A stretch of DNA of 45,079 bases from Lentisphaeria bacterium (GTDB taxonomy: Bacteria > Verrucomicrobiota > Lentisphaeria > Victivallales > Victivallaceae), in assembly GCA_017456285.1 (NCBI GenBank), contig JAFTJQ010000025.1, positions 1 through 45,079 on the forward strand. Direction: 5' to 3'. The stretch's first letter is position 1. Each line of letters begins with the position of its first letter. The notes under the pieces are model-generated. The model saw only the letters and a program-made list of their open reading frames with translations, was not told the origin of the DNA and did no database searches. Made by a program: the position numbers and the translations under genes. Positions 1 to 45,079 of this stretch are shown here, piece after piece.

Positions 1-1
1 C

Positions 2-847
2 ATGAAAAAAATTCTTTCCTCCCCTGAATATCAAAAAGTTCTGATTCAGAAAGGAAAAGAAAAAGCAGCCCGGTTCAGTTGGAAAAATACTGCTGATGGC
101 TTTATGGAACTTTACCGGGAAAGAACAGCATCCGTTTTCGGTGTTCCGTTTTTCTGCGGCACAATGGAAGAATCTTTACAGAAAATTGATGATCTTGTCC
201 GCAGTAAAAAGGCTAATCATGTCGCATTCATTAATGCCCACTGCCTGAACATTGCATACAGTGATGAAGCTTACAAACAAGTTCTTCTTTCGTGCCCGGC
301 AGTATTTTCCGATGGAATCGGGGCAAAAATCGGGGCAAAGATCCTCGGGTATCGAGTGGAAGAAAATGTCAATGGAACAGATATGTTTCCGCTGCTTGCA
401 CAGAAACCATACCGCATTTATCTTCTGGGGGGAGCCCCCGGCGTGGCAGCGGCGGCATTGCAAAACGCAAAAGCCCTGAATGGGAAAGCTGAATTTATCG
501 GCTGTGCCGATGGTTTTTTCCAGGAAAAAAGTCAGGAAGCTGTATTTACGGAACTTAGGGAACTTCAGCCGGATATTATTCTGGTGGCGTTGGGCGTTCC
601 GAAACAGGAAATGTGGATACATGAGCATTTGCAGGATCTTCCGGGGTGCGTGGCGATCGGAGTCGGCGGACTGCTTGATTTTGTATCTGAACGGATCCCC
701 CGTGCCCCGTTGTGGATGCGGAAAAGCGGCATGGAATGGTGTTACCGGCTTTACAATGAGCCGATCAGATTATTTAAACGGTATATAATTGGAAATCCTT
801 TGTTTATCGCAAGGGTTTTCCTAAGCAAATTATGGAGAGAAAAATGA
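2..847 (+). CDS. WecG/TagA/CpsF-family glycosyltransferase, probably the C-terminal part of a larger fusion
   Basis: This enzyme should transfer a sugar (N-acetylmannosamine type in characterised members) to a lipid-linked acceptor during surface polysaccharide assembly at the inner membrane face. Residues from about 44 carry the whole WecG/TagA fold: FINAHCLNIAYSD, a SDGIGAKIGAKILG stretch, YLLGGAPG, PDIILVALGVPKQEMW and a basic C-terminus with GMEWCYRLYNEP. The first ~38 residues do not belong to that fold; they resemble the last helix of a GT4 glycosyltransferase (RFSWKNTADGFMELY). The ATG at position 2 is therefore probably internal, and the gene likely begins before the window as a GT4-WecG fusion. 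Its stop overlaps the next start (ATGA). Confidence 0.85.
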   Translation: MKKILSSPEYQKVLIQKGKEKAARFSWKNTADGFMELYRERTASVFGVPFFCGTMEESLQKIDDLVRSKKANHVAFINAHCLNIAYSDEAYKQVLLSCPAVFSDGIGAKIGAKILGYRVEENVNGTDMFPLLAQKPYRIYLLGGAPGVAAAALQNAKALNGKAEFIGCADGFFQEKSQEAVFTELRELQPDIILVALGVPKQEMWIHEHLQDLPGCVAIGVGGLLDFVSERIPRAPLWMRKSGMEWCYRLYNEPIRLFKRYIIGNPLFIARVFLSKLWREK

Positions 848-1755
848 AAAAACTTTTACTACTTTTAATGGCGGCTTTTGTATTGATTTTGGCAGGCTGT
901 TCCACAACATCCCCTTATGATTACGGTACAAATTGGTTGATACGGGAAAATGATATTCCACAGTATTACTCAAAATTTGATCTGTTTTATATCGGCAAGG
1001 CCCCGGCAGGATACGGAGATACCCACGATATTCAATTTAATTGGACCAAAACTCACACCAATGATATTTTTGGACGCGGAATAAGAGTTTTTGCCCCGGT
1101 GATCCAGCAGCCGGATGTCAGAAAAGTCGCAGAAGCTCTGGAATATTATCTTGAAAATTTCCATGAACCATGCCATCCATTCGTCCTGCTTGCAGAGGGG
1201 AAAGCTGCTGATATGCTTTATGAAGCAATGCAGGAAGTTGATGGAGTAACGGTTGAAAACGGATTTATTGCCGCATATCTTCCTGATATGCAGCCGAAAA
1301 CAGCAGAACAAATCGCCGATGATTTTTATTGGGATGATTTGAAAGCAGCCGCCACAGCCGATGATTACGGTGTGATCATTACATGGATCAGTTGCATCAA
1401 TAATGAAAAAATGGATGATCCCGCCTTGAAAAAAGGAATCTACTGTATCAATCCGCTGAACTGGAAATTGGATGCCACACCCGGAACCGCCGAAGAAAAT
1501 ATTCAGGCAGTATTTTATATGCCGGAACATAAAAATATCTTCTGGAGAAAAGTGGAAGTCAAAAATTTCTGCGGGGCTGTGATCGACCCTGAAAAAGGTA
1601 TACTCAATGTAACTTGTCCTTTGCCGCTGCTGCATGTGATTGATGGAAAATTCACCAAAAACTGTATTTCCATTTTCGCCGGGAATATTGCAGAAAATGC
1701 CAGAAAACGTACTCAAAACCTGATAAAACACCGGGAATGGAGAAGCGTTAAATGA
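844..1755 (+). CDS. DUF3089-like lipoprotein with degenerate catalytic motif
   Basis: The start is taken at 844 because it forms an ATGA overlap with the preceding stop and leaves a clean lipoprotein signal (KK, hydrophobic stretch, lipobox LAGC). The mature part resembles DUF3089, an alpha/beta-hydrolase-like family: FDLFYIGKAP near the start, RVFAPVIQQPDV, EALEYYLENF, an AAYLPD segment and VIITWIS. In DUF3089 the nucleophile elbow normally reads GHSQG; here the corresponding stretch is LLAEGKAADML, so the serine is absent. I infer a non-catalytic or altered paralogue anchored in a membrane. It sits between two glycosyltransferase genes, so a role in envelope polysaccharide export or modification is plausible but unproven. 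Confidence 0.6.
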   Translation: MKKLLLLLMAAFVLILAGCSTTSPYDYGTNWLIRENDIPQYYSKFDLFYIGKAPAGYGDTHDIQFNWTKTHTNDIFGRGIRVFAPVIQQPDVRKVAEALEYYLENFHEPCHPFVLLAEGKAADMLYEAMQEVDGVTVENGFIAAYLPDMQPKTAEQIADDFYWDDLKAAATADDYGVIITWISCINNEKMDDPALKKGIYCINPLNWKLDATPGTAEENIQAVFYMPEHKNIFWRKVEVKNFCGAVIDPEKGILNVTCPLPLLHVIDGKFTKNCISIFAGNIAENARKRTQNLIKHREWRSVK

Positions 1756-2687
1756 GTTTTTTTGATTATCTGCCTTGTTACATATTGAATCACTCTCCCA
1801 AGATCATTGCGGCGTTTGAAATGGATTTTCTGCGGAATCTTTCTGATTTTCAGAAAGCAATCCCACGCGGAGAAAAATTTACCATGCTTTTACAGCTGGG
1901 GTGGTCAGCAGAACTGCCGGAGGTCGCTTCCGAATTGAAAAACAGCCTTGCTGAAGCAAAAAACGCTTTCCCGGAGGCACGTTTTATTATTCTTGCCAAC
2001 GCCCCCGCAGAGGTGGAAATTATCAAGGAATTCTGCGAAGTTTATCTTGCCAGTCACAATGCATTCCTTGATCCGGCACGGTATCCTTTAGCAAAAATGG
2101 GGAAACAGAAATTCGATGCCCTTTATATCGCACGCATTACCCCGTTCAAGCGGCATGAACTTGCTGTGAAAATCAAAAATCTGCACCTTATCGGCAGTTA
2201 TTCTGAAAAGGAAAAAGAATATTTTACACAAACAATCTCCAAATTCCCGAACGCTGTCTGGACACAGAAAGTACCGTCGTTTTTCATCGGACAGGAGATT
2301 TGCAAAGCCGCCTGCGGGCTGGCGTTGTCCGCCGTTGAGGGGGCGATGTTTTCCTGCGGAGAATACTCGCTTTGCGGAGTTCCGGTAGTGAATACAAAAA
2401 ATCTTGGCGGCAGAGATACCCTTTTGCCGGATTTTGCCGTCCGTTATGCAGAAGATACCCCGGAAAGTGTGGCAGAACAGGTGGACTATTGGGGAAATAA
2501 CCGGATTTCTCCGGGAGAGATACGGGAAGGGTTTCTGAAACTGGCTCTGCCGCAAAAAGAATTAGTGCAGGAGCTGATCAATTCAATCGCAGGAAAAAAA
2601 GTTTATTTACCCCATAAACTCAATATCAGATGCCGTTTGCTGCCGCATACAAAATTACTGCATGGAATCAGGAGAATCAAAAAATAA
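1752..2687 (+). CDS. GT4-type glycosyltransferase (GT-B fold)
   Basis: The protein has 311 residues, no signal peptide and no membrane segment. The second half looks like the nucleotide-sugar binding domain of GT4 enzymes: YIARITPFKRHELA (usual R/K position after the first strand), LHLIGSYSEKEKEYF, an FFIGQEICKAACGLALS segment, then SAVEGAMFSCGEYSLCGVPVV, which matches the E-x7-E region that binds the donor nucleotide. The N-terminal acceptor domain is short. It starts with an ATGA overlap on the lipoprotein gene, so it is the last gene of a polysaccharide operon whose start lies outside the window. Donor and acceptor cannot be told from sequence. Confidence 0.75.
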   Translation: MSFFDYLPCYILNHSPKIIAAFEMDFLRNLSDFQKAIPRGEKFTMLLQLGWSAELPEVASELKNSLAEAKNAFPEARFIILANAPAEVEIIKEFCEVYLASHNAFLDPARYPLAKMGKQKFDALYIARITPFKRHELAVKIKNLHLIGSYSEKEKEYFTQTISKFPNAVWTQKVPSFFIGQEICKAACGLALSAVEGAMFSCGEYSLCGVPVVNTKNLGGRDTLLPDFAVRYAEDTPESVAEQVDYWGNNRISPGEIREGFLKLALPQKELVQELINSIAGKKVYLPHKLNIRCRLLPHTKLLHGIRRIKK

Positions 2688-2744
2688 ATATTGCCAAAGA
2701 AAAGTCCTTATCTTGGGATTTCAATAAAAAAGCTGTTTTGCATT

Positions 2745-2772
2745 TGCAAAAGCCCAATAAATATGATATATT
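2745..2772 (+). promoter_or_regulatory. Putative sigma-70-type promoter of mscS
   Basis: TTGCAA at 2745 and TATATT at 2767 are separated by about 16 bp. No gene lies in 2688-2835, and mscS follows with an AAAGGAG ribosome site. Confidence 0.55.
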
Positions 2773-2779
2773 ATAATTT

Positions 2780-2795
2780 GGTGTACGTGGTGTAC
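2780..2795 (+). repeat. Tandem GGTGTAC direct repeat downstream of the mscS promoter
   Basis: GGTGTAC occurs twice at a 9-bp spacing (2780-2786 and 2789-2795) just after the -10 box. It could be a regulator half-site pair; nothing else in the window shares it. Confidence 0.3.
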
Positions 2796-2835
2796 AAGTT
2801 AGTTTATATCAACAACAAACAATAAAGGAGTTAAT

Positions 2836-3747
2836 ATGAAAGAAGAAGTTGCAACTCAAACGGTTTCCAACACAAAGACAATCGTCAATCAAATTGCACA
2901 ACCGATTCAATCCGACAATTTTGGGGAATGGGTGAAACAACTGTGGAATACCCATGGCGACAGTATTATTCACTTGGGAAAAATTCTGCTTTTGGTATTG
3001 CTTACCGTTTTGCTGGCATGGATTTTTACCCGTATTGTGAAAAGAATAATTACCAATACAAGTGCAAAAGTCAATACAATCGATGACTCTGTAAGTCATA
3101 TTGTTTTTGTATTTGTAAGAGGCATTATCTGGCTGCTTGCTCTTTTAATTATTCTTGATTTGTTTGGTGTCAATACTGCAAGCATACTAACTGTCCTCGG
3201 TACTGTCGGACTGGCTATTGCTTTGGCGATGAAAGATTCTATGAGCAATATTGCAGCAGGATTAATGCTTATGATATTGCGTCCGTACAAAACAGGAGAT
3301 TTTGTGCAGTGCGGAACAATCACCGGCACTATAAAGGTAATTGGAGTTTTCTGCACAGAAGTTATGACATTTGATGGTATTTATGTTTCAGTTCCCAATA
3401 GCGTCATATTCGGCACTCCGGTAACAAATTATTCACGGAATGAGACACGGCGCGCTGTATTGAGCGTGGGTGTTTCATACAGCGATGATATTGAAAAAGG
3501 AGTAGAAGTTATTAAGCAAATGCTTCAGGAACACGAGCTGGTACTGAAAGACCCTGCGTATGAAGTGTATATCGATACTCTTGCTGATAGTTCAGTAAAT
3601 CTGACAATCCGCTTCTGGGCAAAAACAGAAACTTATTGGGATGCCTACTGGCAGGTAAAAGCCGCAGTCAAGCCCACGCTTGAAAATGCCGGATTGAATA
3701 TTCCTTTCCCGCAGCGTGTTGTTACAATTGTAAACAAAACAGAGTAA
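2836..3747 (+). CDS. mscS: Small-conductance mechanosensitive channel, MscS family
   Basis: A pressure-gated channel of the inner membrane that releases solutes on osmotic downshock. The 303 residues hold an N-terminal soluble stretch, a first membrane helix (ILLLVLLTVLLAWIF), a second (IIWLLALLIILDLFGV) and the pore-lining TM3 with the family pattern LGTVGLAIALAMKDSMSNIAAGLMLMILRP. The beta domain follows (GTITGTIKVIGVF, SVPNSVIFGTPVTNYS) and then the alpha/beta cytoplasmic domain. Length and order match E. coli MscS. The start has an AAAGGAG ribosome site 5 bases upstream. It is monocistronic, with its own promoter and a hairpin after the stop. Confidence 0.93.
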   Translation: MKEEVATQTVSNTKTIVNQIAQPIQSDNFGEWVKQLWNTHGDSIIHLGKILLLVLLTVLLAWIFTRIVKRIITNTSAKVNTIDDSVSHIVFVFVRGIIWLLALLIILDLFGVNTASILTVLGTVGLAIALAMKDSMSNIAAGLMLMILRPYKTGDFVQCGTITGTIKVIGVFCTEVMTFDGIYVSVPNSVIFGTPVTNYSRNETRRAVLSVGVSYSDDIEKGVEVIKQMLQEHELVLKDPAYEVYIDTLADSSVNLTIRFWAKTETYWDAYWQVKAAVKPTLENAGLNIPFPQRVVTIVNKTE

Positions 3748-3759
3748 ATTACAAAAAAA

Positions 3760-3784
3760 GGCGGCAGTTTTTTCTACTGCCGCC
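3760..3784 (-). terminator. Rho-independent terminator between convergent mscS and the rhodanese gene
   Basis: A perfect 9-bp stem GGCGGCAGT/ACTGCCGCC with a 7-base loop. An A7 run lies on its left, so in the minus direction the stem is followed by T7. It therefore terminates the rhodanese transcript and may also slow the mscS transcript. Confidence 0.8.
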
Positions 3785-3800
3785 AATAATGACACTGGTT

Positions 3801-4160
3801 TTACTTCTTTATCGGGATATTGAGCTTTTTTCGGGCATCTTTCAGACCACCCAGATTATGGAGATCTGTATAGCCCATTGCTTTCAATTTTTCGACAGCA
3901 GTTCCTGCCCGTCTGCCGCTGCGGCAATAGATGTATATGGGTGTATTTTTATCGGCAACTTTACTGGATATTTTGCTTTCCAGCTCGGCAAGCGGAAGAA
4001 GAACTGCGCCGTCCAGATACCCGTTTTTGTGTTCCTCCGGAGTCCGGACATCCAGCAGAACAGCATTCTTTTCCATCGTGATTTTGCACTGTCCGAGAGA
4101 ACGGCATCCACTTACAACGAACAGCATAACGCCGCACAGCATGACAAGAAGTTTTTTCAT
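3801..4160 (-). CDS. Single-domain rhodanese lipoprotein
   Basis: A small (119 aa) sulfurtransferase-fold protein with a lipoprotein signal: MKKLLVMLCGVMLFVVSGC, where VSGC is the lipobox. The rhodanese domain starts at LLDVRTPEEHKNGYLDGA and holds the active-site loop YCRSGRRAG with the catalytic cysteine, then a GLKDARKKL tail. Single-domain rhodaneses carry sulfane sulfur as a persulfide on that cysteine; the envelope location suggests sulfur or redox handling outside the cytoplasm. It has its own promoter (4216-4244, minus strand) and its own terminator. Confidence 0.88.
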   Translation of the reverse strand: MKKLLVMLCGVMLFVVSGCRSLGQCKITMEKNAVLLDVRTPEEHKNGYLDGAVLLPLAELESKISSKVADKNTPIYIYCRSGRRAGTAVEKLKAMGYTDLHNLGGLKDARKKLNIPIKK

Positions 4161-4215
4161 AATTCACCTCTATTCGGTTGTATTTTTTTTTAATTTACTT
4201 ATTTACGGTGCCTGT

Positions 4216-4244
4216 AATATAACACAGAATCTGATGTTTGTCAA
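4216..4244 (-). promoter_or_regulatory. Promoter of the rhodanese gene
   Basis: Read on the minus strand: TTGACA, a 17-bp spacer and TATATT, about 55 bases before the start codon. This is close to the sigma-70 consensus. Confidence 0.75.
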
Positions 4245-4423
4245 ATGCCGAATACCAACTCTCCTCATAAAACCTTTTGCAATTCGGGAAAAATGCAAAA
4301 ATCAGCACAACGGTTCAAATAGTGTAAGCGACAGGATATATGATTCAGAAGCAATAAAAATATTATAGCGAATAGTGAAATTAAAAAAATTGAATTTTTT
4401 TTGATTTTTTTTAATTTTACCTA

Positions 4424-4451
4424 TTGACATTTTATTTTTCTGTGCTATACT
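4424..4451 (+). promoter_or_regulatory. Promoter A of the LacI-type locus
   Basis: TTGACA at 4424-4429, 16-bp spacer ending in TGTGC, TATACT at 4446-4451. The same 16-bp spacing and TGC before the -10 box recur at 7486, 10508 and 11768. Confidence 0.75.
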
Positions 4452-4509
4452 TATGTAAAGTTAAGTGAAATAGAAATTATTTTACTTTAATTTTCTTTTT
4501 TGGAATTAT

Positions 4510-4525
4510 CTGTCCACGAAGACAT
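4510..4525 (+). promoter_or_regulatory. Candidate LacI-family operator, copy A
   Basis: CTGTCCACGAAGACAT: TGTC and GACA arms around a central CG, with further TAT/ATA symmetry outside. It lies 58 bp after the -10 box. This is the weakest-matching core of the four copies, but the outer symmetry is good. Confidence 0.5.
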
Positions 4526-4682
4526 ATAACAAAAAAGAGACAAAAAATTTTTTAATAGTACATGGGGTGCTATTAAAGTAGTAAATAGAGGTAACAAAAG
4601 AAAAAACCTCTGTTATGGCATTAATGAGGACGGTATTCCCATTAATGGTTTAATCAAAAGTCTAACACAAAGGAGACAAAAA

Positions 4683-5396
4683 ATGAAAAAATTTAGTTTC
4701 ACCCTCATTGAATTGTTGGTAGTTATTGCTATCATCGCAATCTTGGCCGGTATGTTATTGCCAGCACTCAACAAAGCACGCGAAAAAGCAAGAAATATTT
4801 CTTGTGTGTCAAACCTCAAGCAAATTGCTACTTCTGCTGCACAATACAGTGTAGATTATGAAGATTGGGCAGTTATTGGTGTTGACTGGCGTACTTCTTC
4901 AAATGTTGCTTCCAGTGCTAACTGTATTATGGGAGCATTAGCGCCTTATCTCCCAATGGGTGGCACTAATAATGATATCTCAAATAAAGTTTTTAACTGT
5001 CCTTCAGATTCAATTGGCAACAAATATACTACTTCTTATACCAATTATATTGATAATAATGTGATTCAAATGTTTGGTCAAGCTGGTAAATCTCAATCTA
5101 TTTTTACCGGGGGCAATGCATGTATTTTGATGCCAAATGGAGTTGCAACTCATGCTGTATATGTAAAAGTTAGCAAGGCAGCAGATTCCAAAATTCACCT
5201 TTATAATGACATGTTTAGCGGTGGTCATCAACATCACGGTGATGTGATCAATGCTTCTATGCCAGATAATAGCGTTTTCTCTTATAAAGTTACCGGTCAA
5301 GAAGGTGTTACATTGCCGATCGCTGGTTTGGGCAATAGTGGTTCTTCCGGGGATATTGTTACCTTGTCACAATACATCTGCGGTTTGAAACCCTAA
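4683..5396 (+). CDS. Prepilin-like protein with H-X9-DG-type C-terminal domain
   Basis: A secreted, membrane-anchored pseudopilin-like protein of 237 aa. After the short basic leader MKKFSF comes the class III cleavage/methylation site TLIELLVV with the conserved glutamate, a single hydrophobic helix, and [12 protein letters not shown], the signature of the large prepilin families of Lentisphaerae. Near the C-terminus H185 and D195 are separated by nine residues (H-X9-DN), a variant of the H-X9-DG processing-associated motif. It has a strong AAAGGAG ribosome site. It is the first gene after promoter A and its operator-like site, so it appears co-regulated with the carbohydrate genes. A role in type II secretion or in surface display of degradative enzymes is inference. 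Confidence 0.85.
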
Positions 5397-5425
5397 TTTG
5401 CTGAATTTATAAAAAGTGTCTTAAA

Positions 5426-5456
5426 TTCTCATTAGCCTGTGGTTAATGAGAATTTT
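5426..5456 (+). terminator. Hairpin with short T tract between prepilin and GH31 genes
   Basis: TTCTCATTA/TAATGAGAA stem of 9 bp with a 9-base loop, followed by TTTT. The weak T tract suggests partial termination, giving more prepilin than GH31 message. GH31 has no promoter of its own that I can see. Confidence 0.55.
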
Positions 5457-5491
5457 GCCTATAAGACGGATAAATTATTCAAGGAACAGTT

Positions 5492-7438
5492 ATGAAGAAT
5501 AAACTTATTAAATCATTCGATAATATAGTTTTCTCTGCAGAATCGTGGGGTCGTGATGGTTTACGCATTAAAATTCACTGCAACAATCAAAAACAAACTT
5601 CTGACTGGGCTTTGGATATTCCCGTTTCACAGGAATCTCAGACAATTATAGAGCAAAAAACAGACAGTTCCGTAATTATTAACGGCAAAATCAAGTTGGA
5701 ACTTACCGCTATTTGGGGACACCCAATCATGATGAATTTTTATCGCAAAATCGGTGATGAGTACTTTGCTATCCTTCGGGAAAAAGAGTATCCGGTTATT
5801 GCTCACTGGCCCGACCAATATTTCAAAAAATCCGATGATAACTTAAAAGAAGCTGATTTGCGTTTTGAAGCCAATAATGATGAACACTTTTACGGAATGG
5901 GGGCTAATGAAACTGGCGGTGTGGATTTAAAAGGTTGCGTAATTGACCTTTATCAAAGACATATAAAAGCCCCGGTTCCTTTTGTCGTTTCCAGTCGGAA
6001 ATATGGTTTTTTGTGGAATAATCCCTCACTTGGAAGAGTTGAATTTGCCAAAAATATGACTCGATGGACTTCACAAGGAACACGACAGATTGATTTTTAT
6101 ATTACTGTTGGTGATACTTTTGCCGATATTTTAGAAAATTATACAAGTGTTACCGGCAGAGCTCCGGAATTTCCTGAATGGGCAGGGGGCTTTTGGCAAT
6201 GCAAACTGCGTTATCATACTCAAGATGAGGTGTTGGAACTTGCGAAAGAGTTTAAGCGAAGAGAATTGCCGGTTTCGGTAATTGTTATAGATTATTATCA
6301 CTGGAAAAATTTTGGTGATTGGAAAGCAGATAAAAACTGTTGGCCGGACCTTGCCGGACTTGCAAAAACTCTGAAGGAAATGGGGATTAAATTAATGATT
6401 TCTCCATGGACTTTGCTTGCCCCGGAGGGTGAGAATTACGAGTGGATGCAGAAAAACAATGCTTTCACTTTCCGACCGGATATGGATAATGACGACCCAA
6501 TCTTTTTCGATAAACAAATTTTACGGCAGTATGACCCTACTAATCCGGTTGCGGCAACTCGAATTAAAGAAGCATGGAAGCGTAATTATGTGGATAACGG
6601 AATTGATATATTTTGGCTTGACCCTTGCGATGATTTTCATGAAATCGCAGATTATGACAAAGTTTTTTACCATATCGGTCCCGGAGTTGAGTGTCACTCT
6701 TTCTATGTAACGCAGCATCAAAAAAATATTTATGAGATGTTAAAAGAAAGCGGTGTGTCAGAAGTTTGTAATATTGTTCGAAATGCTTGGGCAGGGTCGC
6801 AACGCTATGGAGCATGCCTTGCCCCTCATGATATTGAATCTTCATGGAAGCACATGGAAGAATATTTTAAGGTAGGGCTGAATGTGATGATGAGCGGAAT
6901 CGCATGGTGGAACTGTGATATTGGTGGTTTCCATACTAAAGACTACCTATCGGATGATTTCAAGGAGCGAATGATTCGCTACTATCAATGGGGAGTCTTT
7001 ATGCCTGTATTTCGGACGCATGGTTTCCGCCCGCATAATGAACCGTGGACATTTGGCGATGAAGTTTATCCGTATTTGCAAGAAGCGATTATGCTTCGAG
7101 AGAGATTGCGTCCGTATCTTATGGAACAGATGCGTTTAACTTCGGAAAGAGGGATTCCTGCTGTGCGACCGCTTTTTTTTGATTTTGAAGATGATGAGAA
7201 GTGTTATTCTATTGAAAATGAGGCGATGTTTGGGGCAGATATTCTCTTTGCACCGATTTTCCGATATGGGGCAAGAGATAGAAAAATTTATCTGCCGGAG
7301 GGTTGTAATTGGATAGATGCTTATACGGGTAAACTTTTAACCGGGGGGAGAGAATTTACCGCTTCTGCACCATTAAATCATATCCCGGTTTATGTGCGTG
7401 AGAGTGCCGAAAGTTTATTGAAATTGTTTGAGAAATAG
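5492..7438 (+). CDS. Glycoside hydrolase family 31 (alpha-glucosidase/alpha-xylosidase type)
   Basis: A retaining alpha-glycosidase of 648 aa without a signal peptide, so it acts on imported oligosaccharides in the cytoplasm. Residues 1-220 form the N-terminal beta domain (HFYGMGANETGGVDLKG). The barrel begins at PEWAGGFWQCKLRY. The nucleophile is D377 in IFWLDPCDD. The general acid region, usually W-GD, reads APHDIESSW with D447. WWNCDIGGF and PVFRTHGFRPHNEPW are further family signatures. The C-terminal beta domains end at about 648. The histidine in place of glycine before D447 is uncommon. Ribosome site AAGGA. It lies downstream of the prepilin gene in the same likely transcript. Whether it removes glucose, xylose or another alpha-linked sugar is not clear. 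Confidence 0.9.
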   Translation: MKNKLIKSFDNIVFSAESWGRDGLRIKIHCNNQKQTSDWALDIPVSQESQTIIEQKTDSSVIINGKIKLELTAIWGHPIMMNFYRKIGDEYFAILREKEYPVIAHWPDQYFKKSDDNLKEADLRFEANNDEHFYGMGANETGGVDLKGCVIDLYQRHIKAPVPFVVSSRKYGFLWNNPSLGRVEFAKNMTRWTSQGTRQIDFYITVGDTFADILENYTSVTGRAPEFPEWAGGFWQCKLRYHTQDEVLELAKEFKRRELPVSVIVIDYYHWKNFGDWKADKNCWPDLAGLAKTLKEMGIKLMISPWTLLAPEGENYEWMQKNNAFTFRPDMDNDDPIFFDKQILRQYDPTNPVAATRIKEAWKRNYVDNGIDIFWLDPCDDFHEIADYDKVFYHIGPGVECHSFYVTQHQKNIYEMLKESGVSEVCNIVRNAWAGSQRYGACLAPHDIESSWKHMEEYFKVGLNVMMSGIAWWNCDIGGFHTKDYLSDDFKERMIRYYQWGVFMPVFRTHGFRPHNEPWTFGDEVYPYLQEAIMLRERLRPYLMEQMRLTSERGIPAVRPLFFDFEDDEKCYSIENEAMFGADILFAPIFRYGARDRKIYLPEGCNWIDAYTGKLLTGGREFTASAPLNHIPVYVRESAESLLKLFEK

Positions 7439-7478
7439 TATGGTAGAAAAAATTAAAAAAAATAGTGATTTTTTTTAA

Positions 7479-7581
7479 TTTGCTATTGTTTTTTTATTTT
7501 TTTGTGCTATAATATTACTGTAATTTCAAGGAATTGGTCTTTGATTTACATTTTATTTTTACAAATAACTGTCTTCGATAA
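7479..7581 (+). repeat. Duplicated promoter-leader cassette, copy B
   Basis: The 103 bases 7479-7581 match 11761-11863 with two differences that I can see (7489 T/C and 7580 A/G). The copy includes -35, -10, leader and most of the operator-like site, placed before two unrelated genes. Confidence 0.9.
7486..7513 (+). promoter_or_regulatory. Promoter B (glycyl radical enzyme gene)
   Basis: TTGTTT at 7486, 16-bp spacer ending in GTGC, TATAAT at 7508-7513. Same architecture as promoters A, C and D. Confidence 0.75.
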
Positions 7582-7584
7582 TAG
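7569..7584 (+). promoter_or_regulatory. Candidate LacI-family operator, copy B
   Basis: CTGTCTTCGATAATAG, 55 bp after the -10 box. The left arm is identical to copies C and D; the right arm has drifted, so this copy is the least symmetric. Confidence 0.45.
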
Positions 7585-7611
7585 ATAGATAAAAACAAAA
7601 TATCTCAAAAA

Positions 7612-9534
7612 ATGAAGCCCATAGATGTTAAAAATTTACTTGAAGTGGTACGGGAAAGAGAAGCCGAATGCAGTAGCCGCAATCTGTATTCTAATGAAGA
7701 AAGTGCAATTTATTTGCAGGCGTATCAGGAAGCCCACCGTATCGCCGGAAATAAAAGTAATCTCGCATTCAGGGCTGAACTTTTACGACAATTTAGTCTA
7801 ATGATGCCGGTTGTCAGTGAAAAGCACTCTCCATTTCATGGTTCAAGGCGGTTTGATATCCGCATCCCAATGAGAGAAGAGGCGACTAAATCTTTCGCCA
7901 AACTCGCTCACGGTCATAGTATTATTGATTGGGAAACTTTGTTGCACTATGGACCACAAAAACTTGAAAAAGATATATTTGCAATGGCAGATTCTGATTG
8001 TAAAGAGGCTTTTTTGACTGCAATTCAGTCCTTTCGTTATTATATTCGACGTCATAAGGGCTGTGAAAAATTGGCTGACCGACCTCCGGTAAATTTTTAT
8101 GAAGCGTTACAAATTATTTGGTTTGGACAAATATTTCTTCGTGCCGAAGGAGCTTCAGCCGGAATTTCTTTTGGGCGCATGGATGAATATTTGTTGCCAT
8201 TTGTTACTGATTGCAGTGACGAAACAATTATCAGTCTGTTAATTGCTTGGTTTGCAAAGTGTTGTGAGGGTGATGAATCACAAAATGTAACCTTGGGAGA
8301 AGCATCATCAGATAAATTGACCATACTTTTCTTGAAAGCACTTAATAGTTGTCAACTCTGGCAACCGTCTCTCTCTATTCGTATATCAAGTAATATTTCT
8401 GAAACAGTTTGGCAAGAAGCACTTGACTTGACATTGTCCGGCAGCGGTCAACCATCTTACTTTAATTCTCCGGTGGTAATGGAAGCCTTGCAGAACTTGG
8501 GTATCCCTGAACCAAAACTTTTTTCTTGGGGGAGTGTAGGATGCTATGAACCGGCAATTCCTGCTGAATCCGCGCCTTTTACCGTTGCTGCGGCGATATC
8601 TTTACCCGATATTTTGATGAATTTCTTAAAAGAAAACACTACTGAAATTGCTGATTTTGACACATTTATAAAAATGTTTCTCGATTACTTTCGAAATTTT
8701 GATTGGGCAAAATGCCTTGGTAATTGCAAAGATTATTTGCGGAATTTCTCAGCCACGCCTTTCGAGAGTTTGATGATCAAGGATTGTATAAGCAAGGGTA
8801 AGTATCTCTCGGACTGTGGGGCAAAATATAATACTTTGGGTATAAATATGCTTGGGATTGGAACTATTTTGGACTCTTTATTGGTCATTAAACACGCAGT
8901 TTTTACCAAGCGTATAGTGACTTTGGCAGAATTGACCAAGCAGACTTTGAATAATTCTCCAATTAAGTTTGAAAACTGTCCATTTTTTGGAGACTCAAAT
9001 CAAGAAACTGAAAAATTTGTTGCCTTTGTTTCAGAAGAAATCTGCAAATATCTTCTGACAGTTGTTCTGCATGACGGGACAAGGTTGGCACCATCCTATT
9101 TCCTTTTTGGTGCAGATATTATGACTGACGTACAAGCAACACCGGACGGACGGAAGTTTGGCGAAAGAGTATCATACGGCTGCATGCCATCGGAACGACA
9201 TCCAATTGTCCAAACAGAAAGACTTCGTGCTGCCGCTCTCATACCTCATAATATGACGCCAAATGGTTCGCCTGCCATGGTTTCAGTTGCCAAAAACTTG
9301 CTATCTGCTGACCGCCTTAAAGGATTGATACAAGGGTATTTCGCACTTGGTGGGTCGCACCTGCATTTTAATATGCAGGACAAAAAAACATTAATTGAAG
9401 CACAGAGATATCCGGAAAGTCATAGTGATTTAACCGTGAGGGTAAGCGGATACTCTGCCCATTTTATTCGTCTCGCACCACGTTGGCAACAGGCATTGAT
9501 TGACCGAATTGATAATGAAATAGAAAATAAATAA
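7612..9534 (+). CDS. Glycyl radical enzyme of unknown substrate, PFL-like superfamily
   Basis: An oxygen-sensitive radical enzyme. The glycyl radical loop near the C-terminus reads RVSGYSAHF, with the radical on G613. The thiyl-radical cysteine is C311 in SVGCYEP. The glutamate two residues later (E313) is the pattern of the single-cysteine dehydratase/lyase/decarboxylase classes, not of pyruvate formate-lyase, which has two adjacent cysteines. At 640 aa it is clearly shorter than the usual 760-850 aa, mainly in the N-terminal half. Its activase follows 17 bases downstream. It has promoter B and an operator-like site but no clear ribosome site before the ATG. In a carbohydrate locus I infer C-O or C-C cleavage of a sugar-derived polyol or acid. 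Confidence 0.85.
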   Translation: MKPIDVKNLLEVVREREAECSSRNLYSNEESAIYLQAYQEAHRIAGNKSNLAFRAELLRQFSLMMPVVSEKHSPFHGSRRFDIRIPMREEATKSFAKLAHGHSIIDWETLLHYGPQKLEKDIFAMADSDCKEAFLTAIQSFRYYIRRHKGCEKLADRPPVNFYEALQIIWFGQIFLRAEGASAGISFGRMDEYLLPFVTDCSDETIISLLIAWFAKCCEGDESQNVTLGEASSDKLTILFLKALNSCQLWQPSLSIRISSNISETVWQEALDLTLSGSGQPSYFNSPVVMEALQNLGIPEPKLFSWGSVGCYEPAIPAESAPFTVAAAISLPDILMNFLKENTTEIADFDTFIKMFLDYFRNFDWAKCLGNCKDYLRNFSATPFESLMIKDCISKGKYLSDCGAKYNTLGINMLGIGTILDSLLVIKHAVFTKRIVTLAELTKQTLNNSPIKFENCPFFGDSNQETEKFVAFVSEEICKYLLTVVLHDGTRLAPSYFLFGADIMTDVQATPDGRKFGERVSYGCMPSERHPIVQTERLRAAALIPHNMTPNGSPAMVSVAKNLLSADRLKGLIQGYFALGGSHLHFNMQDKKTLIEAQRYPESHSDLTVRVSGYSAHFIRLAPRWQQALIDRIDNEIENK

Positions 9535-9551
9535 TAATTTAAAATTTTGAT

Positions 9552-10451
9552 ATGAAAGCAATTATATTTGATATTCAAAAATTTTCTGTACATGATGGCC
9601 CCGGGATACGCACAACGGTATTTTTTAAGGGGTGTCCTCTATCGTGCACTTGGTGTCATAATCCGGAGGGCAGAAAAGCAACTTCGCAACTCTTCTATAC
9701 AGCTTCCAAATGTGTCAATTGTGGCAGGTGTGCCGAAATTTGTAGTAAGTTATGCCACACAATTGATGAGAATGGTCATAAATTTGAGCGTAAAAATTGT
9801 GTTGTGTGTGGAAGATGTGCCGAAGTATGCCCGGCAAAATCACTTGAATTATGCGGCAAAGAATATACTGTCGATGAAGTCCTTGCCGAAGTCCAACAAG
9901 ACCGTGCTTTTTATGAAACCTCCGGTGGTGGGATTACTCTATCAGGCGGAGAACCCATGGCTCAATTTGATTTTGCATTGGAACTTGCAAAAAAATCGAA
10001 AGAATCAGGACTTCATGTTGCAATGGAGACTTGCGGTTTTGCACCACAGAAAAATTTTGAGATAATTTTGCCTTATATCGACCTTTTTCTCTATGATATA
10101 AAAAGTATTGATCCAGAGAAACACAAACAATTTACCGGGCAGGATTTGACTTTAATTCATGAAAATCTCCGCTTCATTGATAGTAGCGACAAAAAAATTC
10201 AACTCCGTTGTCCGCTTATCCCGGGGTTAAATGATTCAAAAAAAGAACTTTCAGGAATTGCGGATTTAGCAAATTCACTAAAAAATGTGCAGAGCATAGA
10301 TATTGAACCATATCATCCACTTGGGGTATCAAAAGCGGAACGGCTGGGAGAAAAATATATTTATGAAGCACCTTTTACCTCAGAGGAAGTTTGGAAGCAA
10401 CAAATTGAGTACATTGCTGAACGTACTGAATATATTGTTAAAAAGCAATAA
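9552..10451 (+). CDS. Glycyl radical enzyme activating protein (radical SAM)
   Basis: It uses S-adenosylmethionine and a [4Fe-4S] cluster to abstract hydrogen from the glycine of the partner enzyme. The radical SAM motif is C28-x3-C32-x2-C35 in FFKGCPLSCTWCHNPEG. A ferredoxin-like insert carries two further cluster motifs, C54/C57/C60/C64 and C83/C86/C89/C93, as in most activases of non-PFL glycyl radical enzymes. GGGITLSGGEP binds SAM. At 299 aa it is normal for the family. The 17-base gap after the glycyl radical enzyme gene and the lack of a promoter between them make the pair an operon. Confidence 0.95.
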   Translation: MKAIIFDIQKFSVHDGPGIRTTVFFKGCPLSCTWCHNPEGRKATSQLFYTASKCVNCGRCAEICSKLCHTIDENGHKFERKNCVVCGRCAEVCPAKSLELCGKEYTVDEVLAEVQQDRAFYETSGGGITLSGGEPMAQFDFALELAKKSKESGLHVAMETCGFAPQKNFEIILPYIDLFLYDIKSIDPEKHKQFTGQDLTLIHENLRFIDSSDKKIQLRCPLIPGLNDSKKELSGIADLANSLKNVQSIDIEPYHPLGVSKAERLGEKYIYEAPFTSEEVWKQQIEYIAERTEYIVKKQ

Positions 10452-10507
10452 AAAGGAGTATAAGAGATAATGGAATAAAATTTTTTTGTTTTTTTCTCTT
10501 TTTCCTC

Positions 10508-10535
10508 TTGCTTTTTTTATTTTAGATGCTAAATT
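10508..10535 (+). promoter_or_regulatory. Promoter C
   Basis: TTGCTT at 10508, 16-bp spacer ending in ATGC, TAAATT at 10530-10535. More diverged than B and D but with the same spacing. Confidence 0.6.
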
Positions 10536-10580
10536 ATTAATAAAACGATTCATTATGAATCTTTTATTTTTTGAAATTAA

Positions 10581-10596
10581 CTGTCTTCGATGACAG
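10581..10596 (+). promoter_or_regulatory. Candidate LacI-family operator, copy C
   Basis: CTGTCTTCGATGACAG, 45 bp after the -10 box. The best palindrome of the set: 7 of 8 positions pair around a central CG. As RNA it could also fold into a 5-bp stem with a UUCGAU loop. Confidence 0.6.
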
Positions 10597-10736
10597 ATAT
10601 GTAATAATGAAACCATACAATATGTATTGGAGAAACACTGAATTTTGAATTGACAAAATTATATTCAAAGTGTATTTTATCCTCACTGACTCTATTTTTG
10701 AGTTAGTGAGAATTAATTATTTCAGGACGATTGATT
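10597..10736 (+). other. Leader with hairpin before the nucleoside-hydrolase-like gene
   Basis: No gene is visible. A strong hairpin lies at 10682-10710 (CTCACTGACTC pairing with GAGTTAGTGAG, one G-T pair). The order CTGAATTT, AAAGTGT and then a CTCA...TGAGAATT hairpin matches the stretch after the prepilin gene (about 5400-5456), as if a prepilin gene had been lost here. Confidence 0.5.
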
Positions 10737-11627
10737 ATGAAGCATTTAATTTTAGGTACAGATTGGTATTCAGACTGCGATGACTGTGTGGCGGTGAGAC
10801 TTTTAGTTAATTTGCACAAGTCGAAGCAGATTTCGCTTGACGGAATTGCGATTAATGCCTGTATGGAGTATTCCGCCGCAAGTTTATGCGGATTTTTGGA
10901 GAAATCAGGCGTAATTGATATTCCTATCGCTCTTGATTGTGAGGCAACTAATTTTGCCGGAATCGGCCGTTACCAAAAGCGTTTAGCTCAATATGCGACT
11001 AAAATTAAATCTAATGCCGAGGTAGAAGACCCAATTAAACTTTATCGAAAAGTTTTAACTGCTTCAACGGAAAAAGTTAATGTCCTCGAAATCGGCTTCA
11101 ATCAAATTTTAGCAGGGTTATTAAAATCTGACAGCGATGAGATTTCTCCACTCAAAGGAATTGATTTAGTTAGGGAAAAAGTGGAGCATTTATGGATTGT
11201 CGGCGGTCAATGGGATATCCCAACCGGTGGCAAAGAACACAACTTCTGCAATACTTTAAAGGCTTCCAAGTCGATTGAATATGTTTGTGAAAATTGGCAG
11301 ACACCTATAACTTTTTTAGGGTTTGAAGTTGGTGATACAGTAATTACGGGAAATAAACTTGATCATAATGACCCGCTTCATCAGGCAATTATTGATACAG
11401 GACACAAAAATGGTCGCAGTTCGTGGGATCCAATGTTGGTATTACTTGGTGCAACTGGTGATTTAGAAAAAGAAGGGTATGATTGCGTAGTTGGTTGGGC
11501 AAGAGTCGATGGCGATACTGGCGTAAATTATTTTACAGAAACTCCTGATGGCAACCACCGCTATGTCAAAAAGACCAGACCAGACGAATTTTATGAAAAT
11601 AGAATCAATGCGTTGATAAAATTATGA
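10737..11627 (+). CDS. Nucleoside-hydrolase-fold (IUNH superfamily) hydrolase
   Basis: The fold normally cleaves N-glycosidic bonds of ribonucleosides with a calcium ion. The N-terminal metal motif DTDxGxDDxxA appears as GTDWYSDCDDCVAVRLL (D9, D13, D15, D16), with the first aspartate replaced by glycine. WIVGGQWD, EHNFCNTLKASKSIEYV (the E-N-x-D-x-A-A region, altered) and a SSWDPMLVLL segment follow the family order. I chose the ATG at 10737 over the TTG at 10731 because AGGA at 10724-10727 is 9 bases away. In this locus it may act on a glycoside rather than a nucleoside; the altered motif leaves the substrate open. No signal peptide. Confidence 0.7.
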   Translation: MKHLILGTDWYSDCDDCVAVRLLVNLHKSKQISLDGIAINACMEYSAASLCGFLEKSGVIDIPIALDCEATNFAGIGRYQKRLAQYATKIKSNAEVEDPIKLYRKVLTASTEKVNVLEIGFNQILAGLLKSDSDEISPLKGIDLVREKVEHLWIVGGQWDIPTGGKEHNFCNTLKASKSIEYVCENWQTPITFLGFEVGDTVITGNKLDHNDPLHQAIIDTGHKNGRSSWDPMLVLLGATGDLEKEGYDCVVGWARVDGDTGVNYFTETPDGNHRYVKKTRPDEFYENRINALIKL

Positions 11628-11653
11628 ATTAAAAATTATGAATTATGGTAGTT

Positions 11654-11674
11654 GTCGGGTGAAAATCACCCGAC
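11654..11674 (+). terminator. Hairpin after the nucleoside-hydrolase-like gene
   Basis: GTCGGGTGA/TCACCCGAC, 9-bp stem with an AAA loop. There is no T tract, so it may be a weak terminator or an mRNA end-protecting hairpin. The arms are the same as in the terminator at 27803. Confidence 0.5.
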
Positions 11675-11760
11675 TTGAAATATAGCGTGCTTCGCATTTA
11701 AAGCCGACTGCAGCTATCTTTTCTATGCAAAAATACAAAAAAATTAAAAAAAAATATTAT

Positions 11761-11863
11761 TTTGCTATTGCTTTTTTATTTTTTTGTGCTATAATATTAC
11801 TGTAATTTCAAGGAATTGGTCTTTGATTTACATTTTATTTTTACAAATAACTGTCTTCGATGA
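11761..11863 (+). repeat. Duplicated promoter-leader cassette, copy D
   Basis: Almost identical to 7479-7581 at a constant offset of 4282 bases, including the -10 box, leader and left operator arm. Confidence 0.9.
11768..11795 (+). promoter_or_regulatory. Promoter D (GH71-like gene)
   Basis: TTGCTT at 11768, 16-bp spacer ending in GTGC, TATAAT at 11790-11795. Confidence 0.75.
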
Positions 11864-11866
11864 CAA
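11851..11866 (+). promoter_or_regulatory. Candidate LacI-family operator, copy D
   Basis: CTGTCTTCGATGACAA, 55 bp after the -10 box; 6 of 8 positions are symmetric around the central CG. Confidence 0.55.
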
Positions 11867-11912
11867 ATAATTAAAATTTTAACATTAAACATTTAATAAA
11901 AAAGGAGTGAAA

Positions 11913-14333
11913 ATGAAGAAATTTAATGTTTTAACTTTGCTTTTATTTGCAACTGCATTGTGTTCACCGCTTGCGGTCTATGCCGACACAAAAGTACAGG
12001 ATGATGGCGATCGCAAAATGTGTTGGGCACACGTTGTCCGTTGGGGATTTTTCCAGAAAACTTATGATAATTCAGGGTCGGTTCAGGATATGGCAAATCA
12101 AGCTATTGATAGAACTCTTTTAGGTGAACTCACACACGAGAGAGATGCCTTTTGGGGAAATGCCAAAGCTCAGATTGATTCGGCTCGTAAATATGGAATT
12201 GACGGTTTCTGCATTAATATGGTTAACCCAAAATCTTATATGAGTGGTATGGGGCAGTTTTTGAATGCGGCAGAGGGAACTGATTTCAAAGTTGCACTTT
12301 GTATTGATAATCAGATGCATCCTAATGTTGATTACTGCATTACCCACATCGGAAATTTTCTCCGCAAATATTACAATCACCCGAATCAAGCAAGAATTGA
12401 CGGGAAACCGGTTGTTTTTATCTACAATGCGGGTATGAATATGGAAAATTGGGCAAAAGTACTTCAGGCATTGAAAGAACAAAATTTGGAGGCTTACTAT
12501 ATTCACCGCGCCTCTTTTGAATGGCAGGAAGCGGTATCGCAAGAAAATTTGGCGGCATCACTTGCGGTTAATAATGGTCTTTACGATTTTGGTTGCTGCG
12601 GATTTTCTCGCGAACAGATGAAATCACGCACCAAGGCTTTGGTAAGTGGTATCAATAATTACCGTAAAGATGGAATTTTGTGTGCAAGCGTGGTTCCGGG
12701 TTATATCGGTCGTGCGGTTGGTAATTATCGCCCGTTCCTCGGAAGTAAATCATTTATCGACGGCTGGGAAGCAATTTTAGCTAATCCGCGGGTCAATTGG
12801 GTTTGCATTACAACTTGGAATGACTATACCGAAACTACTCACATTGAACCATCAGTGGTCAATCGTGATGCTTTGACTATATTGAATCAGGAATATATTC
12901 GTAAATGGAAAAAATTACCATATCCAAGTCGTCCTGCACAGCCGATTATCTCATATCATGAAGAAGTTGTTGCCGGTAACGACTGGATAGTTGAAGTATT
13001 GAGTTTCCCTTATAATTGCGGTGAGTATGTAGTTGATATTGAAATTATCGATACTACTGATAATAAACCAATTAAAAAATTTGTTGTGCCGCTGCCAAAG
13101 GATAAAATCAGCGCACAACAATTCCGCTTAACTCATAGAGAGATGAGAACAGGAACAGTTTTTCGTGTAATTGCTAAAACTATTAACAAGGCTGATAATC
13201 AACTTGGTACTTTCACTAAAACAGACGGTTTCGTGCAGCTTTATTCATTCGTCCGTCGTTTTGAATACGCAGAAAATCAGCGTACTATCAGATTGCCATT
13301 GAATATGATTTTGCCACTTAATATGACTCTGACAATTGCTGATGATAAGTTGAATGGTAATTTAAATATGTGGGTAGGCGGTGGCAAAATTGAGTTGCTC
13401 CGAAATGGTTATCCCGTTGAAGAACGCACTTTTCAGCACAATGGCAAACCGGTTTGCAAAATGACTTTTGATATGCCAAAATATGGCAGAACTTCTCATG
13501 ATGTTTACATGCTTCGCTATACTGACGTTTCAGGTTGCATAGCTTTCTCTAATCCGGTAAGTTATTCTGCGGATGGTGCAGATAAAATTGTAAATCAAAA
13601 AGTTATTGTTACTCATTCTGCATTTGATGAAGATTGGCCATTGTGGCCAAAACGCAAGCAAGCGACTGTTGCGACAATGAAGACTACTGAAAACATGATT
13701 TACAAGCTTTGTTATAACTTTAATGAGGGTAATGGCAAAATCGCTCGATCTTCAACTGCTTGGCAGATTCCGCTTTTGATTGGCGAACCTGGCCGTGGAT
13801 TCAAAGTAACTCCGAAAGTTAAACCTGAATGGGTTGACTCCGCATGGGTTGATGGAAGTAATCGCAAAGTTTTACAGTTCTTCGGACAATCTGTTGCAAC
13901 TCTGCCGGTTAGATCTATGCCGACTGGAATTTTCACTATTGAAGCACTGATTTCAGCAAATCAACCAAGTGCCCCCGCGGTGCTTTTCGGCGAACAAAAG
14001 CCGTTTGCCGTATATGTGTTGCCTGATGGAAAGCTCAAGGTTGATTACTTAATTCCTTATGGAAATTCGAGTTTGGAATCAACTAAAGCAATTGAGTTTA
14101 ATAAGTGGACTCATGTCGCAGTAGTAAATTCAGGTAATAAGTTAGAGTTGTTTATTAATGGTGAATTGGTTGGTTCACAAACAATTAAGGCTCAGACTTA
14201 TCCGATAAACTCAACATTTGCTTTGGGCAATTATTCAAGAACTCTCGGTAATGGATATGATGGATTGATTGCTGGTTTCGCACTTGCCGGAACTGACCTT
14301 GCTCCTGCAAATTTCCAATTGAAATTAAAATAA
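11913..14333 (+). CDS. Secreted GH71-like glycoside hydrolase with C-terminal LamG-type domain
   Basis: The start at 11913 fits the AAGGAG ribosome site; the GTG at 11907 overlaps it. A signal peptide (about residues 1-24, cleavage after AVYA) sends the protein out of the cytoplasm. Residues 30-330 resemble the GH71/GH99-like barrel: WAHVVRWGF, a RKYGIDGFCINM strand, GKPVVFIYN and TTWNDYTETTHIEPS (W302, N303, D304, E307), which matches the TWNDxxE element of these families. GH71 enzymes cut alpha-1,3-glucan. The middle (330-600) looks like beta-sandwich domains. Residues about 655-806 form a LamG/concanavalin-like domain (FTIEALIS, KWTHVAVVNSGNKLELFING). It is the only hydrolase of the locus with an export signal, so it probably makes the first cut. 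Confidence 0.7.
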   Translation: MKKFNVLTLLLFATALCSPLAVYADTKVQDDGDRKMCWAHVVRWGFFQKTYDNSGSVQDMANQAIDRTLLGELTHERDAFWGNAKAQIDSARKYGIDGFCINMVNPKSYMSGMGQFLNAAEGTDFKVALCIDNQMHPNVDYCITHIGNFLRKYYNHPNQARIDGKPVVFIYNAGMNMENWAKVLQALKEQNLEAYYIHRASFEWQEAVSQENLAASLAVNNGLYDFGCCGFSREQMKSRTKALVSGINNYRKDGILCASVVPGYIGRAVGNYRPFLGSKSFIDGWEAILANPRVNWVCITTWNDYTETTHIEPSVVNRDALTILNQEYIRKWKKLPYPSRPAQPIISYHEEVVAGNDWIVEVLSFPYNCGEYVVDIEIIDTTDNKPIKKFVVPLPKDKISAQQFRLTHREMRTGTVFRVIAKTINKADNQLGTFTKTDGFVQLYSFVRRFEYAENQRTIRLPLNMILPLNMTLTIADDKLNGNLNMWVGGGKIELLRNGYPVEERTFQHNGKPVCKMTFDMPKYGRTSHDVYMLRYTDVSGCIAFSNPVSYSADGADKIVNQKVIVTHSAFDEDWPLWPKRKQATVATMKTTENMIYKLCYNFNEGNGKIARSSTAWQIPLLIGEPGRGFKVTPKVKPEWVDSAWVDGSNRKVLQFFGQSVATLPVRSMPTGIFTIEALISANQPSAPAVLFGEQKPFAVYVLPDGKLKVDYLIPYGNSSLESTKAIEFNKWTHVAVVNSGNKLELFINGELVGSQTIKAQTYPINSTFALGNYSRTLGNGYDGLIAGFALAGTDLAPANFQLKLK

Positions 14334-14372
14334 AAAAATGAAAATATAAATAAGAAAAAAGAGGTAACTATC

Positions 14373-16355
14373 ATGAAAACTAAGGATTTTTCATTCGTTA
14401 ACATTGTTCCTGTTAAAGCAACTTGCCCGGAGTTTGCAGTTTCTGAAATTCGTCGTCAGCACAAAGAAGTCGGCTTGACCAAATTCGCATTGATGTTGAC
14501 ACTTCAACCAATGGGGTTCCCAGCCAAAGATAATGCAGATCGCATTATCTCTACTGCGGCTAAAGTTATGGAAGAATTAAAAGATGAGCCACTTACCATC
14601 GGTATTTTGTTCCAAAGTTTTTTGGGGCATGGTTGGAGCGGTCGTGTGCCTTTGACTGATGAACCTTGGCAAAGAATTGTGAAAAATGACGGCGTATTGT
14701 CAAGTCGCATGTGTATTTCTGATGAGAATTTTCAAAAATACATTCTTTATGTAGTTGAAGAAGTTATGAAACTTGGACCGAAGTTTTTGATTACAGATGA
14801 TGACTTTGGTCTTCGTCGCGGTGAATGTTTCTGTCAAAATCATGTAAATATGTTTAATGCTGCTGCAAAAGAAAAATTTGGCAGTCTTCCTCGTTCTGCA
14901 AAAGAACTTATTCAAATGGTTGAAAGTCGTCCGGAGGATGATCCGGAGGTTGTTTTACTTGCAGAAATTCGTCACAAGGAATTAATCAATATCGCAAGAG
15001 AGATCCGCAAAGTTATCGATAAATATGATGATACTATCTCTTGTACTCAATGTACTTCAGGCGGTGCTCACGGCTGGATCAATGAGTTAGTTCATACCCT
15101 CGCCGGCAAAAAGGCAATGCCATCTGTACGCGTCAATAATGCTATTTATTGTATCAATCAGCCTTTGGATATGTATAGATTGACTTCACAAACTTATAAA
15201 ATTAAGAACTGCTATGATGAAAACGTACCGGAAATTTTGGACGAAGCAGATACTTGTCCGCAAACCTATTATGCGGAAAATGCAATCCTTTTCCATACTC
15301 ACTTAACCAATGCGGCACTTTGCGGTTTAACAGGGGCAAAAATTTGGATTTCTGAATTTGAAAATAGTTATTGTACCCGTTATTATGATAAATTTGAGTA
15401 TTATCTTAAAAATTATCGCGGGTTCTATAATGAACTTCGTAATACTGTCGATAAGACTACTTATCAAGGTATTCACCACTTATTGGTAAAGGGTGATTAT
15501 CCATCAATGACGCATCCATTAAATGCTTCATGGCCAAGTTATTCAAGTGATTGGAATATGGGGTTAATGGGTACATTTGCTTTCCCATTGGCTTATGACC
15601 GTGGCGAAAATGATGGTATTTATGCGCTTTGTGAAACCAGTGTCCGTTTCGCAACTGATGAACAGTTGAAAGAACTTTTCCGTAAAAATCTTTTGATTGA
15701 CTCAAAAGCGGCAAAACTTCTTTCTGCTCGTGGTTTCGATAAATATATGGGAGTTAAAACTGTCGAAGATAGTAGATTTTTCTTTACTCATGAACTTGAT
15801 GAAAGCGATAATCGTGTTGTTAGTTTAATGTGGGAACCAGATATGGCGAAACTTGAATGTGTTTCAGATAAAACTGATGTGAAAACTTGGTGCGTTCAAG
15901 CTGAATTATATGATGTTGCCCCCACCAAACAATCTCCATGTATGACCTTCTTTACTAATGAACTTGGCGGCAGAGTGGCAACTTTGGCATGGACTTATGA
16001 CTTTACTTTGCTTAAAATTTGGCGAAGAGAGCGTCGTGAAATGTTAATGAAGGCGGTTCAATTCCTCAATGGCGGAGTGCAAGTTGATATGCTCCTTGAT
16101 GTATGGCAGCAGGTTTTGGTGCGTCATGGTAAAATTGGTGACGGAGCTGAGGAACTTGTGGCATTGATTTCACTCTCATTGGATAAGATTCCGGAGATTA
16201 AACTCTCAATGTCGCGACCGGTGTATGGAGTTAAACAACTTCAAGCAGATGGCAGTTGGGCAGATGTCAAATTTGAATGCGATTGCCGCACTCTCAAAGT
16301 AGATTTGCCTTTGGAAATTGCATCACCTGTTATTCTTAAATTGAAAGTAAAATAA
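14373..16355 (+). CDS. Large TIM-barrel-like hydrolase, GH42-like, family uncertain
   Basis: A 660-residue soluble protein without signal peptide. I do not recognise a defined family. The segment FLITDDDFGLRRGECFCQNHVNMF (split here: D142-D144, then C152, C154, H157) resembles the metal/substrate region of GH42-like barrel enzymes, and SRPVYGVKQLQADG with the last ~100 residues looks like a small beta domain, as in such enzymes. It is 39 bases after the GH71-like gene, with a GAGGT ribosome site, so it belongs to the same operon. I infer cytoplasmic trimming of imported oligosaccharides. Confidence 0.5.
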   Translation: MKTKDFSFVNIVPVKATCPEFAVSEIRRQHKEVGLTKFALMLTLQPMGFPAKDNADRIISTAAKVMEELKDEPLTIGILFQSFLGHGWSGRVPLTDEPWQRIVKNDGVLSSRMCISDENFQKYILYVVEEVMKLGPKFLITDDDFGLRRGECFCQNHVNMFNAAAKEKFGSLPRSAKELIQMVESRPEDDPEVVLLAEIRHKELINIAREIRKVIDKYDDTISCTQCTSGGAHGWINELVHTLAGKKAMPSVRVNNAIYCINQPLDMYRLTSQTYKIKNCYDENVPEILDEADTCPQTYYAENAILFHTHLTNAALCGLTGAKIWISEFENSYCTRYYDKFEYYLKNYRGFYNELRNTVDKTTYQGIHHLLVKGDYPSMTHPLNASWPSYSSDWNMGLMGTFAFPLAYDRGENDGIYALCETSVRFATDEQLKELFRKNLLIDSKAAKLLSARGFDKYMGVKTVEDSRFFFTHELDESDNRVVSLMWEPDMAKLECVSDKTDVKTWCVQAELYDVAPTKQSPCMTFFTNELGGRVATLAWTYDFTLLKIWRRERREMLMKAVQFLNGGVQVDMLLDVWQQVLVRHGKIGDGAEELVALISLSLDKIPEIKLSMSRPVYGVKQLQADGSWADVKFECDCRTLKVDLPLEIASPVILKLKVK

Positions 16356-16359
16356 TTTA

Positions 16360-16384
16360 TTCTCTCCGATAAAATCGGAGAGAA
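16360..16384 (+). promoter_or_regulatory. Intercistronic hairpin
   Basis: A perfect 11-bp stem (TTCTCTCCGAT/ATCGGAGAGAA) with an AAA loop and no T tract, between the hydrolase and transporter genes. It probably affects message processing or stability rather than termination. Confidence 0.55.
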
Positions 16385-16404
16385 ATATAATAAGGTGTAA
16401 AATT

Positions 16405-17343
16405 ATGTTGGAAACAATAACAAATAGTTTAGCTTTTGGATTAATTGCCATGGTCATTGTCGGCGGTTCATGGTCGTTAGTTGGATTGGTTATGGGCGAT
16501 GCTCCCAAAAAAGGAATTGACTCAAGTTTAGTTCAGTTTTGGGGAGGATCTGTACCAGTTGTTGTTGGCTTAATTATTATTGGTTTTCAAGGTGGTTTGA
16601 ATTTTGAACAATATTCAGTTAAGACTTTTGCATGGACATTTTTTTGTTATGGTTTTGGTGGTTTTACCAATTTTTTCATGCTGGAAAATATGTCCAAAGC
16701 GATGCAGAATGGACCGAATGGGATTATCTGGTCAATTATCCAATCGGCAATGGTATTTCCATTTATAGTCGGAATATTGTTTTTTGGAGTTGAAGTTAAT
16801 ATTTTCAGAATTTTGGGAATTATTGGTTTGTTATTGGCTCTTGTTCTTTTTGGTATGGCAAAAAATAATGTTTCAACCGGCAAAACTTGGAAGTTACTTG
16901 CGTTTTCCTGTTTGGCTATTTGTGCGTTTCAACAGAATTTAATGACTATACCATCATATTTTGAGGAATCAAGAAATATTGGTAGCGTTATTAAAACAAC
17001 AATGACTTCGGTTGGATCGTTATCGGCGGCGATAGTTTTTGCCTTGTTCCAAGATGCTGAATATAAGAGAAGATTTTTTAAGGGAGTAACCAATACGAAA
17101 TTATGGGAATATATTTTGATTTTGCAGGGGTTTAGTTTAGTTTTTGCTTACACATTATTTTATCCGGGCATGAATGTTTTGGGTGCAAGGGGATTGGGTG
17201 GAATGTGTTATCCTTTATTGATTGGCTCATGTATTGTAACTTTTACTCTGACAAGCATTGTGTTTTTAAAGGAAAAGTTGCAAAAAATCCAAGTATTGGC
17301 ATTGGTGCTTTGTGTTTTGGGATTAATTTTTATCTGTTTATAA
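16405..17343 (+). CDS. DMT-superfamily transporter, about ten membrane helices
   Basis: A 312-residue inner-membrane protein almost wholly made of hydrophobic helices. Short loops, glycine-rich helix ends (GLIAMVIVGGSWSLVGLVMG, WGGSVPVVVGLIII) and two similar halves fit drug/metabolite transporters of the RhaT/GRP sugar-uptake type. VFLKEKLQKIQVLALVLCVLG at the end matches the last two helices of that group (E-K-L-x-x-x-Q). In this context it probably imports a mono- or oligosaccharide product. It follows the barrel hydrolase in the same orientation, separated by a hairpin. Confidence 0.7.
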   Translation: MLETITNSLAFGLIAMVIVGGSWSLVGLVMGDAPKKGIDSSLVQFWGGSVPVVVGLIIIGFQGGLNFEQYSVKTFAWTFFCYGFGGFTNFFMLENMSKAMQNGPNGIIWSIIQSAMVFPFIVGILFFGVEVNIFRILGIIGLLLALVLFGMAKNNVSTGKTWKLLAFSCLAICAFQQNLMTIPSYFEESRNIGSVIKTTMTSVGSLSAAIVFALFQDAEYKRRFFKGVTNTKLWEYILILQGFSLVFAYTLFYPGMNVLGARGLGGMCYPLLIGSCIVTFTLTSIVFLKEKLQKIQVLALVLCVLGLIFICL

Positions 17344-17365
17344 TATAGGTTAAAAGAGGTTAAAA

Positions 17366-18382
17366 ATGTTTATTGTCGGTTATAATCAAAATGCTGGTAG
17401 CAAATTGATAAAGACAATTATAGAAAATCGGGAAAATATACAAGAAATTTATTTTGCTTGGGGTGATATTCCGTCAGGTCGCGGATGTAATTACAAATCT
17501 GAAATTGATGAATTCAATTATACTAATCAACTCATCGAAGACTTGAAGATATTTAGCGAAAATGGCATTAAACAAAACTTACTTTTAAATGGTAATTGTT
17601 ATGGTAAATACAGCCAAGCAAGAGTTTTTTTTAATAAAATTGGCGATATTGTTGACTTTTTGCAGAGCAATTTTGCATTAAATTCGGTGACAACTTCTTC
17701 GCCATTGATTGCCAAATTTATTAAGCAAAATTTTGCTGACCTTCATGTGCGGGCGTCAGTTAATATGGAGATTGGCACAATTGAGGGAATGGATTATCTG
17801 GCAGATTATTTTGACGGTTTTTATTTAAAGCGAGAACTTAATCGTAACTTAAAAGCAATTAAAAATATTCGGCAATACTGCGATGATAATGGCAAAAAAC
17901 TCTATATGCTTGCCAATAGCGGTTGTTTAAACAACTGCTCATCGCACAATTTCCATGATAATTTAGTGGCTCATGAACATGAAATCAGTGAAATGGATAA
18001 TGCTTATGAGTTCAAAAGTTCATGCAGCTTGTATCTTGCCAAAGATAATAAGCGTGAGAAATTTTTAAGCATAAGTAACTTTATTCGTCCGGAAGACATT
18101 GAATTGTACTCTGAATTTTTCGATGGAATCAAACTTGCTACTCGCGTAAGTTATAACCCCGTCGAAATAATTATGGCGTATATTCAAAAGCGTTATCGCG
18201 GAAATTTGTTGAACTTGCTTGAACCAAATCACGCCCGACACTTTGCGCCGTCAATTATAGACAATAATCAAATTCCGTCAAATTGGGCAGAAAAAGTTGC
18301 TGATTGCAATAAAAATTGCAATCAATGCCAATACTGTTATCAAACATTAAAAAATTCATTAATAATATTAGGAAAGGATTAA
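17366..18382 (+). CDS. U32-peptidase-like protein with C-terminal cysteine cluster
   Basis: The 338-residue protein resembles the U32 (YhbU/UbiU-like) fold: a barrel with DGFYLKREL, then LANSGCLNNCSSHNFH (C187, C191), C220, and ISNFIRPEDIELYSEFFDGIKLATR, which is the family order. UbiU-type members bind a [4Fe-4S] cluster and act in oxygen-independent hydroxylation; others modify RNA. The C-terminus adds C314-x3-C318-x2-C321-x2-C324, a ferredoxin-like motif. It lies 3 bases before the QueG-like trio, so the four probably work together. Function not known. Confidence 0.65.
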   Translation: MFIVGYNQNAGSKLIKTIIENRENIQEIYFAWGDIPSGRGCNYKSEIDEFNYTNQLIEDLKIFSENGIKQNLLLNGNCYGKYSQARVFFNKIGDIVDFLQSNFALNSVTTSSPLIAKFIKQNFADLHVRASVNMEIGTIEGMDYLADYFDGFYLKRELNRNLKAIKNIRQYCDDNGKKLYMLANSGCLNNCSSHNFHDNLVAHEHEISEMDNAYEFKSSCSLYLAKDNKREKFLSISNFIRPEDIELYSEFFDGIKLATRVSYNPVEIIMAYIQKRYRGNLLNLLEPNHARHFAPSIIDNNQIPSNWAEKVADCNKNCNQCQYCYQTLKNSLIILGKD

Positions 18383-18385
18383 AAA

Positions 18386-19456
18386 ATGCTTACAAGCAAA
18401 ATGGTAAAAGACCTTGCCATACAAGCAGGTGCTGACTTGTGCGGAATTGGCGATATGTCCAGATTTGAAGGTGCGCCTCCGGATATGGACCCTCGCTATA
18501 TTTTCCCCGAAGCCAAAAGCGTAATCGGTTTGGTCTTCCGTATTCCTCGCGGAGTTCAGCAAGGAATTGAACAAGGAACTCAATTTTATCAATATCCCTC
18601 AATGGCGTATGGTGGAATTAATGAAATTTTTGCCCCGGCTGTATTGTTTCAAGTCGGTAAATTATTAGAAGACCATGGCTATGAGGCGGCAGTTTATCGA
18701 AATACTGGAGCTCGCGGTTCGGTTTCAGATATGGACGGCAGTCCCGGAAACACCCTCTCTCCCGAAGAACAAATTGAAGTCAATGAGCAGGCAAAAAACA
18801 AGGCGGCACACCACCGTTCTGTACAATTTACCCGTCCGGTTCGTGAAAATTCCGTTGCTCCCGACTTGCAGTTCCACTTCCGCTTGGCAGGTGTTGTTTG
18901 CGGTCTTGGTGAAATGGGATGGAGCAAGATGTTTTTGACTCCTGAATTTGGTCCATTACAGCGTTTGGCATTTATTTTTACTGATGCTGAACTTGAACCG
19001 GATCCGATGTATGACGGAGAACCTTTGTGCCGTCGCTGTATGGCTTGCGTAAATCAATGCCCCGGTGGTTGCTTGAGTAAAACTGAAAGCATCGTCGTAA
19101 ATGTCGGCGGTAAAAAATGCGAATGGGGCAAACTTGATGAGTGGAAATGTTATGCTTTCTACACGCATGGCGGCAGAAAGTTCAATCCATTTGTGCCGAA
19201 AGAAGTTTGGGATAAAAATGAAAATGGCGACTTAGACCTTTTAGAGGGTAAATGCGAAGCAAATGAAACTGAAATCATGAAAGTTTACGGTGCTTTGGAG
19301 AAATACTTCCCCTCTTGGGTCGGTTACAATATGGCAAAGTGCGGCGGTTGTATCAGAGCGTGTGTAAGCATGTTGGAGAAAAAAGGCGGTTGCATGGAAA
19401 AACGCTTTAAACGACCGCTTCGTACAGAGAAAAAACCGTGGGTTATGGATCGTTAG
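18386..19456 (+). CDS. QueG/reductive-dehalogenase-like Fe-S protein 1
   Basis: First of three tandem paralogues. The N-terminal part (PEAKSVIGLVFRIPRG, FAPAVLFQVGKLLEDHGYEA, GEMGWSKMFLTPEFGPLQRLAFIFTD) follows the order of epoxyqueuosine reductase QueG and reductive dehalogenases, which bind cobalamin there. The C-terminal half carries a double-cluster ferredoxin: C215-x2-C218-x2-C221-x3-C225-P, and C319-x2-C322-x3-C326. The HEAT-like tail of QueG is absent. At 356 aa it is the longest of the three, through insertions near residues 105-150 and 225-250. I infer a reductive step on a small molecule; cobalamin use is possible but not shown. Confidence 0.7.
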   Translation: MLTSKMVKDLAIQAGADLCGIGDMSRFEGAPPDMDPRYIFPEAKSVIGLVFRIPRGVQQGIEQGTQFYQYPSMAYGGINEIFAPAVLFQVGKLLEDHGYEAAVYRNTGARGSVSDMDGSPGNTLSPEEQIEVNEQAKNKAAHHRSVQFTRPVRENSVAPDLQFHFRLAGVVCGLGEMGWSKMFLTPEFGPLQRLAFIFTDAELEPDPMYDGEPLCRRCMACVNQCPGGCLSKTESIVVNVGGKKCEWGKLDEWKCYAFYTHGGRKFNPFVPKEVWDKNENGDLDLLEGKCEANETEIMKVYGALEKYFPSWVGYNMAKCGGCIRACVSMLEKKGGCMEKRFKRPLRTEKKPWVMDR

Positions 19457-19469
19457 GAGTTAAATAGAT

Positions 19470-20375
19470 ATGTTAAATGCTGAACTTATAAAGAAAAAAG
19501 CAATTGAGTATGGTGCAGATATTGTCGGTATCGGTGATATAAGTTATTACAAAGATACTATGGCACAGCGTGATCCTAAAAATATTCTTCCCGATGCAAC
19601 ATGTGTCATTGGGTGCGGTTTCCGCGTACCGAGAGCACTCTACAAGGCTATGGAAGAAAAACGCCAATACTTCAATTACACCCAACTTGGAGTGAAATTG
19701 ATTGATGAAGAGATGTCAGAAATTTTTCTCTTAAAAATGGCTGCATTAATTGAGAATGCTGGTTACGATGCCTGTGTGCAAAGAAATGTTTCAAACTTGC
19801 GTATAAAGGGAGACAAAACTACTAATCCGGAGTTGATAGATACTTATGAACTCGCTTTGGCAGAACCGGTTGCACCAAATAAAGTTGTGCCAGAAATCAT
19901 TATGGATTTTGCTGATTCAGCAAGAATTTGCGGACTTGGAAGCGTAAGTTGCAAGGGCAATGTTTTAGTACCGAAATTCGGGCCTTTTGTACGATTTGTC
20001 TTCATTGTAACCAATGCACCTTTGGCAACAGATAAACCTTTTGAAAAATCTCTTTGCGACAACTGTAAAGAATGCGAAAAAGCTTGTATTGGTAATGCAA
20101 TTACTAATGGTGAACTTAACTCTTGGCAATGTGCAGTCTATTATCGCGGTGCTCACAAGTCAAACCCATTTATGACTGATGAGTTCTTGAAAAATCACCC
20201 GGATAGAGAGGCAATTATCAACGGAGAATACAGGTTTGATAGCGAAAAAGCACGGTCAATTTACAAGGATTTAGACTTCCTGCCATCAAAAGCAACTGGT
20301 TATGCTCCATGTCTTTGTGGTAAATTGTGCGACATTGCTTGCTACAATCACTTAAAGGAGAAAAATTTATTATGA
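19470..20375 (+). CDS. QueG/reductive-dehalogenase-like Fe-S protein 2
   Basis: Second paralogue, 301 aa. It keeps the N-terminal pattern (AIEYGADIVGIGDIS, PDATCVIGCGFRVPRALYKAMEE), the LVPKFGPFVRFVFIVTNAPL strand, and clusters C196-x2-C199-x2-C202-x3-C206 and C281/C283/C287/C291. The proline after the fourth cysteine of the first cluster is replaced by isoleucine. It starts 13 bases after the first paralogue and overlaps the third by ATGA, so the three are translated together and may form one complex. Confidence 0.7.
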   Translation: MLNAELIKKKAIEYGADIVGIGDISYYKDTMAQRDPKNILPDATCVIGCGFRVPRALYKAMEEKRQYFNYTQLGVKLIDEEMSEIFLLKMAALIENAGYDACVQRNVSNLRIKGDKTTNPELIDTYELALAEPVAPNKVVPEIIMDFADSARICGLGSVSCKGNVLVPKFGPFVRFVFIVTNAPLATDKPFEKSLCDNCKECEKACIGNAITNGELNSWQCAVYYRGAHKSNPFMTDEFLKNHPDREAIINGEYRFDSEKARSIYKDLDFLPSKATGYAPCLCGKLCDIACYNHLKEKNLL

Positions 20376-21310
20376 TGACTTTGAAACAACAAATTATTGA
20401 TAAATTTATTGAGTATGGGGCAGATATTGTCCGTTTTGGACGAGTTGCAGATTGCCGAGATGAGGCTATTAAAAAAATTATGCCCGAAGCTAAAACTATT
20501 ATCTGCGGAGCTTTTCGTCAGCTTCGTGGAGCAAGACGCGGTATTGAAGAGGGTTCAACTTACTATCAATATACCACCAATGCAGTTGAGGTTTTGGAAG
20601 AAAATGTCATGCCGATTGCCATGTTAAAAGTTTGCAGCGTCCTTGAAGATGCGGGATTTGAAGCTCTCCCCCAACGCAGAAATCAAACCATCATGCAGGA
20701 GAGTAATAGCACTAATTTCGAGGTTGATTACCGTGAAATTTATCGCAATAAAGTTGCGGAAAATCAACTCAATTTTGAAATGTGTGCTGAAGATTGCAAC
20801 TTGGGAGAAAAGGGACTGTCTGGGTCAATTTTGACCGATGAGTTTGGACCTTTCCAAAGATATGTTTTTATCTTGACTGATGCTGAAATTGAAGCCGACC
20901 CCAAAGTCGTTCCGCACTTGTGCGATAATTGCCAAAAGTGTATTAACGCTTGTCCGGGTAAGGCTTTGAAAGCTGATGGCAGTCGCGACCCTTGGCAATG
21001 CTCTGCTTATTACATTGGCGCGAATATGACGAAAAATCCGTTTATGCCGCCGGAGGCTTTCGCCGATGATCCGGAGCGTTTGGCAATTATCTGCGGCGAA
21101 GCAAAGTTATCAGCAGAACGAGCAAAAGAGGTAATTGAACAAATTATCTATTATCCGCCGATTAAACATAGTTATTGGTCAAGTATTTGCGGCAAGGCTT
21201 GTGATACAGAGTGTTACATTCACTTGGAAGAGAAGGGCGTTTTGAAGAAACACTTTAAAACCCCTTTCAGAAAGCGTGAAAAATGGGAGTTGCCGATTCT
21301 TTCGGAGTAG
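20372..21310 (+). CDS. QueG/reductive-dehalogenase-like Fe-S protein 3
   Basis: Third paralogue, 312 aa from the ATG at 20372, which overlaps the preceding stop and has AAAGGAG 11 bases upstream (a second ATG follows directly at 20375). An in-frame start further upstream at 20327 lies inside the previous gene and is unlikely. Features: KFIEYGADIVRFGRV, PEAKTIICGAFRQLRGARRG, LTDEFGPFQRYVFILTDAEI, cluster C184-x2-C187-x2-C190-x3-C194-P, and a final CGKACDTEC. Closest to paralogue 2 at the C-terminus (CGK-x-CD-x2-C-Y-x-HL). Confidence 0.7.
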   Translation: MMTLKQQIIDKFIEYGADIVRFGRVADCRDEAIKKIMPEAKTIICGAFRQLRGARRGIEEGSTYYQYTTNAVEVLEENVMPIAMLKVCSVLEDAGFEALPQRRNQTIMQESNSTNFEVDYREIYRNKVAENQLNFEMCAEDCNLGEKGLSGSILTDEFGPFQRYVFILTDAEIEADPKVVPHLCDNCQKCINACPGKALKADGSRDPWQCSAYYIGANMTKNPFMPPEAFADDPERLAIICGEAKLSAERAKEVIEQIIYYPPIKHSYWSSICGKACDTECYIHLEEKGVLKKHFKTPFRKREKWELPILSE

Positions 21311-21338
21311 AAAATATAAATATATTAATTGCACAAAT

Positions 21339-21367
21339 TTGAGATTTTTGTTTTAGTTCATTATAAT
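21339..21367 (+). promoter_or_regulatory. Promoter of the XylA-like gene
   Basis: TTGAGA, 17-bp spacer, TATAAT, about 50 bases before the start. No CTGTC..CG..GACAG site is present, so this part of the locus may be controlled differently. Confidence 0.75.
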
Positions 21368-21420
21368 ATAGAAAAATAAAAAAGTATTAACAAACAACAA
21401 TTAACAAAAAGGAGTTTATT

Positions 21421-22458
21421 ATGAAACAAGGAACATTTAGATTCTCATTCGGACCATGGAACATTCATGAAGGAGCAGACCCTTTCGGTCCGGAAGTAAG
21501 ACACACAATCCCATTTAATGAAAAACTTGCCGCCTACAAAAAATTAGGTTTTGACGGAGTGCAATTTCACGACGATGATGCTGTGCCGAATATGGAAAAT
21601 TTAACTCCGGCTCAAATCATTAAAGAAGCGGAAGATTTGAAAAAAGTTCTTGATGATCATGGTTTGACGCCAGAATTTGTTGCTCCTCGTATGTGGTTTG
21701 CCCCACAGACAATTGACGGCGGTTATACAAATAATGATGCAGAATGTCGCAAGTATGCGTTAGAAAGAACTAAACGTACTATTGATATTGCCAAAGCTCT
21801 TGGTACTGATAATATTGTATTGTGGCTTGCACGTGAAGGTACTTATATTCGTGAAGCAAAAGATCCGGTTTGGGCAACTGAAAAAATTGCAGAAGCCTTG
21901 CAGATGATGCTTGATTATGATAAAGATATTCGCGTTATGATTGAGTCCAAACCAAATGAACCAATGGATCACACCTATATCCCGACTATCGGACATGCTA
22001 TTGCTATGGGCTTAATGACCAATGCACCGGAACGAGTTGGTTGCTTGATTGAAACTGCACACGCTTTGCTTGCAAACTTATCGCCATCTGATGAAATGGG
22101 TTTTGCAATGGCTCACAAAAAATTATGGAGTGTTCACTTGAATGATCAGAATAGTTTGAAATTTGACCAAGATTTAACTTTCGGTGCAGTTGACCCACGC
22201 CGCGCTTTAAATCAGGTTCGTGTCCTTGACCGTAATGGTTTCGGCAATAATGGTGAATGGGTTGGTTTGGATGTGAAAACCATGCGTACTCAGAAATCAG
22301 GTGTTGATATGAAACACTTGGAATACAGTCGCAAGATTTTCTTGAAACTTTTGGAAATTTCTCGTTCATTGGATGATGATACAATGAATGCTATGATTGC
22401 TGAACGTGATTATGAAGAGTTGAATTATTACATCCTTAATGCTATGTTGAAAGGTTAA
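21421..22458 (+). CDS. Xylose-isomerase-like sugar isomerase (class I XylA-like)
   Basis: A TIM-barrel aldose-ketose isomerase of 345 aa, cytoplasmic. It aligns with class I XylA: FSFGPWNIHEGADPFG, FHDDDAVPN with the catalytic histidine H50 and D53, then metal residues E175 and K177 in MIESKPNEP, E211 and H214 in IETAHALL, D249 and D251 in FDQDLTFG, and D284 in GLDVKTMR. The HIDLNGQ stretch of XylA is shortened to HLNDQN, and the protein is some 40 residues shorter, so it forms a side branch whose sugar may not be xylose. AAAGGAG ribosome site and own promoter. Confidence 0.8.
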   Translation: MKQGTFRFSFGPWNIHEGADPFGPEVRHTIPFNEKLAAYKKLGFDGVQFHDDDAVPNMENLTPAQIIKEAEDLKKVLDDHGLTPEFVAPRMWFAPQTIDGGYTNNDAECRKYALERTKRTIDIAKALGTDNIVLWLAREGTYIREAKDPVWATEKIAEALQMMLDYDKDIRVMIESKPNEPMDHTYIPTIGHAIAMGLMTNAPERVGCLIETAHALLANLSPSDEMGFAMAHKKLWSVHLNDQNSLKFDQDLTFGAVDPRRALNQVRVLDRNGFGNNGEWVGLDVKTMRTQKSGVDMKHLEYSRKIFLKLLEISRSLDDDTMNAMIAERDYEELNYYILNAMLKG

Positions 22459-22485
22459 TAAAAATTATTTTCAGTGGAGATAGCT

Positions 22486-23784
22486 ATGAGAAATGTAAAA
22501 GACTTTGGTGCCGTAGGTGATGGTATTACTTTAGATACAATTGCAGTACAAAATGCACTCGATGCAGGTGGAATTGTCTATTTCCCTGCAGGAACTTATG
22601 TCTGCGGAACACTCTTTTTGCGATCTAATGGCGGGATCGAATTGGATATGGGAGCAACTTTGCTTGCTTCCCCAAATAAAGAAGATTACAATTCTGATGA
22701 TTTCCTGCCGGAAAACTATGTCTATCCGGGAGAATGTGCTACAGGCGCTCATTTTATTGTTGGTTACAATGTTGAAAATGTTGTAGTTCGTGGTGTCGGT
22801 AAAATTGACGGTAATCAAAGTGCATTTTTCGCACCTCCACCTCGTGAAGAACCGGGATGCTATGAAACTGTAACGTGGCGTCCCGGGCAAATGATTTGGA
22901 TTTGCAATTCGAAAAAAGTTACTTTTGAAAATGTTGAACTCTGTAATTCAACTTTCTGGACACTTTTCTTTTTCGGCTGCGAAAATGTAATTTGTCATGC
23001 GTTGAATGTATGGAATCATCCATGGACGCCAAATGGTGATGGCATCAGCGTTGACTGTTGTAAGAATGTAACAATTAGTGATTGTCTGATTAATACCGGC
23101 GATGATTGTATTGTAGTTCGAGGGGCAAGTGAAATTTTGAGAAGAGATGCTGTTTGTGAAAATATTATGGTCACTAACTGCGTCCTCCGAACTATTTGTA
23201 ATGCAGTTCGCATCGGAGTTGGCGAGGGAACTATTCGCCGTTGCTGTTTTTCAAATATTTCAATTCAAGACAGCCGAACCGGAATCTGTATGGCAACACA
23301 ATACTTCAAAGGCTCTTCGGTTTTAATTGAAGATATTATGTTTAATAACTTACGAATTGATGCACAAAGACCATTTTCATTTCACAGTAATGCGTGGCTT
23401 GATAGTGAACTTGGCGGGGTAGAAAAACCAATTAGAAAAATTAGTTTTAACCATGTCCGAGGCACAGCTTCTAATGCTATGATTATTGATGGTTATGCTC
23501 CCGGAGATATTTACGATATTCAGTTCAATGATATGATTTTGGAAGTTGCAGAACCCAAAGGGGAAATTACTTATCTAAATGAATCTGGAGATTTTACTGA
23601 ACGCTTAATTATTATCCCTGAATCAATCTTTTTTATCCGCCATGCAGAAAGAGTAACGTTTAATTCCTGTGAAATACGCAGAGTAGGAGATTGTCCAAAC
23701 TATAAATATGATATTTTGGGAATAAAATCTCCGGGGTTAAAAGTATATAATTCTATTTTTAATGGCGAAATTAAAGAAAAATAA
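22486..23784 (+). CDS. Divergent GH28 (polygalacturonase-like) beta-helix protein
   Basis: The start at 22486 is set by GGAG six bases upstream; GTG at 22474 is too close to it. The protein is a right-handed beta-helix opening with KDFGAVGDGITLDT. Of the GH28 catalytic elements it keeps N183-G-D185 (NGDGISVD) and D206-D207 (NTGDDC), but the GHG element is replaced by CNAVRIG, with N239 at the histidine position. There is no signal peptide (433 aa), so it is cytoplasmic. I infer hydrolysis of a glycosidic bond in an imported oligosaccharide, possibly with a non-galacturonate substrate. Confidence 0.8.
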   Translation: MRNVKDFGAVGDGITLDTIAVQNALDAGGIVYFPAGTYVCGTLFLRSNGGIELDMGATLLASPNKEDYNSDDFLPENYVYPGECATGAHFIVGYNVENVVVRGVGKIDGNQSAFFAPPPREEPGCYETVTWRPGQMIWICNSKKVTFENVELCNSTFWTLFFFGCENVICHALNVWNHPWTPNGDGISVDCCKNVTISDCLINTGDDCIVVRGASEILRRDAVCENIMVTNCVLRTICNAVRIGVGEGTIRRCCFSNISIQDSRTGICMATQYFKGSSVLIEDIMFNNLRIDAQRPFSFHSNAWLDSELGGVEKPIRKISFNHVRGTASNAMIIDGYAPGDIYDIQFNDMILEVAEPKGEITYLNESGDFTERLIIIPESIFFIRHAERVTFNSCEIRRVGDCPNYKYDILGIKSPGLKVYNSIFNGEIKEK

Positions 23785-23794
23785 AGGAAAACTA

Positions 23795-25513
23795 ATGTAT
23801 AAAGTAAATATCAAATTTGACACCGGAACAATAACAAAAGAAATTGGTTTAATTGATAATACTCTTGTTATCAACAAAGACGAAATCTCTACAGAAGTAA
23901 ATTCTATTGAGATTTTATCTGATGATTTTGAAAGCGGTATTAGCGAAAACAATTATTTTGTTGTCCCAAGTATTGGATTAAATGGTCCAGCCGCGCAAAT
24001 TTTTTTCAAAGAGCGGGAAGATATTGAAAAAACTCTTCGTTACAACACTATGCCAATTTTTGGTTGCTGCAAAGACGACAAAACTTTTCTTGCAATTGTC
24101 TGCGGCATGGAATTAGATTATGAATTAGTCGTTGGAGTAAAAAATAATAAATACTATATGTATCCAAAATTTTTGACAGATAATGAAAAACTGCCGGAAG
24201 ATATTGTTATTAAATTTTTTACTTTAACAGGTAAAGATTCTTCTTATCAGGGGATTGCTAAATTTTATCGACAATTTCAGTTAAATAGAGGAGCTTGCAC
24301 AACCCTCAAAGAGCGTCAAGAGAATTATCCTGCACTGAAACAATCGTTAAAAGGACCGGAAGTAAGAATCCGTTTGGCTTGGAAAGAAGTTCCATCTCCT
24401 GTTCCAGAACAAACCGTTGAAAATGAACCTCCAATTCATGTTGCTTTGACTTTTAAACAATGCGAAGAAATTATAGAAGAATTTCACAAGCAGGGGATAA
24501 AAAATGCAGAATTTTGTTTAGTAGGATTCAATAAATCAGGACACGACGGTAGATTTCCGGATATTTTTCCGATAGAACCATTGTTGGGCGGAGAAGAGGA
24601 TTTGCGACATTTGATTGAAAAAGCAAAATCTATGGGATATTTGATTTGCTGCCATACCAATATTTTGGATTCTTATAAAATTGCAGAGCGTTGGAGCGAA
24701 GCAAATTGTTTGCGAGATAAAAATGGCGAATTGCATCAGGAAGGTAATTGGGGCGGAGGAAAATCTTATTTCCTTTGTGCAGAACAGGCTCACAAAAATT
24801 ATGCAATAGAGGATATGGATAACTTACAGGCGTTGGGATTTAATGGGACTCATTATTTTGATGTGATGAGTATTAGTTTGCCGCCAAAGTGTTATGATAA
24901 ACGCCATCCGCTTTCACGCAAAGAAATGGCTTTTTGGCGCAGCGAATCATTAAGACTTGCTCGTGAAAAGATTGGAGCAAGTGCATCTGAAGGCGCATTT
25001 GATTTCTGTATTAAAGATTTAGATTATGCGTTGTACACAGTTTTCTATCGTGATGAAGATAAGAGCAGTTTGTGGGATAAAGAGATACCGCTTTGGCCAA
25101 TGGTTTACCATGGTATTATCCATTACAATATGTCAAGTGATACTGTTAATGCAAATATTAAGTCTGATAAAAAGTTATCATTGATCAATTTTGCTTTCGG
25201 CGGTCGTCCAGTTAATTATTTCTATGCTAAATTTATGTCTGCCGGTGTAAATTGGATGGGTGAAGAAGATTTGGTTTATCGTGATAAAGAGCAACTATCG
25301 AGAGATGTTGCAAAGATTAAAGACGAGTATCAACTTTATCAATCTGTTGCCGATTTGCAATTGAATTTTATTGAAGATTATCAAGAGATTGCACCTGAAA
25401 TTATCAAGGTAAGTTATGATAATGGCGTAATTTTATACTTCAATATGAGTGATAAGGATTACTTGCTTGATGGTAATGAAATTTTGAAAAGTTATTCATT
25501 CATAAGAAAATAG
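23795..25513 (+). CDS. GH129/GH101-like (DUF5696-type) glycoside hydrolase
   Basis: The ATG at 23795 is preferred: AAGGA lies 6 bases upstream and it follows the GH28 stop at 23784; an in-frame ATG at 23762 is inside the GH28 gene. The 572-residue protein has an N-terminal beta domain (1-190) and a barrel. FCLVGFNKSGHDGRFPD, LLGGEEDLRHLIEKAKSMGY and CCHTNILDSY resemble the alpha-N-acetylgalactosaminidase-type families GH129 and GH101. Candidate catalytic acids are D356 (THYFDV) and E399 (SASEGAFD). No signal peptide. It is packed between GH28 and the symporter. Family call is by motif memory only. Confidence 0.5.
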   Translation: MYKVNIKFDTGTITKEIGLIDNTLVINKDEISTEVNSIEILSDDFESGISENNYFVVPSIGLNGPAAQIFFKEREDIEKTLRYNTMPIFGCCKDDKTFLAIVCGMELDYELVVGVKNNKYYMYPKFLTDNEKLPEDIVIKFFTLTGKDSSYQGIAKFYRQFQLNRGACTTLKERQENYPALKQSLKGPEVRIRLAWKEVPSPVPEQTVENEPPIHVALTFKQCEEIIEEFHKQGIKNAEFCLVGFNKSGHDGRFPDIFPIEPLLGGEEDLRHLIEKAKSMGYLICCHTNILDSYKIAERWSEANCLRDKNGELHQEGNWGGGKSYFLCAEQAHKNYAIEDMDNLQALGFNGTHYFDVMSISLPPKCYDKRHPLSRKEMAFWRSESLRLAREKIGASASEGAFDFCIKDLDYALYTVFYRDEDKSSLWDKEIPLWPMVYHGIIHYNMSSDTVNANIKSDKKLSLINFAFGGRPVNYFYAKFMSAGVNWMGEEDLVYRDKEQLSRDVAKIKDEYQLYQSVADLQLNFIEDYQEIAPEIIKVSYDNGVILYFNMSDKDYLLDGNEILKSYSFIRK

Positions 25514-25522
25514 GAGGAATAA

Positions 25523-27784
25523 ATGAGTTGGATTGATTGGTTAATTGTGATTACTCCATTAACATTGATTATATGGCTTTCGTTTTATTCTAAACGCTAT
25601 GCCAGAAATGTAGTTGACTTTTTGGCGGCGGGGCGTTGTGCCGGTCGTTATGTGATTTGTATTGGCGATATGATGGGGGCATTGTCGGTAGTTACCATTA
25701 TTGCTGCAAGTGAACAAAATTATGCAACAGGGTTTGGTATTACTTTCTGGAATAGTATCCTAACTCCGGTTGCTATTGTCATGTCACTTACCGGATACTG
25801 TGCTTTCCGCTGGCGAGAAACCCGTTGTTTGTCCAAAGGGCAGTTTATTGAGCTTCGCTATGGCAGCAAAAATTTCCGAGTGATAACAGCGGTTATCAGT
25901 ACACTTTCGGAGATGATTGCTAATGCGATTGGACCTGCAATTGCAGCAAACTTTTTTATTTATTACCTTGGATTGCCACATAAAATTATGATTTTCGGTA
26001 TTGGGTTGCCTTGTTATGCAATTATCGTTGTATTGTGTTTGGCATTGGCTTTAGTAATTATTTGTCCTGCCGGCAGAATTTCACTTTTGATTACCGATTG
26101 TTTTCAGGGATTGTTAACATATCCGGTATTGATTATTCTTATAGGGTTTATTATTTTAAAATTCTCATGGGGGCATGACATTTCACCAGTATTGTGGGGC
26201 AGAGTCCCTGATGAGAGTTTTATTAATCCTTACGATGTAGAAAAGTTAAGGGATTTTAATATATTCGCACTGGTTGTAACTTTAACAAGTAATATTATGA
26301 ATCGTGCAAGTTGGATTGGCAATGATACTTCCAATTCAGGAAGAACTCCTCATGAACAAAAAATGGCAGGTATCTTAGGTGCATGGCGTAATGGAATTGG
26401 CACTATTCTTATGACTATGCTGGCATTGGTTGCAGTAATTTTTATGAATAGTCCGAATTTTTCTGCAAATTCACAAAATTCTAAATTCAAAACAGATAAT
26501 TATCAAATTCGCCAGGAGCTTTCTCAAAGAGTTGCGGATGCAGTTATCGTCGATAATGACAAAAAAGTTGCAACATTTGAAGCAATAAAAGCAATCCAAC
26601 CGGCAATTAAAGATTGTACTGTAAATAAGTTATCTCAAACTGATAATAATGATACCATTTACTTGTTGTCGGTTCGCGAAATTTTGGGAGATACCCCTCA
26701 GGCATCTTATGAATATCAGCAATTTAAAACTTTGTATCATCAAATGATGCTGCCAACAGTTTTAAGTAAAATTCTGCCAATTGGCATGCTTGGGATGTTT
26801 TGTTTATTAATGATTATGCTATTGATTTCAACCGACGGGATTCGTATTTTCAATGCGGTCGGAAGTATCGTTCAAGATATGATTCTTCCTTACATCAAGA
26901 AACCACTTGACCCAAAATCACATTTGCGTTTGATTCGTTGGACATGCGTTGGTGTGGCTGTGTTTTTCATGATTGTAGCACTGTTTTTCTCGCAACTGGA
27001 CTATATCAATATGTTTGTGATGATTATGAGTGCTTTGTGGATGGGTGGAGCAGGACCGATTATGGTATTTGGACTTTATACCCGCTTTGGCAATTTGACA
27101 GGAGCATATTGTTCACTTATTTTTGGGTCAGGATTTGCATTAATCGGTTGTATTTTGCAAAGGACTTGGGCATTAAGTGTATATCCATTTTTGGCGGAAC
27201 ATAATTATGTTAAAGGACTTGATAAATTTTTGCGAGCATGTTCATCTCCATTTGAACCCTGGATTCATTGGGAAATGAATGCTGAAAAATTCCCGATTAA
27301 TTCTTATGAGATTCTCTTTATCGCAATTATGTTGGGGATAATCGCGTATGTTATTGGTTCTTTCTTAACTTATAAACCCTATAATTTGGATAAGCTTCTG
27401 CATCGTGGTATTTATCGCGACGAGCAGTCAGCACATGAGGTCAAAGTCGAATGGTCTTGGAAAACTTTGTTGAATAAACTTATTACCATTACGCCAGATT
27501 ATACCAAGGGAGATAAAGTTTTGGCATGGTCAGTATTCTTTTATTCTTTTGTTTATCAGTTTGGATTAATTTTCCTTGCAGTTATCATTTGGAATTTATT
27601 CTGTCCGTGGCCTAAAGAATTTTGGAATAATTATTTCTGGTATATAATCATTATTATACCGGCAATTATCGGAGTAATTTCAGCAATATGGTTCTTTGTC
27701 GGCGGAGTTATTGATATACGAAGACTCTTTATCGACCTTGCGGCAAGGAAAGCCGATGATAGAGATAATGGGCAGGTTAACTAA
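25523..27784 (+). CDS. Sodium:solute symporter (SSS family), long C-terminus
   Basis: A 753-residue inner-membrane protein with about 13-15 helices. The first helices match SSS carriers (YARNVVDFLAAGRCAGRYVICIGDMMGALSVVT read in parts; RWRETRCLSKGQFIELRYGS; SLLITDCFQGLLTYPVLII). A soluble insert of ~80 residues (about 320-410) breaks the hydrophobic pattern, and a long tail (590-753) carries further helices. It should import a sugar, uronate or similar solute with sodium. The gene follows the GH129-like gene by 9 bases with an AGGAGG ribosome site and ends the plus-strand operon before a strong terminator. Confidence 0.85.
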   Translation: MSWIDWLIVITPLTLIIWLSFYSKRYARNVVDFLAAGRCAGRYVICIGDMMGALSVVTIIAASEQNYATGFGITFWNSILTPVAIVMSLTGYCAFRWRETRCLSKGQFIELRYGSKNFRVITAVISTLSEMIANAIGPAIAANFFIYYLGLPHKIMIFGIGLPCYAIIVVLCLALALVIICPAGRISLLITDCFQGLLTYPVLIILIGFIILKFSWGHDISPVLWGRVPDESFINPYDVEKLRDFNIFALVVTLTSNIMNRASWIGNDTSNSGRTPHEQKMAGILGAWRNGIGTILMTMLALVAVIFMNSPNFSANSQNSKFKTDNYQIRQELSQRVADAVIVDNDKKVATFEAIKAIQPAIKDCTVNKLSQTDNNDTIYLLSVREILGDTPQASYEYQQFKTLYHQMMLPTVLSKILPIGMLGMFCLLMIMLLISTDGIRIFNAVGSIVQDMILPYIKKPLDPKSHLRLIRWTCVGVAVFFMIVALFFSQLDYINMFVMIMSALWMGGAGPIMVFGLYTRFGNLTGAYCSLIFGSGFALIGCILQRTWALSVYPFLAEHNYVKGLDKFLRACSSPFEPWIHWEMNAEKFPINSYEILFIAIMLGIIAYVIGSFLTYKPYNLDKLLHRGIYRDEQSAHEVKVEWSWKTLLNKLITITPDYTKGDKVLAWSVFFYSFVYQFGLIFLAVIIWNLFCPWPKEFWNNYFWYIIIIIPAIIGVISAIWFFVGGVIDIRRLFIDLAARKADDRDNGQVN

Positions 27785-27802
27785 AGAATAGTTACAAAGT
27801 TT

Positions 27803-27834
27803 GTCGGGTGAAAATTTTTCACCCGACTTTTTTT
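27803..27834 (+). terminator. Rho-independent terminator of the carbohydrate operon
   Basis: GTCGGGTGAAAA/TTTTCACCCGAC, 12-bp stem with a one-base loop, followed by T7. The inner 9 bases equal the hairpin at 11654. Confidence 0.9.
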
Positions 27835-27874
27835 GTAATTAAAATTATTTTTAATATCAGTTGTTTTGAAATTA

Positions 27875-28858
27875 TTAAATATACAAGACTGCCAAATCAG
27901 TTACTATAATATCTTTAATGTGATCTTCCGAATAGAAAATCGCTTGCTTTTGAGTGGGCGTGAAATCTTTTTGGTCAATTTCTGCAATTAATTGTTGAAC
28001 AGCATCTTGTGCTTGCTTTTCGGCAGGGATCATGATTGCTCCCGCCAGTGGTTGAGGATGTTCAATATAGTTCCATTCGTCATAAATACCAATAACTTGC
28101 TGTTTTTTTCCCATAGTGTTGGTATCAAAATAGTGTTTTAAACAGTATGGCGCATCACAAATAATTGCCTCATCATTTTGCAATTTATCAATATCGGTAA
28201 GTTTATGAAGTGGGGAAATTTTGGCTTTAATTTTATTTTCCTCACAACTTTGTTGGAAAAGCTTGGTTAAAATTTCATCATTTAAAGTGTTTGAGAACCA
28301 ATAAGCAAGAGTAATTGTATTAATATTTTGCGCTTTTAAATATTCAATTGCTTGAGATAGTGCCACATCGTATGATCGAGAAACCGCAGGGATGTATTTA
28401 TTTGCATATAAACCAATCATTGGGATCCCAAGATTGTGTATTTCTCGTAATTTTAATTTCATTTCATCTCGATAATTAGAAGCATAAAAAATTCCATCAA
28501 CCCGATTTTCTATTAGAGATTCAATAGAATCAGAAGTTTTTTTGTCATCGCCAAATGTTAACTCAATGAGCAATTTATAACCTAAACGCTCACATTCTTT
28601 CAATACAATTTCTGCAAGAGATGCATAATAACGGTTAGTAATGTTATTTATGATTAACCCAATTTTATTTGTCTTCTGTTGACGCAAGGATTTAGCAAGT
28701 GCCGATTGACGATAACCCAATTTAGCCGCCGCAGCAAGCACTTTATCTGCGCGCTCTTTAGCATCACTTCTTTTGCCAATAGTTTGTCCCGAGAGGGCAC
28801 GCATTGCAGTTTTTTCGCTAACTCCTGCATATTTTGCAACATCTTTTATTGTTATCAC
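27875..28858 (-). CDS. LacI-family transcriptional regulator
   Basis: A sugar-responsive DNA-binding regulator, 327 aa. The N-terminal helix-turn-helix is ITIKDVAKYAGVSEKTAMRALSG, then the hinge LRQQKTNKIGLIINNITNRYYASL and a periplasmic-binding-protein-like effector domain. I set the start at a GTG (28858): it gives the usual MxTIKDVA spacing and has AAAGGA 7 bases upstream. A TTG two codons earlier overlaps the stop of the preceding gene. It stands at the end of the locus, opposite the structural genes, and is the natural candidate to bind the four CTGTC-CG-GACAG sites. Confidence 0.93.
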   Translation of the reverse strand: MITIKDVAKYAGVSEKTAMRALSGQTIGKRSDAKERADKVLAAAAKLGYRQSALAKSLRQQKTNKIGLIINNITNRYYASLAEIVLKECERLGYKLLIELTFGDDKKTSDSIESLIENRVDGIFYASNYRDEMKLKLREIHNLGIPMIGLYANKYIPAVSRSYDVALSQAIEYLKAQNINTITLAYWFSNTLNDEILTKLFQQSCEENKIKAKISPLHKLTDIDKLQNDEAIICDAPYCLKHYFDTNTMGKKQQVIGIYDEWNYIEHPQPLAGAIMIPAEKQAQDAVQQLIAEIDQKDFTPTQKQAIFYSEDHIKDIIVTDLAVLYI

Positions 28859-28860
28859 GG

Positions 28861-29475
28861 TCAATTCCTTTCCTTTTTAACAACAATGTTATGCCAAAAC
28901 TCCGGGGCATGAATTGTTGTTGGAAATATTCTACTGGAAGAAACTTCCAGTTTTATATTTGGTAGTTTATAGTTTTGTCTGGCAAAAAGACATTTACAAT
29001 TATTTAAATTGCTAATACCGAGAGATACTAATGGTATTATTAATTCACTGTACCATAGATTATTTTCGTAAGAGTTTTTGATGGTCAAAAAACAATTACA
29101 AACTTTTTTTTCGTGAGGGATTTCTCTGATTGTCCGACTGTTTTGGATGTGATACTCTAATTTTTTACCATTTGGAGTAGCGTGAAATTCATAATAATCT
29201 TCATTGCCATCTTTCTGGAGAATAAACTCAAAAACATCACCTTTTTCCCATGTTTTGTCATTATCGCAAGTTGAATTATTGAAAAGTTCAGAATCATAAA
29301 AAAGTCCGCAAGCATGAAGCATATCATCCTCACACCAACAAGCAGCAACACCCTTTTCTTGAGGGATATCGCCACTTCGGAATTCAAATAATGGCACAAT
29401 TTCTCCAAGAATATAATTTTTATCTGCAAGTTTATATCCGGATGATTCTAAAAAAGTCAATAACTTATTACGCAT
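28861..29475 (-). CDS. Cytoplasmic CBM9/DOMON-like sugar-binding protein
   Basis: A 204-residue soluble protein with no signal peptide. The pattern AACWCEDDMLHACGLFYDSEL, WEKGDVFEFILQ, YYEFHATPNGKKLEY and LWYSELIIPLVSLG is that of the type-9 carbohydrate-binding (DOMON-like) fold, which normally occurs in secreted xylanases and sugar-binding proteins. Here it is intracellular and co-transcribed just upstream of the LacI-type gene (stop overlaps the possible TTG start). It could present or sense an intracellular sugar for the regulator; this is inference. Confidence 0.65.
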   Translation of the reverse strand: MRNKLLTFLESSGYKLADKNYILGEIVPLFEFRSGDIPQEKGVAACWCEDDMLHACGLFYDSELFNNSTCDNDKTWEKGDVFEFILQKDGNEDYYEFHATPNGKKLEYHIQNSRTIREIPHEKKVCNCFLTIKNSYENNLWYSELIIPLVSLGISNLNNCKCLFARQNYKLPNIKLEVSSSRIFPTTIHAPEFWHNIVVKKERN

Positions 29476-29504
29476 AAAACCTCACAATTTTGTAATCTTA
29501 TTAT

Positions 29505-29533
29505 AATATAACATAGTCTTTAAAATAATTCAA
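29505..29533 (-). promoter_or_regulatory. Promoter of the CBM9-like/LacI operon
   Basis: On the minus strand: TTGAAT, 17-bp spacer, TATATT, about 30 bases before the start. No operator-like palindrome is present here. Confidence 0.65.
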
Positions 29534-29563
29534 ATAAAATTAAATTATAATTTTGAAATAAAA

Positions 29564-29800
29564 TATTTGATAACCACCGTTTCTGAACTTGCGGAATATT
29601 GTCAATGGCATCGGTTGACAGGAAAACATTGGAGTTGGCTTTTATCAAATCATCCTGAGTAGGCTAAATAGTGTTATTGGAAGAAACTTACGGTTTGTGA
29701 TTGGGAGTTATTATTAGAATATCAAGTGCAATTTGTTGAAAAATGTATCAAGTATATGCTTCAGGACATCAAGGTAACTAATACAAAAAACAAAGATTAA
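29564..29800 (+). pseudogene. Remnant of a Trp-rich 24-residue-repeat protein gene
   Basis: In one frame the region reads ELAEYCQWHRLTGKHWSWLL, SNHPE, stop, AK, stop, CYWKKLTVCDWELLL, EYQVQFVEKC and runs to a TAA at 29798. This is two to three units of the repeat seen in the intact gene at 30748-31287. Two TAG codons (29660, 29669) fall where F and K would be expected (PEFAKKC). No start codon or ribosome site precedes it. Confidence 0.75.
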
Positions 29801-29908
29801 TTGCAAAAAAACTTCGGGTAAAAATTTGTATTTTTTATATTTAAGTTTATATTAAATTGTTGCTTCATGCCTTGTAAGAAAAAATGGTTAAAATTATGTT
29901 TGAAATTG

Positions 29909-29933
29909 AGAGAGGACACAAAAAGTCCACTCT
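29909..29933 (+). promoter_or_regulatory. Hairpin in the island leader
   Basis: AGAGAGGAC pairs with GTCCACTCT (one A-A mismatch) around a 7-base loop, just before a 31-codon open frame at 29937-30032. No T tract follows, so it does not look like a terminator. Confidence 0.4.
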
Positions 29934-29936
29934 GAT

Positions 29937-30032
29937 ATGTTATATTATGTACCGAACAAGCAAAACGTGGAGATTCTTGAAAAGGAATTTACCCGCAAAG
30001 GTTTGCACGTTTTTCGTGTAGAAAATAAGTGA
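29937..30032 (+). CDS. Small open frame of 31 codons, uncertain
   Basis: Encodes MLYYVPNKQNVEILEKEF followed by TRKGLHVFRVENK. No clear ribosome site precedes it and I recognise no family. It may be the end of a decayed gene or a genuine small protein. It is followed 6 bases later by another short frame. Confidence 0.25.
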   Translation: MLYYVPNKQNVEILEKEFTRKGLHVFRVENK

Positions 30033-30038
30033 GGAATT

Positions 30039-30107
30039 ATGAATAATACAACAGCAGAAATAATTATTTTTACCGGTATTCCCGCAAGTGTTAGAGAGAA
30101 AAAATGA
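30039..30107 (+). pseudogene. 22-codon frame resembling the start of a P-loop kinase
   Basis: The peptide MNNTTAEIIIFTGIPASVREKK has a good ribosome site (GAGGAA). EIIIFTGIPAS is how the Walker A strand of AAA-type kinases begins (usually GIPASGKST); the GKS/T is replaced by VREKK and a stop. I read this as the surviving 5' end of a kinase gene, now coupled by an ATGA overlap to the next gene; a leader peptide is the alternative. Confidence 0.4.
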
Positions 30108-30751
30108 AAAAACGACATCAAAAATATACAAACATATCATTGAAATATACGCAGATGGGCTTTCCGTTTTCAGAAACAGACCTTATGCTGGCAACTCTTT
30201 TTGACGAAAAGAGTGTCCTCTGGAGCGATGATTGCAGTTTGAGGTTACTTTTGAACTTGGATAACAAGGATATTTTTTATGCTTGCGATATCAATACTTT
30301 GCTGGAAATGTATTTGACCCCCGGAAAATATTATCCATTTACCTGCGATGACTGCGGAGATCCCGGATGTGCAGGAATTTTTGCTCCAAGTCGGATAATT
30401 CACAGCGGAGAAGATATTATTTTATGCTTACGGTCTCCTTTGCATGAAAATCATGGGCCTCGCCGGAGTATCCGTTGGCGTTACCACGCATACCGATTGC
30501 GTAAAAAAGACTATTTGCGAGAGTTGTTGAGTGTTATGCATTTCCGCATTTCTCTGGAAAATAACCTGAATATAAAATTTAATGAAACGCAAGATGAAGA
30601 AAAACAGCGGCAAGATATTTGTTTGCTGATGAATATTTTCGGATTAAGAAGCTGCGGTATTTATCAAAAAAATATTTCAGAGAATATCCGAGCTGCTTTC
30701 CCGAAACTTAAAAATGAACTTCTGGAAAAAATGGGAGTTAAAAATTTATGA
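30104..30751 (+). CDS. Hypothetical protein with CxDCGDPxCAGIF motif
   Basis: A 215-residue soluble protein of unknown function. Residues about 75-95 read YYPFTCDDCGDPGCAGIFAP; the same element occurs in the ankyrin protein at 31280 (FYPFTCGCGVPECAGIFEP), so the two share a domain. Four closely spaced cysteines could bind zinc. The first 70 residues and the following LCLRSPLHENHGPRRSIRWR stretch also parallel that protein. It begins by ATGA overlap with the kinase-like remnant and ends by ATGA overlap with the repeat protein, so all are one transcript. Confidence 0.75.
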   Translation: MKKRHQKYTNISLKYTQMGFPFSETDLMLATLFDEKSVLWSDDCSLRLLLNLDNKDIFYACDINTLLEMYLTPGKYYPFTCDDCGDPGCAGIFAPSRIIHSGEDIILCLRSPLHENHGPRRSIRWRYHAYRLRKKDYLRELLSVMHFRISLENNLNIKFNETQDEEKQRQDICLLMNIFGLRSCGIYQKNISENIRAAFPKLKNELLEKMGVKNL

Positions 30752-31287
30752 CAAATCAAACAGAGATGACAGATAGCTGGAGTTGGATGGAAATCTTGCG
30801 AGAACAGCCCGAAAAAGCAACTGAATGTCCCTGTTGGGGGGAGTTTTCCCCAATGGAGTGGATGATGATATTGGAAGTGCATCCGCAGTTTGCAGCCAAA
30901 TGTCCGTGGGAAGAGTTTGATGGATATTGCTGGAGTGCTTTATTGAGAGCCCAACCGCAATTTGCGGATAAGTGTAACTGGGATGAACTTGATGGTTCTT
31001 ATTGGTGGTGGTTGCTGGATAAACAACCGCAGTTTGCAGACAGATGTGCATGGGATAAACTTTCCGGGCATGATTGGGCTTTGGTTTTAGACTTTATGCC
31101 GGAAGCAGTCAAACATTGCTGTTGGGAAACATTTACTGCTCAAGACTGGAGCGAATTATTGCGTATGCATCCGAAATTTGCAGACAAGTGTCAGTGTTGG
31201 GATGAATTTACAGAATATGACTGGGAACGCTTGAATGAACTTCAGACACAATTGGTCGATAAATACAGTAGGATCACAAATGAATAA
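30748..31287 (+). CDS. Trp-rich tandem-repeat protein, seven units of about 24 residues
   Basis: The 179 residues consist almost entirely of a repeat: C-x-W-x-x-[LF]-x-x-x-x-W-x-x-[LI]-L-x-x-x-P-x-x-[AV]-[DEA]-K. Units start near residues 9, 34, 58, 82, 106, 130 and 155; clear examples are FDGYCWSALLRAQPQFADKC and LDGSYWWWLLDKQPQFADRC. The last unit is degenerate. There is no signal peptide. Such repeats usually build a solenoid for protein binding. I know of no assigned function; a decayed relative lies at 29564-29800, which indicates local duplication. Confidence 0.8.
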   Translation: MTNQTEMTDSWSWMEILREQPEKATECPCWGEFSPMEWMMILEVHPQFAAKCPWEEFDGYCWSALLRAQPQFADKCNWDELDGSYWWWLLDKQPQFADRCAWDKLSGHDWALVLDFMPEAVKHCCWETFTAQDWSELLRMHPKFADKCQCWDEFTEYDWERLNELQTQLVDKYSRITNE

Positions 31288-32257
31288 CAATATATACGAT
31301 GATTTCCATATCCGCCGCACAGGCTATGATTATCAAATTATCGTCAATGGAGTTGATATCGGTGCAGTTTACTCCATTGATGATGAAGAGTTACTGAAAG
31401 CTTTAACTCAATCAGGATATTTTTATCCATTTACCTGCGGTTGCGGCGTTCCGGAATGTGCCGGGATATTTGAACCGATATGCTGCACCAAAAACGGCGA
31501 TAAAATGCTCTGGATAAAAAAAGAACCTGCTCCGTATCAAACTATCTCTTTCAATATTAAAAATGTTTTAGTGGAATTTGAAGCGGTTTTAAGCGGAATT
31601 TTTGACGAACTTTTTGAAAAATATGGTGATAGTCCCTGGGAAGTAAGTGACTTTCCGCATGGACCTTTCGGCACAACTTTATTAACAGTGCGGCAGACCC
31701 GTGATAGTTGTCGAAAATATTTGCATATAGAAGAAACAATTGATCATCAGGCAAAACAACTTTCTCTCACCTCAATACTGGAAAATAATTGTTCTCCGGC
31801 AGAACTTATTCAGGCACTAAAAATCGGCAATATCCACGAAACTATCGGTATGCAAAATGAAGAACCGATTCATGCGGCAGCGTGGCACAATTCGCATACC
31901 GAAAATATAGATCTGCTTCTGGTACGAGGAGCTAATATTAATGCCATCGACGAATATAATGAAACTCCGTTATTTTATGCAGTTAAAGGCAAATACCCGG
32001 AAATAATGATACCGCATTTATTCTATTGCGGAGCAGATATTGAAGCACGCAACGATTACGGACAAACACCATTTCTGGCAGCTCTTGACTATCTGGATGA
32101 TCCGATTCAAGTAATTACGATACTGCAAAATCACAGATGTAATGTTTTAGCTGTCGATGAATACGGAAACGGAGCATTTGAGTATGCAGCTATGCGAAAT
32201 CATTCCGCGGAAGTGATAAAATTACTCACATTTTTCGGCTGTCAACGTAAAGACTAA
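31280..32257 (+). CDS. CAGIF-domain protein with C-terminal ankyrin repeats
   Basis: The ATG at 31280 (AGGA about 7 bases upstream) is preferred to an in-frame ATG at 31235 deep in the previous gene; it leaves an 8-base overlap. Residues 1-150 form the same domain as the protein at 30104: VDIGAVYSIDDEELLKAL, then FYPFTCGCGVPECAGIFEP. Residues about 170-325 hold four to five ankyrin repeats (EPIHAAAWHNSHTENIDLLL, DEYNETPLFYAVKG, NDYGQTPFLAALDY, DEYGNGAFEYAAMRNHSAE). No signal peptide. Function unknown; ankyrin and W-repeat scaffolds side by side suggest protein-protein interaction. Confidence 0.8.
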   Translation: MNNNIYDDFHIRRTGYDYQIIVNGVDIGAVYSIDDEELLKALTQSGYFYPFTCGCGVPECAGIFEPICCTKNGDKMLWIKKEPAPYQTISFNIKNVLVEFEAVLSGIFDELFEKYGDSPWEVSDFPHGPFGTTLLTVRQTRDSCRKYLHIEETIDHQAKQLSLTSILENNCSPAELIQALKIGNIHETIGMQNEEPIHAAAWHNSHTENIDLLLVRGANINAIDEYNETPLFYAVKGKYPEIMIPHLFYCGADIEARNDYGQTPFLAALDYLDDPIQVITILQNHRCNVLAVDEYGNGAFEYAAMRNHSAEVIKLLTFFGCQRKD

Positions 32258-32522
32258 TTTCATTTTGCCTAAAATTTTTTGAGTTTTTTCCCATAATAAT
32301 TACAAGATTTTATTTTTTCGCCTAATATGCAGTTCTTCTGATTGTGTTCGATTTTGAGAGGAGGGACATGTTGTCTTGGGCAAAAAAGGGGAATTCTTAA
32401 TTTTTAGGGGGAAGATGCAAAAAATTTTTATTTAATTTATATTTTGACTTTTAAAATAAAAAAAATGTGCTATATTATTGAGATTATATAAAATTTCAAT
32501 TTTTATGGGATGATTACAAAAA
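32258..32522 (+). promoter_or_regulatory. Intergenic region with a probable typA promoter
   Basis: A -10 element TATATT at 32471-32476 is preceded by TGTGC, as in promoters A, B and D. The -35 is unclear: TTGACT at 32444 would need a 21-bp spacer. A 10-codon frame with a strong GGAGG site (32368-32400) lies upstream of this promoter and is probably chance. Confidence 0.45.
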
Positions 32523-34319
32523 ATGCAAAGTGTTAGAAATATTGCAATTATTGCTCACGTTGACCACGGTAAAACTACTTTGGTCGATCAGATTATGAGA
32601 CAGTCAAAAATTTTTCGCGATAACCAGGAAGTAGTTGATTGCTTCCTCGATAATAACGACTTGGAACGTGAGAGAGGAATTACTATTCTCTCAAAAAATA
32701 TCAGCATTCAATACAAAGGCGTAAAAATTAATGTTATTGACACCCCCGGGCACAGTGACTTCGGCGGACAGGTCGAGCGAGTGCTTAAACTTGCTGACGG
32801 AGTGGTTTTGCTGGTTGATTCCGCCGAGGGGCCCATGCCCCAGACCCGATTTGTTTTGAGCAAAGCTTTGGAACTTAATCTTCAACCTGTCGTCGTTATC
32901 AACAAAGTTGACAAGCCAGATGCCAGAATCAATGTTGTTCGCGACAAAGTTTTTGACCTTTTCTGCGAACTCGATGCCAATGAGGAACAACTTGAGTATC
33001 CGACCTTGTATGCTTCAGGTCGTGACGGCTGGGCAGTGCGTGATTTGAATGATGAACGCAAAAATATTGAACCATTGCTTGACGCAATTTTGGAGTATGT
33101 TAAAGCTCCGCCACGCAAGGAAGGCCCTTTGCAACTTCAGATTGCTACACTTGATTATTCTGAATTTGTCGGGCGTATCGGAATCGGCAGAGTTTATCGT
33201 GGCGACTTGGATATTCGCCGTGCGATGTCGGTAATTAAGCGTGATGGTACTGTCAAAGTTGCAAGTCCGAAACAGATTTTCACCTTTGACGGACTTAATC
33301 GCAAAGAGACCGATTTTATTAAATGCGGCGACCTGTGCGGAATTGTCGGAATTGAGGATATTGACATAAGCGATACAATTACTGACGCTAATAACCCTGA
33401 ACCGCTGGCGGCAATTGCGATTGACGAACCGACCTTGTCAATGATTTTCAAAATTAATGATTCACCTTTTTATGGCAAAGAGGGTAAATTTGTCAGCAGC
33501 CGCCACTTGAGAGAACGACTTTTCAAGGAGACAGAGAAAGACGTTGCCTTGCGGGTAGAGGAGATGAACGGCGATTCATTTAAAGTTTCAGGCCGTGGTA
33601 TTTTGCACTTGGCGATTTTGATTGAGACCATGCGTCGTGAGGGCTATGAACTTGCAGTTGCAAAGCCGCAGGTGATTTATCGTGAAATTGACGGCGTTAA
33701 GTGCGAACCGATTGAGAGTTTGACCATTGACGTACCCGGAGAGTATGCAGGTAAACTCATTGAACTTGCCGGAATGCGTCGCGGTGAGTTGGTGCAAATG
33801 GATTCAAGAGGCGACCGTCAGGTAATTGAGTTCAAAATTCCGACCAGAGGGTTGATCGGCTTTAGAAGTAAGGCACTTACATTAAGTACCGGTGAAGCGA
33901 TTGTGGCACACCGATTTTGGGAATACGCTCCCGACAAGGGCGAAATTCCGCATCGGGCAAATGGGACAATGGTCAGCATGGCGTCAGGCAAAGCTGCGGC
34001 TTATGCGATTGACGGACTTCAGTCCAGAGGGGTGTTTTTCATCAGCCCAAATGAAGATTGCTACGAGGGCATGATTGTCGGAGAGCATGCGAAAGAGGAC
34101 GATTTGGTGGTTAATGTGCAGAAAGCAAAGCAGCTTACCAATATGCGTGCTTCGGGAAGTGATAGAAATTTGAAGATTGTTCCTGCGAAAAAAATGTCGC
34201 TTGAACAGGCTTTGGAATATATTGAAGATGATGAACTTGTCGAGGTTACTCCTCTGAATATCCGTCTTCGCAAATTATATTTAACTGAACTGGAACGCCG
34301 TCGCCATCGCAACGGATAA
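32523..34319 (+). CDS. typA: Ribosome-associated GTPase TypA/BipA
   Basis: A translational GTPase that binds the ribosome and supports 50S assembly and stress growth. G1 is AHVDHGKTT, switch I ends RERGITI, G3 is [11 protein letters not shown]4 NKVDKPDAR. The BipA-specific C-terminal region begins around [17 protein letters not shown], and [15 protein letters not shown] is typical. 598 aa, the normal length. Strongly conserved throughout. Monocistronic or leading the following transporter gene (28-base gap). Confidence 0.97.
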
Positions 34320-34347
34320 AAACACACACAGAAAGGATCAACTGAAT

Positions 34348-35907
34348 ATGAGTAATGAAGTTCAGCAAGTAGGCAAGAGAGAGCATTTTTCAAGTTCTCT
34401 CGGATTCGTTTTGGCTATTGCAGGTTCAGCAATCGGATTGGGGAATATCTGGAAATTTCCGTTTGTTACCGGCATGAATGGGGGCGGAGCATTTGTTTTA
34501 GTTTACTTGCTTTGTATCTTTTTTGTTGGTATCCCTTTAATGGTCAGCGAAATGTCAATCGGCAGAAATACCCAGAAAAATCCTTACGGTGCTTTTGCGA
34601 AACTTTTTCCGAATAAAAAATCTCGTTTGGCGATTGTTTTAAGTATTTTGACAATTTTGTCAGGTATTTTTATGATTTTAGCCCAAAATTACGGTTTCGG
34701 GGTTGTGACATTGCTGGTGGGGTTGATTTTATTATTTTTCGGCTTTAAATTTGTCGGATTTGTGCAGGTTTTTATCGACGTTATTTTGTTAGCCTATTAC
34801 AGTGTTATCGGCGGCTGGTCAATCATCTACATGTATAAATCATTTTTGAATCAACTGCAATACAATACTCCTGATGAAGCAGCGGGATTTTTCAATAATC
34901 TTTCAGTTGATTTGAGTATGACCTTGGTATTCCAAATGATCTTCTTGTTTGCCTGCATGTTTGTTTTGCTCAAAGGTGTCAAAGAGGGCATTGAAAAATG
35001 GTCAAAAATCCTCATGCCGACTATGTTTTTCCTTTTGATTGCATTAATTATTAATAACTTGACCCTCAAAGGTTCAGGGGCAGGGGTTAAGTTTTTCCTC
35101 TATCCCGACTTCAGCAAATTGAGTACCGCAGGGGTTTTGGAAGCACTCGGACACTCATTTTTTACCTTGAGTTTGGGAATGGGTATCGTAATTACTTACG
35201 GCAGTTATTTAAGCAAAGATCAGAATTTATTTAAGGCATCATTGCAAACAATTTTCCTTGATACTTGTGCATCATTGATGGCAGGTTTGGCAATTTTCCC
35301 GGCAGTTTTTGCGATGGGAGGCAGAGCTGCTGCGGGACCGCAGTTGATTTTTGAAGTTCTGCCTGCTACGTTCAATAAATTCCCCGGTGGGACAGGTTTT
35401 ATCTGGTGCGGATTATTCTTTTTGTGCTTAACTATTGCGGCACTTACCAGTGGAATGAGTCTATTGGAAATTCCGATTTCTTATTTTATGGATCAATTTA
35501 ATATGAAGCGAATTAAGGCAATTTGTGTCAGCATGGCACTGGTGGTTGCTTTAGGAGTATTTGCATCGTTGAGTGCGGTTAATTGGCAGTATTTGCAAGG
35601 ATTGTATCACGCATTGGTAAAAATGTTCGGCGAAGCACATGTGTCAAGCAGTTTCTTTAATTTGCTTGATACCTTTGCATCGGCGTATGTGCTGCCATTG
35701 TCAGGGCTTATGACAGCACTTTTTGTCGGCTGGGTATGGGGGACACGCAACACCGAAGACGAACTTAAACTTGGTGCGGAAAAAATCAATAAAGTTCTGC
35801 CGATTTGGGCAGTTTTGATTCGTTACATTATCCCGGTGGTAATTGTAATTATCTTCCTTCACGGCGTAAATGCTATTGAATACGTCAGAGAACTTTTTTT
35901 GAATTAA
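34348..35907 (+). CDS. Neurotransmitter:sodium symporter (NSS/SNF) family transporter
   Basis: A sodium-coupled importer, usually for amino acids, with 12 predicted membrane helices in 519 residues. The hallmark lies in the first helix: GFVLAIAGSAIGLGNIWKFP, with unwound GSAIGLGN, followed by GGGAFVLVYLL. SLGMGIVITYGSYL and ALTSGMSLLEIP are the other sodium/substrate-site helices. AAAGGATC ribosome site. Downstream of typA on the same strand; the substrate cannot be told. Confidence 0.92.
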   Translation: MSNEVQQVGKREHFSSSLGFVLAIAGSAIGLGNIWKFPFVTGMNGGGAFVLVYLLCIFFVGIPLMVSEMSIGRNTQKNPYGAFAKLFPNKKSRLAIVLSILTILSGIFMILAQNYGFGVVTLLVGLILLFFGFKFVGFVQVFIDVILLAYYSVIGGWSIIYMYKSFLNQLQYNTPDEAAGFFNNLSVDLSMTLVFQMIFLFACMFVLLKGVKEGIEKWSKILMPTMFFLLIALIINNLTLKGSGAGVKFFLYPDFSKLSTAGVLEALGHSFFTLSLGMGIVITYGSYLSKDQNLFKASLQTIFLDTCASLMAGLAIFPAVFAMGGRAAAGPQLIFEVLPATFNKFPGGTGFIWCGLFFLCLTIAALTSGMSLLEIPISYFMDQFNMKRIKAICVSMALVVALGVFASLSAVNWQYLQGLYHALVKMFGEAHVSSSFFNLLDTFASAYVLPLSGLMTALFVGWVWGTRNTEDELKLGAEKINKVLPIWAVLIRYIIPVVIVIIFLHGVNAIEYVRELFLN

Positions 35908-35950
35908 AAAAATAGAAATAACATAACATCAATAATTAAAGGAGCTAAAA

Positions 35951-36586
35951 ATGTATATTGGCAGAATTGTAGCAATCGGTATGACTAATGAGGGTAATGC
36001 AGCGGCAATGTATCGTGTATCATCACGTTCATTCCCGAATCGTCAGGCTGTCGTAAATGGTAAAAACGTGGCAATTATGCCCCGTGAAGGGTTCGAAGAC
36101 GATTTGAAAAAAAATCCGTATATTACCTATAACTGTGCCAGATTTGTCGGTAATTACGCAGTTGTAACTAATGGTTCACAAACTGATCCGATTACTGAAA
36201 AATTGGCAAGCGGCATGAGTCCGAGAGATGCAATTACTTTGAGTTTATTGGCATTGGATTATGAGCATGACTCACTTGACACTCCGAGAATTGTGGCAGT
36301 TATTGACAAAACTCAACCGATCGGATTTTTGGGAATTATTCGCAAAGATGCGGTAATCGTCCGTGAATTTGAACTCAAAAAAGGCGTAGCTTATTACCTC
36401 TCTACCTACGAGAAAAATAAGCCGTGCAAATGCAATTGTGATGAAGCATTTACCGCTTTGACCGCAGAAGAAATTACACAGCACGTTATTGACGGCGGAG
36501 TTTTCGCTGATTTTGAAAAGCCGGTAACTGCTTGCGGTGTAGTCGTTAACGGCGATGACTTCGACTTTGCAGTAAAAACCGTCTAA
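35951..36586 (+). CDS. purO: Archaeal-type IMP cyclohydrolase (PurO-like)
   Basis: Closes the ring of FAICAR to give IMP, the last step of purine synthesis. The start MYIGRIVAIGMT, YRVSSRSFPNRQA, MPREGFEDDLKKNPYITYNC and VTNGSQTDPI follow the PurO family, otherwise best known in archaea; most bacteria use PurH for this step. 211 aa matches PurO. A GGAGC ribosome site lies before the ATG. It lies 16 bases before the helicase gene, probably co-transcribed. Confidence 0.82.
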   Translation: MYIGRIVAIGMTNEGNAAAMYRVSSRSFPNRQAVVNGKNVAIMPREGFEDDLKKNPYITYNCARFVGNYAVVTNGSQTDPITEKLASGMSPRDAITLSLLALDYEHDSLDTPRIVAVIDKTQPIGFLGIIRKDAVIVREFELKKGVAYYLSTYEKNKPCKCNCDEAFTALTAEEITQHVIDGGVFADFEKPVTACGVVVNGDDFDFAVKTV

Positions 36587-36602
36587 TTTTCTTAAAAATT
36601 AA

Positions 36603-38642
36603 ATGCTTACAAAAGAAGAAATTATAAATTCTCTCAATCCTGAACAGGGCGAGGCAGCTAAAACTCTGCATGGCCCTGTTTTGGTGCTTGCCGGGGCAGG
36701 GACGGGCAAAACGAGGGTGATTACCTATCGTATTGCGTATATGCTTGCTTCTGGAATTATGGGCGAGGAGATTCTGGGGTTAACCTTTACCAACAAGGCG
36801 GCAAATGAAATGCGTGAACGCTTGTCTGACTTGGTCGGAGCGGATTTGGCTAAAAAGGTTACGCTTGGGACTTTTCACTCATTTTGTATTTCGGTATTGC
36901 GAAAAGAGATTTCTAAACTTGGGTATCTGCCGACATTTACAATTGCAGATGCCAGTGATCAGCAGGGACTTTTTAAGCAGGCAGCCGCTGAAATCGGTCA
37001 CAATAAATTAATAGATGATAATTTATCTTTGCTCTCAAATCGAATCAGTCTTTGGAAAAATCAGTTATGGAGCGTTGAAGATGCTCAAAATTACGCCTTA
37101 AATGATTTTGATGCTATGGCGGCAAAACTTTATCAAAGTTATCAGAATTTGCTTGAAATGCAGAATATGGTGGACTTTGATGATATGATTATGCTGGTCT
37201 ATCGAATATTTAGTGAAAAACCGGAAGTGCTGGAGCATTATCAAAATCGTTTTCGTTATCTTTTGGTGGATGAGTATCAGGATACTAATGCGGCACAGTT
37301 TCGCTTGGTTGAAATGCTGGCAGGGAAAAATTGTAATTTGTGCGTAGTCGGTGATGATGACCAGAGTATTTACGGCTGGCGTGGAGCGGATGTCGGAAAT
37401 ATTTTGGATTTTCCGAAAATTTTCCCGGGGACAAAAGAGATTAAACTCGAACAGAACTATCGCTCCACCAATAAAATTCTCCATGCGGCTAATGCGGTTA
37501 TTGCAACTAATACTAATCGCCACAGCAAAAATTTGTGGTCAAAATTGGGCGATGGCGAAAATATTAAAGTAGTTGTTACCCAAAACGGTGAAAAAGAGGC
37601 GGAATTTATTGCAACTATGATTTCGCAGATGATGGCAGAGAATCCCAAACTTACTTACAGTGATTTTGCGATACTTTACCGCTCAAACCATCTGTCACGT
37701 CAATTGGAGTTGGGGTTAAGAAATGTTTCAATTCCTTATATTTTAGTCGGTGGACAGGAGTTTTTTAAGCGAAAAGAGATCAAGGATGCGGTTGCTTATC
37801 TGAAAGTTTTGATAAATCCCTACGATAATCAGAATTTATTGCGAATATTACCGACTCCGCCGAGGGGATTGGCTCAAAAGGCGGTTGATAAACTTAAAGA
37901 AATGCAAAATCGTGAACATGGCTCAATGTTGAAGTTTATGGGAACGGAAGAATTTTTAGGTGCAGTTCCGAAAAAGGGTGCGAATGAGGCGGCTAATTTA
38001 GTCAGAGTCTATCGTGAAGCAAAAGAGTATTTTGCAGAACCCGGTAATTTAGCGGCAAAAATTAAACATTTTTTGACCGAGGTCGGTTATTTGAATGGAC
38101 TTCAGGCGATTTACAAAGATTTGGAAGATGCCAAAAATCGTCGGGAAAACGTTGATGAATTTATTAACGCCGTAGCACAGTTTGAAGCGAAAAGTGAGGA
38201 AGCAGTTACTTTGGCACAATATTTGGAATCTTTCGCACTTTTGGAGGAGACTGATAAAAACGATGATAAAAGCACTCAAGAGGGCGGAGTTATTCTCTCT
38301 ACAGTTCATGCTTCCAAAGGTTTGGAGTTTCCGATTGTATTTTTGGTGGCATTGGAGAGAAATATTTTCCCGCATGAGCGTTCAATCGAAGAGGGGTCGT
38401 TAGATGAAGAGATGAGACTATTTTATGTAGCGATTACTCGTGCAAAAAAAGAGCTTTTTATCACCAGAGCCCAAGAGCGGTTTATCCGAGGTATGAAAAA
38501 AATTTCATTACCGTCGCCGTTTTTGGAAAAACTTCCTGCGAAAATCGTTGAAAAAGCAAAGGCAGAGGATTTAATAAAACCTCTGACAGAAGAGGCTGTC
38601 GATGATGCTTTCGCAAAAATTTTCCAGATATTGAATGATTAA
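36603..38642 (+). CDS. pcrA: ATP-dependent DNA helicase, UvrD/PcrA type
   Basis: A superfamily 1A 3'-5' helicase for repair and replication restart. Walker A is GAGTGKT (residues 31-37), motif Ia LTFTNKAANEM, Walker B DEYQDTN, motif III DDDQSIYGWRGAD, motif IV EQNYRST, motif V STVHASKGLEFPIVFLV, motif VI YVAITRAKKEL. At 679 aa it is slightly short, with a reduced C-terminal tail. The gene symbol could equally be uvrD or rep. It lacks a strong ribosome site. Confidence 0.93.
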   Translation: MLTKEEIINSLNPEQGEAAKTLHGPVLVLAGAGTGKTRVITYRIAYMLASGIMGEEILGLTFTNKAANEMRERLSDLVGADLAKKVTLGTFHSFCISVLRKEISKLGYLPTFTIADASDQQGLFKQAAAEIGHNKLIDDNLSLLSNRISLWKNQLWSVEDAQNYALNDFDAMAAKLYQSYQNLLEMQNMVDFDDMIMLVYRIFSEKPEVLEHYQNRFRYLLVDEYQDTNAAQFRLVEMLAGKNCNLCVVGDDDQSIYGWRGADVGNILDFPKIFPGTKEIKLEQNYRSTNKILHAANAVIATNTNRHSKNLWSKLGDGENIKVVVTQNGEKEAEFIATMISQMMAENPKLTYSDFAILYRSNHLSRQLELGLRNVSIPYILVGGQEFFKRKEIKDAVAYLKVLINPYDNQNLLRILPTPPRGLAQKAVDKLKEMQNREHGSMLKFMGTEEFLGAVPKKGANEAANLVRVYREAKEYFAEPGNLAAKIKHFLTEVGYLNGLQAIYKDLEDAKNRRENVDEFINAVAQFEAKSEEAVTLAQYLESFALLEETDKNDDKSTQEGGVILSTVHASKGLEFPIVFLVALERNIFPHERSIEEGSLDEEMRLFYVAITRAKKELFITRAQERFIRGMKKISLPSPFLEKLPAKIVEKAKAEDLIKPLTEEAVDDAFAKIFQILND

Positions 38643-38972
38643 ATAAAATTCGATAGTTGCCGTTGAGAGATCATAATGGCAATTATATGAAGTCTATGAA
38701 ACATGGGACACATGGGAGCAAGAGTACCTGACTTCTCCGTCAGGTCTGATATGTCCGACTCGTCATGCAGAAGAGCGAAAGCGACGGAGTATGCATTCAT
38801 AATTTTATGGTATTGCGGAGCGGGTTAATAGAATTTCCGCAAAAAAATGCAAAAAAAAGGTAAAAAAATTTTGCATTTTCAGTCAAAGGGGTTATATTAT
38901 CCTTAATGTATTGTACTTTTTTTATTTTTAACGCCCTCGGGCATAAATTTTAAAATGGAGGTATTCTAAAAA
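38643..38972 (+). other. Intergenic region before nifJ
   Basis: No gene is visible. It holds a CCTGAC/GTCAGG hairpin (38727-38744), a short ATGGGA direct repeat (38703-38717), A-rich tracts and the nifJ promoter. The GGAGGT ribosome site is at 38958. Confidence 0.5.
38871..38898 (+). promoter_or_regulatory. Promoter of nifJ
   Basis: TTGCAT at 38871, 16-bp spacer, TATATT at 38893-38898, about 75 bases before the start. Confidence 0.65.
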
Positions 38973-41900
38973 ATGGGTAAAAAAATGCAAACCATTGACG
39001 GAAACTTCGCAGCAGCGTATGTAGCATACGCTTTCAGTGAAGTTGCAGCTATCTATCCTATCACACCATCATCAACTATGGGCGAGTATGCTGATACTTG
39101 GGCAAGCCAAGGTCAGAAAAACATGTTCGGCGAAATTCTTGATGTTGTAGAAATGCAGTCAGAAGCAGGTGCTGCAGGTGCAATGCACGGTTCATTGAGT
39201 GCAGGTACTCTCACCACCACCTTTACTGCTTCACAGGGATTGTTGCTCATGGTTCCCAACATGTACAAAATCGCCGGTGAAATGCTCCCGTCAGTAATTC
39301 ACGTTTCAGCTCGTGCTTTGGCGGCACAGTCACTCTCAATTTTCGGTGACCACTCTGACGTTATGAGCTGTCGTTCAACCGGTTACGCAATGACCAGTGC
39401 GGCTTCTATTCAGGAAACTCACGACTTGGCTATCGTAGCACACTTGTCAACTTTGGATAGCGATATTCCTTTCCTCGCATTCTTCGACGGTTTCCGTACT
39501 TCTCACGAAATCCAGAAAATTGAACTTCTTGACTATGAAGACATTAAAGCTATGGTCGATATGGACAAAGTGGATGCTTTCCGTAAACGCGGTCTTCGTC
39601 CTGAAGCTCCTTATGCAAAAATGGCTGCCCAGAATGCAGACGTTTACTTCCAGGGTCGTGAAACCACCAATAAACAGTACGCTGACTTGCCCGCAATCGT
39701 TCAGAAGAACATGGACAAACTCGCTGCTGTTGTCGGTCGCCAGCTCCACCTTTTCGACTATGTCGGTGCTGCTGATGCTGACAAAGTTATCGTTGCTATG
39801 GGTTCAGGTTGCGAAACCATTGAAGAAACCATCAACTACCTCAATGCCCGCGGTGCTAAACTCGGTTTGGTAAAAGTTCGCTTGTACCGTCCGTTCTCTG
39901 CAAAACACCTTATCGATGCAATTCCTGCTACTGTTAAGAAAGTTGCAGTGCTTGATCGTTGCAAAGAGCCGGGTTCATACGGTGAGCCGCTTTACATCGA
40001 CGTTAAAGCAGCTTTGGCTGACAAAGATATTACCGTTATCGGCGGTCGTTACGGCTTGGCAAGTAAGGAATTTACTCCGTCTATGGTCAATGCTGTTTAC
40101 AAACACTTGGACGGTGCTTGCACCAGTAACTTCACCGTCGGTATTGATGACGATGTAACACACCTCTCATTGCCGATTGACGAAGTTCTCGTTACCGAGC
40201 CTGCAGGTTCAACTGCTTGTATGTTCTGGGGTCTCGGAGCTGACGGTACTGTCGGATCTAACAAAAACTCAATCAAAATTATCGGTGACCATACTGACAA
40301 ATACGTTCAGGCTTACTTCGCATACGACTCAAAGAAATCAGGCGGTGTAACTATTTCTCACCTCCGTTTCGGTGATGTGCCGATCAAGTCTCCGTATTTG
40401 ATTACTGCTCCTGACTTCGTAGCATGCCATAACCCGGCTTACGTCGGTGCATTTGATATGCTTGCAGGTATCAAAGAGGGCGGTGTATTCCTTTTGAATA
40501 CTGCGGTTGCTCCGGACAAAGTTTTCAACAGCTTGACCAGAGATATGCAGGAAACTATTATTAATAAGAAGATTAAATTCTATGCTATCGACGCTTTGAA
40601 GATCGCTTTGGAAGTCGGCAGCCCGAAATATATCTCTACCATCATGCAGACCTGCTTCTTTAACTTGGCAGCAATCATTCCTGCAGAGGAAGCTATCGGT
40701 TATATCAAGTCTGCTATCGAAAAGAAATTCAAGAAAAAAGGTGACGACGTTGTTGCACAGAATATCAAGTGCGTTGACATGGCACTTTCAGGCTTGAATG
40801 AAATTGCAGTTCCGTCTGTAATTACTGAATCTTATGTTGCTCCGGCACTTGCTTGCGATAACGGCGACAAATTCAATACTACTTTGATGAAGCCGATCGT
40901 AATGCAGCAGGGAGACAAAATCCCCGTATCTGCAATGACTTATGACGGTTCTATGCCGACCGGTACTGCTAAATTCGAAAAACGCGGTATCGCTCCGAAA
41001 GTTCCGAAATGGGATTCTTCAAAATGTATTCAGTGTAACCAGTGTGTAATGGCTTGTCCGCATGCCGCTATCCGCGCTAAACAGATCGAACCTGCTAACT
41101 TGGAAAACAAACCGGCTTCATTCGAAACTGTTAAGTCAAAAACCAAAAACGACAAAAACCTCGAATACCGCATGCAGGTTTACTGCGAAGATTGTACCGG
41201 TTGCGGTGTCTGTATCGAAACCTGTCCGGCTAAAGAAAAAGCACTTTCATTCGCTCCGATCGCTGAAGCTCGTGCTGAAGGTCAGAAAGAAAATGTTGAA
41301 TTTTTCGAATCATTGCCCGACAATGTTACCGATGGTGCAGCAGTTTCAACTGTTAAAGGTTCACAATTCCTCACTCCGTACTTTGAATTTTCAGGTGCTT
41401 GTGCAGGTTGCGGTGAAACTCCGTACGTTAAATTGGTTTCACAGCTTTTCGGTAAACGCATGATCGTTGCAAATGCTACCGGTTGTTCTTCAATCTACGG
41501 TGGTTCATTCCCGTCATTGCCGTACTGCAAAGACAAAGAAGGTCGCGGACCGGCTTGGGCAAACTCACTTTTCGAAGACAATGCTGAATACGGTTACGGT
41601 ATGAGAGTCGGTGTTGACAAAAACCGTCTCCAACTTAAACACAATGTTCAGAAGTGGCTCGAAATCGGCGTATGCTGCGATGATATGAAAGCTGCTCTCG
41701 AAAAAGCACTTGAACTTTGGGATACTCCGACTGACGAAGCTATCGCAAATCAGGATGCTATCAAAGCTATGCTCGCTAAAGTTCCGTCTTGCAAACTCGA
41801 AGGCGAAGTCAAAACTATCGTTGAAAAAATCACTGAACTCCAGGATTACTTCGTAGAAAAATCAGTTTGGATCTTCGGTGGTGACGGTTGGGCATACGAT

Positions 41901-42497
41901 ATCGGTTTCGGCGGTTTGGATCACGTTGTTGCCCAGAACCGCAACGTCAATATCCTCGTAATGGATACTGAAGTTTACTCAAATACCGGTGGTCAGGCTT
42001 CTAAGTCTACTCCGATTGGTGCAGTTGCACTTTTCGCTAACTCAGGTATGCGTCAAACCAAGAAAAACTTGGGCTTCATGTGCATGAGTTACGGCAATGT
42101 CTATGTTGCTTCAATCTGTATGGGTGCAAATCGTCAGCAGGCTTTGAATGCTATCCGTGAAGCAGAAGCATGGAATGGTCCGTCAATCATCATCGCTTAC
42201 GCTCCCTGTATCGCACACGGTATCAAGGGTGATATGAAAATGAGTCAGGTTGAGGCTAAAAAGGCTGTTGATTCAGGTTATTGGCCGCTTTATCGCTACA
42301 ACCCGGCTGCTGAAAGCCCGTTCACTTGGGAAACCAAGGAAGCAACTGCTTCATTCCAGGACTTCATCCGCGGTGAACGCCGTTATGCTTCATTGCAGAA
42401 GACCGCTCCGGCAGAGGCAGAAAACTTGTATGCTCAGGCAGAAAAAGATGCTGAACGCCGCATGAACTTCTACAAGAAGTTGGGAGAAATCCTTTAA
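38973..42497 (+). CDS. nifJ: Pyruvate:ferredoxin (flavodoxin) oxidoreductase
   Basis: Converts pyruvate and CoA to acetyl-CoA and CO2 and reduces ferredoxin; the central step of anaerobic fermentation. All domains are fused in one 1174-residue chain: the N-terminal pyruvate-binding domain (YPITPSSTMGEYAD), domain II, the two-cluster ferredoxin domain (CIQCNQCVMACPHAA and CEDCTGCGVCIETCP), and the thiamine-diphosphate domain (GDGWAYDIGFGGLDH, NTGGQASKSTP). CAGCGETPYVKL holds ligands of the proximal cluster. Codon use is visibly more biased (C- and T-ending) than its neighbours, which fits high expression. Confidence 0.98.
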   Translation: MGKKMQTIDGNFAAAYVAYAFSEVAAIYPITPSSTMGEYADTWASQGQKNMFGEILDVVEMQSEAGAAGAMHGSLSAGTLTTTFTASQGLLLMVPNMYKIAGEMLPSVIHVSARALAAQSLSIFGDHSDVMSCRSTGYAMTSAASIQETHDLAIVAHLSTLDSDIPFLAFFDGFRTSHEIQKIELLDYEDIKAMVDMDKVDAFRKRGLRPEAPYAKMAAQNADVYFQGRETTNKQYADLPAIVQKNMDKLAAVVGRQLHLFDYVGAADADKVIVAMGSGCETIEETINYLNARGAKLGLVKVRLYRPFSAKHLIDAIPATVKKVAVLDRCKEPGSYGEPLYIDVKAALADKDITVIGGRYGLASKEFTPSMVNAVYKHLDGACTSNFTVGIDDDVTHLSLPIDEVLVTEPAGSTACMFWGLGADGTVGSNKNSIKIIGDHTDKYVQAYFAYDSKKSGGVTISHLRFGDVPIKSPYLITAPDFVACHNPAYVGAFDMLAGIKEGGVFLLNTAVAPDKVFNSLTRDMQETIINKKIKFYAIDALKIALEVGSPKYISTIMQTCFFNLAAIIPAEEAIGYIKSAIEKKFKKKGDDVVAQNIKCVDMALSGLNEIAVPSVITESYVAPALACDNGDKFNTTLMKPIVMQQGDKIPVSAMTYDGSMPTGTAKFEKRGIAPKVPKWDSSKCIQCNQCVMACPHAAIRAKQIEPANLENKPASFETVKSKTKNDKNLEYRMQVYCEDCTGCGVCIETCPAKEKALSFAPIAEARAEGQKENVEFFESLPDNVTDGAAVSTVKGSQFLTPYFEFSGACAGCGETPYVKLVSQLFGKRMIVANATGCSSIYGGSFPSLPYCKDKEGRGPAWANSLFEDNAEYGYGMRVGVDKNRLQLKHNVQKWLEIGVCCDDMKAALEKALELWDTPTDEAIANQDAIKAMLAKVPSCKLEGEVKTIVEKITELQDYFVEKSVWIFGGDGWAYDIGFGGLDHVVAQNRNVNILVMDTEVYSNTGGQASKSTPIGAVALFANSGMRQTKKNLGFMCMSYGNVYVASICMGANRQQALNAIREAEAWNGPSIIIAYAPCIAHGIKGDMKMSQVEAKKAVDSGYWPLYRYNPAAESPFTWETKEATASFQDFIRGERRYASLQKTAPAEAENLYAQAEKDAERRMNFYKKLGEIL

Positions 42498-42525
42498 TCA
42501 ATAACATTTGATTGATTAATTCCGA

Positions 42526-42562
42526 ACTCATGGTTCAATGTGATTGAACCATGAGTTTTTTT
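42526..42562 (+). terminator. Rho-independent terminator of nifJ
   Basis: ACTCATGGTTCAA/TTGAACCATGAGT, a perfect 13-bp stem with a 5-base loop, followed by a T7 run. Confidence 0.95.
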
Positions 42563-42595
42563 ATATTTTTAATTTTCCTATATGACATTTTTGAT

Positions 42596-42623
42596 TTGCA
42601 AAAATAAAATATGGCAGTATATT
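42596..42623 (+). promoter_or_regulatory. Promoter of the thioredoxin-queuosine operon
   Basis: TTGCAA, 16-bp spacer, TATATT. Confidence 0.65.
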
Positions 42624-42700
42624 ATAACAGGGCAATTATCGATTGAAGATGATTGCGTAAAATTTTCTGCATAAAAAATTAAGAGAGAGGAGAATTGATT

Positions 42701-43015
42701 ATGGAGGAAGTAATGAATTTAGAGGATTTGCAAAAATCAATTGCAAATGGAGTAACTTTGTTAGACTTTTTTGCCACATGGTGCGGACCGTGCAAAATGA
42801 TTGCCCCGGTCGTAAATGAAATTTCAACAGAGTTTCCCGAGTTGAAAATTATTAAATTTGATGTGGACAAGGCAGTAGAAATTGCCGCCCATTACGGAGT
42901 TAGGACGATTCCGGCGTTTGTAGTGGTCAAAGATGGTGAAACGCTTGACCAATTTGCCGGAATTGTAAATAAAGCAACGATAGTTAATGCTCTGAAAAAG
43001 GCATTAGAGCAGTAA
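42701..43015 (+). CDS. Thioredoxin
   Basis: A disulfide reductase of about 104 residues. The active site is FFATWCGPCKM and the cis-proline loop is VRTIPAFVVV. Two starts are possible: ATG 42701 with GGAG 8 bases upstream, and ATG 42713 with GGAGG 5 bases upstream (inside the longer frame). Both give a normal thioredoxin. It is followed 24 bases later by queD. Confidence 0.93.
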   Translation: MEEVMNLEDLQKSIANGVTLLDFFATWCGPCKMIAPVVNEISTEFPELKIIKFDVDKAVEIAAHYGVRTIPAFVVVKDGETLDQFAGIVNKATIVNALKKALEQ

Positions 43016-43039
43016 ACACAAAAAAGGAATTTTAACAGT

Positions 43040-43414
43040 ATGTTTGAATTGGAAATCAGCAGAGAATTCTCAGCGGCTCACATGTTGAGAGGGTATAATG
43101 GTGATTGCTCAAAAATGCACGGACACAATTACGGAGTCGTAGCGGTTTTGCGAGCAAAAAAACTTGATGAAATCGGAATTGCAGTGGATTTTAAAAAATT
43201 AAAGGCGAATTTAGATGAAATTTTGAATGAATTTGACCACACAAACTTATCTGAAAATCCGCTTTTCAAGGATATTAATCCGACCAGCGAAGTTCTGGCG
43301 ATGACGATTTACAAAAAATTATCTGCTGTTTTCAATAGCGAAAATGTAAAGGTTTATCAAATCAAGATTCGTGAATCAGCTACCAGTTGTGCAACCTATT
43401 TTGAGGAAGATTAA
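43040..43414 (+). CDS. queD: 6-carboxy-tetrahydropterin synthase
   Basis: Second step of preQ0/queuosine synthesis, from dihydroneopterin triphosphate. The protein has 124 aa. It shows the zinc ligand histidines of FSAAHML and KMHGHNYG, the catalytic cysteine (CSKMHGH), FDHTNLSE and the final IRESATSCATYFE. AAAGGA ribosome site. First of the que genes; queE follows after 11 bases. Confidence 0.95.
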   Translation: MFELEISREFSAAHMLRGYNGDCSKMHGHNYGVVAVLRAKKLDEIGIAVDFKKLKANLDEILNEFDHTNLSENPLFKDINPTSEVLAMTIYKKLSAVFNSENVKVYQIKIRESATSCATYFEED

Positions 43415-43425
43415 ATTATTGATTT

Positions 43426-44091
43426 ATGAGCGATAAAACCTTAAAAATCAATGAGCTTTTTTCAAGCATTCAGGGCGAGTCGACTTATGCAGGTCGGCTT
43501 TGCTTTTTTGTGCGGTTGTGCGGATGCAATCTCAATTGCAGTTACTGCGACACCATGTACGCCCACACCGAAAATGCTGAAAATCATCGGGTAATGACTA
43601 TTGATGAAATTATTTGCGAAGCAAAAAAAAGTGCGATTAATTTAGTTGAAATTACCGGCGGCGAACCCTTAATGCAGGCAAATACCATTGAATTGGTAAA
43701 TTCTTTACTGGCAGAAAATTTTGAAGTAATGATGGAAACCAATGGGTCGCTTGATATTGCTCAAGTTGACAGTCGGGTAAAAAGAGTTCTGGATTGCAAA
43801 GTACCCTCAAGTGGAATGAGTGAATTAAATCTGTATGATAATTACCGATACTTAACGCCGCATGATGAAGTCAAGTTTGTCATGGGGAGTAGAGGTGATT
43901 ACGAATTTGCCTGTCACGTTATTGAAAAATATAACCTTGCAGAAAAGACCCCGAATTTATTATTCAGCCCGATTTTCGGAGCTATTGAGGTTGCTCAAAT
44001 TGTCGAATGGATGGTTCAGGACAAAGTCCCTGCAAGATTTCAACTTCAAATGCACAAATTTATTTGGGATAAAAACGCTCGTGGAGTATAA
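43426..44091 (+). CDS. queE: 7-carboxy-7-deazaguanine synthase (radical SAM)
   Basis: Third step of preQ0 synthesis: a SAM-dependent ring contraction. The motif [15 protein letters not shown] carries the three cluster cysteines; [11 protein letters not shown] and [10 protein letters not shown] are family signatures. At 221 aa it is a normal length. It sits between queD and queC on the same strand. Confidence 0.95.
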
Positions 44092-44113
44092 AAAAGTGGA
44101 GAGTGGAGAAATT

Positions 44114-44785
44114 ATGAAAAAAGCGGTTATTTTATTAAGTGGCGGATTGGATTCCGCAACCTGTTTGGCAGTTGCTAAAAGTGAGGGTTTTGATTGTTAT
44201 GCATTAAGTTTTGACTACGGGCAACGCCATAATGTCGAGCTTGATTGTGCGAAAAAAATTGCCGAATCTTTTCAAGTTTCAGCCCATTCAATTATCAATA
44301 TTAACTTGCAACTTTGGGGCGGTTCAGCTTTAACTGACAACAGTATTGACGTCCCTAATGCAGAGGATTCTCACGGTATTCCGATTACCTATGTGCCTGC
44401 CAGAAATTTGATATTTCTCTCATTTGCGACTGCCTATGCGGAGGTTTTGGGGGCGAAAGACATTTTTATCGGGGTAAATAGCATTGATTATTCAGGTTAT
44501 CCTGATTGTCGCAAAGGCTTTATTGATTCATTTCAGGAGACTGCTCGACTCGGTACTCGTGCGGTTGACGAGAATTGGCACTTTGAAATTCGCACGCCAT
44601 TGCAGAATTTGAGCAAAAAAGAGATTATTGAACTCGGAACCAAACTGGGAGTGGATTACAGTTTAACTACCAGTTGCTATAATCCCGATGCCGAGGGACG
44701 TTCCTGCGGAAAGTGTGCAAGTTGCGATCTGCGAAAAGCAGGTTTTGCGGCGGCAAATATCGCCGATCCTACCAAATATATTTAG
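44114..44785 (+). CDS. queC: 7-cyano-7-deazaguanine (preQ0) synthase
   Basis: Converts 7-carboxy-7-deazaguanine to preQ0 with ATP and ammonia. The start at 44114 has GGAGA 5 bases upstream; the frame is open much further upstream but only as a shadow of queE. The PP-loop is [17 protein letters not shown], and [14 protein letters not shown] is family-specific. The zinc ligands are in [19 protein letters not shown]. 223 aa. Queuosine or preQ1 needs further genes (folE, queF, tgt) not seen here. Confidence 0.95.
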
Positions 44786-44796
44786 GATGTTTTTTT

Positions 44797-44974
44797 GTGG
44801 GGACTAACGCCGTCCCCACGCCCCTACGCAAGGTCAGCGACCTTGACCAAGAAGAGATGCGAAAATTTTACAAATTTTCACATCTCAAAATTTTTCCTCA
44901 CATCCGTGAGCGAAGGCAACAACTTTTTCAACCTCCTGCAATTTTTGCCAAAATTGCAGAAAAGTTAAAAAGTT
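44797..44974. repeat. Array of consecutive perfect inverted repeats
   Basis: Five stem-loops follow one another: GTGGGGAC/GTCCCCAC (44797-44819), CAAGGTC/GACCTTG with a 3-base loop (44829-44845), a 15-position stem with one mismatch (44854-44886), CTCAC/GTGAG (44897-44910) and CTGCAATTTT/AAAATTGCAG (44936-44959) enclosed by AACTTTTT/AAAAAGTT (44921-44974). Only the first could serve as a queC terminator, and it lacks a trailing T tract. An open frame across this stretch does not look coding. Confidence 0.65.
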
Positions 44975-45079
44975 TTCGCCTCTCGACACCTGCTTTCAAA
45001 AAATCCGTTGACAGGTCATGAGGTCGGTGGTTGCTATAAGCGATTATGCTTGAAGTTGTCTAATTGGTCTGACGAGTGC
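44975..45079. other. Right end of window, no gene seen
   Basis: No convincing coding region or RNA gene. CCTG (44990-44993) and CAGG (45013-45016) could form one more weak pair. Confidence 0.4.

Follow-up and report, generated by a model that had tools for sequence, protein, structure and literature searches.

To our knowledge, only two reactions of class III corrinoid enzymes have been characterised, namely reductive dehalogenation and the reduction of epoxyqueuosine. The reductive dehalogenases (RdhA/PceA/NpRdhA; TIGR02486; structures 8q4h, 4uqu and 6zxu) have a corrinoid-binding nitroreductase-like domain and two [4Fe-4S] clusters, and QueG (TIGR00276; 5d08, 5d6s), which reduces an epoxide (PMC4646009), is built on a two-domain core with an Fe-S layout of the same kind. 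A separate group, the U32 oxidases or 'U32 peptidases' (TrhP, RlhA, UbiU/UbiV; 5d88), carries out O2-independent hydroxylation (PMC11574389, PMC6599085). The motif of these oxidases, CX6CX15CX3C with a catalytic Glu, is needed by TrhP (PMC6599085, PMC11574389).

Here we describe a locus from a Lentisphaeria bacterium in which a gene for a U32-like protein is followed by three tandem genes, QA, QB and QC, for class III corrinoid/Fe-S paralogues. The window, i.e. the whole stretch of 45,079 nucleotides that was analysed, is one contig (C5) of a 2.42 Mb genome that is 98% complete. The superfamily to which the three proteins belong is known; the composition of the cassette, its partner, its regulation and its mobility are new, and no description of the cassette or of DUF5696 was found in the open-licence literature, in line with the original prediction that no system of this composition had been described. 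Since the set is common to unrelated gut bacteria, little changed among them and placed beside sugar-type regulators, it probably forms an anaerobic enzyme system, so far undescribed, that degrades an unusual sugar-derived compound.

Gene layout, distribution and exchange of the cassette

The genes and motifs discussed are collected in Table 1. The four genes lie where they were predicted, with 3 bases between the U32-like gene and QA, 13 bases between QA and QB, and an ATGA overlap of QB and QC; an upstream GTG start is also open for QC. QA, QB and QC are true paralogues, QB and QC being 34-38% identical to QA, and a search with QA found no further relatives in the 2.42 Mb genome. The protein of 660 residues encoded at the upstream end of the gene run (window 14373-16355) is without a significant Pfam or NCBIfam match. 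Elsewhere in the window, at 7612-10451, a 640-residue pyruvate-formate-lyase-like glycyl radical enzyme and a radical SAM activase are encoded beside a GH31 gene.

Table 1. Positions of the cassette, its motifs and its neighbours in the window
Feature	Position	Strand	Size	Remark
EamA-type permease	16405..17343	+		Directly upstream of U32-like gene; possible importer
U32-like TIM-barrel protein	17366..18382	+	338 aa	
QA, class III corrinoid/Fe-S protein	18386..19456	+	356 aa	Best-conserved member
QA first ferredoxin motif, C215xxCxxCxxxC	19028..19060	+		
QA second-cluster motif, C319xxCxxxC	19340..19363	+		With C255
QB, class III paralogue	19470..20375	+	301 aa	
QC, class III paralogue	20372..21310	+	312 aa	From ATG at 20372
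Exchanged block	18373..21277	+		97.5% DNA identity to SUWE01000054.1 (L090) 9350-12253, another genus
Xylose-isomerase-like (AP_endonuc_2) sugar isomerase/epimerase-like protein	21421..22458	+		110 bp downstream, same strand
GH28-family protein	22474..23784	+		Signal peptide not recognisable by eye
DUF5696, GH101-like TIM barrel	23762..25513	+		

In a first survey, 199 relatives were searched with the U32-like protein and 20 matches were retrieved with their flanks. In nearly all of these loci the four genes recurred in unchanged order; in one QB and QC were fused, and in one the U32-like gene followed QC. A QA alignment was then run against the GTDB species set, which gave 179 loci; 80 of these were kept. 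They are labelled as Lentisphaeria/Victivallales, Opitutales, Kiritimatiellae, Planctomycetia, Oscillospiraceae, Lachnospiraceae and other Clostridia, and many come from rumen and hindgut samples; most of the records are metagenome-assembled, so single-contig labels may err, but for the two largest groups many independent assemblies concur. The strict order U32-QA-QB-QC is present at 62 of the 80 loci, in several phyla, and several of the others are interrupted by contig ends. Gaps within the cassette are mostly 0-40 bp. The three divergent copies noted originally are kept together in a row, and the order of the neighbourhood is conserved across phyla. Identity to the proteins of the window is 73-98% for QA (80 loci, across phyla), 53-99% for QB, 49-97% for QC and 40-57% for the U32-like protein. 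With medians over the same loci of 76%, 61% and 58% for QA, QB and QC, QA is by far the best conserved of the three.

The four-gene arrangement is real, but the U32-like gene is separable from it. QA-QB-QC occurs without an adjacent U32-like gene, on contigs that continue, at six loci (L102, L110, L126, L130, L138 and L160), the first of which belongs to the cultured strain Oligosphaera ethanolica DSM 24202. Because the U32-like gene is sometimes absent, on the other side or replaced, the true unit is QA-QB-QC. In the locus with the fusion, from a Victivallales MAG (L048 11183-13030, the same as L099), QB and QC form one ORF of 615 residues, and in several Clostridia a small cupin of about 118 residues is encoded between QA and QB (L134, L140, L141, L152, L163), before the U32-like gene (L157) or downstream (L159).

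The same unit has recently been exchanged between two genera. The block shared with the second genus extends from shortly upstream of the QA start codon to shortly upstream of the QC stop codon, and no DNA similarity to the L090 contig was found elsewhere in the 45 kb window. Synonymous and non-synonymous codon differences between the two copies number 24 and 0 in QA, 14 and 2 in QB, and 28 and 10 in QC. As the 2.9-kb block is gene-exact and a divergent U32 gene is located after QC in L090, QA-QB-QC moved as a unit and the U32 gene is a separable partner.

Relationship of QA, QB and QC to RdhA and QueG

All three proteins match the NCBIfam models of RdhA and QueG below threshold, with 32-43 bits against a cut-off of 160 for TIGR02486 (RdhA) and 27-39 bits against a cut-off of 200 for TIGR00276 (QueG). 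A profile of the three families matched RdhA (2.2e-16) and QueG (3.9e-15) among PDB sequences. Profile-profile comparison with a QueG-type alignment gave an E value of 1.2e-18 over residues 4-264, so the N-terminal half is homologous too. By sequence, the closest relatives of QA with solved structures are PCE dehalogenases, including the GLGExG..LTPxFGP..R segment; as in RdhA, the longer pattern GLGExG...LTPxFGPxxR...TDxxLxxD stands directly before CxxCxxCxxxCP. When the predicted structure of QA (pLDDT 82.7, pTM 0.83) was compared with the PDB by Foldseek, all 46 matches at E<=0.001 were RdhA or QueG, and next in rank came CblD and CblC, which handle B12; TM-scores to RdhA/QueG were moderate (0.36-0.47 by query). 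The model has a B12-type fold, and together with the profile alignment it bears out the RdhA/QueG-type order of the N-terminal corrinoid domain that had been read from the sequence. With the conserved neighbourhood and this fold, neither of the two conditions under which the original prediction would have fallen was observed. Model confidence is low for residues 109-149, and much of 104-144 is highly conserved, as would be expected of a lid or subunit interface.

Two ferredoxin clusters had been predicted for each paralogue, and the eight Fe-S cysteines are invariant within each family (71-80 sequences per family): C215/218/221/225 and C255/319/322/326 in QA, C196/199/202/206 and C221/283/287/291 in QB, and C184/187/190/194 and C210/273/277/281 in QC. 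The proteins end 10-31 residues past the last cluster cysteine, and the HEAT tail of QueG is absent from all three, again as predicted. No Tat or Sec signal and no RR motif was recognised by eye at their N-termini. In the profile alignment the Y68/Y70 region of QA coincides with the proton-donor Tyr of the QueG DYH motif only to within a single turn of helix. In the corresponding N-terminal region, tyrosines are kept by QA, QB and QC; the position of the QueG catalytic Asp is not clearly kept in QC.

Each of QA, QB and QC is monophyletic in a tree, and together they make up a separate clade outside QueG, which implies that the triplication predates the spread between phyla. Unlike QueG, they are without a HEAT domain, and the inter-cluster segment of QA is longer. 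Unlike RdhA, they are without a membrane anchor or a Tat signal and come as three tandem paralogues with a U32-like partner and sugar-type regulators. Judged by homology and predicted fold, they are a new branch of class III corrinoid/Fe-S proteins, and corrinoid binding is predicted on the same grounds. Elsewhere in the genome, corrinoid use is indicated by a B12-binding domain in a 1212-residue frame and by one cobalamin riboswitch; none lies within the window, and CobS was not found in the genome. This combination is consistent with the use of imported corrinoid.

The U32-like partner and the carbohydrate context

The U32-like protein scores 17.5 bits against PF01136 (E 0.0027), under the Pfam cut-off of 22.4. 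Its predicted structure (pLDDT 94.0) has 5d88 as the best Foldseek match (E 4.8e-10, TM 0.71 by target), far above other barrels. Four cysteines, C78, C187, C191 and C220, are invariant in the family and probably form a [4Fe-4S] site; about three quarters of the sequences also have a C-terminal CxxxCxxCxxC (C314, C318, C321 and C324 in the window). The protein differs from the U32 oxidases in its motif NSGCLNxC...FHDNLVxH (NSGCLNxC-x5-HDNL-x2-H) and in lacking the Glu-x7-Cys-x6-Cys (CX6CX15CX3C) pattern: position -8 from C187 is Leu or Met, and the cysteine spacing is C-x3-C. A U32 hydroxylase function was not adopted because this diagnostic motif is missing. The label given in the original prediction therefore stands for the predicted fold and fails for Pfam membership and hydroxylase signature; the protein is U32-like by structural model and not a U32 oxidase by the motif test.

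The number of Q genes that accompany a U32-like gene ranges from one to three. Among 39 U32-like loci outside the cassette, 18 have a Q gene within 1.5 kb, where a density of Q genes that was assumed, and generously so, would give about 2%; the 39 loci were taken from one hit list blind to Q genes, are not a random sample and count related genomes separately. The partnership is general beyond the cassette, and these adjacencies together with the 62 ordered loci led us to reject chance linkage. Simpler modules, with a U32-like gene and one or two QueG-like genes, were seen across the class and phylum (L170-L199, L212-L251). Two loci (L183, L184) form a separate group with three to four tandem U32-like genes and no Q gene.

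In most Clostridia the cassette is preceded, at a distance of about 100 bp, by a divergent AraC-type gene, and a LacI-type regulator is present at 18 loci, mainly in PVC bacteria. DUF5696 is enriched beside the cassette, with 11 of 110 near genes against 0-1 of 110 genes more than 4 kb away within the same Clostridial loci (P 0.0008-0.005). Enrichment of Gfo/Idh/MocA (6 near, 0-1 distant) and of YgjV is weak. The genome under study has a single DUF5696 copy, located in the cassette gene run. The AP_endonuc_2, GH28 and DUF5696 proteins encoded there show no obvious signal peptides by eye, and the first two are probable pathway partners. Most flanking genes vary from locus to locus, so the substrate is not readable from the neighbourhood; the recurrent neighbours are limited to the regulators and DUF5696, with a weaker recurrence of Gfo/Idh/MocA and YgjV. 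Lentisphaeria seem to be rich in glycosidases regardless of the cassette. The context nevertheless agrees with the placement of the genes in a glycan locus and supports, without proving, a carbohydrate-derived substrate that is handled inside the cell.

Proposed function and competing explanations

Our leading reading, a tentative one, is that of a corrinoid/Fe-S reductase system that is inducible, cytoplasmic and directed at a substrate derived from carbohydrate. Upon a sugar signal the AraC- or LacI-type regulator would turn the genes on. By homology and fold, QA, QB and QC would each hold a base-off corrinoid in the nitroreductase-like domain, with electrons passing from one [4Fe-4S] cluster to the other and on to cobalt. 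The three would probably assemble into a single hetero-oligomer in which QA is the principal catalyst (successive reductions had been suggested originally as the alternative), and the U32-like Fe-S barrel may bind substrate or product, or supply electrons. Intracellular glycosidases (DUF5696, GH28) and enzymes of the sugar isomerase or oxidoreductase type would prepare or process the substrate. Most likely, Co(I) would drive a reaction in which a C-O bond is reductively cleaved or eliminated, such as a deoxygenation or one that opens an anhydro, ether or epoxide group; the substrate suggested originally, an ether or methylated derivative of a sugar, is possible. The behaviour of QA-QB-QC as a unit (conserved order, short gaps, QB-QC fusion, and a gene-exact exchange with the QA protein unchanged) counts for this reading.

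The three paralogues need not be equivalent. It is possible, if somewhat doubtful, that QA alone is the catalyst of a single-site reductase, with QB and QC as electron-relay or assembly subunits that have kept the fold but no working corrinoid site. The far higher conservation of QA, the Asp position that is not clearly kept in QC and the related loci with one, two or three Q genes would fit such a division, but both clusters and the N-terminal tyrosines are kept in all three proteins, and profile matches do not tell cofactor-binding from degenerate copies. We consider it unlikely that the cassette modifies a nucleoside, cofactor or secondary metabolite, with no sugar degradation, the U32-like protein adding or moving a hydroxyl without oxygen and the QueG-like proteins reducing it away. 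Both half-reactions have precedents, in the hydroxylation by U32 oxidases (PMC11574389, PMC6599085) and the epoxide reduction by QueG (PMC4646009), and the genes adjoin at 18 of the 39 non-cassette loci. However, the U32-like protein is without the Glu and cysteine pattern of the oxidases, and the sugar-type regulators, glycosidase linkage and patchy horizontal spread favour catabolism over housekeeping.

Assignment to either characterised reaction fares worse. The relationship of QA to PCE dehalogenases, down to the segment they share, would suit a true reductive dehalogenase system for natural organohalides; with family scores this low, no Tat signal, sugar-type regulators and no RdhB-like membrane anchor among the recurrent neighbours, we regard this as very improbable. 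Still more strongly disfavoured, to the point of being hardly credible, is a stand-in for QueG in tRNA queuosine synthesis. QA, QB and QC are the best TIGR00276 matches in the genome, and among 120 genomes of the order a single one has QueG above the cut-off (in several, L200-L209, there are QueG-like proteins that score 80-180 bits and do not belong to the cassette family). Yet the genome encodes, in other places, both QueA and QueH, an alternative reductase for epoxyqueuosine, so that this reduction can do without the cassette, and a queuosine role was rejected for this reason, as the original doubt about tRNA modification had foreshadowed. The lack of a HEAT domain, the three copies, the patchy, inducible and mobile occurrence and the low QueG scores argue the same way.

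More broadly, and with slightly more reserve than for the tentative reading of a sugar-inducible reductase, the cassette may stand for a third functional group among the class III corrinoid enzymes. This would be a horizontally mobile reductase, heteromeric and induced by sugar, made up of QA/QB/QC and a U32-like barrel partner, that would cleave C-O bonds of glycan-derived molecules in anaerobes of guts and digesters, with simpler one- and two-paralogue U32-like and Q modules across the phylum of the window. As Oligosphaera ethanolica DSM 24202 is cultured and carries QA-QB-QC, the cassette is testable there. A widely shared third group of this kind, linked in rumen and gut bacteria to carbohydrate genes and to regulators of the sugar type, would indicate undescribed corrinoid chemistry on glycan-derived compounds. 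Gut communities would also have a further, hidden need for B12, and the U32 fold would gain a new role.
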